This document shows, piece by piece, positions 1-64,000 of a DNA stretch of 64,000 nucleotides; positions within the stretch are counted from its first letter, which is position 1, and every line of letters begins with the position of its first letter. Both the position numbers and the translations under genes were made by a program. Source of the DNA: Symbiodinium natans (Eukaryota > Sar > Dinophyceae > Suessiales > Symbiodiniaceae). Location of the stretch: assembly GCA_905221605.1 (NCBI GenBank), contig CAJNDS010002634.1, forward strand, positions 2,096,229 to 2,160,228, given 5' to 3'. The notes below the pieces were generated by a model that searched no databases, was not told the origin of the DNA, and was given only the letters and a program-made list of their open reading frames with translations.

Positions 1-310
1 CACTCCCTACACAGCAGCCAGGTTTCGACCGGGCCAGTACAAGCCAGAGGCCTTCCAGTTTCGTGGCCCGACGAACCCGATGAGTCGTCTCAATCAAGGT
101 GCCTCATGGCGAAGTCTTCTTAAACCCTACACCCGAAATCCTAGACCCGAAGCCCTGCTGTAATTCGTGTTTTGCTCACCCTCCTCCACATGGATACGGG
201 ATCTGCTTCTGGGGGATATGAGCACAAAGGTGAGGGGTAAATCCAAGCATAGTCCTGGGCGGAAGAGTTTGAACAAGTGGGCGGAGCCTGAATGAAAGTA
301 AGCGCCTGCG

Positions 311-400
311 CCCTAAACCCTAAACCCTAAACCCTAAACCCTAAACCCTAAACCCTAAACCCCAAACCCCAAACCCCAAACCCCAAACCCCAAACCCTGA
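311..400 (+). repeat. Interstitial telomere-like array, CCCTAAA then CCCCAAA
   Basis: About seven CCCTAAA heptamers are followed by about six CCCCAAA variants. The heptamer is the plant-type telomere sequence, also reported for dinoflagellates. The array is internal to the window, so it is interstitial or subtelomeric. It faces an opposite-orientation array at 518-565. Confidence 0.95.
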
Positions 401-517
401 ACCCCAGACCCAACCAGCGCACCTCGGGGTTTCTAGTCCGCACGGGCTGCAGATAGGGAAAGCACGGGTCGACGAAAAAGACGCCATGGCGCGGCCGACC
501 CGTAACCTTGCAACCTT

Positions 518-565
518 GGGTTTAGGGTTTAGGGTTTAGGGTTTAGGGTTTAGGGTTTAGGGTTT
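518..565 (+). repeat. Interstitial telomere-like array, TTTAGGG
   Basis: About six perfect TTTAGGG units lie 118 bp from the CCCTAAA array at 311-400, in inverted orientation. The pair could fold back on itself, or it could mark a former short fragment capped at both ends. Confidence 0.95.
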
Positions 566-1516
566 TGAAACAGCAGCAGAAGTGAGCTTGGTTTGTCTGT
601 GTTTGTGTGCTTGTTGCCTAGTGAAGCTTAGGTAAGGTGCTCCTGGACTTGGGCGGTGGGTGTTGCAGGGGTTTAGGGGCAATATGGGTGGTCTCAGCAG
701 AGATACCAAGGCCCCAGAGATGTTCACGTTTTTGTTGTGGGGCCGAGTTCTCCCAAGCGAGGGGGGTGGACGGGGTTGGCAAGAGAGGAGATCGTTCTTG
801 GTCTGCTTGTTCCAAACGCTTCTCGGCCGGGGGCCGAGGCGAATTGCGCATGTGATCCCCGTAGCATCCCTATCGAAGCTTAAGACAAACGATGCCAAAT
901 ACCCGTCCTCATTGAACAGGCTCCTGCCATTGGAGCTTGTGTTGAGTTCGGGGTAGGGTCTATAGGGTTCTAGATCCCCAAACCCGAAACATTTCTCGGA
1001 GAATCCCGGGACAATCCCTGGCCTGCTTTCAAAATGTGCTGCAGTTGCAGTCTATGCTATCATTCCTTTGTTTTGTTTGCCGATAGCTGAGACTGCACTT
1101 CCCATCTTTGCAGTTTCCAGGAGGTCGCGCTGCCGGTGACTTCAATGGCCCCAGCATCTTTGCACGAGGTGGGGCTTTTTAATGTTTCGTTATGCTCTGG
1201 CTTTTGCAGTTGCAATACTCAGACTGTATACTTCATTGCGAAGTTACTAAAAGTACAGTGACCACTGACTTACCACCCCCGTAAACTTACTTACCACTTG
1301 CTTGAATTGCTGAATTACTTAATGCTGGACCGTCCGAAATCGCGAGCCTCAGGGAACTAATCTCATTTCAATTTCGGGAAGGGTTGTTGTGTTGAGGCTA
1401 ACATAGCGAAGCTTAGCTAAGGCAACCACTGGATGGCTTCCCATGAGTACACGCACGCCCTTGGATGGCTACTGTGTACATGTTCGTTGTTCAACATACC
1501 TGTCCCCAAATACAAG
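566..1516. other. Unassigned GC-rich DNA
   Basis: No open frame here resembles a protein family I recognise; the longest frames are about 100 codons and look random. A pyrimidine-rich stretch ending in AG near 1113 could be a splice acceptor, but no exon around it was convincing. Confidence 0.5.
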
Positions 1517-1624
1517 CCCTAAACCCTCAAAAGCCTGAACCCTAAAGCCCTAAACCCTAAACCCTAAACCCGAAACCCGAAACCCTGAACCCTGAACCGT
1601 GAACCCTGAACCCTGAACCCTAAA
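1517..1624 (+). repeat. Degenerate CCCTAAA/CCCTGAA array
   Basis: CCCTAAA heptamers decay into CCCGAAA and CCCTGAA variants. This array is paired with a TTTAGGG array at 1744-1809, which repeats the inverted arrangement seen at 311-565. Confidence 0.9.
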
Positions 1625-1743
1625 GGTAGGTTTTCGTTCAAGGATTCACCTTTTGAGGGCCTCTTTTCCCCAAAGGTCCCATCTCTTAAAGGAAGCTGCA
1701 GCACAAACTCCGCATGGGTTTAGAGCTCCATAGGTTTTTTAGA

Positions 1744-1809
1744 GTTTAGGGTGCAGGGTTTAGGGTTTAGGGTTTAGGGTTTAGGGTTTAGGGTTTAGGG
1801 TTTAGGGTT
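1744..1809 (+). repeat. Interstitial telomere-like array, TTTAGGG
   Basis: About eight TTTAGGG units, mostly perfect. They are opposite in orientation to the 1517-1624 array, with about 120 bp between the two. Confidence 0.95.
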
Positions 1810-2489
1810 CCGGGGGCCTCATGGTACATGTGTCACCGAGTCGCGATGAGGAGCTCGAGGTGGACGGAGCGGCTTTCTGAGGCCGCAGGCTCAAGTTCGC
1901 CATGCAAGTTGGCTCTGTTTCAGTGCCATACTGCTTGAGTTCCCTTGAGGGAGCTCTGTTCTATTTTTCCCCCCAACAGCTTGAGCTTTGGCGTCTTCAG
2001 CCCAATTTTAGCTTTCATACCCATAAAGGGTTCTGCAATGGGTTTTGGCGCGGGAGCAGGAATGGGTTCTGGAGGAGGGTCCGCAAGGAGTTCTGGAGCG
2101 TTCTGGAGGAAGGGTCTGGAGGGGGGTGGGTTCGGAAGTTGGGGCGGGTTTCCGGCGTTCCAGATTAAGGTCAAAAGCGCGTTCCTGAGCAGGGTTCAGA
2201 GGAACATCTTCAGGCGCAACCGGAACATCCTGACATTGCAGGAATCGGCTCCGTGATGAAGATCACTACTGAGTCACTACTGGCGCTGGCAGAGCCCAGC
2301 ATACATCGCGTCCCTTCATGACCAATGTTTGCATGATGCATGCATCCATTGGCCAGTCCACATATCTGAGGCTGCTTCCAGCATCACATTCTGCCCAACC
2401 ATCTGCTGGTGACGTGCAAAGTCTCCAACTGACAGCTGAACTCCACTCGCATCAGAGACCAGGAGCCCAATACCCCCGGCCACATATAT

Positions 2490-2895
2490 CCACATGAAGG
2501 AAAAGGGAAACAAAGCCACACAAAAGGAGACAAGGAGCCTAAGAATCCAGCGAAGGCCAGCCGCATGAACGGAGACCAGGAACCCGGCAATGGCCACCCG
2601 CATGAAGGGATACGAAGGGACAAGGCGAAGCAAGGAGACCAGGAAGCCGGCCATGGCCACCAAGAATCTGGCAATGGTCACAAAGAGGCCACCCGCGTGA
2701 AGGGAGACAAAGGGAGACAAAGAAGCGAGGGGCCCAGGAAGTGGGCAATGGCCGCCCACATGAAAGGAGACAAAGGAAGGGAGACAAAGGAGTTAGGAAC
2801 CCGGCAAAGGCCACCTGCGTGAAGGGAGACAAAGAGAGACAAAAGGAGACAAGGAAACCAGGCACCCGGCCATGGCCGCCAGGAAACGGGCGGTG
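2490..2895 (+). repeat. Degenerate purine-rich minisatellite
   Basis: Imperfect tandem repeats built from GGAGACAAGG, CCCGGCAATGGCC and ACCCGCATGAAGG blocks, with a rough period of 30-60 bp. Several frames on both strands stay open across it because the repeat lacks stops. Those frames are low-complexity and are not called as genes. The flanks (1810-2489 and 2896-3186) hold nothing I recognise. Confidence 0.75.
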
Positions 2896-3186
2896 GCACG
2901 ATGGCCGGACGAAGGTCTGCTGCGGCAAGCTTCTTGATGCCCCCAGCTTGAACTTTGGGGTTCTCGGAGCGCCCGAGCGGCTTCTTCGTAAGCGGGTTCC
3001 GGAGGAAGGGTTCCGGAGCGAGCGCTCAAGGAGCGAGCGCGTGCCTCTTCAAGCGGGAAGCTTGAAAGAAAACACTGTCGGCTGTATGGGGCGCAGCGTG
3101 CCGGATTCAAGGCCACCACGCGCTTCAAGAACCCATGAAAAACGCGTTCTGCTGCTGTTGGGGATACCTGCTGGGATGATGTTTAA

Positions 3187-3237
3187 TTAGGGTTTAGGGT
3201 TTAGGGTGTAGGGTTTCGGGTTTAGGGTTTAGGGCTT
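3187..3237 (+). repeat. Interstitial telomere-like array, TTTAGGG
   Basis: TTTAGGG units with one TTTCGGG and one GTGTAGGG variant. Confidence 0.9.
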
Positions 3238-5149
3238 AGAACCCAAAGGAATATCACGAACTATAGTTCCCTTGCTATTCAGTTCATGTGTTTGTGGGTC
3301 TGTTCCTTTCTCTTGTCAGCATCCCAGGCAAGCGGCTACCCGAGCAAAGGCAGCTTCTCCAACTTTGTATCGCTCCTTGACTCAGAACTTCGGGTCCCTT
3401 TTTGGGTACCTTGTTTAGAAGCTGCCGCACTACAGAGGGACCCCGGAATGGAACCAAATTTCAAGAACAAACTACTCAGGGCTCAGGACTTTAGGGGTCT
3501 TGGGAGAAGATTGGTCAGTATGATACAGTATGTTGCACTGAAGACCTCTAAACCCTAAACCCTACACCCCAGTACGGCCTGAGAAGCCCCTTCAGTCATG
3601 GGACAACTCTACAGCCTAAACCCCCCCTAAACCCTAAACTCAAGCTTTTGACCCCTCTCTTGAGGACCAGTCCCCTAGGAATGGTCGGAATGCCCCGAAA
3701 CCCCAGGCCAGGGGCCTCCGCAGCGTCTCCCGCATGGGGGTCACCCCCCTCTTTGCGACCTGAAATGCTGTAAGACCTGCTTGAAAATGTACCTGAAACC
3801 AGAGCCTGCTGGGACCCCCGACCACTTTCTGGGACACAAGACTCCCTCGAACCCCCCGGACACTGGAACGGAAGAAGTTTTTGGAAGTGGGCGGTTGGCT
3901 TCAGTGTTGGCCTAAACCCCACAGAGAATAGGTTTGGGTGCGCCATTTCAAAGCAAACCCTAACCCTAAACCCTGAACTCTCCCAAAACCCTAGAAGTCT
4001 CAGACCCTCTGCCTCAGTCCCATAACTCCCCTGTTGCCCTTTGTGGGTTCGAGATTCCCTTACAGTAACCAGCCCCCCCAAAGGTTACGAAACCCGAAGT
4101 AATCATAAACCCTAAACCAAGCTAGGCGGACGGCTAAAAACCCCTAAACCCTAAATCCTAACCCTAAACCCCTTAAACCCTACCGACCAAGGAATGAGTA
4201 CCAAGGCATGAACGTTCTCGAAGTGCAACCGGCGGCTTCGGGCAAGAGCAACTGGGGCTTTAGGGTTTTTAACGGTTTAGGGTTTAGGGTTTTTGGTTTA
4301 GAGCTAGTGTTTAAGGGCTTTGGGGTTCTTAAGGTTGAGGGGCTTTCCTGTTTTTTGGGTTCATCCCTTAAATGCGTTGAGGATCCTATTGCAACTAAGG
4401 AGCATTCCTCAAAGCTACATCCAAACCCCAAAGTCTAAAACGAGCCCACGCCCCCGCAGGCTGTGCGGGCGAGGCTTGCCGAGCGCCAGCGAGCGCTTGT
4501 CTCACTCGCAACCCGAACCGCTCGCTGTGGATGCCTGTACGCATGCTGTATACGCCCTATAACCTCCAAGGAAAGGCTCTGGAGGCTCCCACCCCTACCT
4601 CCACGGAAATGCTCTGGAGGCTCCCACCTCTGCATGCCCCAAACACGGTCTTCTCAGTACTGGTCCCTTACAGTAAAGTAAGTACTCAAGTCATGACCTG
4701 TAAAAGGCGCTGACCTTTCAGGGAGGGGTAGCCCCATGGCCCTGCTGGCCCCCGCCCTATCTCTACCTGGCCGACTCGTTGTCTGGCTTCCTGGCCTGCC
4801 CCCTCCGGCCCGGCCCCCTGGCTCTGGCCCTTGTGGCCTTGGACTCCTGAATCTTCTTGAAACTGTCTGGGACCCCCCGACCCCCCTAGCATTCCTTTGA
4901 CTCTCGGACCCAACCCCGAATTCATGAAACTGAATAAGTTTTTAGAAATGGACTGTTGCCTTGAGTTTAGGCCTAAACCCTTAAAGGAAGAGGTTTGGGT
5001 GGCTTAGCCGTCTCGGACGGCGTGGGGTGGGAGAAAAGTGTTAGATGACCCTCCACAATCGGGCCAAAGCTGCTCTTCGCACCTCACGAAGCTTTCGAGC
5101 TTGTTCCGAAATCTAACCTTCACAGCACCTACGCCCAAAAACCCTGAAT
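3238..5149. other. Gene-poor DNA with isolated telomere heptamers
   Basis: One to three CCCTAAA or TTTAGGG units occur near 3550, 3625, 3960, 4105, 4145-4180 and 4265-4290, embedded in otherwise unrecognised sequence. Open frames up to about 160 codons are present but show no family motifs and mostly include the heptamers themselves. Confidence 0.6.
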
Positions 5150-5341
5150 CCTAAACCCTAAACCCTAAACCCCAAACCCCAAACCCCAAACCCCAAACCC
5201 CACCCTGGGTATTCCAGGCAACCAGCTGGGGGATGCCGGCGCCTCCGACAAATGGCTGCAGAATGAAATCAAGGACTCGGAGTCCTAAGCTTTGAGCCCT
5301 AAACCCTAAACCCTAAACCCTAAAACCTAAACCCTAACCCC
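5150..5341 (+). repeat. Two CCCTAAA/CCCCAAA arrays
   Basis: Arrays at 5150-5201 (CCCTAAA then CCCCAAA) and 5297-5341 (CCCTAAA with CCTAAAA variants). The switch from CCCTAAA to CCCCAAA also occurs at 311-400, so the variant heptamer spreads as a block. Confidence 0.9.
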
Positions 5342-5489
5342 CAAGCACCCTGAGTCCTAAGATACTTAGGGCCTTTGAAAGACTACGTAGCTGCAGGGGC
5401 AGAGTGATCTGGTGAACCTTCCAAGATGCCCTACCTTGATCAAAGTTTAGGGCGTGCGGTTTAGGGTTTCGTGTTGCATTTTGCTCCAG

Positions 5490-6119
5490 GAGCTGTGCGA
5501 CAGGGTTCGGACGAATGGAAAGTTGGCAGATAAGCTCAAGGCCTCGTGCGACAAGAGGTTTTCTGGACTGACAGATCGGAAGACCGACACTGTGGTAATC
5601 GTCTCCGATGGCGAGGTCGAGACTGCCACTGCTGCAGACGATGTCTTCGCCAACTACGTATTCGACAGTGACGCGGGGGTGAAAAGTGTGTCTGTTATCA
5701 AGCCAAGAGGCAGAGCCGTTAGCCCCCCTGAGGGGATGAAACCCTTCAGTAGCAACCCCTTCAATGGCGGCTATGTGGTCGGGGAGAACGGGGTGCCGCC
5801 TGACTATTCTGTGAATCTTGAGAGGGCAGCATCTTCATGGTACAAGGTACCGAACAATCGAGGATTGCTACAGAGTCAAGGAATTAGCAACAGGGAAAGC
5901 ATGGACTGGATGAGAAAGCTTGTGATGAACGAGGTGGAGAGGCCAGATCACTCAGTCAGCACATATGCAAAGGTCATTAAAGAGTCCCTGGAGACGAAAT
6001 GGGGAGGACCGTTTCAGGTCGCGGTGGCAGAAAGCCCCTTCACATCACCTTCACTTGGTTCGGCCAGCATCTATGCAGAGTTTGAGGTGGGGGATCTTTT
6101 TGTGCACATCATCGCGTGA
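5490..6119 (+). CDS. Exon-like coding segment, possible dynein light chain (DLC8-type) C-terminal domain
   Basis: An open frame of about 210 codons ends at a TGA (6117-6119). A pyrimidine-rich stretch ending in CAG at 5487-5489 looks like a splice acceptor, so I take the coding start as an exon boundary rather than the upstream in-frame GTG, which lies in telomere-like sequence. The last ~55 residues (TYAKVIKESLETKWGG... through SIYAEFEVGDLFVHIIA) match the order and spacing of a DLC8-type dynein light chain: helix, K-x(2-3)-W core, then three short beta strands. The first ~150 residues are unrecognised. No upstream exon was found. The assignment is inference from pattern only; it may be another small alpha/beta protein, or a gene fragment. 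Confidence 0.45.
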   Translation, partial: ELCDRVRTNGKLADKLKASCDKRFSGLTDRKTDTVVIVSDGEVETATAADDVFANYVFDSDAGVKSVSVIKPRGRAVSPPEGMKPFSSNPFNGGYVVGENGVPPDYSVNLERAASSWYKVPNNRGLLQSQGISNRESMDWMRKLVMNEVERPDHSVSTYAKVIKESLETKWGGPFQVAVAESPFTSPSLGSASIYAEFEVGDLFVHIIA

Positions 6120-6451
6120 GAAGAGGAGAGACCGTGGGTGTTCCCAAAAAGGACTCCGCACTTGACGGGTTATGGTACTTACAGCCAGAAGAAGCCTAGG
6201 TAAGGGTGGAGCCATAGTTCTCCTACGTATAGCCCTTATAAGTGCCCATGCACCTCCTAGTAGATGTCACGATTGCCATTTGCAGCCCTTTCATTTCTGT
6301 AGTGGACACCTGGCTATAGCGCCACTCTAAGCGAATAAGTACATGTGCGTGTTTGAAGCGTGCTTACTCGTACCCTATGCCTGGTGTACTTGGATGGGCA
6401 GGGTTTTGTTGGGATTAGCAGGGTGTAGAATCTAGGGCTTACCTACGGAAT

Positions 6452-6712
6452 CCAAAACCTGCTTTACAGCAGGTAGAGATCCAAGAGCCGGGGTGTTAGT
6501 CGATGTTTGCTAAACACCTGGTTTTGGGCCACAAAACCAGGTTTCCGATTTTGCAGCCCACCCACAACCCGTAAAAACCTGTGTGAAACCCGTAAAAACC
6601 CGTGTGAAACCCGCAAAAGCCTGTGGTGGCAAGCCAGGTTTCTCCTTGCCTTCTGCAAGTTTCTCTTAGAAAGTCGGGTTTTTAAGCACAACCTGCATTA
6701 AGCAGGTTTTGG
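6452..6712. mobile_element. Small foldback (MITE-like) element
   Basis: The ends are near-perfect inverted repeats: CCAAAACCTGCTTTACAGCA at 6452-6471 against the complement of the segment ending GCAGGTTTTGG at 6712. Inside is a second hairpin, ACCTGGTTTTG-GGCCA-CAAAACCAGGT (about 6518-6544), and three copies of a GTGTGAAACCCGTAAAAACC-like unit. No clear target-site duplication is visible. It is non-coding. Confidence 0.65.
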
Positions 6713-7169
6713 TTGCTGTAGGTAGGGCTTAGGGTCTAGTGAAACCCCAAGTCCTAAACTGGCCCTAGCAATGAACTCGTCTTGGTTCGTCTGTAGCTGC
6801 CCCTGCGCAGTGATGCGAACCAATCCAATCAGACATCTGTTCTCACATAACAAGTTCTGGAATCGTTTGTTCTTTTGCTTTCTTTATATGATCCTGTTTG
6901 CGTTCCTGGAGGTTCCCGGTTTAACTGGGGATGGCACTTGGTTTTTGCTGCATGGTTGGGAGTCTCTGGGTTGCGAATGGGGTTGTCGTTTCAATAATCG
7001 CCAGAGTAGAACACTCTGCACGAAGCAGTTGGTTTCACCCGCAAACCCTATAAACCCTAAACCCCATGCTTGACATAGCGCCGCCCCGCATACATTGTTG
7101 GGTCGTGCCTGTAGAATCCGCTCCGAGCCTCGATCATGCCGCATGAACTTCGATCCAGCCTGGAGAGGG
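6713..7169. other. Unassigned intergenic DNA
   Basis: A frame at 6771-7073 contains a hydrophobic stretch, but there is no recognisable family and no supporting context. Nothing else is seen. Confidence 0.4.
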
Positions 7170-7297
7170 GTTGAGGGTTGAGGGCTTAGGGTTTCGGGTT
7201 TGGGGTTTGAGGTTTGAGGTTTGGGGTTTGGGGTTTGGGGTTTGGGGTTTTGGGTTTGGGGTTTAGGGTTTAGGGTTTAGGGTTTAGGGTTTAGGGT
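7170..7297 (+). repeat. TTTGGGG/TTTAGGG mixed telomere-like array
   Basis: TTTGAGG and TTTGGGG units precede a run of perfect TTTAGGG units. This is the mirror image of the 5150-5201 array. Confidence 0.92.
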
Positions 7298-8164
7298 GGT
7301 GGGGGCTCTAAGGCTTGAACGTCTCATCGCATGTGGGGTATTGCTGAGCACTGTTGCCGTTCATCGGTTCCAACTGCATAGGAACAACTTCCTCCCGCTT
7401 ACCATGCATTTGCAGCTCTTGAGGCTAGGGACCCGCTGCCTATTCATTGCGTTAGCCATTTCGGGGGGATATCTGCATGTCCATAGTTCATGTCTCGAAG
7501 TCTTTGCAACATGGCTTCTAAATTCCATAAACCCTCTAAATGTCCTAGACGTAGAAGCCCTTAACCCTATAAACCCAACAAACCCTACCTTCAAAAAGCG
7601 TGGGAGAATGGATGGTCTGGCAAGCTTCCGGGCGCCGCCACGGCCTTCGCTTTAGCAAGGAGTGTGTGGCGGGCTTTGGGTCGGGCGCTGGATTTTGGGT
7701 CTTGGATGCTGGGTTTTGGGTTTTGGATGCCAACGAAGAGGTTTCGACATTTAGGGTTTTGGGGATTTCGGCTTGGACTTGGCTTGGGGGCGGGGAGGGT
7801 GGGGGGGGGGAAAGGGCACTTCATCATGCTCTGGCTGTAGAAGTCGGATCACGCCAGCCATCTCTCTGTGTCAACGGGTCAGGGCATGAGCACTCTTGCA
7901 TGTGATGTACAAGCCGGCGTGCCTCAGAAAGGCGGCAAAATACGGCAGCCCTACTTATACAGCTCATCCCTTTCTCCCGTTTATAGGGTTCCAGGATTTC
8001 AAGATGTCTAGGGGCCTGTTCAAGGGTGCCAGGGTGCCGTGCCCGGGCGGGGCGGGGGGTCACCATCTGAAGTTTTTGGGGAGTTGAGGGCTTTATCGGG
8101 TCTTGGGAGTTTGAAGGCCTAGGCTTAGGTCTTATCTTGGCCCGGTGCCTTCTGTACCAGGGCC

Positions 8165-10085
8165 CTTTCTTTTCCCAAAAATAGTAATGTATTACGAAAT
8201 CTTCATTGAGAGACTAAAACGATAATCCTCTATGAACAAGATCATGGATACCGATTATATTGAAGATAAGAGAATATAAATTTCGCGCATTCATTAAGGA
8301 ATATAAAATAAACATATTTAATTATCGATTTTCTAAATCCTGAATATTAAATCTATGAATTGGTAACGACCCAAGAATACTTACAATCTTTGAAAACCAC
8401 TTGATTTATATATTGGACGAACTAAAATGAAGAGAGACCTTATATTCTTGGTAATTTGAAGATGTTTGATGATTATTTTTGGGTATAGAAATTTTTTGTA
8501 CTAAACAAATTGAAGATTCTCGGGTTGGATAATAGATTTCATAGATTTTGAAATCTTCGTTTTTTTCGATTTCAAGAATTAGGAATTAGTTTCATCTGAA
8601 TTAAGGGCAAGATCTGATTGATATTTTTGGATATATATATGTATATATATATATATCATTTATATCATATATATATCTCATTTATATTATAGGCTCCCAA
8701 GATTTATTCGATTAAGGATTTATGGATTTATCGCTAAGACATATATTTTTATTTAAGTTCTATTGGATTTGATATTTTCATCGATTGGAATTTTAGAATT
8801 AAATCTCTACCCAATCTTAAAGAAATGAGGAAGGGAGGAATATTGATTAGAATGGAGGGAGGGGGAGGGGGGATAATAGAGATATGGAGATTATTTGGGA
8901 GAATTCTCAATTCTCGCCACTAAACTATATAGAAAGAATATCGAATTAATTCTGGCATTATTTACACATAAACATTATAAACCATTTTTGCATCCGGAAA
9001 TATCAAAAAAAATTTCAGAGATTCCAAAAGAAATTAATCTAATTAAATATATCTTTCTTACATATCAAATTATCATGAAATAAAATCATGATAAATTCTT
9101 AATCATCATCCCCAGGAGAAATATTAAATTCATTTTATAGATATCTAATTGCGAATATTATGATTTCTACATTAATTGAATTTAAAGAATGGAAATGGGG
9201 GATGTGGATCTATCTGAAAAGATAAATGATATCCGAAAAATAATCGGAAAGAATTATGGATATTTCAATTCTCGCTTTTTGGAAATTCTCTGGGGGAGGA
9301 ATAATATATTTATGATTAATTTTTTTAAATTTCGATCCTTCTTTTTTTCATAAATTCTTCATATTATATTATGAATATAATCTAAACCTTCTATTTTATC
9401 GAAGAAATTTTGGATTTCGAATCATGATGAATTATGAATTTTTGGGATTAGATATCTCTTATATCTTTCTATGATCAATTATGAAATTGGATTATCGTCT
9501 TTATTAAATATAATCCCAACTCATGATTATATAAAATAATCTAGATATATTATTGGCATTTTCGATTCTGAACTTGATGATTGGAAATTTATCTAGGTGA
9601 GATTCCGAGGATTATTGAGGATGGAAATTAGAATGGAATATAGGGGATCATATACGCCCTTCGGGAGAAAGAGATTATTTTCTTATATATAATATTTTCT
9701 TATTCCTCTTGCAAATGGGATGTTTCTCTTAATTTCCATATCAGCCTCAGAAAAAGATAGGGGATCATTTGATAGATTGCAATTTATTCTATCTTCATTG
9801 ATATCCAAACCTTGGAGGAAATTTCGATGGATCGATATATCATGATGAATATTTATAAGGAATTGATGATTTTTCTGAAAATTTTGCGGGGAATCGAAAA
9901 AGGAGATTTGAAATTATTGAATTTATTAGAAAGCAAAATTCTTCACGATTGAAGAAACGAATAGATGATTCTCGAAGGAATTATTTGATTAGATTTAATG
10001 ACGATTATAAAAGGGACTAGAGGGGACCCGTCGATTCCATCGACGGCATATCCGCCTACTAAATAGAAATAGATATACGTTAAAA
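8165..10085. other. AT-rich non-coding island
   Basis: Base composition changes abruptly at about 8165-8185, from GC-rich to strongly AT-rich sequence full of GATT, AAATTTC and ATATAT. It returns to GC-rich between about 10010 and 10085. The longest frame is 62 codons and looks random. A short AT dinucleotide repeat sits at about 8630-8660. No tRNA, rRNA or protein signature was seen. It could be organelle-derived, foreign, or an AT-rich satellite, but nothing decides between these. The LINE 3' tail abuts its right edge. Confidence 0.8.
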
Positions 10086-10537
10086 CTCTCTCTCTCTCTC
10101 TCGGTCGCTGCAGAGGTAACTCCACATAGCGGCGCTGTGAGACATACAGTCTGGCACTGTGACCAAACCGGCTCATCGTGTGAGCAATTGGTGAAGGTTC
10201 CACATGACCGGCCCGAAAGGCCCAAGCATCATGTGGGGAGGCCTCATGTCTATATGAACACAAAACGGAACTACAAAAGAAGCAAAACGAGAATGCCGCA
10301 TATCAACGGTGAACCATATGTACAAAACGAAGCAAGGAAAAAGACATAGTGATAGTGAGCCGCACTTGCACATGGGGCATCAGGGGCATGCCAGTACCCA
10401 TGAGAGCATAGGCACCAGTCAGAGCCGTAACGCGCAATCGAAGCACGTCCGTCACCCCACGCATCCCCTCGACGACCCCCACTCAGGCCTACCAATCCCA
10501 GGAGGGCGATAGACATGAGCTGCCGCGCACTCTCTGA

Positions 10538-11460
10538 CTACTCTACAATGCCACTCAATGGTTCAGGGATTTGACGTGTCAAAAAGACAATGTAGCCTCG
10601 CTGGTCTACAAGTCCGCAAAACGATGCATGCTCCTCTTCAGTCCCAACCCTGACGAGCTGAGGTCTTGTATCGTCATCTTTAAGAGCCCAGCCGTGTCCT
10701 GTTCGCAACAAAGCACGATAGTGGCCTTCATGACAGGAGCGCCCATCATGTATGACTATGGAGCAAACCCGATACGCATGCCAATCAACGTGCAGAGATG
10801 TTGGAGTGGTGAAGACTGGCATGTAGACATCCTGCCTTGTCACTCGGTACGTACGACCATCCTTGTTCCAACCTGAGTCATGTCGCTTAAAGCGAGGGAG
10901 CGCCAACACATCAAAAGGAGCAGGCTCCTGGAGGGCATATATCTCTCGCTGTGAGTGCCAACATGCAATGAGCGATTGCAACGTGTTTTCGGGCGCATCA
11001 GGCGGTGTGTGCAAGCTGATGGGCACAAGGGCACAATATCCACCATCTGTGGTTCCCTCCACGCCGGCTTCAATTGTGCGAGCCTCCCACTTACCTGCCC
11101 AGTGCTGAATGCCGAGTTTATTATGTAGATACATGTAAAAGTCAGCAACGTCATGTTGTATGTGCGGCCTCAACCATCCCAGCATCACGAAAGCGAGAGA
11201 CCTGTACAGAGAGATGGGCTGTTGGTGCGCACACCGAAACACATGGAGAAGCGGCTGAATGGCATGTTGCAGTTGGGGAGGCAGGAATGCAACTGGGCTG
11301 GAGCTCAGAGCCCACACACAGGCTGTGATGGAGGCATTTATGTAGCAGTGGTTACCGGGGTTCAGGAGTCGCGCCTGCAGTATGGTATGGACGAGGTCCA
11401 CCGGTGCTGTCGTGGTAGAGCCGGGATGGGCCCCCGAGACAGGATCCCTTAGAGCAGATC
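10538..11460 (-). CDS. Ubiquitin-specific protease (C19)-like domain at the LINE 3' end
   Basis: The last ~275 codons of the long LINE frame resemble a C19 deubiquitinase. There is a Cys box LNPGNHCYINAS (family consensus L-x-N-x-G-N-T-C-Y-x-N), a central region with LPRFKRHDSG, a His box HEGHYRALLRTG (consensus GHY), and a terminal GYIVFLTR matching the usual Y-x-L-x-Y end. Catalytic Cys and His are both present. The enzyme class removes ubiquitin from proteins. The domain is in the same frame as the reverse transcriptase but separated from it by the region where the middle ORF lies. The insert is shorter than most free-standing USPs. There is no start codon near the domain that would clearly make it independent. 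Confidence 0.72.
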
Positions 11461-11472
11461 TGTCTTTCTGAG

Positions 11473-11935
11473 CTACCGATCGCGAAGGCGGTTCAGGATC
11501 TTTTGCAGCTCCTGACAAGCAGGGCTCCGCTTCATGCCCTCCGGCCGAAGCTGTGCTCCGATGAGGGACAAAGCCGAATGTCCACAGAGCAGCCTGACGC
11601 AGTCGTAGAGCTCGTCCGCCTTGGCCCCCCGCAGTGAGACCTCGATGAGGAACACCGTGGTCGGCTTGGTCATGTTCTCCGTGATGGCCCGGGTTGCATG
11701 GCATCGAAGAAGTGTGACCGGCTCTTGGAAGCCGGCCTTCAACTTGGCCAGGAGCTCCACTGTCCGATCGAAGTCCATGGGAGTACGTTGCTCGTCCTTG
11801 ACCAACCTCTGAAGTGCAGGGCTCCACTTCTCTATGATCCACTGGTTCTCGGCATTGAGGCGTCCTTGGTTCCTGACCGCAGTCATTGCCGCCGGCGTGT
11901 TCTGGAGTTCTGCGAGCCTGGCCTCCATCTCCATC

Positions 11936-11987
<52 letters not shown>

Positions 11988-12468
11988 TCATCCTTACAAT
12001 GCAGTCCATAACCAAGCACCTCAGAGGAAGCCGAACCTGGTCTGGGGTGGCCTCTCGCATCTCCTGCCACCTTTTCGTTACTTTGAGGAACGGGGCAATG
12101 ATGCCCGGGGTCTGATTGGCCATGTGTAGGACAAAGGCCCGGTCTGACCGAGTGAGGTTGGAGTGGTCCTCTTGCCTGATCGCCATCTGGGCTACCAAGC
12201 GAACTGCCGTCTCCAGGTCCGCGTTGGTTTGCCTCTTGGCCGGCCGCTGTGTCCTGGTGCCTCGACTGGGTGGCGTTGCCGTAGATGCCGTACCGGTAGA
12301 GCGCGTTGACCGCGGCGACTGACTTTTCCTCCTTTTGTTGGGCGGGGTGGTAAGGAGTGGTGCTTCTGCCGTCTCCTGCATCCCCTCTAACTCCTCCTTG
12401 TTCCGTGCTGTGGCCACGCTGGGGAGCAAGTCCCAGAAGGCCTGTGCCTCTGCTGCTGCCGTCATCAT
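11473..12468 (-). CDS. LINE middle ORF with poly-Gly tract, unrecognised
   Basis: 331 codons starting ATG-ATG, with a TAG only two codons upstream, so the start is well defined. Composition is natural over most of its length: a basic Ser/Thr/Pro-rich N terminus (KRRKSQSPRSTRSTG), then helical segments (ETAVRLVAQMAIRQEDHSNL, GIIAPFLKVTKRWQEM), a run of 16 glycines, and another helical part ending LQKILNRLRDR. I do not recognise the family. It overlaps in another frame with the long reverse transcriptase/USP frame. It may be a separate ORF, or the true path of one polyprotein with two frameshifts. Confidence 0.6.
11937..11984 (+). repeat. 48-nt poly-C (minus-strand poly-G) tract
   Basis: Forty-eight consecutive C on the plus strand, inside LINE coding sequence. 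It encodes 16 Gly in every minus-strand frame, so a slip here would change frame without adding a stop. Confidence 0.98.
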
Positions 12469-14446
12469 GCGCTAGCGCAAGGGGTCTACGACTGTGAGCA
12501 GTCAGTGAAAGAGGAGCTTGGGCACTGCCGGGCCGCAGCAGAAGTTGCAACATGCATGCTTGAAAAGCAGCTGTACACTGCCTGTTATGTCCCTTTGAAG
12601 CGACAGGACACAGACAAGCCCAGCACGGTTGGCCTTTAGATGGCATGGAAAGAGCTAGACATCGAGCGCCCAGCCGCACAGCTGCACAGTGATGATCCTG
12701 CCACTCCTGCGCGTGTATGCGCTTCCAGTGTGTTTTTACGGCACGATAGTCAGCAATCCATTGGTTACACAGAGCACACCTTTGCATTAGGCGCCTGCGG
12801 AAGGAGCGTACTGTGCAGATGATGGTCCAGGCATCTGCGAAGGAAGATGATGATAGCAGGGCTCTGACATCTTGGTCCTGAAAAAGGGACCCATTGACCA
12901 AACTACAAGTTGCATCTGTCCTGACAGCCTGGCGGTCTGTGCTCTGAAGCTGAAAACGGGCCTCAGCCATTTCTCGGAGGCCTGGGCAGGCATGCTCGGC
13001 CACGTGTTGCTTGAACGGTCCCCAATGCGAAAACGACTTGCTGCAGAACCGGCATTGCGGCAGGCCTGCAACAGCGCAGGAGTGCGCATCAAGAGCAGCG
13101 CGGCCTGGCACGGCGTCTGGGTGCTTTTTGGCACGGTGTATGCGCATACCTCTGTCATCCAGAAAGTATAGGCCACACACAGGACACGCAACGCGAGTTA
13201 GTGCGGGTTCTGTTACCGGTATTACAGCTTGGGGAGAGCCATTGTTACACGTTAAGCCCTGGTAGTGGTCTGCTACAAGGTGCAGATGAGTCTCAACCCA
13301 GGTATCGGGGAAGGTTTTGGCAGTGGGCATGTGAGCCAAAGACCTGTAGCTGTCAAGAAGATTGTTACATCGTCGACTTAACAGGTAAAGGGGGTCCTTT
13401 AGGTCATGCTTCTGCAGCAGCGCCTCCGTGGAGACGCCAGTGAGGTGCACGGGACACCTGGTGATGGCTCGGACCTGTCTTACCATGGCCACTCTAAGCT
13501 CTTGTACTTCAGTCGGGGTCAAACAGCAGAGGTGCAAGCCAGTGAGAAAAACGGGCTGCAGGCATGCTCGCCAAAGCTGAACCTGTGACGCCTGGGTAAG
13601 GCAATGTTTCCCAGCAAGCAGCTTCCGCATCTGTGAGTATCGCGCTTTGGCCTGCGCAATGTTATGGCGCAGGGTGAGAGAGCCGAAATTACCATACGTC
13701 ACTTCCATGCCCAGATACCTAAAAGACGTGCAAAGAGGGATAAGAAAGGGTTTAAAGCTTCCAAAACCCGGATGCGGTACGCGAAGGTGTGGCTTGTTCT
13801 GTATGATGGTGACATACTGCTTGCGTAGGGATCGCGCTTTGGGGCCGTGCATCAAGAGGAGGCACTTGGATTTGCCTGGGTTGACTTGGAGTCGCATTTC
13901 TGCAAGAAGGGCAAGAAAAGCACCCAGCTGAGTGACAGCGTGGTGCAGGTCTTTCTCAGCAGTCAGCATCCAAGACACATGGTTATCGTCTGCGAATAGC
14001 GTTATTCCTGCAGTTGTTGCAGCCGATAAGCATTCGCTTATTCGTCGATACAGATAGCAGGAGTAACATATCCAAAGCGTTGGTGCCAACGTGCACCCTT
14101 GCCTTATCCCGTTCGTAGTGCGGGTGCTAGCCTGCTCCGAGCCTTGAGTGAGGTTGTACTCGCAAGAAGCATGGAGGGCTAATATGACACTTACGATGTC
14201 CTCTGAGATCCCTGCATCTCGGAGCGCCATGCCGAGCATACTTCGGTCGGCTAAATCAAAGGCCTTGGATAAATCCAGACTAACTTGTAGTCCACCTACA
14301 ATGTCATGTTCCCTGTCTGGCCTAACCCCTGAGTTGGAGAACACGGCATAAGGCGAAATCCATGGTTTGGTGGGCAATATACACGTACTGGGGGACGTCC
14401 GCAGCATACCTATCCACATACGGGAGGATTTTGTGTTTGAGAACAC
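12469..14446 (-). CDS. LINE reverse transcriptase with C2H2 zinc fingers
   Basis: This continues the polymerase after the frameshift. Reverse transcriptase motifs in order: SLDLSKAFDLAD (motif A Asp, near 14.28 kb), GIRQGCTLAPTLW (motif B), and LFADDNHV (motif C, FADD, near 13.99 kb). The connection region follows. Then come three C2H2-like fingers between about 13.2 and 12.7 kb: CPVCGLYF...H, CRFCSKSF...H...H, CALCNQWI...H....H. The same frame stays open without a stop down to 10538 (1302 codons in total). Between about 12.47 and 11.46 kb, however, its translation is Gly/Pro/Arg-rich and looks out of frame compared with the overlapping ORF at 11473-12468. Confidence 0.85.
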
Positions 14447-16529
14447 ATGCCATGGTGCGTGCTTCCACTGGCAAGAGACAGATGGGCCTCAAAGACCCCG
14501 GCGTGGTGGGAGGCTTGCCAGGTTTGGGGAGCCAGACCAGGTGACCTGAGCACCAAGTGTCAGGCAGAATAGGCGGGTGCCCCCCTGGCAGTATTTGCTT
14601 GACACTGTCTGTTATCAACGGTGCAACAATATTGCCCGCAGCCTGCCACGCAGTCACAGAGGCATGTCCTGGGGGGACTGCCTTGCACGGGGTGAGATGA
14701 TTTAGGGCACGAAGGTACTCGTCCTTGGTGCAGTGAAAGGCCTCACAAAGAGTGGAGAGGTCAGGCCGAGCGTCAGCCTGAGCAAAAGTGGCTTGGCTGT
14801 AGGCTTGAAGTTGTGCGAGTTGGGCCTTTGGGCTTATGAGATGCCCCTCTGTGTTGCGCAACTGAATGCGCTGGCGCGGTTGCTTGCGCGCTAGTTGCTT
14901 GACAACGCGAAAGAGCCCATGATGGTCACCCTTGTGCTGGGTCTGCGCCTGCTGGATATAGTGCTCGTAGCGTTGCTTGCGAGCTTGACGACTAGCCTTG
15001 CGGGAGGCCCGAACAAGTCGCTGTAGTTTGGCCGCGTTGAGCCATTCCTTAAGGACAGCATGCCCGCGCCGAATGGTGCGTGCTCGGAGCGCTTGTCTCG
15101 CCTGCCAAACAGTGTGTATGGCAGCTTTGACGTCCGGGTGGGACTCAGTAGGACGGGGTCTGACGCGAACCGGGGGAGGAAAGAACTTGAGGCTGGCTTG
15201 GTATATCAGAGTATCAAGCTGCTTTCTATCTGTGCCCGGAGACTGCTGGATACTCTGCGCGATGTAAGCTCTGTATTCCTGCATGATGGGTTGTTTCTGC
15301 TTGATGGCTGCGCGCATGTCGTGCTCATCACATTTGGGCGGGGGCAGGCTGTGAGCTGGAGCACGTGAGAAGGCAGGAAGGTAGAAAATCGAGGCTAGAA
15401 CCGGCAAGTGACGTCCACCACCTCTCCAGGAGGCGACCTTGAAGGCCCGGAGGGGCGAGGCATGTTTGGCTGGGCCAGCTGCGTTAGAACTACGGGTGAT
15501 GATGTAGTCTATCTGCGAGGCAGCATTTGGTGCTTTGAACGTGTACGGCGAGCCTGAGTAGGTATTTAGCGCGCACAATGAGAACTCTTGCAGGATCCGC
15601 ATAAAGAGGGTACTGTCAGTCTCTGAACGTTTCTTCGTGGTGGGCACGGCTGTGCCGGTACAAGCTGTATTAGGCTCAAGGGTGGTATTGAAATCACCCA
15701 TGAGAACCAACATATTGCGCTGAGGCACCGCCGCAACAGCACGCCGAAGTTCATCCCAGAAGAGGCGGCGTTGTTTCAGAGTTTCTTGGACATTCTGAGG
15801 TCGCCACACAGTTTGGTATCCGTGCAAGATGTCTATGACCGAGTTTCTGACAGGGACGCGCGCATGGTGGAGACGACCCGGCACCAGAGTGCGATATTGG
15901 ATTTCGGCATCCTTGCACAGATGACTGTTGACCAGAAGGAGGAGGCCTGAGTTGCGGTCTGAGGCCGGCTCAGAAACAGCACGGTAGCCACTGATGGAAA
16001 ACTCGGTTTCACCACCCGCCGGCCAATGCGTCTCTTGGACACTAACGACGTCTGGCTTAAGGTGCTGTGGCTGCTCTGACAACCACAGTTTGAGTTCATC
16101 AAAGACTTGGGTCTGGCAGCCGCCGGCATTCCACGTCATCAAGCGCAGGCGGCGACTGTTTCCTGACTTGGGTTGCTGTGGGCCGTGATCGGCACGCCGC
16201 TCAGGGCTCAAGGCAGAGCAAGGACGACCGAGGAGGGTCTGGGTAGTGTGCAAGATACCTATGTACTCGGTAATACCCTTGAGGGCAGCGCGACGAAGGG
16301 CACGCTTGAACGCCCGCTTCTGTATCCAGCCTGGGAAAGGTACAGCTGACGTGGTCTGAGGCGCATGGACAGCAGCTGTGGGATGGATCTGCGCCAGCAA
16401 GGCTAAGCCCCCTAGAGCAAGTGAGCAGATATGAGGCCGCGGCTGTGTTTGTGCTGGGGAAGACATGGGCCTGAAAGACGCGGACAGATCGTCCGGAAAC
16501 ACGTTAAGCGCATGGTCACAAAGCTTCAC
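14322..16529 (-). CDS. LINE AP-type endonuclease and N-terminal part of reverse transcriptase
   Basis: 735 codons. From about residue 130 it carries an endonuclease/exonuclease/phosphatase domain: RLMTWNAGG, then VVSVQETHW (catalytic Glu), LVLMGDFNT (catalytic Asp-x-Asn), and SQIDYIITRS followed by GGGRHLPVLA (Asp and terminal His). This enzyme nicks target DNA to prime reverse transcription. A basic linker with a possible coiled coil (residues about 430-560) follows. The start of the reverse transcriptase is at LVWLPKPGKPP and LRPICLLPVEARTMA. The frame closes at 14322 and the reverse transcriptase continues in another frame that overlaps by about 125 nt, so there is a frameshift near 14.35 kb. 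Confidence 0.85.
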   Translation of the reverse strand: MKLCDHALNVFPDDLSASFRPMSSPAQTQPRPHICSLALGGLALLAQIHPTAAVHAPQTTSAVPFPGWIQKRAFKRALRRAALKGITEYIGILHTTQTLLGRPCSALSPERRADHGPQQPKSGNSRRLRLMTWNAGGCQTQVFDELKLWLSEQPQHLKPDVVSVQETHWPAGGETEFSISGYRAVSEPASDRNSGLLLLVNSHLCKDAEIQYRTLVPGRLHHARVPVRNSVIDILHGYQTVWRPQNVQETLKQRRLFWDELRRAVAAVPQRNMLVLMGDFNTTLEPNTACTGTAVPTTKKRSETDSTLFMRILQEFSLCALNTYSGSPYTFKAPNAASQIDYIITRSSNAAGPAKHASPLRAFKVASWRGGGRHLPVLASIFYLPAFSRAPAHSLPPPKCDEHDMRAAIKQKQPIMQEYRAYIAQSIQQSPGTDRKQLDTLIYQASLKFFPPPVRVRPRPTESHPDVKAAIHTVWQARQALRARTIRRGHAVLKEWLNAAKLQRLVRASRKASRQARKQRYEHYIQQAQTQHKGDHHGLFRVVKQLARKQPRQRIQLRNTEGHLISPKAQLAQLQAYSQATFAQADARPDLSTLCEAFHCTKDEYLRALNHLTPCKAVPPGHASVTAWQAAGNIVAPLITDSVKQILPGGHPPILPDTWCSGHLVWLPKPGKPPTTPGSLRPICLLPVEARTMACVLKHKILPYVDRYAADVPQYVYIAHQTMDFALCRVLQLRG

Positions 16530-16570
16530 TCCTTGTTGTGGAGAGATGCAAATCGTTGCATGGTGAGTTC

Positions 16571-18541
16571 CTAGGTCCCCTGTGGGAGACCTAACCCTCG
16601 TGTCTGGGGAAGGGGTATCGTGTGAGGATTTATAAGCGTGGGAATCATCCCCCCCCCCCCGGAGTTGGGACCGGGGCAGCTACAGATCGCTCGGGGTCGG
16701 ACAGTCGGCGCGGTGGGCCCGCAGAGACTGTACAAACATGAAAGGGTTCGGCAAGCAAGCGTCGGATAGACTACGCTGGTTTGAAGCCAAGGGTGGGCTG
16801 CAGGGGCAATGACAAGTGAGAAGCCATCTGGCCAAAACAACCTGCAAGAAAGAGACCCAGCTGTTTTCAGGTTCACATCATCAGGCCGTCTGTCTGGCGC
16901 GAGCGTCGCGCGCCTGAGGGCTTGAATACTTTCAGCTCGCAGTGAAGAAGACAGCTCATCTGCATCAAGCCAGCAGGGGGTCCACTGAGCTTTAAACATA
17001 ACCTGAAGGCGCCAGCGGCCAACGCAGTTACGGGCAGGGCCTGAGCTCAGCTTAGATGCGCAAGGCCAGTGGTAGCTAGGCAGTGGCCTGGCTGATTTGT
17101 CGGTCCCGACAGGACCGGGGCAGCACGCGTGACCGCATTGCCGCCAGAGGAAACCCATGTTCAGCACGGTTTGCCCTGGCTGGTAAGGCAGCAGCCAGTT
17201 AAGCACGGTCCGAACCCAGCTGTACCGAGGCGTTAAGGATTCGACACAACGACGACAACGGCGGCCCCGGCAGGTGAGCCATCGGAACCTGGCCCAAGGG
17301 TGGCTACGACATGATTTGCCGGCACAAAGACTAGCAGGAATGTAGCAAGGGGTCGCAGAACATGCTCGCTGCTCACAGTTTCGCATGTGTAGTATGTACC
17401 TCTGCGTCGGCGCTGTTACGTGGTACTGCATACATTTACTGTGAGTGCATGAGCGGAGTGCTTCAGTTGCAGCACATACGGTGGCCTCCATGGCCCGCGG
17501 AGCTGCTGCGAGCGGTTTGGCAGCCAGTGGCCGACGCTGGGCCCGTGTCAGTTGCGCTGCATATGCAAGGCTGTACGCGAGCGACGGCCTCATCCCTTCA
17601 ATGACCTCCACTACGCTGCTGGCGCAGGCAATCGCATCCATATGGCCCAGTACACTTCGCACACTGCTCAAAAGGGTAACGGTAGCTTTTTCACCTGTGG
17701 GTAGCGAAAACGGAACCCGAAAAAGTGTCCCATGTGCAACAGTCATACACACCGCGGTCAAGGTGAATACTTGTGACCTAACATGAGGCAATGCGGCACT
17801 CAGGACTGCATGAACGTTACTTGGGCTCTGTTTAAGGGGGTGAGTCCACGAGGCACCTGGCTTCGCATGACAGTGTTGCGGGGCCGTCCTGACATGTGGC
17901 ACGATGTACACAGCGGGGGTGAAAAGGAGGGGTGACCCAAGAACCAACAGTCGACTAGGGGAACCCAAGCATGGCAGGTGACTACGAGGAGTACAACCGC
18001 AACGCTGCCTTGCTAAGGTGAGCGGCCTAGTGCCTCCTACAGGCGGAAAACATGTAGGCATCATCCGCGAGGGCCTGCGTTCGACCTCGGCGTCGCCATT
18101 GCAGCGCCGGCCCATAGAAGGCAGTAAGCCAACGCAAGTTGGCCAGCCTTTTGCCTGCCACTGCCTCCCGCAAGGATGCGGCCACATATCCAGCCAGCGC
18201 AGCGCCCGTTTTCCATACGTTCCGCAGATGGTCCCCGAGCAGCTGGAAAACAGCCAAGTCGCACATGAGAGGCAGGTCGGTGGTCTGTGCAACACCACAC
18301 CATCAGAGCTTGAGTTCGGAAAGCGGCTGTCAGTACACGGCCAGCGCGACACCATGGTCCCTTGTTCACGACTCCAGCGCGGGGGCAGCCTGTGCAATGT
18401 ATCTTCGACCCACACGTTGTGTGCCAGGCGGCGCTGACGTTGTCCGAACATGTAGTCCAGCGCGTCAGAAACACAGTCCATGAGGAAGAGCCTTGCGAAC
18501 CCAAGCCTGGCATCGGCAGTTGCGAAAGCATGATCCACCAT
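16571..18541 (-). pseudogene. LINE ORF1-like region, unrecognised
   Basis: A 656-codon open frame lies just upstream of the endonuclease ORF on the same strand. Its first ~90 residues (ADARLGFARLFLMDC..., VWVEDTLHRL) look like ordinary globular protein. The rest is Cys/Arg/Pro-rich and probably partly out of frame. A parallel frame at 18027-18266 (VFQLLGDHLRNVWKTGAALAGYV) looks more natural over that interval, so at least one frameshift is likely. By position it should be the LINE's first ORF, normally a nucleic-acid-binding protein, but I see no zinc knuckle or RRM. Function is not assigned. Confidence 0.4.
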
Positions 18542-18627
18542 GTTGCGATCATCCAGCTCAGCATGCTCCAGATTGCGCCCATACTATGTGCCGAAGGTGC
18601 AGCGAAAAGGAGGTTACCCTTGCACAC

Positions 18628-19067
18628 GGCAGCAAGGGGTCACCCCCATGGCGGCGGACGATCGGAGAAAACCAACCCCAAACAAGCACCCAAAGAAGCA
18701 GCACCCCCACGAACCCCGAAGCCAGAACCCAGCCAAGAAAACAGGGGCCCGAGCGATTCGAGCCGAGACACTTCGCTCCGGTCATTCTCAACATGCTGCA
18801 AAGCAAGATGTGGCCTGTACGGAGAAAACTGACACCAGACAGCTTTTTCAGCCGCCCATACGAAAACATGACTGCGCGAGTGTGAACCAAGAAGCCCAGA
18901 TGAGCTTGCTGCAAAAGAGATGCCCTACAAGTGAGACTACCTGCCAGTACATATGCTGTGCTACGGCCCGCCCCGAGAGCCCACTTTCTTGTAACGAGGT
19001 CTTGAATGTTCTTCTGGCCAGTGCCGGTGAGACAGAGAACCCCAAAAATTGGGGTGGGTGGGTGAGG
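18628..19067. other. Junction between the LINE and DIRS-like element 1
   Basis: No recognised coding sequence. This holds the possible LINE 5' untranslated region and the left outer flank of element 1. No copy of the element 1 internal 3' sequence (19161-19240) was found here. Confidence 0.5.
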
Positions 19068-19160
19068 AAACTTGACTTTCTCGCTAGCAAGCACAACTCT
19101 AGAGCCAAAATGACGCACGAACATAGTTTATAAAACATACATGAACAAGTACATGATACG
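19068..19160 (-). repeat. Terminal direct repeat A2 of element 1
   Basis: Second copy of the 93-bp repeat. Its CGCTAGCAAGCACAACT (19082-19098) is the exact reverse complement of 19172-19188, just inside the element, making a hairpin with a ~73-nt loop. Confidence 0.95.
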
Positions 19161-19241
19161 TTCTATAAACTAGTTGTGCTTGCTAGCGGTATAGCCGGAG
19201 GCTTCAAAAGGCTGCGAGCTTCGCTCCACGCTTTATTTTTC

Positions 19242-19992
19242 TCAGGAGTGCCGGAAATCCTCACCAACGTCCACTCGAGGAAACAGCAACGATGCACAAA
19301 ACAGGTTGATGGGTGGGACCATGTTACCCCAAATTAAACTACCCAGCAACCTCGCACCGGAAAAAACCCCAAACCTAAGTGAGGTTGTTCGGCACTCCCC
19401 TGCTCCGCACAGACCATGGAAGGTGAGCCCCTTCGGGGAAGACAGAAATTTTTGGACGAGGCAACCAAAGGGCCTCGAGTGACAACCGCACTCTGTCCTT
19501 TTCAAGGCAGTCAGGGGGAACCTCATACTCAGCAGGACGAGACAAAGCATCAGCCTTGACATTGCGTTCCCCGGAAATGTGTGACACATCCAGCGTTGTT
19601 CTATGTACAGCTGCCAGCAAAGAGATCCTTTCCAGGAAAAAACAGAGGGGCCGAGAGGTGGAGAAAGAGGCATTCACCCCTGCTTCTGCACCTGTGTTGT
19701 CTGATGCGGAACGTAGCTGCAAAGGGATTCTGGCGCAAGGTAAAAGAGAAGATGTTGCCAAAATCAGCGCCCCCTGGGCGAGCGCTTCATAGCAAGCAAT
19801 ATCAAGCTGCATATCCGCTTGCACGGGAATCTCAAGGGCCCTAAAGGCACTGTAGGGAAAAGTTTCGCGAAACCAGCCCACCAATGCAGCACACCGAGCC
19901 GTGTGCACTTGCATCGGCTCGTGCCTCAAAGGATGCGTTGCCTTGAGGGCGCATGCTGCAAAATGGGCACACATGCAAAAGCCAGTGTTCAA
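19242..19992 (-). pseudogene. RNase H C-terminal part of element 1
   Basis: This continues the domain begun in the reverse transcriptase frame after a frameshift near 19.87 kb. It has ACYEALAQGALIL (catalytic Glu), LRSASDNTGAEAGVN (catalytic Asp), and VSHISGERNVKADALSRPAEY (terminal Asp in the A-D-x-L-S-R box). The frame ends at 19375; further coding to 19242 is weak. RNase H removes the RNA strand during reverse transcription. Confidence 0.8.
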
Positions 19993-21559
19993 ACAAGCCT
20001 AAAATGCGTACTGATTCGGGGCTCAATTTGCGCTTTGAACTGGATTGACTTGACACACGCATCCAAACTCGCCTGTCTGTAATGCGCACTCGATCCAAGT
20101 CAGACAATGTTGATAGATCCTGATGACGGACTGACAAAAGTGTGCTGTGGAGCGGAATTGCTGTACCTGGAGGGACCGACTTGAATTGCAGGGAATCCGT
20201 CAAGTGGTGACGAAGCTGTGGCCAAACATCTGGGGCCACCGAGTAGTTGGTAGCGGCGGGGCTGAAAAGATCATGATAGAAGGTGTACAGAAGTGACTTC
20301 ATTGTCGGGAAAAGGTGCGCCGCCCAAAGAGCCAGCCCGACAAACCTCTCCAAATCCTTACGTGAAATTTTTGGATTACGCTGAAGGTCTTGAACCATCC
20401 CCAAAAGTTTTAACCGTTTCTCCTCTGCAAGCGACACAACACCGGAGGTGTAGCAGAAACACCACCCTATCCAATGAACCCGAGAGCTGACTTGAAGTTT
20501 CTTCCAACTCAAGGGTACCCCCAGTACCTGGAGGAAGAGGCAGATCATCGCCCCTGTTGCTGGCAAGACGGCTTCCGCCTGAGAGAATAGGTAGTCGTCC
20601 ACAAACAAGTGGCCTGCATGGCTGAACCAAATCAAGATGTGCAACAACCGAAGCAGGCAGGAACCTAAGCGCCCCCACCAATGCTGCGCAAAGACCGCCC
20701 CGAATGGGGCCACGCGATAGAAGTACAAAGAATCTGCAAAAGCGAAACCTAGGAGACCCTGCTCGGACTCCTTGACAACGCATCTTTTGTGAGCACTTTT
20801 GACATCAAGAGATATGGCAGCTTGCCGCGAGCGGGTGCCCCGAAGGGGGAAACAGTGCATCACGTCCCTAACTGATGGCATATGCTGGACTTCTGGAACG
20901 TTGCAGCTTGCATTCGTGCCACACACTGAATTATCTAAGACCAACCTTTCCGAACGATTTGGCGCACGGACCACGGAGAGCTTCCCTATTGCCAGTGTAC
21001 CCGGCCATTTTGCCTTAGCTGCCTCAATGTCGCCATCAAACTTGAAACAGAAGCCCTGATCAAGTTCCTCCTGAAGCAAGGCTTGAGTCACGGACAAATC
21101 AACTGAGGCCGAGCGCCAATTCTGCATGTGGATGGAAAGTGATACATCCTCAAGGTTCTCTTTTTGATTCGGCCAAAAACAATTTGACACTGGGATATCG
21201 TTGTTGTACCCCGTGGGGACGCCTTGCAAAAGGGATTTGCAAAGACTCACATCCGGATCACCACAAAAACAGGCAAGTGCCTCAAGCGCATGCAGATGCA
21301 AGGGTTGATGCTCACGGACCTTCCATGTATTTGCATCTGTCGCCACACCTAAGCAGGAGAAGAAGTCTTTGCGCGCATCTTGCACCTCCGACGCGGTGAA
21401 AAGGGGTTCGGGATTAGGCCAAGTGGCTTTAGCAAGCAGGCGTTTGGGGCCCTGCATGTCACAAACTTTCCCCAAAAGGTATGTCCGAAGATTTTTAAGC
21501 TTGTCCTGGCACAATGGGGTACTCCAATCCCCACAAGAGTGGCGACCTGCCCCACCCAC
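19841..21559 (-). CDS. Reverse transcriptase of element 1
   Basis: 572 codons. An N-terminal linker (DKLKNLRTYLLGK, HLHALEALACF) leads to reverse transcriptase motifs: RSERLVLDNSVCGTNASCN, AISLDVKSAHKRCVV (motif A Asp), GVAPFGAVFAQHWW-like motif B (RVAPFGAVFAQHW), and LFVDDYLFS (motif C, FVDD). Thumb and connection follow. Near the end FEARADASAHGSVCCIGG is the first catalytic Asp segment of RNase H; the rest of that domain lies in the next frame. The polymerase converts element RNA to DNA in a recombinase-based, not LTR-based, cycle. Confidence 0.85.
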   Translation of the reverse strand: MGGAGRHSCGDWSTPLCQDKLKNLRTYLLGKVCDMQGPKRLLAKATWPNPEPLFTASEVQDARKDFFSCLGVATDANTWKVREHQPLHLHALEALACFCGDPDVSLCKSLLQGVPTGYNNDIPVSNCFWPNQKENLEDVSLSIHMQNWRSASVDLSVTQALLQEELDQGFCFKFDGDIEAAKAKWPGTLAIGKLSVVRAPNRSERLVLDNSVCGTNASCNVPEVQHMPSVRDVMHCFPLRGTRSRQAAISLDVKSAHKRCVVKESEQGLLGFAFADSLYFYRVAPFGAVFAQHWWGRLGSCLLRLLHILIWFSHAGHLFVDDYLFSQAEAVLPATGAMICLFLQVLGVPLSWKKLQVSSRVHWIGWCFCYTSGVVSLAEEKRLKLLGMVQDLQRNPKISRKDLERFVGLALWAAHLFPTMKSLLYTFYHDLFSPAATNYSVAPDVWPQLRHHLTDSLQFKSVPPGTAIPLHSTLLSVRHQDLSTLSDLDRVRITDRRVWMRVSSQSSSKRKLSPESVRILGLFEHWLLHVCPFCSMRPQGNASFEARADASAHGSVCCIGGLVSRNFSLQCL

Positions 21560-22608
21560 GGTCCAACATCCAGGGCCTTGACAGGTACTAAAGCCGACGC
21601 GGTGGCAATAGTGTGTTCAATCTGTGCACCTGCAAGAAGCGGCCTGATGTGCAACGCGAATTCTTCAGCCAGGCATTGAGGGTACTTAGCCGTCTTACGA
21701 CTTTTGAACGAGCCATCACTCTCACGTCCCTGCACGGACTCATGTGCATTGCGTCCGTGTTGACACGTCTGGCCCATCACGGACAGGGCTTGAAAGCTCG
21801 ATGCAAACAACCAAGTTTTTGCCCAGTTCTCCCCAAATGCACAGGCCGGGAGGACAATGAGGGCTGTGGACCCACAGTGCAACCAGCCTTGAACGCACGA
21901 TTCATCCCAGGACATAGCACCTGAAGGTTGCTCCAAATGGCCATGGCCCCCGGCCCCATGGACTGCTTGAAGACATTTGCACGCCCTGAAAAGCATCTCG
22001 TGACTTGTTTGTATACGAGCCTGAGCTGATGGGGGTAGATTCTCCAGGCCCCCTAGCTGGGTTGGTGTGCGGATGGCAAAGGGCGGACCTCCAAAGAGTT
22101 TCAGGCGGGAGTATTCCGAGCAGCAAGGGGATGCCGCACAATACCCCACAACACCTGAGCCACAGATGAACAAGAGCTGCTCGAAAAAGGTATTATCGAG
22201 AATGTCCATGCTGCTATCCAACAGGAAATCAACTGCAAGTGTTGGGAAGCCTAACTCCTGCACCGCTGAAGATAGAGGCTTCTCCGCGCCCGAACAAATG
22301 TCCAGGAAGATTCTTGAAGACTGCTGCAGCGCTGATTGAACTATGGCAGGCGAGGATGGTGGTGGGCGAGGTATTTGGGGCTGCAAGATCAAGCTGTGGT
22401 GAGCAAACCCTTTTGGAGAAGGCTTTCCCCAATTAACCCCGGAGCTAGGAACTGCCTGCTGAGTAGGAGGGCAATGGGCGGGTGTGGGAACCGGTGCTGG
22501 GGGCACGGTTCGTGGCTGGGGCCAAGGGAACCCCAAATCCCTAAGTGGATCACCTGACACGCCTGGGAGGGTAAAGGCCGTCAGCACCCATCTATCGCCA
22601 AATGCCAA
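21349..22608 (-). CDS. SAM-dependent DNA methyltransferase-like protein of element 1
   Basis: 419 codons. The N-terminal ~20 residues complete the oxygenase domain; a Pro-rich linker follows. The methyltransferase-like domain starts at residue 101: FLDICSGAEKPLSSAVQELG (motif I, F-x-D-x-C-S-G) and TLAVDF (acidic residue for the ribose), then YCAASPCCSEYS at 157-167 (motif IV-like S-P-C-C in place of P-P-C), and HLEQPSGAMSW (motif VI-like E-x-P). Later segments (PACAFGENWAKTWLFASS) match the truncated element at 31.7-33 kb, so they are part of the family. The closest fit is a cytosine-5-methyltransferase-like fold, but no target-recognition domain was identified. It overlaps the reverse transcriptase ORF. 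Confidence 0.62.
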   Translation of the reverse strand: MAFGDRWVLTAFTLPGVSGDPLRDLGFPWPQPRTVPPAPVPTPAHCPPTQQAVPSSGVNWGKPSPKGFAHHSLILQPQIPRPPPSSPAIVQSALQQSSRIFLDICSGAEKPLSSAVQELGFPTLAVDFLLDSSMDILDNTFFEQLLFICGSGVVGYCAASPCCSEYSRLKLFGGPPFAIRTPTQLGGLENLPPSAQARIQTSHEMLFRACKCLQAVHGAGGHGHLEQPSGAMSWDESCVQGWLHCGSTALIVLPACAFGENWAKTWLFASSFQALSVMGQTCQHGRNAHESVQGRESDGSFKSRKTAKYPQCLAEEFALHIRPLLAGAQIEHTIATASALVPVKALDVGPWVGQVATLVGIGVPHCARTSLKIFGHTFWGKFVTCRAPNACLLKPLGLIPNPFSPRRRCKMRAKTSSPA

Positions 22609-23489
22609 AGGTGCACGGGGAACTTAAATGGCGCGTGATGCGTTGTGACGATCTTGCCAGGGAGAGTCACCCCAAGCTTGGGGATGAACTGCGGCACAGT
22701 GCCTGCTTGATCCTCAACCCAAAGGCCTCCATCCGAGTACGAACCTATACCCACTGTCAAGTTTGATGACCCCGGCAAATTTGCTGTGTCCTTGTGCGGG
22801 GACGTCAAGATGTTCCTGCTGACACACAAGGCATTCCAAGTCTCACCTGGGAACAGTTGGCACAGGAAACCATTAAGGCTTGCACACAATTGTGGGAGTG
22901 CATCTGTAACTGATGAGTGGGCCGAAGGATTCCCTAGGCGCACCCCAAAGTTCCAGTATCCTGATTCCCCCGGAGCCGCTGAAGTAACGCTCCTGGCAGG
23001 AAGCACGCGTGGAGGCCAAGAGGCTGAAAGCAATGCCTGAAGACAGGACTTAAAGTCGTGTATGCATGAAGAACCTTCTTCTGCGACATGTGTAACACCC
23101 ACCTGCCCGGGTGTTACCGCACCCCTGGAACGACCAGGTGTGTTGCACGTGACATCACCCAACACGGGTTGTGACGGGATGTTGCCCTGAGGACATTGCA
23201 GTGCTGGCGACGACACAGGCCCAGCGTTTGTCTCCAACAAGGAGACCGATTTCGGAATCACATTTACAGGCTCGGCTGGCCGAGCTGCCGGCTGGATATC
23301 ATACCCAGCAACACGATTTGCACCTGCCTGGTGCTTTGCTGAAAGAGGCTGTTGAGGTGATACTGACATACAAGGCGACGAAGGGTGTGACTGAACTGGC
23401 TCAGTGTGAGCTTGCAAAAGATGCGGGGCATCTGGGGGTGATACCTCTGTAGACTGCGAATCTGAATTCGGGAATTTTTGCCACGGCAC
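22545..23489 (-). pseudogene. 2OG-Fe(II) oxygenase-like domain of element 1
   Basis: This is the same frame as Gag, after one TGA. The first ~170 residues are Ser/Pro-rich linker. The folded part starts near NFGVRLGNPSAHSSVTDAL and contains PHKD at residues 231-234 (H-x-D metal motif), then NLTVGIGSYSDGGLWVE. The distal half is reached through a frameshift near 22.6 kb: HLWHLA/FGDRWVLTAFTLPG supplies the second His and the Arg expected to bind 2-oxoglutarate. The same motif string occurs in element 2 (PHRDSHN...GGGVWCE...WHMTEPWQGRRVVLVAY). The fold call is by motif. Substrate is unknown; a nucleic-acid base is one possibility, by analogy with the AlkB and TET/JBP families. Confidence 0.6.
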
Positions 23490-23504
23490 AAGGGTAGGTT
23501 CGAA

Positions 23505-24705
23505 TCAGTGAGGCGTCTGCTCATGCTGAGAGGCTGTGTGCGACTTGCTCCCGCACGCTGATCCATCCTGCTTGGGGTATGCACATGCATGAACAAAGGG
23601 GCAGGAGCCTCCCCTTGTGCAGCGGCCAATCTGCCACTGGACACACAGCCCTTTCTTCTCAGATCCCACTTGGATCTCTTTCACGAAGGTGATGTGTCTC
23701 CCTGGAGCGCCCTTGGGCTTACCGCCCTTTTCCTTGCCCCGGCCCTTGCCTAGGCCTTTCCATTGACCAACCTGCTTGCCCTTGCCTTTGAGATCAGGGC
23801 CGCGGGGGATGAACAAGGCTTTCGGACGAGCCTGCAGCAAGGTGCTAAGCTCACCTCTGATTTCAGTGAACTCATGCAACGCGTCATTCAAGCTCCAAGC
23901 TTTCTCACTGACTAAAGAATGGATGCTCTGCCAAATCCGACAATCTGCCTGTTGCGCTTCTAGGATTGTCGGTGCACGCAGTCCTGATGCTGGGTCGAAA
24001 CGCTGGGACACAAGCTGGACAAACTTGCAGCTATAGGCTTTGAGGCGGGCAAGGTGAGCTGAGCCAACCATGGCTAACGCAACGTCATGCACTGCCAAGA
24101 TCCGCTGGATACCACTGATCCCCATATTGGCATCGGTCACTTCGATTGTAGGCGGATCATCAAGGAGCAAGCTGGAAAGACCCAGCATTTCGAGCTTGGG
24201 CTGTTTGTGGGGTCGGGCAATCAACAACTCCGAAGCTTTCTCTTCCGTCATGCGATGTTTCCAAGCTATCCATTTATACTCCGAACGTGCCTCTTGATGG
24301 GCTGCGAGGGAAATCAGCCTCAAAGAGGGTAGAGTAGATGGATTCAAGACCTCACTTGGGTAATTTGCAAGGAATTGGCGCTTCATGTCGGACAGCTTCG
24401 TGGATGCAATTTTGGGAGCAAAACTCTCTACCCATGTCTCCAAAGTAGGATCTGCGTTGACTGGGGCCGGTAGAGCACTAGAGGAACTGGATGCTTGCAT
24501 GCCCGCCCACGCTGCTTTGATTTGGGCTATCTGCAACCGAGACAAAATCTGACCTGGGAAGATCTCGGGGAGGGCTCCCTCAACTTCTGCCTGGGTTTCA
24601 ACGACGTGTTTGAAAGCCGAGGCTGTCCAGCCCCGTGGCCACTTTGATGACCTCTGCTGCCAAGCCTTCCTTCGCCAGTGCACTCTCCAACTCGGAGTCA
24701 GCCAT
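23505..24705 (-). CDS. Gag-like protein of element 1 with CCCH finger
   Basis: The best start is ATG at 24705 (MADSELESALAKEGLAAEV), followed by a frameshift near 24.63 kb into the main frame. The body is helical (EIFPGQILSRLQIAQIKAAW; LISLAAHQEARSEYKWIAW). A Gly/Lys-rich segment (GKGKQVGQWKGLGKGRGKEK) precedes a C-terminal zinc finger, CVQWQIGRCTRGGSCPFVH (C-x8-C-x5-C-x3-H), and a second Cys/His cluster. Position and nucleic-acid-binding finger indicate a Gag equivalent that packages element RNA. It ends with TGA at 23505-23507. The next ORF is in the same frame just downstream. Confidence 0.72.
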
Positions 24706-24719
24706 GTCAAGCAAAGATA

Positions 24720-25076
24720 ACGCAGGGCTAATGTTGGTGTTTAGCGCTAGAACAATACTTGATACCTAGATAGGATGATAGAGCTTTGTTCTCGTGAGCT
24801 AGATGATCATGCTAAGCAACAAATCTGAAATGTACGAAACTTCCAGGGCGTCGCCTGACCACCACGTGAAACCCTTGCAAGACGCAACGTCCCTAAAGAT
24901 CTTTCCCTTGGGGATTTGCTAGCCCAATCGAGCGCCTGCCTGCAGAAACACCCAGAGCATGTCAAGATCATAGCAGCAATCTAACCCTTGGTGAACATGT
25001 GCAACATGACAGCCTGCTGTTTCACTGATGCATACGCAAAACAACAACCACACTTTTCTGACACGAACATTGAAGC
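24720..25076 (-). other. Non-coding gap between recombinase and Gag in element 1
   Basis: About 360 bp with no convincing frame. Element 2 has a matching ~440-bp gap at 40716-41153, so a shared internal promoter, splice or processing region is possible. No specific motif was identified. Confidence 0.4.
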
Positions 25077-27107
25077 TCACTCCTCGGAACAACAAGATAA
25101 AGCTGCCAAGCATGCACCGCGTCTGCACAACCGACACGAAGATGGCACTGACGTGTGGATCATGAGCCGATCGGCCGGAAGAGTGGCACCACACTTTGCA
25201 CGCATATATGTGCCATTGACAAGTGTGCCTGACAAAGCATCTGAAGGGCAGAGCACATGCAACACCGCGGTGCAGGAGCCCAGCAAGAATTCATCGGGTT
25301 CACCTAGGTTGTGCTCTTCGGCCGGGGGTGCCGAAGGTTCCTCCTCGCTCTCATCTGAAGATCCTGGGTCAGAGTGATACACGAGATCTTTGTCCAGCGC
25401 CTCTATGTCTGGATCAGGGGTGACTAATTGATTTTCTGCGACCTCCCAACTCCCATTACTGCTTTGAAGCAAATCATCACTGCCATCAAGTTGAAACGAG
25501 AACCACTGGAAGGGTTCAAACTCGTAGTCCTTAGAGAAAGCTTCCGGTGGAACGTACGCTGGCGTCAAGGGCTGCTGCCCCCCTCTGTGCTGGGGGACCA
25601 AAAATCGGAAGCCTGTGCGGATGCTATCACGAATGCAAGATTGGCACCGAAGCATGCCATGAACATCGTCACGGGAATAAAGAGCGGAGCTGCTTATGCG
25701 GTGGTGCCCTTGACGTTTCCTATCAACCTCATCAACATTGACTTGAAGGGACATGGAAAGCATAGTGGCTTTGAGACTATGCACTGTGAAATTGAGGGGC
25801 GGTACCTCTGGTGGAGAGGACGCCCAAGGCATGAGGAGAAAATGCCTCAACCACCTCAGCGCCTCAGCATAGCTCATAGCTTGCAGGGGGAACATGAAGC
25901 TTTCGCCTTGCACTGCTGGAAGTAAGAACGATGGAAGCCACGATTCTGTGTGGTTTCGAACATGCATTGAAACAAGCCTGTCAAGGGCATGCAGCTGACC
26001 CAAGAATGCGTCCCGCGAGACAGAATACCTGACGCAAGGATGCCCCAGGGCTGCCCGGTGTGACATGTTTTGGTCGCATAACACGTACCACGAAGGACAT
26101 GCAAGTCAAAAGATAATGAACTCCACTCCACGCGTTGAAGATCTGCAAATCGCAATGAACCCCAGGCAGCAACCAAAAAACCACCAAGCACAACCACTTC
26201 AAGAAGTGACGCCTGCTTCATCAAGATGCGCCTTTCCCACAGCTGAAGCACCCAAGTGGGTAGTGGGAAACTCTCACGGCGTTCACGAGGAATTTTTGAC
26301 TTCAGAAAGGAACCAATCACTTTTTCGTACGCGCACGATAAGATTGTACATTCTGCGACTTTGCATAGCCAACGAAGTGCTTTGATTGTCATGCAACAGC
26401 TTGAACCCAGAGTAGGGTCTCCATGCTTCTCAAGGGACATGGTGACTAGTATGTCTGCCATCATAACACTATCAAGATTGCCAAAACAGAGGCCTAGCCC
26501 TTCAAGGTTCGCCACAAAGTGTGACCAAGCTGCCAGGTAACGGAGCACCGTGTTCGTGGCATACCCGGAAAGAATCCGCGAGGTGTGATGACTGGCAAAT
26601 TCGGAGCACTGGATCTGCTTGAACAATCCACTACAATCACCCATAAAAACAAGAACACCCCAAAATAGTGACAAGGCCATCTGGGAGAAACCTGCAATCT
26701 GCTGGAACTTGGGATGGTGGGGATCGGCCGCCTTTGCGGGCTTTCGCTTCGAGACAGCTTTCAAGAGGAACGATGAAGTACTCTGCTGCTGTTGGTTGGA
26801 CTCTACAGAGAACTGCCGAAACCTGGCAAAGTGCCTGGCTGATTCTTCTTCAGCATCAGAATCACAATCGCTCCTGCTGGACGTTGCAATTGGCAATAGG
26901 AACAGGCAGAGGTTGCCCGGCACGTGGAACTGGCTCAATGTGTCGTCCCTGGGAGTACAAAGGTTGGGCAAGACCTGCCGACGGCAGAGGGGGAGCGGTT
27001 CCTTTAGGTTTGTCAACTGGTAGCGCAAGCCCCCCCAGGGGTGGTGGTGCACACTTGCTCTTTGCCTTACTGAAATGCTTATCATCAGGATCCGTCGGGC
27101 GTTTCAT
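25077..27107 (-). pseudogene. Tyrosine recombinase of element 1 (frame-split)
   Basis: It reads from MKRPTDPDDKHFSKAKSK (start 27107), shifts frame near 26.88 kb into DCDSDAEEESARHFARF..., and carries a core-binding region (SGYATNTVLRYLAAWSHFV). The catalytic part follows: Arg in WGSLRFADLQRVEW, Lys in CYATKTCHTG, a second frameshift near 26.04 kb, then HSLKATMLS (H-x-x-K in place of H-x-x-R), QGHHR, and the nucleophile Tyr in LYSRDDV. An acidic tail follows, ending after a CGATLPADRLMIHT segment. Tyr recombinases replace integrase in DIRS/Ngaro elements. All catalytic residues are visible, but two frame breaks make this copy probably inactive. Confidence 0.82.
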
Positions 27108-27118
27108 CCTACAACCCT

Positions 27119-27424
27119 CTAGTCTTCAATCAAGCTTTGCCAAAAACCTGGAGGCCTTGGGAAGCTGGTCTGAACTGCACGCACAAGAAAGCTGAAGCAA
27201 CTCTCAAGGTGCAAGAGCCGAACAGAAAGGCAGCCGATGCTACTGGTGCCAGTATGGCCGCGCAGATCCCGACGGACCCTCTGATCTTCCTGCTCGATGC
27301 GATGCACACGCTCTTCCAAGACTGCAATGTGTGTGTGAAGGGCTTCCAACTGGCTCTGCAACTCGTGAACTCGAAGCTGCAACTGATCTGAAGAGGCGTC
27401 AAGCCCAGCACACGATGCTTCCAT
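27119..27424 (-). CDS. Small coiled-coil ORF at the 5' end of element 1
   Basis: 101 codons. Residues about 10-55 form a clear heptad pattern (SSDQLQLRVHELQSQLEAL, HIAVLEERVHRIEQEDQRV), predicting a coiled coil; the rest is hydrophobic. It is the first ORF after terminal repeat A1 and overlaps the start of the recombinase reading. It could be an oligomerising accessory protein, or the N terminus of the recombinase product separated by a frameshift. No known family name fits. Confidence 0.5.
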   Translation of the reverse strand: MEASCAGLDASSDQLQLRVHELQSQLEALHTHIAVLEERVHRIEQEDQRVRRDLRGHTGTSSIGCLSVRLLHLESCFSFLVRAVQTSFPRPPGFWQSLIED

Positions 27425-27571
27425 GCACTCACTTTGGAGTGAGCCCGCTCACCCCTGGAGCATCGTTGAAAATGAAAACTAGGCTGAATGCAAAGGTTGC
27501 CAAAACACAAACCAAGCACTTTGGGAAAACATGGATGAGAAGACTTCCCATAAAGAAAGCATGCCGTGGAC

Positions 27572-27664
27572 AAACTTGACTTTCTCGCTAGCAAGCACAA
27601 CTCTAGAGCCAAAATGACGCACGAACATAGTTTATAAAACATACATGAACAAGTACATGATACG
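27572..27664 (-). repeat. Terminal direct repeat A1 of element 1
   Basis: 93 bp matching 19068-19160 by eye without mismatch. It contains TCGCTAGCAAGCACAACT and, on the minus strand, CATTTTGGCTC. Confidence 0.95.
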
Positions 27665-27720
27665 GATCCATCGGGACATCATGCGCATCACCCTCGGGTG
27701 CGATCTGACCATCAGACGCT

Positions 27721-28158
27721 TCAGCTTAAAGTGAGTGATGCATCATTGTATGCGAATGTCAGCATGCTACGAACCGTATGCGGGTCGGAAACTGGCCCAG
27801 CCAGACCTCCATTAGCAGCTAACGATCCCACATCTTCTGCGTACTCTTCAAGGAACCACTTGCCTGCTCTCTCACACAAGGTTGTACGCTTCCAAAGCAC
27901 TTCAGTGAACGGGGCCAGTGTGGTGTCAACAAAATTATTGGTATGCGACTTCAGTACGTAGCACTCAGGGCCAACACGAGTCCATCCCCGCCTTGCATCC
28001 ATTGATGTGAGGCCTTCTTGCAATGCGACCTCAACTGCACGGATGCTTGGACCTGATGCACACACGGTGATGCCAGCTGCAGTGGAAATAGGGCAGACGG
28101 ACTGAGTGGAGCTTGATCCCTGCGGATCACACACTGCAACACCTCCTCCATTAGGCAT
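27721..28158 (-). pseudogene. Copia-like pol fragment downstream of the protease
   Basis: 145 codons. Its N terminus (GGGVAVCDPQGSSSTQS) repeats the end of the upstream frame (GEGVALCDPQGSSSTQS), so about 60 bp is duplicated (28099-28158 against 28217-28276). The body (DARRGWTRVGPECYVLKS, LCERAGKWFLEEYAEDV) looks like the spacer between protease and integrase. It ends about 57 bp before element 1's terminal repeat. Confidence 0.5.
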
Positions 28159-28170
28159 TAAAGATCGTTT

Positions 28171-29098
28171 TCAAATTATCTCAAGTAAGTGACCTACTGG
28201 TGTCCTGAAACACGGGGACTGAGTGGAGCTTGATCCCTGGGGATCACATAGTGCAACACCTTCTCCACTAGGCATGCCTTGCATTGAGCCTCGAACACGA
28301 TTCATGGCTCCACCGGTGGCACTGCAACTCAAGCCTTTCGCCTCGCTTTGACTCAGCAAGCGGATGGAACCTTGTGCACAAAACGACTGATGCCTGTACC
28401 CAATCGGAATGCTCGTACTTGCATCCGTCAAGCAAATGCCTTCACACTCAGGCTTCACGAACCATCCAGCTTTTGCAAGCTTACCTAGGCAAACCAAAGG
28501 ACTGGTAACCCCTGATACCACGAACCTCTCGTAGAACTTCAGTGGTCCTATGGTGACTTCAGCAATCCTCGTGTCTTGCACGCGTAGGGGATGACCCTGT
28601 GCATCAGTGTACTGGACGGATCGGGCATGGGGATCAGACACTCCTGCATTGGCGAAGGACAAGGGAAGAGCAGAGACATCTGCTCCAGAGTCCAGTATGA
28701 TGTCCACATTCCCTGACTGCAACACCTCAGGCACTTCTCGCACATGCTGATGCTGACACGTCAACATGCGAATTGCATAATCATCGGGCCAGTAGCCTGC
28801 TGCCACCTCATCTTGCATTCCGGACTCAAGATCACCCTCTGAAAGGTCATAAATCGTGAGATTCACTCGATCATCGTCATCCATGGTGTAGGCTTGTGTG
28901 CCGGAGAACGACACTCTCCGGACTGCGGCACTCTTGGCATTGGGATTCAAGGACGCTTGACTCAGGGCATTCAAGGACGATTGACTCGGGGCATTCACGT
29001 GGGAGCTCGAAGAAGATGCAGCTTCAGCTTGGGCGATTTGCTTTAGCTGGGGGCAATCACGCTTCCAGTGGCCGGATTGACCACAGTGCAGGCATGCG
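28171..29098 (-). pseudogene. Copia-like zinc knuckle and aspartic protease
   Basis: The frame contains the CCHC knuckle just upstream of MNAPSQSSLNALSQ. It then has an acidic linker and a retropepsin-like active site, NVDIILDSGADVSALP (D-S-G-A, flap region LRVQDTRIAEVTIGPLKF). It processes the Gag-Pol polyprotein in intact elements. The frame closes at 28171; a related fragment follows in another frame. Confidence 0.75.
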
Positions 29099-30413
29099 TC
29101 ACGACCTTTGCCTTGGCCTGGTCCACCTGATGCACCCTGCTTACCCCCACTTTTCTTACCCTTCTTAACTCCCTTAGGCCCTCCTTGACCCTTTTGGTGG
29201 TCCTTGCCTCCTCGTTTGCCTGCACCCCATTGACCCCTGCCACCTTTGCTGCCTCTGCCCTTTTTGCCATTTTTACCATCTCCATACTTGCCGCGCTTAC
29301 CATCTTACCACGTTTGCCACCCTTAGTCTCTTCATTAACCCGACTTATGTCCATTGGCGCTGGACCATTCGGATCAGCTGCATTGCTGGTTCCCAGCTCA
29401 AGGTGAACCCTGCTGTTCGACCAGGTGGTGGTCACGGACTCGTAATTCATCACGGCCTCACGTATGGTGTCATATGATGAAGATTCAGTCATTTGCAGCT
29501 GTATGTGTTGACGCAGGTGATTGGGCAACACACGCACAAGCACACCCATCTGCACGTCAGCACCTATTGCTGATCCAGATACCTTACGGTACTCATCCGA
29601 CACCCTTTCTAGAGCATTGACCTGCTCTCGGAAGCTTTTGTCTTTGGTGAAGGCTGGATATGACATGTAGGCACTAAGGAGTGCCAGGCTGCGTGCACGT
29701 GTGCGTGGGGCGTATACTGACTGCAGCTGCCTCCACAGCTCGAAGCCGTTCTGCTCAGGTATGGATCTTAATATGACAAGCGGGCGACCCTTGAGCAACC
29801 CTGAAAGGATCGCGTAAAGGCGTCGGGCACGGGGCTTGGTTGACTCAACCATGTCAGCGATGGTCACCACCACATGCGGACTGGTCTCTATGGTGGCTAG
29901 CTCCTCACCGTATTCAGGTTCTGCATAGATAAGCCATGATTTGAAGGAATGAGCGAACTCTTGCCATTTTGCAACGTCACTCTCATGTGAATCATTTCCC
30001 CCAAAACCTTCAGGATAACGCAACACCTTTGATGCATCACTGTAGCCTGCAAACTGTCTGTCACTCGCGGCACGCTGTGTGGCGGATGACATTTGCTGCA
30101 CCGCCTGTGCTGCACTATGCGCTGCCTGGCTGGCCGTTTGGATCAATGCAGCGACCTGACTCGGATCTGCGAGAACTACTTGGGGCTGTCCTTGCTGCAC
30201 ACCATCACTCGCTCCAATCTGGTGCATCTGAACATCTGGACCTGCTCCGGTCGGTGCGCCTGCTTCTGCTACGGTCTGACCTTGACCTGCAAGTTGGGCT
30301 TGTTGCTGGGCTTGCTGGGCTTGGTGGGCTGCCTGCTGCTGGGCAGCGTGCATTGCGGCTTGAGGATCCATTGTAGGAATGCTCGGACTTAGGGTGTGTA
30401 GGGGCTTCGGCAC
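29043..30413 (-). pseudogene. Copia-like Gag (frameshifted near its C terminus)
   Basis: A Gln/Ala-rich N terminus (residues about 12-120) precedes a Gag-type helical domain: EFAHSFKSWLIYAEPEYGEEL, LSGLLKGRPLVILRSIPEQ, GFELWRQLQSVYAPRTRARSL, FREQVNALERVSDEY, VRVLPNHLRQHIQLQM. After ETKGGKRGK a one-nucleotide loss near 29305 shifts the frame. In the restored reading the Gly/Lys-rich tail leads to the zinc knuckle C-L-H-C-G-Q-S-G-H-W-K-R-D-C (about 29045-29092), which is in the protease frame. In the annotated frame the tail is nonsense. Confidence 0.78.
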
Positions 30414-30448
30414 TTAGGGAACCACCTAGGGTACCCCAATGGGCCTAC

Positions 30449-30868
30449 CTAACCCACAACCCACACGCTGGGCTGACTCCTGCGAGTCACACACGCTGGC
30501 GGTTGGCTAGTCTCAAGAGAGGATCCCAAGGGACGATTGAACCGGGTCTCACCAACAGGTTGGTAGGGTGAGTCGCGTAGGATCACAAACACAGCAGACA
30601 AGAAGGGCTCAAGTAGACTATCTTCAGCACTCAGGACTTTGCAACCGTATGCAATGATCTTCGCTGCTGACTCGATCTGCTCAAGCTGGTCAGTGACACT
30701 CTTCCTCTTCTGCAGCTGCCGTCTCTCAAAGCTCAACTGACTCAACGTGGGTGTCTTCTCTTTACCCACTTGAAGCTCGATGTACCACTCGATGACAGTA
30801 GCTCTCAGCTTACGAAGAGTTGCAGGTCTATCCCAGTACACAAGCTTACACGCACCTTGGTCAGGCAA
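30449..30868 (-). other. Copia-like 5' leader, open but of uncertain coding status
   Basis: 139 open codons upstream of gag. The stretch 30520-30560 reads on the minus strand as TGGTGAGACCCGGTTCAATC, starting with TGG and resembling a tRNA acceptor/T-arm complement. This might be the primer-binding site just after a lost 5' LTR. A 55-bp tandem duplication lies just beyond (about 30887-30996). Confidence 0.35.
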
Positions 30869-30886
30869 CGGCGTGGTGTAAAGAGC

Positions 30887-30996
30887 GCGGAGGGCTATGG
30901 CTCAAAGCTACAGCTACCCCAGGCCCAACCTACACTACAGCACGGAGGGCTATGGCTCAAAGCTACAGCTACCCCAGGCCCAATCTACACTACAGC
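30887..30996 (+). repeat. 55-bp tandem duplication
   Basis: Two direct copies of a unit beginning CGGAGGGCTATGGCTCAAAG, with one visible mismatch (AACCTA/AATCTA). Confidence 0.9.
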
Positions 30997-31155
30997 AGAT
31001 AGGTTCCAGTCTGCACTCAGAGCACCGTCACCAAGGAAACCAAAGGAGTCCCTGGTCAGTAGTGCTCCGCTACCATGAGAATTTTCCTGATACTTTCAGA
31101 CGCCTGCCGGGATCACAACATACTGCACTGGAGATCACAACACAACATGACTTCT

Positions 31156-32962
31156 CTACCAAAACACATGTGGCCCAACGTGTAAAACGGGTGCACCAAA
31201 ATGTGCCCATGTAGCTATGTACCAACTTTTGCAGAAAGACATCTCAGCCACTGAGGCCACCTGAAAACCCAAAAGGTCGTCCACGTATAGGGCTTGGAAA
31301 TGCGCGATGTAAATCAGGAGGTGCAAAGTACGAACCAAGAATGCACCCAGTCGCGCAAACCAATACGCCGAAAAGGCCGCCCCAAAGGGGCAAACAGAAT
31401 AGAAGAAGAATGTATTGCCCACACGCACTCCAAGCAGGCCTTGTTCAGATCGGCGAACTCGAATGGATTTGTGCGCGGCTTTTACATCCAGTGACCATGC
31501 AGCAATTTGCTGCCTCAGGCCCCGTAGTGGCCAAGCGGACAGAATGGACTGTAAGGTTGGCAATGCACTTCGTTCTGGGATTGAGCAGGCGGCGTTCGTA
31601 CCACAAATGGAAGAATCTACCACCAGTCGAGGGTCCCTGCCTTCAGAATGGACGATGTTCATCTTGCCCACAGCGACCTGTGGAAAAAGCCGCTTCGCCT
31701 CATCAAGCGACTCAACTTTGTGCAACCAGCCCTTGTCAACCTCCTGTTGGACCAGTCGATCCAGAAGGACTGGATCGTCTTCGGCACTGCCAGTTCTCCT
31801 GGCAGACTTGCAATGACTCGTCCGTACCAGCTTTGCCTGACTGCGCCATGCATCCCGACGGTGGTATGTCGTTTTTGAAGCCAGTCGGGACACCATGCAA
31901 CAAACAGCTAAATAATGTAGTGTCCACATCCTGCAGGAAATGACTTAATGAAGCGAGTGCATGCAGGCAGTATGGCTGGCCTTCTGGAATGCTCCAATCG
32001 ACCTTTCCCATGTTCTCCGAGGAGAACCAAGCTGACAACTCGTCTCGCAGCTCCTGCGCCTCTTGCTCTGAAAACAATGGAGAATCTGACTTTGTCCGCA
32101 AATGTTCGCGCAAGCGCGAAAGAATAAGCTTCTTTCCACAAAATGACAATGTATGGCGCAACATTTTGAGAACATTGCTGCGACCCTTTGCCGGGCCGCT
32201 CCAATCTGGGTCCCGGTTGCTCTGCAGACCCCCACCATCTACCCAAGCGTGGGGAGCTGCTTCTAGCTCTTTCACCGGAATACATGCCCATGCACTCTCG
32301 ACCGACGCACCGCCCCGAGACTGGGATTTCGAAAACCCCATGCTGCGAAGCAAATTGCAAAGCGAAGCCTGCAGCTTCGGAGGGTATGCCAGTGATTTAA
32401 ACTGCAATGTACAACCACGTCGCATGCAAATTTCGCCAAAGCTGGCGAAAGCCTCGGAAGTTGTGACAAACAGCCATGCAGGTCCACAAGGCTCACCAAA
32501 GGCGCAAGGTGGTATCGACCCAATGCATCGTAGAAAAGATGATACAGAATGTTTGAAAAGGGGGGCATCCCAGCATGATGACCACGCTAAGACATCCACC
32601 ACCACATGTGCACCTGAATAGAAACTGACATGGCACAAATGCAAAGCCCACTCAATAGCAGACTGAGGCCACATACAATGAACTCGCGCCATGACAAAAG
32701 GGAAAACACCCTCCGCTGCCGCCCGAAAGACCAGATCCTTAACACCACTTTGCCCCACCGGATCAAACTTGACGAATGGCAAGGCCTCCGCGTCCAGTGC
32801 CTGAGCAGCAGACAAAACCGACTCGGTGAGGGAGCCAATAAAACTTGAATCCCGAGTTCTGGCCATAAAAAAAGTTGAAGCTTTTAAGCTTTTTTTTTCA
32901 AAGGTTGCTACTGGGCTTAATACAGCTGTCAGACTAGCAAGATAAAAACACATGTTGCACAT
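31156..32962 (-). mobile_element. Truncated DIRS-like retroelement 3 (methyltransferase C-terminal part and reverse transcriptase)
   Basis: Two overlapping minus-strand frames match the middle of element 1. Frame 31736-32962 has SIPPCAFGEPCGPAWLFVTTSEAFASFG, paralogous to PACAFGENWAKTWLFASSFQALSVMG in element 1, then the linker LHGVPTGFKNDIP. Frame 31156-31929 holds reverse transcriptase motifs RDPRLVVDSSICGTNAACS, AAWSLDVKAAHKS, VCPFGAAFSAYWF and ALYVDDLLGF (YVDD). RNase H, recombinase, Gag and motif I of the methyltransferase are missing. The copy is clearly dead, but it shows the domain order is shared by at least three elements. Confidence 0.8.
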
Positions 32963-33252
32963 GCAGAGTTACTTGAAGCTGCAAAGAACCCTTTTTGCAA
33001 AGCAGCGGCTGGCAATTGTAAGCTTGCACGAAATAAGGAGTAACAGGTCTGACACAACACAGTGACATTGACGGTGAAACTTGGTCTGACTTAGGAACTT
33101 GCCTGGCAAAGCCTTGACGGGAATGTTGCCTAGCAGAATCTTGTCGTACTGTTAGGAGCAGACAATCATCCGCGCTGCACTCACTCATCAGTGGCCTTAG
33201 AAACTGCAGCAAACTCAGGCAATGATGTGACGTTCAAAAAACCAGGACAAGG

Positions 33253-34935
33253 GGGCCTTCCATGCCAGAAGATGCTGGGTACCGACTGAAGAAGTGTTCA
33301 CTCGTCCAGTCTGACAGGCCACCTGCAGAAACCCAGCACGCGCATCAGCGCTTAGCCGTGCTGTCTGATGCCGGACCAAGGCGTGTTGGCCAAAATCTCG
33401 CAGGCCCTTCCCAGCAAAATCAGCCCCACACCCGGCCAACGGTGTAAGAACCGGCACTTTATACCTGGTCCGTGCTCGGTCCTTTGGTAGGGCGTCTGAC
33501 TCAGATGCAAGAAGCAGTTCATCAATTGAAATTTGACTGAAAGGATAATTGAATTTTCATTGTCGGACACACGCAAACTGCAAATAGGCGGGAGTAACAC
33601 ATGTGTGAAGCAGCAGTCGAAGTAATGGCCTTCCACGCCAGAGGATACTGGGGATCGTCAACTGGATAGATGTTCGTCCAGTCTGACAGGCCACCTGTGG
33701 AAACCCAGCACGCGCATCAGCGCTTAGCCGTGCTGTCAAACGCCGGACCAGGGCGTGTTGGCCAATGTTTCCCCAGACCCTTCCCAGCACCCTCAGCCCC
33801 ACACCCGGCCAACGATGTGAGAACCGGCACTTATACTTGGTCTGTGCTCGGTCCTTTGCGTCTGACTCAGAACCCAGCGGGCGAGAAATCTGACACTGTG
33901 CCACAATCACGTCCGTTTACTTGTATTTAACCAAAGCTGGAAAATCAAGCTGTCAGATCACTGACACTCGCAAAATTTCAAAGAGACGGCAGTAACAGTA
34001 GTAACACGTGTCAAGCGGCCTTCCATGCCAGAGGATGCTGGGTACCGACTGAAGAAGTGTTCACTCGTTCAAGTCTGACAGGCCACCTGCGGAAACCCAG
34101 CACGCGCATCAGCGCTTAGCCGTGCTGTCTGACGCCGGACCAAGGCGTGTTGGCCAAAATCTCGCAGGCCCTTCCCAGCACACTCAGCCCCACACCCGGC
34201 CAACGATGTGATAACCGGCACTTTATACCTGGTCCGTGCTCGGTCCTTTGGTAGGGCGTCTGACTGAGACCAAAAGCGACTGGCAAGCCTTCTCGTCCAA
34301 AGATTTAAAATTTGAGTCATTATTAATCATCTGACAGCATTCGCACACAACAGGCAAAACCTTGAATTTGCAGTCTCGGAAAAGCTACGACGACTTGTCA
34401 GAGCTAACAGACACACAGCCAGCAACCCCCAGCCCAAAAGCAGTAAGTCTGTAGGCCTTCCATGCCAGACGGTGCCGGGTACCGACACAAAGAATGTTGC
34501 ACTCATTTCTGTCTGACAAGCCCACTGCAGAAACCCAGCATGCGCATCAGCGCTTAGCCATGCTGTCAAACGCCGGACCAGGGCGTGTTGGCCAAAATTT
34601 CCGCAGACCTTTCCCAGCACACGCAGCCCCACACCCGGCCAACGATGTGAGAACCGGCGACTTATACTTGGTCCGTGCTCGGTCCTTTGGTAGGGCGTCT
34701 GACTCAGAAGCAAGCACCCGAGGAGTCTCACACTGTAGCAAGAAGCAAGTCCGTTCACTTTTCACCAGTCAGACGCCTGAGATTGTGTCTCACACGCACA
34801 ATGACAAAGCTGTAACAGGTGTCAAGCAGCAAATCAATGTCCAAGACTTACGACAGCCTTCCATGCCAGAGGAGGCTGGGTACCGACTGAAGAAGTGTTC
34901 ACTCGTCCAGTCTGACAGGCCACCTGCAGAAACCC
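33253..34935 (+). repeat. About 400-bp-period repeat array, left part
   Basis: Units start near 33254, 33627, 34017, 34454 and 34854 (GGCCTTCCATGCCAGAGGATG) and share a ~250-bp core: TCTGACAGGCCACCTGC, AGAAACCCAGCACGCGCATC, GGCGTGTTGGCCAAAAT, CCCACACCCGGCCAACG, and a terminal GGTCCGTGCTCGGTCC...GGTAGGGCGTCTGA. Spacers diverge more but often end in AACAGGTGTCAAGC. Minus-strand frames through the core are repeat translations and are not called. Element 2 interrupts the fifth unit. Confidence 0.85.
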
Positions 34936-35146
34936 TTACCGCTTGTTCCAAATTGGGTTTGAACCCAAAAGCCAAAAGCCTAACATGGAGACTCGCAAGA
35001 CACAAAGCAGGCGCTGCACGCCACTCACATTTTTTCATCAGTGGGCGAATCATTAATCACATCCTGTCACGTGCCGGTGCACACAACGCGGTGCACATAC
35101 ATTGCACATGCGTCTCACCATACCCTAGCGAACCTCAAGCCCCCTT
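34936..35146 (-). repeat. Split direct repeat B2 of element 2
   Basis: 211 bp, the outer 3' end of the element. It starts TTACCGCTTGTTCC next to the array sequence AGAAACCC. Confidence 0.95.
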
Positions 35147-35294
35147 TGAGGGCGAGGCAACTGTACATGCAACACTAATGGAAGTGCCGATGGCACACAG
35201 GGAGTTGCAGCCGCTTCAGCGGGCCCTGTTTGTCATGCCCTGGGTGGGCCGGGCGGGTCAAAATTTTTCACTGAGCTGTGGAGCCAGCGCTGCA

Positions 35295-35460
35295 CCCACA
35301 GAGCTCCAGCAAACGCATTTGCAAATTGTCGTTCGCAACACCAGGCATGTCAAGCATCAGAATCTTTTGGGTTACAAAACCAAGAACAAACGGCACACCG
35401 TTTTTCTTAGAGACATTTGGAAGCAATCGATAAAACACCATTCGCTCGCGAACAGTAAGC
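35295..35460 (-). repeat. Split direct repeat A2 of element 2
   Basis: 166 bp, directly joined to B1 at 35460/35461. The junction reads GTAAGC|TTAC, a perfect palindrome, with flanking GAACA and TGTTC arms. Confidence 0.95.
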
Positions 35461-35671
35461 TTACCGCTTGTTCCAAATTGGGTTTGAACCCAAAAGCCAA
35501 AAGCCTAACATGGAGACTCGCAAGACACAAAGCAGGCGCTGCATGCCACTCACATTTTTTCATCAGTGGGCGAATCATTAATCACATCCTGTCACGTGCC
35601 GGTGCACACAACGCGGTGCACATACATTGCACATGCGTCTCACCATACCCTAGCGAACCTCAAGCCCCCTT
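35461..35671 (-). repeat. Split direct repeat B1 of element 2
   Basis: 211 bp matching 34936-35146 with one mismatch seen (GCTGCATGCC against GCTGCACGCC). It overlaps the last codons of the RT/RNase H ORF by 12 bp. Confidence 0.95.
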
Positions 35672-37507
35672 ATTAGCCGACAGTCCAAGGCAGATGGCAT
35701 CCAGGTGCTCCGACACGTCGGAACACGGGACACTGATGCCACCCCACAGCAAGTGCTGGGACACCAGCCTTGACGGGTGATCTGCGCAGTTCGACGGGGA
35801 AGGGACGCGCGAGAACCAAGGGATGAACTCGCACCCAACTTCCAAGCCCACAAACATTTTAAGCAGATTTTTCACTATTGGGGACCTGCCCCGACAGGAA
35901 ATTAAAATATCCCTGACTGCATTGTTGTCGACGAAAGCCACAACAGGTGAGCGCGCAACCCTTTTGCCCCAAAGGCGGAACGCAAGCAGCACCGCAACAA
36001 ACTCCGCCTCCATTATAATTGTGTCCTTGTTAAGCTCACCTAGGAGCTTGCGGGCATCACTGCCAAGGGCGTGAGAGAAGCCAGCAACCAACACACCCTT
36101 GTCATCAAACAGGAGACCGCCCACGCCACAAGGCAGTACGGGGTCGTCCTTCGAGTAGGATGCATCAGTGAAGACATACCAGGTTTGCTGCTTGCTAACC
36201 TGGACTAGCCGAGGACGGCCGCTTTCCAACATGTCGACTAGAGAGCTGAAAGTGTCGATGCACTCAGCCGGCAGATCGGGAGGGGCACAACCGTGGGCAT
36301 ACTCCGAGAGCTGTTGCAAGCAAAATTTGCTCTGGCGTCCAAACAGCTGTCCACTTGCAAACTGAAGTTGGCCTCTCAGCTTGAGAGCTTGAGGCACACT
36401 CATACGCCGGTCCTTCTGGGCCTGCTTCATTGTCTCAACGAGGAGCTGAACTCTCTTTTCCGTATTGCAAATAGTCACACGACCCAAGTGGGCACTCGAT
36501 AGCACTATGTCAACTCCTAATGCACAAAAGGCTTCAGCAAACGGTACATCCTTCTTTCCACCCTGGGCCAGGTCCCATCCCAACAGGGTGAAGAGCAAGG
36601 TGATTGTTTGGTGCACATTGGCCACCTGTGTGCCTTTAGCAACCGACACGAAGTCATCAAAGTAGTGGGACCAGCAAAGGGCGAAAAAGAACGCGCCAAG
36701 ATGCCATATCGAGTTAACGGTTCTCAGAAAAGTCGACACCGACTTGACTGCCCCGAAAGGGAGGGCATGTAGCTGGAACACTACTACCCTCTTCAGGTCA
36801 GGATCCCACAGTCCAATGTACAAGGCCCAGGCCCCTGTAGGGTCCAGAGCCACATAGAACCTTCCCTTGAGACTACAACCTGGCTGCACTCGCATCAAAG
36901 ACAGGCACACGCCTGCGATGACGTCGACGGTCTGGGGGCGCACAGTCTCCAATGTCTCGACGGAGCTATTGATTCCTGACCCTGAGAAGTCGTCAATCAA
37001 CCTGACTTTCCCATCCATCCCGAACCTTCGAGATACGATGGCGTCAGGTGGTAGCTGGTCCACATCGATGGGACCTGACAACCAGCCCCTATCGCGCTCC
37101 TCGAGGGTTTTCGTTTGGACCTCGCGATCGAGGGACTCCCCCTGGGACTTGATAGTGGACAACAGGGCTGCCCTAGAGGTGGGGGCATCTCTTTTGAGTT
37201 GGTCGACCGTGACTGTCGCCGGCTTGAACTTCGGGGCAAACACACCTGTATCAGGCACCGGGCCTCCCAGGTTAGTACCTGAGATCACTTCATCGAAGAT
37301 GGAAACATCGTCATAGGAAGCCTCAATCATCATTGCCTTCCACAAGAGGAGACGCTTGGGCTTAAGGATCGTCGAGACCTGTTTGTGCATAGATGCCTTC
37401 AGTGCATCTTCCTCACTTCTGAGGTCTTGTGCAAGTTTGAGCCACTTTGCAAACTGGCGCGCCCTCAACCCGCACAGCTCCGACTCTGTCACCGAGGCAT
37501 GGTGCAC
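35660..37507 (-). CDS. Reverse transcriptase and RNase H of element 2
   Basis: 615 codons in one frame. The N-terminal ~130 residues link to the polymerase: DAIVSRRFGMDGKVRLIDDF, RFYVALDPTGAW (motif A Asp near 222), LHALPFGAVKSVSTF (motif B), HYFDDFVSV (motif C, YFDD, 281-286), and LKLRGQLQFASGQLFG (thumb). RNase H follows: WYVFTDASYSKDD (first Asp), DTIIMEAEFVAVLLAF (Glu), VVAFVDNNAVRDIL (Asp), and PSPSNCADHPSRLV (last Asp). All catalytic residues are present and the frame is intact. It starts 19 nt inside the methyltransferase stop region. Confidence 0.9.
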   Translation of the reverse strand: MHHASVTESELCGLRARQFAKWLKLAQDLRSEEDALKASMHKQVSTILKPKRLLLWKAMMIEASYDDVSIFDEVISGTNLGGPVPDTGVFAPKFKPATVTVDQLKRDAPTSRAALLSTIKSQGESLDREVQTKTLEERDRGWLSGPIDVDQLPPDAIVSRRFGMDGKVRLIDDFSGSGINSSVETLETVRPQTVDVIAGVCLSLMRVQPGCSLKGRFYVALDPTGAWALYIGLWDPDLKRVVVFQLHALPFGAVKSVSTFLRTVNSIWHLGAFFFALCWSHYFDDFVSVAKGTQVANVHQTITLLFTLLGWDLAQGGKKDVPFAEAFCALGVDIVLSSAHLGRVTICNTEKRVQLLVETMKQAQKDRRMSVPQALKLRGQLQFASGQLFGRQSKFCLQQLSEYAHGCAPPDLPAECIDTFSSLVDMLESGRPRLVQVSKQQTWYVFTDASYSKDDPVLPCGVGGLLFDDKGVLVAGFSHALGSDARKLLGELNKDTIIMEAEFVAVLLAFRLWGKRVARSPVVAFVDNNAVRDILISCRGRSPIVKNLLKMFVGLEVGCEFIPWFSRVPSPSNCADHPSRLVSQHLLWGGISVPCSDVSEHLDAICLGLSANKGA

Positions 37508-38298
37508 ACCGCATCTTTGAGAACCTGCGGCAAGGCGACCTCGAGAGTTCTGGGATGGCCAGCCTTAACTGCCTCACGGACAAACTGTTCCGGGGAAAAG
37601 GGAATACCCCAAACAAGCTCGTTCCAGAGCTCAGAACCAGCACCACAACCCTTGCCCCCGGAGCCAACACTCGAACTCCCCTGCTTAACCGGGACAATTT
37701 GCAGTAGTTGGGCCTCGGCTGGCACCGAGCGCTCGGGGCAGACGGCCACGTGTGGCAGTGGCCACGGGTCCTTCAGGCGGGCACGCAGGGGGACGGGACA
37801 GGAGACATGAGGGGGGATTCGTCCCCGCAAAATGCGAGCATGTTCGGGCACACGGGGCCCCGTCACAGAGGCCTTCGGCTGACTGCCGACCTGGCCACGG
37901 ACAAGCGACAGCTGGAGTCCTGTAGGCGAGAGCGGCCGGGGCGGGCAAGCCTGAAAGAAAGCCTGGGCGAGAGCACGGGCCAGTGGCAGCGGATACGCAG
38001 CTTCCAACGAAGTAGAAAATCCGTTAGGCGCTTCCGGCGCCACCCCCCACGGCAAGTGACGTTGGGCGCAGGAGTGCCCGGGGCAGGACTTGCAGATGCC
38101 GTCAAACGCACCTCGAGTATACGCAATAGCCGTCCACTTGGGACGACGGCTGCCATATGCGCAACTTTGGAATGCAGTGAACTGAAAGAGGTGCGCGATT
38201 CGTGCAAACATGGAAGTGCGCCAGTAGAAGCTTTGCCTGGGGTTCTCCACACCGATGACAAGGGCGCGGGAAGCAGCTTCAAGGACCAGGTCGGACAC
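37489..38298 (-). CDS. Methyltransferase C-terminal part of element 2
   Basis: This continues the domain after the frameshift: SDLVLEAASRALVIGVENPRQSFYW (motif VI-like E-N-P), FQSCAYGSRRPKWTAIAYT (a conserved-looking C-x-Y-G-x-x-R-x-K-W-T block), HLPWGV, and AYPLPLARALAQAFF. It then has a ~120-residue linker ending TLEVALPQVLKDAVCTMPR. The stop overlaps the next ORF start by 19 nt. The overall fold looks like a class I SAM methyltransferase with cytosine-5 features (P-P-C and E-N-P). Substrate DNA or RNA cannot be decided from sequence. Confidence 0.62.
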   Translation of the reverse strand: MSDLVLEAASRALVIGVENPRQSFYWRTSMFARIAHLFQFTAFQSCAYGSRRPKWTAIAYTRGAFDGICKSCPGHSCAQRHLPWGVAPEAPNGFSTSLEAAYPLPLARALAQAFFQACPPRPLSPTGLQLSLVRGQVGSQPKASVTGPRVPEHARILRGRIPPHVSCPVPLRARLKDPWPLPHVAVCPERSVPAEAQLLQIVPVKQGSSSVGSGGKGCGAGSELWNELVWGIPFSPEQFVREAVKAGHPRTLEVALPQVLKDAVCTMPR

Positions 38299-39515
38299 AC
38301 ATAAAGCTGATTTGCCAAGGTGACCCGGAGAAGGGCCTGCCCACCCAGCTGCGGCAACCCGTTCGGAAACTTTTCCGAGCGGAGAGGAGGGGGTCCAGGA
38401 ACCCCTTTAATTTCTCTCGCTCGGCTGGCAGTCCCACACGGTGGAGCGAACCAAATGCCCACGCAGTTGCAACGTCGAACCAACTCGACGCCTTCTGCAG
38501 CACACAAGTCGACAAGATGAACATGACAGGCGGCGCCGGGCACGCGCTTATGGTCGACAGCGACGGCATCAAACCCAAGTTGCTTGAGGCAGGCTGAGAG
38601 CCTGGACATGCCGGAAAAGACCTCAATAATGAACGGGGGTCTGGAGGACGTCTCACTGGCAGACGGAGCGGGCACCTGCGTAGGCTCCGGCGCGGTGCTC
38701 ATGACTGTTGGAACGTCCGACAGTGCTGGAAGGAAGTCCGGTGGCAGGGGAAAGCCAAGCTCAAGGAGGGCTTGGGGGACCTCAAGCTTGACTGAGGGCA
38801 TATGAGGCAGCGCATATGCTACCAGGACTACGCGACGGCCTTGCCATGGTTCAGTCATATGCCAGTGGTCCCTGGCAGGCAGCTCGAGACAGCCATTCTC
38901 GAAATTGAGCACACGTCCCTGGACCGGAGAACCTTGGACAGGTCGAACGTCGTGCCCGGGGCCTTCACACCACACACCGCCCCCAGAGAAGTTGGAGAGC
39001 TTGAACACAAGATTGGGGGTCGGCCCGTTGTGGGAATCGCGATGAGGCTCAGTGGGGATGTCACAAAATATGGCCAGAGAAGTGAAAACCGCAGCCGGCC
39101 GGCGTTGCCGAATGAACGCACAGAGGACCTGCGCGACCTTTGGGAAGCGAGAAACATTGGCCCGAAGGCCCAGCACACCCCCTCTCCGGTACATACCAGT
39201 GAAGAACGAGCTGCCGGAAGCAGCCTTGTGGGGAGCCTCGTGCGGAAGAAGCTCCCACAGGGAGAGCACAGAATGAGATCCAATGAGTTGGCCCTGCAAA
39301 AGTTGCTCAGCAAGTTCTTCAGGGTCATTGAAAGCAGCACATGAATTCAGCTGGGAGGTTGGCTCAGGAGCGAGGGAAACTGGGGGCTCAGCCGTAACAT
39401 TGTGCACAGATTGACTGACCACAACGGGAGCCTCAGATCCAGTTTCCCCAGGCGGCGGAACGGCTGTCAACACGGGCTCTTCCGAAGTTGAGCCAGCAAG
39501 CCCCGCCTCCAGCAC
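38279..39515 (-). CDS. 2OG-Fe(II) oxygenase-like plus methyltransferase N-terminal part of element 2
   Basis: Residues numbered from 39515. 90-240 form the oxygenase-like domain: PHRD (H158, D160 as the H-x-D metal pair), NLVFKLSNFSGGGVWCE, DHWHMTEPWQGRRVVLVAY (second His near 219, Arg near 227). After a Pro-rich linker, the methyltransferase-like domain starts at 295: FIIEVFSGMSRLSACLKQLG (motif I), AVAVDHKR (ribose-binding acid), and IWFAPPCGTASRARE (motif IV with P-P-C at 358-360). The reading continues to LANQLYV, where an extra TG in a GTGTG run near 38300 shifts the frame into 37489-38298. The first frame stays open to 37863, but that tail looks out of frame. Confidence 0.7.
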
Positions 39516-39521
39516 TGACTG

Positions 39522-40715
39522 TCACTCCTTGTGATCCCGGATGGGGTGCGGTTGGAAACACTTGCAACACAGGTGCTTGCGGGGGCACGTGGCGGCGGAA
39601 CACTTGCACTTGTCCCCATGCAGATTGTAATCGAAACATAAGGGCTCACCCGTAGGAGCATTGGCCACACCACCTTTCTGGAGGATCTCTTTTGGGACGC
39701 GAGCGGTGAGGGAATACTTGCCTTTGCCTTTGCCACCCCCCTTGGGGCCACCCTTGATCTTTTTGTCTCCAGGCTCGAGCTTTCGCTTGAGCTCACGGCG
39801 CTCTTTGTTCCCATTGCCTTGCTTTTGTGGAAGCGGCATCAAGGCCATTGAGACATGGTAGCTTTCAAGTGCCGAGATTAACGCATCATCCATCGGGAGG
39901 CTTCCGTCTGTGGCTGCGCGCGGTTGAACTCCCAGTTCAATCAGGCGGACAAACACTTGTCGATCGGCTTCCACCAACTGTGCAACAGAGCAACGCGCAA
40001 AACCCGGAGGAGGCTCCCTGTGAAGATTGCTGAACAGGCGGGAGATGTACTTCTCGTAGGCATTGAAGGAGAGGCACTGAGCAAACACATAGGCAATGCC
40101 CCTGCGACGAAGTGCCTCTTGGACTTGCAACGCGCTATGAGTTGGCATACTCATGGCATCATCCGTTTCTTTGATCACCAGCTTGGAACTTTCAAGTTCC
40201 AGCTGGCGGGATGCACCTCGGGAGTGGGTGACTTCGTGCGTTCTTGAGACACAACGATCAGGGCTGAGGTACTTCAGCTGGTTGGCAGATTCCTGCCTGA
40301 CGCAGTCTTCCAAGACGCATCTCCCGGGTTCCATGCCTCCTTCAATGAGCACACCCGGAAGCCGACCCCTGAGGTGTTGCAAACGCCTGTCCCGTTCCGC
40401 CTCCGGCATTTTCCTGGAGGCTCCTTCTGGATCGGAAACTTGCAGGCGCAAGTCAGCCAACACCAAGGTTTGCGCTTCGAAGACTAGGCGGCGTATGCAG
40501 GCCTTGCCAGCCGCATTGGCTCCAGGCGTGGTAGTTGTGCAGAAGGCATTGAAGGCTGACTCAGGAATGACCTGGCCAGGCTGGCCCACAGCATAAGCCT
40601 GTTGTCCCAGGCTAGTGAACCCACCAACACGAAGCTCCGCTAGCACATCATCGGTGCATTTGATCTCGCGGGCGCGCTGGATGAAGTGGGCCTCAGACTC
40701 AATCAAGGAAGACAT
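39522..40715 (-). CDS. Gag-like protein of element 2 with Cys/His zinc-binding C terminus
   Basis: 397 codons, uninterrupted, starting MSSLIESEAHFIQRAREI. It is mainly helical (RRLVFEAQTLVLADLRLQV; LQVQEALRRRGIAYVFAQCL; VAQLVEADRQVFVRLIEL). A basic Gly/Lys-rich segment (GDKKIKGGPKGGGKGKGK) precedes a Cys/His-rich end, LCFDYNLHGDKCKCSAATC, followed by CCKCFQPHPIRDH, which looks like a CCCH-type finger plus knuckle. It has the same position and design as Gag of element 1, with little obvious sequence identity, so the two elements are old relatives. It stops at TGA 39522-39524; the next ORF continues in the same frame two codons later. Confidence 0.75.
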   Translation of the reverse strand: MSSLIESEAHFIQRAREIKCTDDVLAELRVGGFTSLGQQAYAVGQPGQVIPESAFNAFCTTTTPGANAAGKACIRRLVFEAQTLVLADLRLQVSDPEGASRKMPEAERDRRLQHLRGRLPGVLIEGGMEPGRCVLEDCVRQESANQLKYLSPDRCVSRTHEVTHSRGASRQLELESSKLVIKETDDAMSMPTHSALQVQEALRRRGIAYVFAQCLSFNAYEKYISRLFSNLHREPPPGFARCSVAQLVEADRQVFVRLIELGVQPRAATDGSLPMDDALISALESYHVSMALMPLPQKQGNGNKERRELKRKLEPGDKKIKGGPKGGGKGKGKYSLTARVPKEILQKGGVANAPTGEPLCFDYNLHGDKCKCSAATCPRKHLCCKCFQPHPIRDHKE

Positions 40716-41153
40716 GGCACGGGAAACTACGCTGCTCAGTCGAAGAAGAAATCACACCTGATCACATCAAATGCGCAACATGGTAGAAGACACAGTACAA
40801 ACACCACACAACACTGTGCACCACAAGTAACATGTCCGCTCTCTACACTGCGAGCCTGGGGTTGAAACATCACATTCACAACCCAACACGCACATGCTGA
40901 ATGCGTGGCCCCTGGGCCCCCATTGCCCATAAAGCCCCTTGGCTAGGCATTGGCACCATGTGCCACAAGGCTCATAAGGAACCATGTCCTTGCCTTGAAT
41001 CCAACAATCCGACATCTAGTCGGCAACAGCACAAACTGCAGCTCACATTTCCTCACATTAGCCCATGGGCACACATGTCGCTACCATGTAGCAATCTCTT
41101 TTCTTCGCCATAGCGATAGGAAACGAACACAAACTTCCTCCAACCACACCGCA
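40716..41153 (-). other. Non-coding gap between recombinase and Gag in element 2
   Basis: About 440 bp with no convincing coding. It is equivalent in position to 24720-25076 of element 1. Confidence 0.45.
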
Positions 41154-43643
41154 TCACAGGTTGCGCTTACATGTGCGACACTCCGGATTCATAAGATCCT
41201 CCTCTGAAGGCAAGACATACATTGCCGTGCGTGGGCGCCCACACACAAGAATGTTGTCGCCATAGGCATGGTGAAGAACTCCAGATCTGGAGTGTTTTAC
41301 CCATGTACCAGTGCCTTGTACAGGGTTCACACTGGGAACAGCCGCCCGGTCGTCAACACGCACGGGGTCGCGCGAAGTTTGCGATTCACTTGACCCCGAC
41401 GACTCACTCGAGCTATCGGAGGAAGATGACTCTTCTTCACCGGAGCTTTCAACCTTGATAGCAGGTGTCAAAGAGGCATTAAGGTTTGCCTGAGTTGACA
41501 ACAAGCCCTTGCCCTGCATTGGCCCGTCTGGGGGAGGCGGCTGAGGAGGGAACGCCCACATTTGCCCCCGAGCTGCATCAGGAGAAAACTCAAGCTGTCT
41601 GATGGCATCCAAGACTGTTTCCATCTCCCGCACGGGCCCCATGCTTAGCTCAACAGAGTACACAGCTTCAGTTCCTTCAACAGCTGTGACATGCCTGCCC
41701 AAACAAGATCGAACCTCCTTCTTGGATCCAGCCTTGCTGGTCCAAGAGATGCACGTTCTCTTCAAGCTGTGCGAGGACACAGCATTATCTCTAAGTGCGA
41801 GCCTCAAGAAAGTTGAAACTTCCCCCGACGTAATGGCCCTGCGAGCCAGCACCCCACTGGCTAGTGGTGGACGGAAAAGCGCAGCACCAACATGCCCTTG
41901 CAGCAGAAGAATGATTCGAACCACTCATGATCCGAGATTCCACGCAACGGAATCAAGATTGGGAGCAGCTGAGCGACCCTTCTGGCTGCCCTGGCAGTTT
42001 TATGCTGCTTGACCCGGATCACCACGTAGCCATCACGACCTTCTCCATCCACGTCAACGTATGCCACCTTGCGGAAATCAGATTGTCTAGCACGTGCATA
42101 CAAGCACAAAAGGCAATATCCAGCAAAGGCCCGATCCCAATCCGAGGTACCTTGTCCATGCAACAGCGAATGAAGGATGCGAACTTGCGCCACGGTGAGT
42201 GGGGGCGCTTGCTTGAGGTCCCCAAGGTTAGCCAACATACGCTCAGCTGCACCAACACACTTGCGGCTTATTTTGTTAGGAATGTTAGTAACATCCATCA
42301 CGAAATAAGCAAAACGCAAGGCGGACAAGAAGGAAGAGGCTTTGGATGGCGGGGCCTGCGAGCCATCCAGGAACTGCATGTACCTCCAGAACATGTCATC
42401 AGTGAAGGGGTCGAGGTTGGCACCAACAATGGTATCAAACCACCTCAGGAACGTGAGGATGCTACCTGCTCTCTTGGAGGCTGTTCCTGCGGCCCTCGAC
42501 CCAATGCATGCCTCCAAAGCCTGTGGATCAACCTCGCACTCCGGGCGCAGCTTGCGGTTTCTCTGCATGATTACGATCCACTTATCAACTGCAAGCCTCA
42601 CCGCTTTACGTTGCTGGGCATCAACGTCCACATCGGAGAGGACCTTGAAAACAGTTGACGCAAGGTCTCCAGGCACGAACGGCTCCTGCGGTTCATCCAA
42701 GGAGGCGAATGGATTACACGGAGGCGATTGAGGAGTCCAGACTTCCGCCTCACGCATTGAAAGGGGTGGCATTTTAAGCTCTGAAGACACCGAGGACTCA
42801 CCAAAGATTGCACTAACAGCAGGCAGCTCCCACGGCAACACAACGTCAGACAAGCCCCCATCCGCTAAACGTACAAAGTTGTCGGCAAATACATCACCCA
42901 CGGTGCGTGCCACTTTTGCTGGAGGCTCGCTAACAGTAAGTTTCTCAGTCTCGGCTAACTGAGAGTCTTCCCCAGTGGCGTCATGTTCTGCTGACTGACT
43001 CAACAGATCATCACGCGCACATGACCGGCATGAGGTATGCTCAGAGCTGAGCTCAGACATGTCAGGGTTGACGTCAACCATAAAGTCTTCCACCGCCGAG
43101 ACAGGGGAGTTTTCATCTCCCCAATCTAGGGCATCAGCTTCCGCATCCGACGGCCTTGGCAACACCAACAACGGCCCAGAGGACTGCACGCTAGACCCAA
43201 AGGGGGGGAAATCGAGGTGAGCAATAGGAAGGACTGGCGGTCCATCATCTTCGCTGACATGGCCGACCGAAAAATCATCCCCCTCTATATCCGGCAGACC
43301 CTCTGCAGACATGTCAGCAGCAAGAAGGCAGTCAACCTTGCAGAGGAAGGAGTTGGCGGTAACACGACTGCACCCAATGGGCAGCAGCACTGAACTGGTT
43401 CCAGTCAGACACCGTGAGGCAGAGAAGGAACCTGGCCCCTTCACTCCGACTAACGAGGAGGCCACGGAAGCTGGGTTCAACAATGTAGCTGAAAATATCA
43501 GGCGGCGCCTCAAGGCGGCGTTGAAGGTCAGGCACGTGATAGTGCAGGGGTCGAATGCGAACAGGCGCAAAGACAAAGGATGGCACAGGCACTCGAAAGT
43601 CGTCTGATGACGACGTGGATGCACTGGATGCTGAAAGGTCCAT
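41154..43643 (-). pseudogene. Tyrosine recombinase of element 2 (frame-split)
   Basis: A plausible start is MDLSASSASTSSSDDFRV (43643), with a frameshift near 43.33 kb into the main frame (alternative start MSAEGLPDIEGDDFSVG at 43312). A long acidic N-terminal region leads to a core-binding domain (AVDKWIVIMQRNRK; ILTFLRWFDTIVGANLDPF; SFLSALRFAYFVM). The catalytic part has Arg in LYARARQSDFRKV and Lys in RVKQHKTARAA. A frameshift near 41.9 kb follows, then HSLKRTCISW, CLGRHVT and Tyr in VYSVELSMGP. As in element 1, H-x-x-K replaces H-x-x-R. A Ser-rich tail (SGEEESSSSDSSSESSGS) follows. Confidence 0.82.
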
Positions 43644-43690
43644 CCAACCCCCCGATCACGGGGAAGCTTGCACGAAACTAAAGTCTTAGC

Positions 43691-43856
43691 CCCACAGAGC
43701 TCCAGCAAACGCATTTGCAAATTGTCGTTCGCAACACCAGGCATGTCAAGCATCAGAATCTTTTGGGTTACAAAACCAAGAACAAACGGCACACCGTTTT
43801 TCTTAGAGACATTTGGAAGCAATCGATAAAACACCATTCGCTCGCGAACAGTAAGC
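43691..43856 (-). repeat. Split direct repeat A1 of element 2
   Basis: 166 bp matching 35295-35460 by eye with no mismatch. Its outer end is GAACAGTAAGC. Confidence 0.95.
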
Positions 43857-44710
43857 AGCACGCGCATCAGCGCTTAGCCGTGCTGTCTGACGCCGGACCA
43901 AGGCGTGTTGGCCAAAATCTCGCAGGCCCTTCCCAGCACACTCAGCCCCACACCCGGCCAACGGTGTAAGAACCGGCGCTTTATACCTGGTCCGTGCTCG
44001 GTCCTTTGGTAGGGCGTCCGAATCACCAGAAGCGGCGGCTACATATACTACGGACGCATTGCCATTGCTGGCCAGCATGTCTAAGAAATAATACGCTGGC
44101 AGGGACTCGCCATACGGGCAAGAAGCTTGACAGAACTATCACTTTCAGCACGCGTATGGTTTATTTCAAGAACGCAGGCAAACCAATCAAACAGCATTGA
44201 CAGACAGTACTAGACTCACTAGACAGGATCTGGCCTTCCATTCTTGAGCTGCTGGGTACTACCGCCAGGGCCAAATGAAGACTTGGACATGCAGAACGCT
44301 GCACTCATTCATGTCTGACCTGCAGAAACCCAGCACGCGCATCAGTGCTGAGCCGTGCTGTCTGACGCCGGACTAGGGCGTGTTGGCCGAAGTTTCCCCA
44401 GGCCCTTCCTCAGCCCCACTCCTGGCCAACGATGCGGCGTTTTCATAAAGGTGGTCCGTGCTCGGTCTGTTGGTAGGGCATCTGGGAAAAGTCTTACTGA
44501 GCAGTTGTGTGCATACTGTGTCACTCAGCACGACAAAATCAGAAATCAAAAATTAATTTGGCACTCATTCATTAACCTGTGTCAAGCAGCAGACTTATGG
44601 CCCTGGCCTTGCAAGAATGCCGAGGACTCGACATGTTCACTTGTCTGACAGGCCACCTGAAGAAACCCAGCACACACATCAATGTTTAGCAGTGCTTTCA
44701 GACGCCAATC
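43857..44710 (+). repeat. About 400-bp-period repeat array, right part
   Basis: It begins AGCACGCGCATCAGCGC, which directly continues the unit broken at 34935, followed by a full degenerate unit (44232-44490) and a partial one (about 44618-44706). Confidence 0.85.
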
Positions 44711-46430
44711 TACGACATGTTCCCCCGAGAAATCTGAGACTGGCCATGGGGTGGGTGAGTGTGAGGAGCCGTGCAGGGAAATGAGGGTGTACGTCAGGGT
44801 AACGACAGTTGGTGAGTTTGTTCATCAAAACTGCTCACAGACACAGTACATTGGATTGATACCACAGTTCATGACCATGATACGTTTCCCAAGTTTGAGG
44901 CGGCTTGTCAGAAAGATGCACATGCACTGAAGGGCTGGTTTTGCCAAGCTGCTCCCTTCAGGGTTTTGGGGGGAAGGTGTTTTGATTTGTGTCATTCACT
45001 CTGACTGTCCCTCTAAATGCTCCAGTTTCTCTGACAGACTCACAGCCACTGCCACTCGCTGTCACCGACTCCATCCAGTCGGCCGAGTCGGGCCTTTGCC
45101 AGCAGCGTTTTTAAAACGCTGCCAGAATTCTGCGCACACACACTGCCCTGGCTGGCTACTACACGCGGCAACCATGTCTGACGTGCCCTGCAAGCACCTG
45201 TGCTATTCCAAGTCTGACTGCTTCCCGTCTCAGGGAGGATGACATGATCCGTCGTCTCACAGGAAGTGCCATTCCTCCTGCCATGTCCTCCTCCTCCTCG
45301 TCCACAGCCAACCGGTTCTGGAGCGCAGGCAGAACGATCGTATGGTGCCGATGAAGAACAATACCCGAATGTGTCCGACATCGGTGTAGACAGGGTAGTA
45401 GTGCGTGCGCGTCCCCCGAGCATGTCTGGAAGCTCTTGCTGAATGCAGCCCGCTGGTCTGAAGCAGAGGTCCCATCGTCGGATACCTGCGTCTGACGCAC
45501 AGGCGAAGTCCATGAGCAGAATCTGGCCTGATGTTGTCATTGACCACAATCCCCATGCTCTGCGATTTGTGCGGGTGCGGCGAAAGAAGATGCGGCCGTG
45601 GAGTGGTGATCGTGCATGCCTTCGCTCCAGCAACAACCACTCGTCCCTCCTTCCAGAACCCTGGTGGTAAAACTTGAACAAGAAGACCTGACAAGGCGGC
45701 ATGCTGACGCTTTGCCCAGGAAGGAGGCCAAGTTGACAGGCACACTTGGGGGTTTCTTAAAATGGTAGAGGGCGGCGGGCCGAGCAGGCAATTGCTAAGT
45801 TACTGCATACATGCACAATGCTGCTGCAAAATGCAACCCCTACACACAACGCACGAACCATGAGCGTTCTCCAACCGTCATGGACCGTCATGGGCTTCCC
45901 CCAAACCCAGGTGGTAGCCTTGACAACAGGGCCTGCGTTCTTCAGTTTTCTCTTTGCCCTCCAGTGAAAGTTCAGGAGCGGTTCCGTGAAGTTTGGGCCA
46001 AGGCACAAGCTGAAGCGGAGATTGCTTTTAGTTAGAGCCTCGGATGCGATATCTGACTGTCGAAGACTCTCATTGGTGCCGCAACGATAACGCTCATGGG
46101 TTTGGAGGTGTGATTATGGACGCTCATGAAGGCCCACAACGGTCCATGACGGTTGCACAACCCTTATAGACGCTTGTGGGGCTTTGGGGAAAAGGATGCG
46201 CCGCCAGGGGTTTGGATTGCTTTGACCTCTTAGGCCTCCGGGGCCTGGGCGTTTAAGGTTCGCCTTGGTTGACGCAGTTGTGTGGGGAGTCTTCTGACAT
46301 GTCCGCCGTATTGGAGCACCCTGAATCGTTCCAGGGCTTTTGAAATTGTGGATCAGGGTTCAGGATTTCTGGCTCCGTCGAAACGGAAGGGCTTGAATCA
46401 TGGCGATGGTAAACCCTAAACCCTGATCCC
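44711..46430 (-). other. Unassigned region with overlapping open frames
   Basis: Minus-strand frames at 45040-45702 (220 codons) and 45257-45745 (162 codons) overlap. Neither shows a family motif; the first includes an acidic/Gly-rich GRGGGGHGRRNG segment. One may be a decayed gene. Near 45874-45894 and 46136-46156 are isolated copies of the AACCGTCATGGACC unit that forms the minisatellite at 58.8 kb. Confidence 0.35.
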
Positions 46431-46740
46431 GACCTCACCCTTAACCCCGAACCCGAACAATTGAACGCGAATCACTAGGCAGGGTTTAGGGGTTTAGGCA
46501 TTAGGATTCAAGCGTTAAGGGTTTAGGTTCAGGGGCTGAGGGAAAAGAATTAGGGGTTCAGGAGTTCGGCATTCAGCCTCGAGGGAGTCCTTTTTGAGCT
46601 CATCTTGTGACTGAAAAACGGAAAAATCTCCTTGCAACCCGAGTGCCATATTCTGCAAACAGTTCCTGTAGGTAGTGGTCTCCGTTCGCATCATCATGGC
46701 TTCCTGCTTGGCCTGGCTAGCTCTGTGTGTGTGTGTGTGT

Positions 46741-47650
46741 GTGTGGCACACCGCTGTACATGCGGGCTCGTGAACAAACAGAAAATCAGCAGGGGGCAGG
46801 AGCACGGCCATGGGTCTCCTGCTAACAAAGACGCCCATGGTTCGTGGTGAAGCAGTTGGAGACGTCCAACTGTGTACCTGCGTGATTGTCTTAGACATCC
46901 TGTAACGCAAGCTGTGCATGGTGCATCATCGCTGTTGCTTCAACCAGTCCTTCAAGAACGAGATTTTCATTTTGGACATTTGGTATTTGAGCATGGGTGA
47001 ATTCTTGGTGCCGTGAGCATGACATACCCCAAACCCCAGAAGACCTCGAGCCCATCAAGCTTGACTGGAATGTGATGCATGAGCATGTCTTCTGAGCATG
47101 TTGTCGGAGCATGTCCAGCGAACGAGCATGAACATGGACGAGAGCATGGAGAAGGTTCGGAACATGAGTGTTAGAGCATATGAGCATGCACTGTGGAGCA
47201 TCGGAGCGCGATGAGCAGAGTTGCGGGAGCATGAAGTGTGTAGCATCAGAGCATGACTTGCAGAGCATCTGAGCGTGATGAGCAGAATTGTGCGAGCATC
47301 AACTGTGGAGCATCAGAGCATGAATTGTAGAGCTTCTGAACGTGGTGAGCAAGCTTGTGTGAGCATGAGTTGTGGAGCATCGGAGCATGACTTGCAGAGC
47401 ATCTGAGCGTGATGAGCAGAATTGGGTGAGCATAAACTGCGGAGCATCAGAGTGTGAATTGTAGAGCATCGGAGCGTGATGAGCACAGTTTGCAGAAGAC
47501 CCTAAACCCTATATGATATGTCATATAAACATCCATTCGCGACCCTTCTACCTCATCACTCACGAGCTCATCCACTACCTCTTGATTGAGCATGTCCTTC
47601 TCCAGCAGATCTCCAACTACATGAATATGTGGAACACTAAAACAAAAAGT
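46741..47650. repeat. 910-bp segmental duplication, copy 1
   Basis: It aligns with 51670-52579 at a constant offset of 4929 bp. Copy 1 is preceded by a short GT repeat (46722-46744). It contains a GAGCATG-rich region (about 46990-47490) of loosely tandem units such as GGAGCATCAGAGCATGA. Confidence 0.92.
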
Positions 47651-48119
47651 GTGTTATACAGCCAGCCCGCCCTCGCCTTGGGCCGCGGGTGTAGGTGGAG
47701 CCTCGCTCCTACGCGTTCATGCTGCCTATGTTAGTCTTCACTTCGGTGCGGACGCATAGGATAATCCAAAAATGTGAGCTCACCTGGCGAGTGAGAATGC
47801 AAAGTACTATTGTTTTCGTGCACTAGTAACATGCCGGGCCCACTAATGTGGGTGCCACCGATGCCCAGCAAGACGGCCGGCGTGCCGTATGTTCCTCGAT
47901 TGTTAGTCCTGACCCAGCATCCGGCGTGATTGGCAACGTTTTCTGTTTTGTTTGTTTTTTGCGGCTGCAACAGTTTGGTTACGTTTAACGCAGCATTCAA
48001 CCAGCGTTTGAAAGTGGATCCAGATGATCAACACTTCGCAGTTCATGACCTTTGAGTTGAAGGGCTGGACATCGTCAACTTCTACGTCCACAAGCAGCAC
48101 CGGCAAACCCCAGCCCTTT

Positions 48120-51110
48120 ACCCTCAACCCTAAACCCTAACTGCACGTCGAGCGCCTCGAGCACCTCGAATGAGCAGACCCTCGCAGGTGACTTCAACCA
48201 AAGCGTGGACAACGTGGCCTTTCCCGGAAGCTCGTAGTCCTTGAGCTTCGGATATGCGTCCAACCAGAGCGTGAACAATGTGGGGCTACACGGCAGCTTG
48301 CAGTCCTTGTGCTTCGGGTTCGCTTGCAGCCAGCACTTCCAGAATGTCACGTTGCCTGACAGCCTGCAGTCCTTGAGCCGTGGAGGTGTTCTACGTCAAC
48401 AAGCAGGACGTCCAGCACCTCAACGTCCAGCACCTTCACGTCCAGCACCTCACCGTCCAACGCGACCATGTCTTCCAGTAGCAGTACAACATCCACTACA
48501 TCGACCTCTTCGACGTCCAGTTCGTTCACGTTAACTTCATCAACGTCTACTTCAGCCACATCTACGTCATCCAGCGGAGGGTTTAGGGTTTAGGGTTTCG
48601 GGTTTAAATCCTCGACCTCGACGTCATCGAGCACCAGCTCATGAAGCTAGACATCGTCGACTTCTACGTCCACAAGCAGCACCGGCAAATCCTAGCCCTA
48701 AACCCTTAACCCTAAACCCTAACAGCACGTCGAGCGCCTCGAGCACCTCGAACGAGCAGACCCTCGCAGGTGACTTCAACCAAAGCGTGGACAACGTGGC
48801 CTTGCCCGGAAGCTCGCAGTCCTTGAGCTTCGGCAATGCTTCCAACCAGAGCATGAACAATGTGGGGCCGCCCGGCAGCTTGCAGTCCTTGAGCTTCGGG
48901 TTCGCTTGCAGCCAGCGCTTCCAGAATGTCACGTTGCCTGACAGCCTGCAGTCCATGACCCCTGGAGGCTCATCAAGCTAGACATCGTCGACTTCTACGT
49001 CCACAAGCAGCACCGGCAAACCCTAGCCCTAAACCCTCTACCCTAAACCCTAACAGCACGTCGAGCACCTCGAACGAGCAGACCCTCACAGGTGACTTCA
49101 ACTAAAGCGTGGACAATGTGGCCTTGCCCGGAAGCTCGCAGTCCTTGAGCTTCGGCTATGCTTCCAACCAGAGCGTGAACAATGTGGGGCCACCCGGCAG
49201 CTTGCAGTCCTTGAGCTTCGGGTTCGCTTGCAGCCAGCGCTTCCAGAATGTCACGTTGCCTGACAGCCTGCAGTCCATGAGCCCTGGAGGCTCATCCAGC
49301 TAGACATCGTCGACTTCTACGTCCACAAGCAGCACCGGCAAACCCTAGCCCTAAACCCTCCACCCTAAACCCTAACAGCACGTCGAGCGCCTCGAGCACC
49401 TCGAACGAGCAGACCCTCGCAGGTGACTTCAACCAAAGCGTGGACAATGTGGCCTTGCCCGGAAGCTCGCAGTCCTTGAGCTTCGGCTATGCTTCCAACC
49501 AGAGCATGAACAATGTGGGGCCACCCGGCAGCTTGCTCCTTGAGCTTCGGGTTCGCTTGCAACCAGCGCTTCCAGAATGTCACGTTGCATGACAGCCTGC
49601 AGTCCTTGAGCCCTGGAGGCTCATCCAGCTAGACATCGTCGACTTCTACGTCCACAAGCAGCACCGGCAAACCTTGGCCCTTTACCCTCAACCCTAAACC
49701 CTAACCGCACGTCGAGCGCCTCGAGCACCTCGAATGAGCAGACCCTCGCAGGTGACTTCAACCAAAGCGTCGACAATGTGGCCTACCCGGAAGCTCGCAG
49801 TCCTTGAGCTTCGGATAGCTTGCAGCCCTTGTGCTTCGGGTTCGCTTGCCAGCACTTCCAGAATGTCACGTTGCCTGACAGCCTGCAGTCCTTGAACCGT
49901 GGAGGTGTTCTACGTCAACAAGCAGGACGTCCAGCACCTCAACGTCCAGCGCCTTCACGTCCAGCACCTCACCGTCCAACGCGACCATGTCTTCCAGTAG
50001 CAGTACAACATCCACTACATCGACCTCCTCGACGTCCAGTTCGTTCACGTTAACTTCAACGTCTACCTCAGCCACATCTACGTCATCCAGCGGAGGGTTT
50101 AGGGTTTAGGGTTTCGGGTTTATATCCTCGACCTCGACGTCATCGAGCACCAGCTCATGAAGCTAGACATCGTCGACTTCTACGTCCACAAGCAGCACCG
50201 GCAAACCCTAGCCCTAAACCCTCAACCCTAAACCCTAACAGCACGTCGAGCGCCTCGAGCACCTCGAACGAGCAGACCCTTGCAGGTGACTTCAACCAAA
50301 GCGTGGACAATGTGGCCTTGCCCGGAAGCTCGCAGTCCAGCGCTTCCAGAATGTCACGTTGCCTGACAACCTGCAGTCCTTGAGCCCTGGAGGCTCATCA
50401 AGCTAGACATCGTCGACTTCTACGCCCACAAGCAGCACCGGCAAACCTTGGCCCTTTACCCTCAACCCTAAACCCTAACAGCACGTCGAACGCCTCGAGC
50501 ACCTCGAACGAGCAGACCCTCGCAGGTGACTTCAACTAAAGCGTGGACAATGTAGCCTTGCCCGGAAGCTCGCAGTCCTTGAGCTTCGGCTATGCTTCCA
50601 ACCAGAGCGTGAACAATGTGGGGCCACCCGGCAGCTTGCAGTCCTTGAGCTTCGGGTTCGCTTGCAGCCAGCGCTTCCAGAATGTCACGTTGCCTGACAG
50701 CCTGCAGTCCATGAACCCTGGAGGCTCATCAAGCTAGACATCGTCGACTTCTACGTCCACAAGCAGCACCGGCAAACCCTAGCCCTAAACCCTCCACCCT
50801 AAACCCTAACAGCACGTCGAGCGCCTCGAGCACCTCGAACGAGCAGACCCTCGCAGGTGACTTCAACCAAAGCGTGGACAATGTGGCCTTGCCCGGAAGC
50901 TCGCAGTCCTTGAGCTTGTGAACAATGTGGGGCCACCCGGCAGCTTGCAGTCCTTGAGCTTCGGGTTCGCTTGCAGCCAGCGCTTCCGGAATGTCACGTT
51001 GTCTGACAGCCTGCAGTCCATGAGCCCTGGAGGTGTTCTACGTCAACAAGCAGGACGTCCAGCACCTCAACGTCCAGCACCTCCACGTCCAGCACATCAC
51101 TGCCCAGCAC
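48120..51110 (+). repeat. About 330-bp tandem array derived from BspA-type leucine-rich-repeat coding
   Basis: Units begin AGCTAGACATCGTCGACTTC at 48645, 48976, 49298, 49627, about 50161, 50401 and 50732, with one short and one long interval. Each carries a CCCTAAACCCT telomere-like block, a CGAGCACCTCGAACGAGCAG block, then an open stretch encoding FNQSVDNVALPGSSQSLSFG, NNVGPPGSLQSLSFG and FQNVTLPDSLQS. Two variant units (48360-48600 and 49880-50125) instead contain a GTCCAGCACCTCAACGTCCAGCACCT-type subrepeat. Confidence 0.88.
48775..48981 (+). pseudogene. Leucine-rich-repeat (BspA/LRR_5-type) gene fragment, best-preserved unit
   Basis: FNQSVDNVALPGSSQSLSFG-type 22-23-residue repeats occur three in a row, ending with a stop after MTPGGSSS. 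Equivalent units lie at 49109-49303 and 50543-50737. The consensus N-x-x-LP-x-SLQSLSFG is typical of large dinoflagellate and bacterial BspA-like surface or scaffold proteins. Only three repeats per unit remain before telomere-like DNA interrupts, so none is a complete gene. Confidence 0.6.
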
Positions 51111-51669
51111 GGCAAACCCTCGCCCTTAACCCTCAACCCCAAACCCCAACGCTTACAGCCAGAGCTTGGAGAATGTGGCCCTGCAGGAGCCCTACTACCA
51201 CCCATATCTGCACTAGCAACAATTTTCCTCTTTTCGGTCAATGTTCATTTTCAAAAACGAGTCCAGTACTATGGCCACTACCTCCAGTCTCTTGGATTGG
51301 AGAGCTTTCGGGCATCCAGATCCTTGAGTTTCAGCGGCTTCACCTCATATAACATTTCACATAGCACGTAACCCTAAACCCCACACATGAGCAACCACGT
51401 CTTCCAGTAGCAGAACATCCACCACATCAACCTCTTCGACTTCCAGTTCGTCTACGTCACCTTCACGAACGTCAACTTCGGCCACATCTACTTCATCCAG
51501 CAGGGATTAGGGTTTAGGGTTTAGGGCTTAGGGTTCACATCTTCGACCTCGACGTCACCGAACACCAGCTCATCAAGCTCGACGTCGTCGACTTTTACGT
51601 CTACAAACAGTATCAGCGCCAGCGCAACCCTAAACCCTAAACCCTAAGACGACGCCCCGAAAGGGGTGT
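51111..51669. other. Decayed array flank
   Basis: Contains more fragments of the array subrepeats (GTCACCTTCACGAACGTCAAC, GACCTCGACGTCACCGA) and TTTAGGG/CCCTAAA units near 51507-51530 and 51630-51648. No gene. Confidence 0.6.
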
Positions 51670-52579
51670 GTGTGGCACACCGCTGTACATGCGGGCTCGT
51701 GAACAAACAGAAAATCAGCAGGGGGCAGGAGCACGGCCATGGGTCTCCTGCTAACAAAGACGCCCATGGTTCGTGGTGAAGCAGTTGGAGACGTCCAACT
51801 GTGTACCTGCGTGATTGTCTTAGACATCCTGTAACGCAAGCTGTGCATGGTGCATCATCGCTGTTGCTTCAACCAGTCCTTCAAGAACGAGATTTTCATT
51901 TTGGACATTTGGTATTTGAGCATGGGTGAATTCTTGGTGCCGTGAGCATGACATACCCCAAACCCCAGAAGACCTCGAGCCCATCAAGCTTGACTGGAAT
52001 GTGATGCATGAGCATGTCTTCTGAGCATGTTGTCGGAGCATGTCCAGCGAACGAGCATGAACATGGACGAGAGCATGGAGAAGGTTCGGAACATGAGTGT
52101 TAGAGCATATGAGCATGCACTGTGGAGCATCGGAGCGCGATGAGCAGAGTTGCGGGAGCATGAAGTGTGTAGCATCAGAGCATGACTTGCAGAGCATCTG
52201 AGCGTGATGAGCAGAATTGTGCGAGCATCAACTGTGGAGCATCAGAGCATGAATTGTAGAGCTTCTGAACGTGGTGAGCAAGCTTGTGTGAGCATGAGTT
52301 GTGGAGCATCGGAGCATGACTTGCAGAGCATCTGAGCGTGATGAGCAGAATTGGGTGAGCATAAACTGCGGAGCATCAGAGTGTGAATTGTAGAGCATCG
52401 GAGCGTGATGAGCACAGTTTGCAGAAGACCCTAAACCCTATATGATATGTCATATAAACATCCATTCGCGACCCTTCTACCTCATCACTCACGAGCTCAT
52501 CCACTACCTCTTGATTGAGCATGTCCTTCTCCAGCAGATCTCCAACTACATGAATATGTGGAACACTAAAACAAAAAGT
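51670..52579. repeat. 910-bp segmental duplication, copy 2
   Basis: Near-identical to 46741-47650. This copy is followed, not preceded, by a TG microsatellite (52582-52718). Confidence 0.92.
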
Positions 52580-52718
<139 letters not shown>

Positions 52719-53551
52719 CAGACCTGCCGCCGGCAGGTTTACGGTTGCCTGCTTCGGGCTTTAGATCTCAAAGCCCTTAGGGCTTATGGCCGAGGTGTGC
52801 GGAAGTGGAAAGGTGGGTTCCAGCCCGCCGCAATGATACCGCACACTCGCACTTCTTTTGAAACCAACTGCTGCGATTTTACCATGACATTGGTTCATGT
52901 CTTTCGGCTTGATTTTCTTGGCCCATCCCCGGATCAATGACACCCTCACGTTCAGAACCCGTGCCCTACTCATAAGGAAACCCGGGAGGCTTAATGTTCA
53001 GGGACATAAGGGTTCAGGGTTTCCAACGTTTCTCGATTTGCGGGGCTTTGGGTGCAGGGGTGGTTTGCTCCAAGCTTGCGAGGATCTCGAAATCGGATGC
53101 TTTTATTTGGATCAACATACGGTTTAGGGCTTTGGGTTTGGGGTTTAGGATTTAGGGCTTCGGGGCCCCAAACTGTGTAGAACCAGGTTCGAACTCTTCC
53201 CGAACCCGTTCAAAACCCTCAATTTCAGAGCCGCCTTCACGTGACCCGCATCCACTTCGGCCGCGCCCTTCTTGAGCATCATGTCGGCCTGAATCCGGTT
53301 AAGGGTTCTTGAGTTTGGGGCCTTTAGGGCTTAGTATGGGTTAAGGTTTAAGTTGGGGGTTTTCTAGAATGCAGGGGCCCAACTTCTTGGGGCCCCCCTG
53401 CTACCTCAGACCCTTGGGGTTTCCACTGCAACCTTGGCAATGAGAAGGGGAAAGTGGGCGTGACAAGCAAGCCACACGCTTTCAGCACGGCAGCCTCTAG
53501 CATCGGGATTGCCTCGTCGCCCGGGAGCTCCCTCGTGAACCGTGCAAACTT
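52719..53551. other. Unassigned DNA
   Basis: A few GGGTTTAGG-like fragments near 53120-53160. No coding recognised. Confidence 0.5.
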
Positions 53552-55177
53552 ACTGTGGAGGTCACTGGAGCTTCCCTACCTTTTCGATCAATTTTGCTGC
53601 CCCTCATCTTGGGTTTCAGATTCTCCAGGTTTTGGTGCAAGGCCTGAAGGCAGAAGAGGAGAAAAGAAGGGTGCAGAGTCAACATCGGTGGAAACTGCAG
53701 CTTGGAAAAGTTCAATGCTTTGAAACAAGTGTTTTTAAAAGCCTCTGACAGTGCCGTTTGGACAGACATCAACTGCAGGACGAGACGAGTTCAACCGTGG
53801 TGTTGATTCGTTAAGGTTGCGCGCGACGCCCAAGCCAAGCCACTTGAAAATTGCAAAGTGTATTACCAGAATGTGAATAAGTGCGAGCGAAGCGAGCGAA
53901 ACACCAGAGTAAATTCAACAAATTTGACTGATCAAGTGTTGATTTTGAGGTTTTTTTCAACATTTTCGGAGACTTCAGAAATTTTGAAAATTCGTTGAAT
54001 GGTGCTGAATCCAGGGAAGAATTGCAACACGCAACCAAAAACGAAAGACAAAGAATTGAGGGCAACCAGCCTGAAAGAAAGCAGAGTTTCTTCTGCTCAA
54101 TCTTCTGTCAAATTTCAGTGTGCTTTGAATTTCTGTTTGGCCATTCTTAAAAATCAAAGACAAGAGAAAGCAATCGAAGCTTTGTCAAAAGTCGAATGGA
54201 ATGGAAATCGAGGCTGGGCGACTCTCAAGTTGTTCTGGCCATAATGAGGAGAAGTTAGTGTGATTGTTTTTTTTTCAATGTTAGCAAGAACTGCAAAAAC
54301 ATTGGTTTTTCTTTTTGAACTTTGGAGAAATCGACAAAACACTGGAAAGAAGCCAGAGTCGTGAACTTGGACAACTTTCTTCAGATTCAGCAGCAGACTT
54401 ATGCACAGCAACACTTTGGTTTGTTCAGTTCAAATTGCCTTTGCCCGTCTGAACAGAATTTTTCTCTTGCTTTTTGCTCAATGTTTTCTTTGTTGTCGGA
54501 ATGATTTCTCGGTTGAGTTGCAAGCTTCAGAAAAAGAGAGTTTCGAGAGACCGCCCTGAACTAAAACACAAACAGATCGTTTAGCAAGTGTTTTGGTGAG
54601 TGCTGTCAGCCTGGTAAGCTGTCGATTAACCAGAAAGACAGTGAAAAAAATTGCAATCGGAACTTAAGATATCCATAAGAATGTGCATTTTGTAGTTTCG
54701 GCTGTTCTTCCTAAGTGTGCATGTGCAAGAGTGTTGTAGATGTGTGTGTGTGTGTGTGTGTGAGCATTTGTGGTTGCAAAGTGGGTTGGTTTGCGGGTGC
54801 ATGTCTTTGGCTTCAGTGTGCAAGGAAAGTGTCAGTGTGTGGGTAAAGGGTGGTAACGCATGGAGTCTCAGAAGTGACACCAATTAAAAAAAAACAGTGA
54901 CCTTGCAGTGGTGTCTGTGTGTGTTTACCTTGTTTTCATTGTGAATGGGTGTGGTGTGTTGTTGTTTTCGGCGTTTTGGCAGAGAGTCGTGTGTGTCATG
55001 GTGTGGTGCAAAGTGGCTTTGGTGGGTGGTGTGCGTTTGCGTGTGTGTCGGCTGGGTTCTGCTGGCTGTTCAAGTGTGGAAGTGTGCGGGTGGTGAAAGG
55101 TGTGTGGATTTGGAGACACAAAAAGAGGGCAAGAAATCAACTCCAAAAGGTAGGGAAGCCGAAGTGACCTCCACAGT
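53552..55177. mobile_element. 1626-bp inverted-repeat-ended element, copy 1
   Basis: It starts ACTGTGGAGGTCACTGGAGC and ends with the near-complement (GAAGTGACCTCCACAGT). About 30 of 33 terminal positions pair. It is near-identical to 55685-57310, with about four differences seen. Inside are a TG tract (54740-54762) and the self-similar GCGAGCGAAGCGAGCG. No transposase was recognised, so it is non-autonomous. Confidence 0.8.
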
Positions 55178-55684
55178 GCGAGAAAGATCGCGCGCGAACA
55201 ATGCAAGAGTGCTTTGTCTTGAATGCCAGCTAAAGACAAGTTTAGCAAAGCCAAGAACACGCGTATCGACGGCGTTTTTTGTTTTCTTGAGTGTTGATGC
55301 AAACAGTATCGAATAGAAAAAATCTTGTTTGTCTGTGAGTTGATTTCAATTATTATTGTACTCGAAAGGGTTCCAAAAGCAGCTCAATTCTGGGCACCGA
55401 AAACGGGCCCTAGATTTTGGATTTCCTGTGTGAACATACAAGGCCACCCAGGTTGGAGCCTCAAATTGGAACCCAAGTTTAGGAGCCATTTGTGGGCCCA
55501 GTTGCGGCGTTTTTTCACACACGGGAAGCCAGATCCTGCTTTCACAGCTCCTCGTTGCGAGTAAAACAAATAAGCCTCTCAGTCGGTTCCAGTCTAAGTC
55601 TTGTGTCAGTCTTCCCCCAAAAATTCGAACAGCAGGCAGCAAGGCGGCAAAGTGTGAACTTGTTTGGCGCCGGAACTTTCTCTA
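55178..55684. other. 507-bp spacer between the twin 1626-bp copies
   Basis: Not part of either copy. It begins GCGAGAAAGATCGCGCGCG and ends TTTGGCGCCGGAACTTTCTC, which are weakly complementary. TGGCGCCGGAAC resembles a lysine-tRNA-type primer-binding site, but it lies at the wrong end for a plus-strand LTR element. Confidence 0.5.
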
Positions 55685-57310
55685 ACTGTGGAGGTCACTG
55701 GAGCTTCCCTACCTTTTCGATCAATTTTGCTGCCCCTCATCTTGGGTTTCAGATTCTCCAGGTTTTGGTGCAAGGCCTGAAGGCAGAAGAGGAGAAAAGA
55801 AGGGTGCAGAGTCAACATCGGTGGAAACTGCAGCTTGGAAAAGTTCAATGCTTTGAAACAAGTGTTTTTAAAAGCCTCTGACAGTGCCGTTTGGACAGAA
55901 ATCAACTGCAGGACGAGACGAGTTCAACCGTGGTGTTGATTCGTTAAGGTTGCGCGCGACGCCCAAGCCAAACCACTTGAAAATTGCAAAGTGTATTACC
56001 AGAATGTGAATAAGTGCGAGCGAAGCGAGCGAAACACCAGAGTAAATTCAACAAATTTGACTGATCAAGTGTTGATTTTGAGGTTTTTTTCAACATTTTC
56101 GGAGACTTCAGAAATTTTGAAAATTCGTTGAATGGTGCTGAATCCAGGGAAGAATTGCAACACGCAACCAAAAACGAAAGACAAAGAATTGAGGGCAACC
56201 AGCCTGAAAGAAAGCAGAGTTTCTTCTGCTCAATCTTCTGTCAAATTTCAGTGTGCCTTGAATTTCTGTTTGGCCATTCTTAAAAATCAAAAACAAGAGA
56301 AAGCAATCGAAGCTTTGTCAAAAGTCGAATGGAATGGAAATCGAGGCTGGGCGACTCTCAAGTTGTTCTGGCCATAATGAGGAGAAGTTAGTGTGATTGT
56401 TTTTTTTTCAATGTTAGCAAGAACTGCAAAAACATTGGTTTTTCTTTTTGAACTTTGGAGAAATCGACAAAACACTGGAAAGAAGCCAGAGTCGTGAACT
56501 TGGACAACTTTCTTCAGATTCAGCAGCAGACTTATGCACAGCAACACTTTGGTTTGTTCAGTTCAAATTGCCTTTGCCCGTCTGAACAGAATTTTTCTCT
56601 TGCTTTTTGCTCAATGTTTTCTTTGTTGTCGGAATGATTTCTCGGTTGAGTTGCAAGCTTCAGAAAAAGAGAGTTTCGAGAGACCGCCCTGAACTAAAAC
56701 ACAAACAGATCGTTTAGCAAGTGTTTTGGTGAGTGCTGTCAGCCTGGTAAGCTGTCGATTAACCAGAAAGACAGTGAAAAAAATTGCAATCGGAACTTAA
56801 GATATCCATAAGAATGTGCATTTTGTAGTTTCGGCTGTTCTTCCTAAGTGTGCATGTGCAAGAGTGTTGTAGATGTGTGTGTGTGTGTGTGTGTGAGCAT
56901 TTGTGGTTGCAAAGTGGGTTGGTTTGCGGGTGCATGTCTTTGGCTTCAGTGTGCAAGGAAAGTGTCAGTGTGTGGGTAAAGGGTGGTAACGCATGGAGTC
57001 TCAGAAGTGACACCAATTAAAAAAAAACAGTGACCTTGCAGTGGTGTCTGTGTGTGTTTACCTTGTTTTCATTGTGAATGGGTGTGGTGTGTTGTTGTTT
57101 TCGGCGTTTTGGCAGAGAGTCGTGTGTGTCATGGTGTGGTGCAAAGTGGCTTTGGTGGGTGGTGTGCGTTTGCGTGTGTGTCGGCTGGGTTCTGCTGGCT
57201 GTTCAAGTGTGGAAGTGTGCGGGTGGTGAAAGGTGTGTGGATTTGGAGACACAAAAAGAGGGCAAGAAATCAACTCCAAAAGGTAGGGAAGCCGAAGTGA
57301 CCTCCACAGT
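55685..57310. mobile_element. 1626-bp inverted-repeat-ended element, copy 2
   Basis: Same length and ends as 53552-55177. If the element proper is CTGTGG...CCACAG (55686-57309), it is flanked by TAA on both sides (55683-55685 and 57310-57312), compatible with a 3-bp target duplication as in PIF/Harbinger-type transposons. Confidence 0.8.
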
Positions 57311-57751
57311 AAACCCTTACTGCATCCAGGCCCGGGTTACGGATGAACCGGGCCAAAACCCTTTTCCCCAAACCTGTTGGCCCAAGTGAGCTGAGCTTCG
57401 GAATGCTTCGATAAGCCCACCTTTCTCCATGCCCCTGCACTTCTGGCAAAACCAGACAAAGAACGTTTGCATGCGCGGGCATGTACCCTGATGGTTTCCG
57501 AAACCATTGCGCAGAGCATCAACCTGCATTAACTTACCTCCAACCGTAGCTGCTCCCCTTGCCCTTAAAATTCTCTGAAGAACTGAATCTAGACTGCATC
57601 GCCTCGGAACAAAGATACAAGCCTGAAACCACGATACCAGCCAGTTACCCTTACGATTCCCTCATGCATAGCTGCAGAGAAGGGACATTTAGGAGCTGCG
57701 AATTGTGCTCTTTCCCCCAGCATCGACTCCCTGAAAAAGTCTTGGCATCGA

Positions 57752-58162
57752 TCACACGTCCGCTTTGCGGAGTGGCAGCAGATACATGGAAAAACCTGTC
57801 ACGAGCTGGCTTGCGGTGTCGTCAGCCATCTTGCGACCTCGACACATCTGCGTTTTGCTCAATGTCAACAGGCCCAGGTGGTCGCTTATGAAGGTGCCGT
57901 TGGTGTCCACCTCAGGCTTGAGATGCACGAAATTGCTGTACATCGACGGGAGAACGTCGAGCAAAAAAGGTCCCGGCAGAAGGGCCTGATCAAACATCAG
58001 CTGCACATCCACCGGCTGCCACCGCGGTAGCTTCGCTAGGGCCCGGTCTGTCCTTTTCTTCCCGTTGCCTTTGCCCTTGGAGTGCTCTGTGACGCCAGAC
58101 TCCTTTCGCAAAGTAGGCCACAGATCGGTGAAGTCTGGCCTCCAACCGTCATGGACCGTCAT
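57752..58162 (-). pseudogene. Unrecognised protein-coding fragment
   Basis: 136 open codons. The central part (RALAKLPRWQPVDVQLMFDQ, GPFLLDVLPSMYSNFVHL, FISDHLGLLTLSKTQM) has normal globular composition. The first ~10 codons lie in the minisatellite, so the true start is not here. No family recognised. It may be an exon or a remnant. Confidence 0.35.
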
Positions 58163-58775
58163 GGGCCCCCATGAGCGTCCATGAGCGTTCCGGAACTCTC
58201 ATGAACTTCCATGCCTTCGAACCCATGAGCGTCATGGTCGTCGGGCCCTCCCCCTCGCCTGGCATCCTTGTTCCCCCCACGGCCCCATGAGCATCCATGA
58301 GCGTTGCGCAACCGTCATGGACCGTCATGGGCCCCCATGAGCGTCCATGAGCGTTCCGGAACTCTCATGAACTCCCATTCCCCCGAACTCATGAGCGTCA
58401 TGGTCGTCGCGGCGCTCCCCCGGCGTTCTTTTCCCCGCACAGCCCCGTGAGCGTCAATGAGCGTTGCGCAACCGTCATGGACCGTCACATGGGCCCCCGT
58501 GAGCGTCCATGAACGTTGCGGAGCTCTCATGAACTCCCATGCCCCCGAACCCATGAGCGTCATGGCCGTCGCGGCTCTCCCCTGGCGTCCTTTTCCCCCA
58601 GCGTCCATGAGCGTTCTGCAACCGGCATGGACCGTCATGCGCCCCCATGAACGTCCATGAGCGTTGCGGAACTCTTATGAACTCCCGCGCCCGAACCCAT
58701 GAGCGTCATGGTCGTCGCGGCGCTCCCCTGGCGTCCTTGTTCCCCCACAGCCCCATGAGCGTCCATGAGCGTTGC
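58140..58775 (+). repeat. Degenerate GTCATGGACCGTCATG / ATGAGCGTCCATGAGCG repeats
   Basis: Long units of about 155-165 bp, beginning near 58305, 58465 and 58615, mix AACCGTCATGGACC with CATGAGCGTCCATGAGCGTT and CGGAACTCTCATGAACTCCC. They pass into the regular minisatellite on the right. Confidence 0.85.
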
Positions 58776-59850
58776 GCAACCGTCATGGACCCCCATGGAC
58801 GTCTCCAACCGTCATGGACCCCCATGGACGTTTCCAACCGTCATGGACCCCCATGGCACGTTTGCGACCGTCATAGACCGCCATGGACGTCTCCAACCGT
58901 CATGGACCCCATGCACGTCTCCAACCGTCATGGACCCCATGGACGTTTGCAACCGTCATGGACCGCCATGGACGTTTCCAACCATCATGGACCCCCATGG
59001 ACGTTTGCAACCGTCATGGACCGCCATGGACGTTTGCGACCGTCATGGAGCCTCATGGACGTCTCCAACCGTCATGGTCCCCCCATGGACGTTTCCAACC
59101 GTCATGGACCCCCATGGATCCACGTTTGCAACCGTCATGGACCCCCATGGACGTTTGCAACCGTCATGGACCCCATGGACGTTTCCAACCGTCATGGACC
59201 CCCATGGACGTTTGCAACCGTCATGGACGTTTGCAACCGTCATGGACCCCCATGGACGTTTGCGACCGTCATGGACCCCCATGGACGTCTCCAACCGTCA
59301 TGGACCCCCATGGACGTTTGCAACCGTCATGGACCCCCATGGACGTTTGCGACCGTCATGGACCGTCGTGGACGTTTCCAACCATCATGGACCCCCATGG
59401 ACGTTTCCAACCGTCATGGACCTGCATGGACGTTTGCGACCGTCATGGACCCCCATGGACGTGTCCAACCGTCATGGACCCCCATGGACGTTTCCAACCG
59501 TCATGGACCCCCATGCACGTTTGCAACCGTCATGGACCCCCATGGACGTTTGCAACCGTCATGGACCCCCATGGACGTTTGCGACCATCATGGACCCCCC
59601 ATGGACGTCTCCAACCGTCATGGACCCCCATGGACGTTTCCAACCGTCATGGACCCCCATGGACGTTTGCAACCGTCATGGACTTCCATGGACGTTTGCA
59701 ACCGTCATGGACCCCCATGGACGTTTGCGACCATCATGGACCCTCATGGACGTCTCTAACTGTCATGGACCCGCATGGACGTTTCTAACCGTCATGGACC
59801 CCCATGGACGTTTGCAACCGTCACGGACCCCCATGAACGTTTGCAACCGT
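58776..59850 (+). repeat. CCATGGACG minisatellite, period about 29-30 bp
   Basis: About 35 units of AACCGTCATGGACCCCCATG followed by GACGTTTGC or GACGTCTCC/GACGTTTCC. The array contains no stop in any forward frame, giving three overlapping frames of 300-370 codons with Pro/Trp/His/Asp/Met-rich translations. Unit length varies by 1-2 nt, which mixes the frames, so I do not call a protein. Confidence 0.95.
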
Positions 59851-59883
59851 CATGGTTTTTTTGTACCCTGATAATTTTTTTCG

Positions 59884-60503
59884 TTGGATTTTGTGACCTG
59901 GGGCCGTTGTTTCAGTGGCGGCGACAGCAGTGACGCACAACATCGGCTGCAGGACGTGCAGCAGATCCAAGCTACCGATTTCGCATTTGCTGCCGTTCTG
60001 GGTGATGGGTCCGTCGTGACCTGGGGTGATGAAGGCAGCGGCGGCGACTGCAGTGATGTGGAAGACCAGCTCAAGAACGTACAGCGGATCCAAGCTACCA
60101 GCGACGCTTTTGCTGCCATTCTGGGCGATGGGTCTGTTGTGACCTGGGGCGATGCTAACCGTGGCGGTGATAGCAGTGCCGTCCAAAGTCAGCTGAAGGA
60201 CGTGCAACAGATCCAAGCATCCACATCTGCCTTTGCTGCCATCTTGGGTGATGGCAATGTTGTGACCTGGGGGGCCAGCAACAGCAGTCGTGTCCAAGAG
60301 GCGTGCAGCAAATCCAGGCTTTCTGCGCGGCTTTTGCTGCCATTCGCATTGATGGGTCTGTTGTGACCTGGGGCCATGGTTGCCGTAGTGGCCAGAGCGA
60401 TGATTCTGATGGCTGCTCAACTGCCTCCTTGGTCGACAATGCTGGCGGTGGTGGGGCAGCAGCGAGGGCTGACGAACTTTGTAGAAGAGATGCAATTCCA
60501 TAA
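59884..60503 (+). pseudogene. RCC1/HERC-type repeat gene fragment
   Basis: Three and a half repeats of the form GDGSVVTWGDANRGGDSSAV followed by QSQLKDVQQIQAS-type segments, typical of the abundant RCC1-like proteins of dinoflagellates. It begins within WGRCFSGGDSSDAQHRLQDV, so the N terminus is missing or replaced by the minisatellite. In the fourth unit a frameshift near 60.28 kb moves the reading to RGVQQIQAFCAAFAAIRIDG and VVTWGHGCRSG, ending at 60503. RCC1 repeats form beta-propellers. No HECT or other domain follows. Confidence 0.75.
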
Positions 60504-62122
60504 TTCGATATTGTCCCACCTAAGGGGACCAGGTTCAACCAACATTTTTCCTAAGAGCTGTATCCTGAACAAGTCGGCAGAAGCGACTCGGAATACGAAA
60601 GCTCCTGCAATGACGAAGGACTGTCGCTTGGACGATGGCATGATCCTTGACGCATGGGCTTGAAATGATGCCAAGACTTGAAGACATGAACACTTCTCTG
60701 GAAAGCAACACCAGATGGCGACAAACTTTCGTGCTAGCGCAATAGTGCTTGACAACGTGAGGGGTGCAAACACCAATGCCGCTATGCTGCGCAAATGGGC
60801 TCAGCAATCAAAACATGTGCTGTCGAAAGCATGTCCACTCAATTTAAAAAAGCCCGCGTGAGGTCCAGCTGTTTCGGACCATCGCCGCACGTTGCACCCT
60901 AATCCCTATTGAGCAAACAGTCGAATCTCGAGTGGACCAAGGCGTCGCTGCATCGGCTCGCGGCTTCTGCGCGCTGTGATCCTTGGCAGCTGGGTAGCGC
61001 CACTGAGCCGTCAAGTTTAGGGTCCCCAACTAGCGACACTTAGGGTGGCAGACAGGGGTTGAAACAGTTTAGGGTTTACTTTCCTGTTGTTTTTCTGCAG
61101 ACGATAGGAGCATATAGGAGCAGTATGCCGAAGTCTACTGTAGCTGTGTAGCTGCTGTAGATCGCCGTGGAGCCGTCTAAACCAGGGTTTGTAGAAGAAC
61201 CTAAAGCCCTATATGCCGAACATCTGTACGCCCTCTAGATCCTGCTATCCCTATAAGCCCGATGCGCCCGATAAACCCGGCACACCCCCCCAGAGCCTAT
61301 AACCCCTAGATACCCTATATCCTGTGAATCCTAAGAATTATTCATATAACACCTATAAACCCTACATATTCCCTAAACCCAGTGAACCCCCCACAGTAAA
61401 CCTTTCCTTCCCAGGCGAACGCCACAAGGATAGCGGGTGCGGGTCAGCGCAGCTTGCACGTCCATGTGAGGCCATGGGAGGGATTTAGAGTTTCAGGGTT
61501 CTGGGGTTTTTGGGGCCTCGGGCCTCGTGGGGCCCCCTTAAGCCGTGAGCCCGGAACCCTGAACCCTAGTTGCAGAATTGGAGCACAAAACCCTCACCCC
61601 CAAACCCGAGACATTAAACCCTACCCCCTAGTAGAGCAACAAAGGGCCATCGACGTCGGGTTCTCAGAGTTGTGGGGCTCAGGGCTTCAGTTTCTTTAAA
61701 TTCGTCGTTTGGGCACAGAGGGAACCCAGCAGCCGCCTACAGCACACATCAGTCCTTTTTCTAAGGGGATCTGAGGGCGAGCTGAAGGAGGTGCTCCTGC
61801 GTGGGATTTTTGGAGTTTACGGTGCTTTGCGAGAAGTGAGGTGTCTGTAGGTGTCTGTAGTGGTCCGGTATCACCTTGATCTCGGAGGAGCCATCCGACG
61901 CCAGTGGCTCTCTTGTCGGGGACGTACTCCTGCAGGCCGACTTTTTGCCGCATTTTGCAAGATGTTGCCGGGCTCCCCTTCAAGCCTTAAAGCCTTATCT
62001 CGGAAAGGGCTCCGGAGTACCGGTTTGGGGTTTAGGGTCTTTAGGGTTGAGCTTCTTCTGAAGCCATCCTGGCTCGTGAGCTCCCTCCACTCGCATTCGC
62101 AGCAAGGCACCGTGCGCTCCCG
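60504..62122. other. Unassigned DNA
   Basis: No recognised coding. Scattered CCCTAAA, CCCTATA and TTTAGGG units occur near 61070, 61200-61390, 61560-61625 and 62030. The last part may hold the promoter and leader of the cyclin-like gene. No dinoflagellate spliced-leader copy was seen. Confidence 0.5.
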
Positions 62123-63103
62123 ATGCAGGAAGATCAAAGATCCCCTGCCCGGGAGCCAGATGCCCAGTATGAGACGATGATCTCCGAGACGATGGAGGAG
62201 GAACTGCATCGCATGGGTGCCTCTTCCGATATGATCGATTGCTACAAAGAGTCTCGTGAGATGCCGATGCCAGGCAACCTCGACAGATCAGTCCGCGTGA
62301 GGGCTTTGCGTTGCATGTTCAAGATGCTAGTGGATACCCTGGGTGAAGGCGCCTGCTTTCAAGCGGCCCTCCTTCTTGATCGCGTCACGGCAAGCAACTC
62401 CTTCCGCTTGGAACAGCTGCCGCTGACTTGCGTGTGCTTGACGAGGCTTATGTTGAAGTGTGCCTTCGGTATGGCGATGGTCCCGGGCGAGGACAGCCCC
62501 AGTATGTCCTGGATCAAGGACTTTGCGACGTGGCTGACAGCCACACAGAACTTGGTGACTTCAGAAGGGTCCACAATGTCCAGGCACGAACTCGCGCTGC
62601 ATGAGCTGAGGCTTCTCAAGGCACTGGATTGCCAGGTGGAACTTCCCTGTGCAGAGAAGTGGTGCCTTCTCTACTTCACTCGCTTTGGACACCTGGGCCG
62701 GGAGTTCCAAGCTCCAGTCCAGCAGATGCAAGCAAAGGCTTTGCTGTCTGCGCGCGCCGTGGTGATGTGCTTTCCAGCCTCCCCGATGCTGAGCCACGGC
62801 AAGCTGGCCGCCGGACTGTTTAGCCTGAGCTTTGTGTACTCGGGCCTACTGCCCATGGCCAGCCTCCAGCCATCGAACATGGATGCCTCGGAGTGGAGCG
62901 CGCTTTTTGCTGCGATCACGCCAAATGAGCTGCCCGCATGCCGCTTGCCACACTCTGTGACGAAGAGGCTCATGGACTTGATCTGCCTCACCATGAAAGA
63001 AGAGCCAGATGACATCCGCGCCTGGACAAAGCAAGTGCTAGAAACCTTGGGCGAAACATGTCGTCAGGTTCGCGAAGAGGAGGACGGAGCTCGGAATTCA
63101 TAA
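62123..63103 (+). CDS. Cyclin-like protein
   Basis: 326 codons in one exon, ending TAA. Start is ATG at 62123 (MQEDQRSPAREPDAQ); an in-frame ATG at 62177 is possible. Residues ~50-115 fit a cyclin box: RSVRVRALRCMFKMLVDTLG, then FQAALLLDRVTASNSFRLEQ, then LPLTCVCLTRLMLKCAFG (the L-L-D-R-x core and the small-residue helix). HELRLLKALDCQVELPCAEKW matches the E-x-x-I-L-x-x-L-x-F-x-V-x-x-P-T segment that follows in cyclins. ALLSARAVVMCFPASPMLSHGKLAAGLFSL resembles the second fold. Typical cyclins bind and activate a CDK; partner unknown. Intact and with ordinary codon use, it is the best host gene in the window. Confidence 0.65.
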   Translation: MQEDQRSPAREPDAQYETMISETMEEELHRMGASSDMIDCYKESREMPMPGNLDRSVRVRALRCMFKMLVDTLGEGACFQAALLLDRVTASNSFRLEQLPLTCVCLTRLMLKCAFGMAMVPGEDSPSMSWIKDFATWLTATQNLVTSEGSTMSRHELALHELRLLKALDCQVELPCAEKWCLLYFTRFGHLGREFQAPVQQMQAKALLSARAVVMCFPASPMLSHGKLAAGLFSLSFVYSGLLPMASLQPSNMDASEWSALFAAITPNELPACRLPHSVTKRLMDLICLTMKEEPDDIRAWTKQVLETLGETCRQVREEEDGARNS

Positions 63104-64000
63104 AAATCTCCCCTTTGCACCGCAGTCACCCACGGTGTTGTGCGGTGCTTTGCATGGTGTAAGAGCTAATGGGCCTAGAGCGAATGAGCCGGTACCAGAG
63201 ACAAAAGAAGCCGGGGGCCCGCACGAGTTGTCTTGGTCTTGCGAGCAAGGCAAAAATCCACGGGGGAGGTTTTTTGGGCACAGGGTCTTTTGAGGGCTTC
63301 TTGGGGTTAAAGACTCTGCAAAGCTCCCTAGAAATCCCTGTAGGCGTCATATAGAACCGCAGCCGGAGGCGAGCGCGAGTCCTTTACCTGCCGCATGACG
63401 CATGGCACCCAGAGGCGGAGATGTACTTGCCTGTGGGCTGTTCCAAGTTAGGGGTTTAAGCACTAGGGTTTCAATAGCCAGTGCATTGTGTGAGGAGGTT
63501 TGGGTTTAGGGTCTGGGTGGCTTGAGGTTTAGGATGTTGGGCTTGGCCGCAACCGAGGAGTCTTGGACTCTCCATTGCCGCGTAGTCTTTAGAATTCCGG
63601 GTTTAGGGGTTTATAGGGTTTAGGGATGTTGAGGGTTCAGGGCTTATAGGGTCTGAAGGGTCTACAGGGGCTAAAGGGTGTAAAGGGTTTAAAGGAGTAG
63701 AAGGGTTTAAAAAGGGGAGAACTTAGTGCCCTCGTTGCGACTGGCAGCGGTGCTGTCTCACCCAGTTGGCTGCCGTTCGTATCTCCTCCGATTGCCGATG
63801 AGGGCGTGAGAGCAAAAATGCACCGTACACCCGATACGCTAAAGCTTAACCCCTAAGCCCGAAACCCCAAACCCTCAACCTGGCGAGTTCAGGGTTTAGG
63901 GTTTCAGGGTGTCAGGGTGTTAGGCGGGGAAGGCTCTTCCCCGCCGGGCACAAGGCCCCGAGGGCTGCGAGTTCGGGTTTGGGGCGTTGAAGTTCAGCTC
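63104..64000. other. Telomere-heptamer-dotted terminal region
   Basis: Degenerate GGGTTTAGGG, AAGGGTTTAAAGG and CCCGAAACCCC units at about 63450-63700 and 63840-63910. A perfect hairpin GGCGGGGA-AGGCTCT-TCCCCGCC lies at 63923-63945. No gene recognised. Confidence 0.65.

Follow-up and report, generated by a model that had tools for sequence, protein, structure and literature searches.

The question raised by this locus is whether a tyrosine-recombinase (YR) retroelement that carries its recombinase gene first, together with domains for base modification, is a rearranged copy or represents a lineage of its own. The element covers 8,921 bp (positions 34936-43856, minus strand) of the window, that is, of the whole 64,000-nucleotide stretch of Symbiodinium natans DNA that was analysed. 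Its layout is A1-ORFs-B1-A2-spacer-B2, with the following features.

34936..43856, minus: whole YR retroelement insertion (A/B repeats and empty-site reconstruction)
43691..43856, minus: repeat A1, 5' end of the element (166/166 bp identical to A2)
41861..43312, minus: YR ORF, first piece (possible ATG start, MSAEGLPD)
41154..41924, minus: YR ORF, second piece, after a copy-specific frameshift (HSLK, GRH and Y motifs)
39525..40751, minus: Gag ORF, stop to stop, first ATG at 40715 (zinc-knuckle-like Cys/His C-terminus; pN/pS 0.11 among copies)
39522..39524, minus: single in-frame TGA between Gag and Pol, putative readthrough codon (next codon CAG)
38742..39344, minus: 2-oxoglutarate/Fe(II) (2OG) dioxygenase domain, AlkB/TET-like fold (alignment, model, fold search; pN/pS 0.12)
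39033-39047 and near 38860, minus: dioxygenase catalytic motifs, HxD and distal H, respectively
37717..38642, minus: C5-cytosine methyltransferase-like domain, end approximate (alignment, model, fold search)
36215..37237, minus: reverse transcriptase (RT) domain, bounds approximate (RVT_1 E 0.0073; homologues; YFDDF at ~36650; motif A missing here)
35663..36214, minus: RNase H domain, Pol C-terminus, bounds approximate (conserved with RT in homologues; named by motif reading)
35461..35671, minus: repeat B1 (overlaps the Pol stop at 35660-35662)
35295..35460, minus: repeat A2 (pairing with A1)
35147..35294, minus: 148-bp spacer, A2 to B2 (repeat comparison)
34936..35146, minus: repeat B2, 3' end of the element (pairing with B1)

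Borders, repeats and coding state

A sequence-only reading of the window had delimited the element to the base and had given its repeats as 166 bp (A1/A2) and 211 bp (B1/B2). Both points were borne out. When 34855-34935 was joined to 43857 onward, the rebuilt empty site aligned without gaps to the adjacent repeat unit 33255-33504, with 8 mismatches in ~249 positions, and showed no target-site duplication; none was seen by eye in the flanks of sister copies. The A pair is identical throughout, and B1 and B2 align over 212 bp (35460-35671 versus 34935-35146) with 99.5% identity. The repeats lie in the order that had been read, A1-ORFs-B1-A2-B2, except that the spacer parts A2 from B2. Among 20 sister loci, the A1/A2 pair was found in 14 and the B1/B2 pair in all 20.

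No inverted repeats of at least 30 nt were found in 33000-46000, split direct repeats being present instead, so that the element is not DIRS1-like in the strict sense. Split direct repeats in place of LTRs, no target-site duplication, and a tyrosine recombinase carried in one element with RT and RNase H are features of a YR retrotransposon. PAT-like and Ngaro-like elements also insert without target duplication; their YR is usually the last ORF, whereas here it is the first. The available text of PMC6681497 cites the A1-ORFs-B1-A2-B2 pattern of split repeats for these two groups and describes, for the VIPER-like elements of trypanosomatids, split direct repeats (A1...B1-A2-B2) that are close in size to those found here (A 173 bp and B 219 bp in Trypanosoma cruzi VIPER). 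The VIPER ORFs are listed there as Gag-like, YR and RT/RH, while YR lies ahead of Gag in the present element; a C5-methyltransferase, a dioxygenase and a Gag-UGA-Pol junction are undescribed in the same text.

The element had been called nearly complete. This holds at the DNA level, but its genes are broken, and the window copy is structurally complete and coding-dead. Its YR is split by a frameshift at ~41861-41924, its Pol changes frame twice, its methyltransferase domain is interrupted by a frameshift near 38300, and its RT has lost motif A. Related copies look intact: the stop-to-stop YR ORF (733-756 aa) is unbroken in 7 sister copies, intact sister copies keep Pol in one frame, and RT motif A is present in 20/20 sister loci.

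The catalytic set of tyrosine recombinases is R-K-HxxR-H/W-Y. In the YR of the element, the conserved motifs are H-S-L-K, G-x-H and Y; the signature residues R, H, H and Y are present, and a Lys stands in HSLK where the second Arg is expected. The best PDB profile match of the YR was an integrase (E 0.19, weak). RVT_1 matched the Pol of the intact sister copy L031 with an E-value of 1e-5, under Pfam's cut-off score, and RNase H gave no Pfam match. No DDE integrase or aspartic protease was matched by Pfam in the ORFs scanned, where Pfam also misses the YR, the methyltransferase and the dioxygenase. The element is best read as a dead copy from a lineage of dinoflagellate YR retrotransposons, belonging to the order DIRS in the broad sense.

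Predicted dioxygenase and methyltransferase domains

Extra base-modification domains had been claimed from the sequence, and predicted structures back both of them. The predicted fold of the first is nearest to AlkB/ALKBH/FTO/TET enzymes, and a 2OG dioxygenase fold with HxD...H identifies it as a 2OG/Fe(II) dioxygenase. AlkB/ALKBH entries top the fold list, with NgTET1 within ~1 Z unit at an rmsd of 5.4 A; the absence of a 2OG subfamily from this list is not evidence against it. The second domain has motif IV (PPCGTASRAR) and motif VI (ENP), and its modelled fold matches M.HhaI, DNMT1 and DNMT3. Its catalytic P, C and E, P are invariant in 6/6 aligned sequences. The fold and the catalytic Pro-Cys and Glu motifs point to a C5-cytosine methyltransferase. 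The query-length TM scores from Foldseek were modest (0.26-0.49), and the alignments behind the models shallow (10 sequences for the dioxygenase and 6 for the methyltransferase).

Both extra domains are under purifying selection, as is every domain of the element. Some families have no dioxygenase, which is therefore not essential to all. In the oxygenase search, the Pol of L031 retrieved 136 proteins and that of sister copy L029 only 4, probably because the proline-rich N-terminus of the latter drew the candidates. Sequence searches of the PDB with the dioxygenase, methyltransferase and RT alignments gave no usable relatives, and a scan of viral_contigs with a methyltransferase-RT profile found no relative.

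Dioxygenases of the AlkB/TET type occur in other mobile elements. An orchid Ty3/Gypsy LTR element carries an AlkB domain (PMC9289625) and fungal DNA transposons carry TET/JBP (PMC12730594); the available text of these two papers mentions no C5-methyltransferase partner inside those elements. Neither the dioxygenase nor the readthrough signal was found in the papers searched.

Gene order and membership of the recombinase

On the minus strand, the genes follow the order that had been claimed: YR, Gag, oxygenase, methyltransferase, RT and RNase H. The same order was read from motifs in gene models of S. natans and Symbiodinium sp. CCMP2592 (P0165, P0128) and, as had also been claimed, in element 1 of the same window (~19068-27664). 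An A pair was found in element 1 and no B pair; only its oxygenase region matches the 34936-43856 element at E 1e-3, which indicates strong divergence.

The sequence-only reading had left room for a YR that belongs to a separate neighbour, or that follows RNase H in other copies. The first of these, an adjacent element such as a Crypton or another YR element located upstream by chance, would fit with the YR being an ORF of its own that ends ~400 nt upstream of Gag. It is hardly credible given where the YR is found. In the window copy it lies between A1 and Gag, within the A1...B1-A2-B2 repeats, and in copies from several families it is likewise enclosed by the repeats. Of 70 RT matches across the genome, 55 are preceded by a YR match on the same strand, and none has one downstream or on the opposite strand. 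No YR is listed within 12 kb of the remaining 15, and the 36 weaker YR matches excluded from this count are all more than 12 kb from any RT match. Among the sister loci, YR is upstream of Gag on the same strand in 18/20, the exceptions (L010 and L018) having neither YR nor Gag within the stretch examined. The order is the same in families that are ~35% identical. The YR is therefore part of the element, the position count rejecting a neighbouring source, and these data support a YR-first order that is fixed in a large lineage, as opposed to a rearrangement in one copy.

Whether this order is new is less clear, since the SymbioDIRS-Dnmt3 elements (de Mendoza et al. 2018, PMC5890265) already show a shuffled integrase/Pol order. 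As described in the available text, they are YR retroelements of Symbiodinium with two architectures, A-coding-B-A-B repeats and, in Pol, a cytosine methyltransferase under purifying selection. The present element could thus be one of these published families and its methyltransferase a divergent Dnmt3, with which the fold matches to DNMT3A/B, among others, would agree. This identity is considered unlikely. PF00145, the profile with which that paper counts DNMTs, matched neither of two intact Pol proteins at E<=5 (HMMER filters drop most matches above 0.1), and the 117 genome matches listed (123 of 276 candidates scored) all lay more than 10 kb from every one of the 70 RT matches. Moreover, in the present element a dioxygenase precedes the methyltransferase in Pol and a Gag-UGA-Pol junction was found, whereas the words gag, dioxygenase, TET, AlkB and readthrough are all absent from the main text of PMC5890265. 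The A-coding-B-A-B repeats and the shuffled integrase/Pol order are already known, and the dioxygenase and the Gag-TGA-Pol junction appear new against the papers searched. Of the earlier claim to a distinct lineage, the fixed YR-first order stands, and its novelty may not.

The Gag-TGA-Pol junction and proposed mode of working

All junctions inspected, which come from 11 deeply diverged families, show the same arrangement: a lone in-frame TGA closes Gag and Pol follows directly. All 19 copies of the window family in which the end of Gag is present keep this TGA, as do 10 other families. In 11/11 families sampled, Pol continues the Gag frame and is open from the very next codon; a degenerate copy (L040) has another stop. 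Between families keeping the junction, the Gag C-terminus is ~20-50% shared. The codon that follows the TGA is CGG in some sister copies and CTA in 5 of the 11 families against a background of 0.4%, the families being taken as independent. CTA after UGA is a high-readthrough context. In addition, Pol residues 1-100 have a pN/pS of 0.45 versus 1.19 in a 5' control. As TGA is also the usual stop at the YR and Pol ends in most copies examined, it is not special by itself. Together, the conserved in-frame stop, the favoured 3' context and the coding selection after the stop indicate that Gag-Pol is probably made by UGA readthrough, and suggest that such readthrough operates in dinoflagellates.

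Three families (C602, C423 and C2256) had been suspected of a Gag-Pol fusion without stop, from frames that are open when TGA is read as Trp; their junctions all show the TGA. A further candidate exception, C2426, is a frameshifted copy with its TGA in another frame. In the 3,382-aa open frame of C2004, Gag likewise ends at a TGA (L049). Downstream of the UGA, no family-wide excess of RNA structural stability was seen (z from -2.0 to +2.3 at the junction, with overlapping controls). A stem near the UGA was seen in a few families and was not significant.

Gammaretroviruses have a gag-stop-pol arrangement, with one stop between Gag and Pol. The available text of PMC2194720 describes Gag and Pol of the Candida LTR element Tca2 as parted by one UGA stop. 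Unlike these LTR elements, the present lineage consists of YR retroelements, with UGA-CUA in 5/11 families. In Tca2, the junction alone gave no readthrough and had promoter activity (same source), and this lends some weight to separate translation of Pol, either through reinitiation or from an RNA of its own that is trans-spliced or internally promoted, with the Gag TGA as a plain terminator. The mRNA trans-splicing described for dinoflagellates in published abstracts would agree with it, as would an ATG before the HxD motif (residue 58-117) in 9/19 window-family copies and 15-120 codons past the TGA in most other families. In the other 10/19 copies, however, including 4/8 with an open Pol of at least 1,225 aa, the first ATG is past the dioxygenase HxD, and the shared frame, the constraint on residues 1-100 and the CTA context also argue against separate translation, which is judged rather improbable. 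Far less probable still is recoding of the UGA as selenocysteine or another amino acid: although UGA occurs at every junction inspected, it also terminates YR and Pol in most copies examined, its CTA context suits leaky termination, and a search of the window against Rfam at gathering thresholds gave no match.

Leaky termination at the UGA is the preferred reading, and the layout A1-YR-Gag-(UGA)-Pol[2OG dioxygenase, C5-methyltransferase, RT, RNase H]-B1-A2-spacer-B2, with the likely working given below, is proposed with good confidence. Its anatomy, precise insertion, gene order, purifying selection, predicted folds, conserved TGA and recurrent CTA are observed. A single RNA would carry the whole element, the first ORF giving YR and the second mainly Gag. 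A minority of ribosomes would pass the in-frame UGA and yield Gag-Pol in small amounts relative to Gag, much as some retroviruses do. RT would complete the ends via the B1-A2 junction, after the PAT/Ngaro model. The methyltransferase of Pol would methylate cytosines of the linear or circular cDNA, the dioxygenase would oxidise or remove a base mark, and YR would insert the cDNA without target duplication. Besides the readthrough, we infer here the enzyme activities and their substrates, the circular intermediate and the timing.

The DNA of dinoflagellates carries heavy modification, and 5-hydroxymethyluracil is abundant in it. According to the available text of the respective papers, CG methylation covers most of the Symbiodinium genome (PMC5890265) and Breviolum repeats are enriched in 5-hydroxymethyluracil (PMC11071213). 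A more specific and tentative proposal is that the lineage first places and then oxidises a mark on bases of its own cDNA before YR inserts it, by means of a readthrough Gag-Pol in which a C5-methyltransferase adjoins an AlkB/TET-type dioxygenase. These enzymes would make 5-methylcytosine and turn it into 5-hydroxymethylcytosine, or would make 5-hydroxymethyluracil. If true, phage DNA hypermodification would have its counterpart in a selfish element, and UGA-CUA readthrough would be shown in a YR retroelement for the first time. Readthrough at the Gag-UGA(-CUA)-Pol junction, if true, would mean that Gag:Pol control in YR retrotransposons resembles that of some retroviruses. A large lineage in which purifying selection acts on a predicted C5-methyltransferase and on a predicted nucleic-acid-type dioxygenase links dinoflagellate DNA modification to a mobile element, and two defined predicted enzymes become available for assay.

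Structure and insertion of the element

The retroelement bears two pairs of split direct repeats and lies on the minus strand of the window (G000:C2322:2096229-2160228). Its parts are listed below, the ORFs being given from stop to stop.

Repeats and open reading frames of the element
34936-43856, minus strand, whole element in the order A1-ORFs-B1-A2-148 bp-B2
43691-43856, minus strand, A1, 166 bp, identical to A2
41861-43873, then 41154-41924 in another frame, minus strand, tyrosine recombinase (YR)
39522-40751, minus strand, Gag
37863-39521, minus strand, oxygenase and first half of the methyltransferase-like domain (MT)
37489-38406, minus strand, second half of MT
35660-37564, minus strand, RT-RNase H
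35460-35671, minus strand, B1, 212 bp, 99.5% identity with B2
35295-35460, minus strand, A2, 166 bp, identical to A1
34935-35146, minus strand, B2, 212 bp, 99.5% identity with B1; base 34935 may be flank

Base 35460 is common to A2 and B1. The element is surrounded by an array of ~390-bp repeats. Its flanks, rejoined by script, aligned without gaps to 33255-33504 (8 mismatches in ~249), and to the repeat unit from 34018 with one 1-base and one 2-base gap, both away from the junction. Since the rejoined flanks restore an array unit with no gap at the junction, the element inserted exactly and duplicated no target sequence. The flanks vary between copies, and the B1/B2 pair was present in all 20 fetched sister loci. 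An A1/A2 pair of ~200-211 bp was found in 14, A1 being absent from the fetched stretches of the other six. A1 starts with (A)(A)GCTTACTG in 14 sister loci and in the window copy, and B2 ends with AAGCG(G/A)TAA in the inspected window-family loci, locus L009 excepted. The sequence-only reading was right about the element, its repeats and its gene order.

The Pfam scan returned RVT_1 alone, as a weak match (the remaining matches, at E 0.01 or worse, were taken as chance), and the NCBIfam scan of the element ORFs gave no match. In sister copies, YR is a single ORF of 733-756 aa (7 copies) and Pol likewise a single one, reaching 1,326 aa; because these ORFs are unbroken, the YR and Pol frameshifts are the window copy's own. 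RT motif A is absent from the window copy and kept in 20/20 sister loci. The window copy is coding-dead for YR and Pol, and near-identical repeats on such a copy suggest recent insertion or mobilisation by relatives. Two loci, L030 (G000:C2260) and L018 (G000:C1989), carry internal deletions and kept the A/B ends; they are possibly non-autonomous derivatives mobilised in trans.

Gene order across the genome

An RT search of the 759-Mb assembly (2,543 contigs) yielded at least 70 scored matches, a lower bound as 70 of 820 candidates were scored; 44 of these, window included, had at least 88% identity. The window RT protein is 91% identical to the Symbiodinium natans protein P0002, which suggests S. 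natans or a close relative as host. In 18 of the 20 fetched sister loci, YR precedes Gag and has the same orientation. In the other two, L010 and L018, neither gene occurs within the fetched stretch, and in L018 the oxygenase-MT region is represented by its later part, immediately after A1. When the 70 RT matches were crossed with the best 67 of 103 YR matches (matches, not copies, two copies each being split in two), 55 had a YR at most 12 kb upstream on the same strand and none had one on the opposite strand; no YR was listed nearby for 15, window copy included. The remaining 36 YR matches have four contigs in common with the RT matches, from which they are at least 17 kb distant. None of the 70 RT matches (0/70) had a listed YR downstream within 12 kb. 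By motif reading, the predicted proteins P0165 and P0128 (S. natans and Symbiodinium sp. CCMP2592) have the order YR-Gag-oxygenase-MT-RT, and P0118 (1,946 aa) carries RT-RNase H-oxygenase-MT-YR in a single chain; the oxygenase-MT pair is thus also found where YR comes last.

Element 1, a diverged relative in the same window (19068-27664, minus), is ordered YR-Gag-TGA-oxygenase-MT-RT by motif reading, with identical A1/A2 repeats of 93 bp. The stretch from its Gag to its oxygenase recurs on contig C250 at 100% identity and is therefore part of a duplicated or allelic block. In several family members, Gag-TGA-Pol is open over 1,805 codons if the TGA is read through. A fragment of a third YR-type Pol (31156-32968, minus; MT end and RT) is element 1-like by motif reading. 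The same kind of reading alone identified a LINE-like element (10538-16679, minus), with endonuclease-like and RT ORFs and an extended poly-Gly tract, as well as a Copia-like Gag (28171-30413, minus) with a zinc knuckle and a protease-like DSGAD motif. Identical 914-bp direct repeats (46737-47650 and 51666-52579), 4.9 kb apart with ~330-bp repeats between them, are possibly the LTRs of a very recent insertion. The window also contains a 1.63-kb direct duplication of 99.7% identity (53549-55177 and 55682-57310), interstitial telomere-like TTTAGGG-type arrays on both strands (282-600, 1497-1840, 5106-5380, 7143-7330), and a sharply bordered AT-rich island at 8200-10000 (GC 21-35% vs ~54% for the window) that had no Rfam match.

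The Gag-TGA-Pol junction

Pol continues in the frame of Gag after a single intervening TGA. This single TGA was found in 19/19 window-family copies with a Gag end, window counted (L010, L018 and L030 have no Gag end), and also in loci L029 and L031 and in element 1. It was present in 16/16 deliberately fetched junctions (L040 having a second stop further on), in 4/4 additional ones, and in 41/41 junction-crossing matches with at least 5 residues on each side, of which 38 contain no further stop. In a second set of junction matches it occurred in 29/30, the exception, on contig C2426, having a TGA out of frame after a frameshift.

When copies were grouped by the final ~70 residues of Gag, 11 families emerged, a pair at 79% identity being merged, with about 20-50% identity between the remaining ones. 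CTA directly follows the TGA in five of the 11 (L029, C602, C1989, C2195, C2365), and seven have a C immediately after the TGA; as background, CTA follows 9 of 2,276 window TGAs (any frame, both strands). With the pair unmerged (12 families) and assuming independence, which is not fully true, the chance of at least five CTA families is 7e-10 and that of at least eight families with a following C is 0.002. All five post-TGA leucines are CTA, yet in two Gag-Pol frames just 4% of leucines use this codon; the bias points to selection at the level of the RNA rather than the amino acid. In human cells, UGA CUA is the high-readthrough consensus (PMC4359377), and readthrough of the UGA is the probable source of Gag-Pol. 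No CTA follows the terminal stops of YR and Pol (window family, L029, L031, and L030 for Pol only), which are mostly TGA (TAA for L029 YR, TAG for L030 Pol). Two observations count against readthrough: the junction RNA showed no stable structure exceeding controls, and the first ATG precedes the oxygenase motif HxD in 9/19 window-family copies, following it in 10/19.

Selection and relation to known elements

Pooled pN/pS over 19 window-family copies (17-19 for YR; L010 and L018 left out) was 0.07 for RT, 0.09 for RNase H, 0.11 for Gag, 0.12 for the oxygenase, 0.14 for MT and 0.15-0.16 for YR. It reached 0.45 in the 100 residues directly after the Gag TGA and 1.19 in the 5' stretch before the presumed YR start (15 copies). 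Given these values, the oxygenase and MT domains are both maintained by selection.

SymbioDIRS-Dnmt3 (de Mendoza et al. 2018, PMC5890265) has A-coding-B-A-B repeats and a Dnmt3 within Pol, and occurs in two structures in which domains and ORFs are shuffled. The view that the YR-first order marks a lineage and not a rearranged copy stands, but this order in Symbiodinium may be covered by that description. VIPER elements have split repeats about as long as those found here (PMC6681497). An AlkB domain is present in orchid Gypsy elements (PMC9289625), and Gag-UGA-Pol was already described for Tca2 (PMC2194720). The words gag, dioxygenase, TET, AlkB and readthrough are absent from the main text of PMC5890265, and no YR retroelement with a dioxygenase or Gag-Pol readthrough was found in the titles and abstract beginnings of the papers listed, which included few from subscription journals. 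The newer content is the oxygenase-MT pair in Pol, missed by Pfam, together with the conserved UGA(-CUA) junction.
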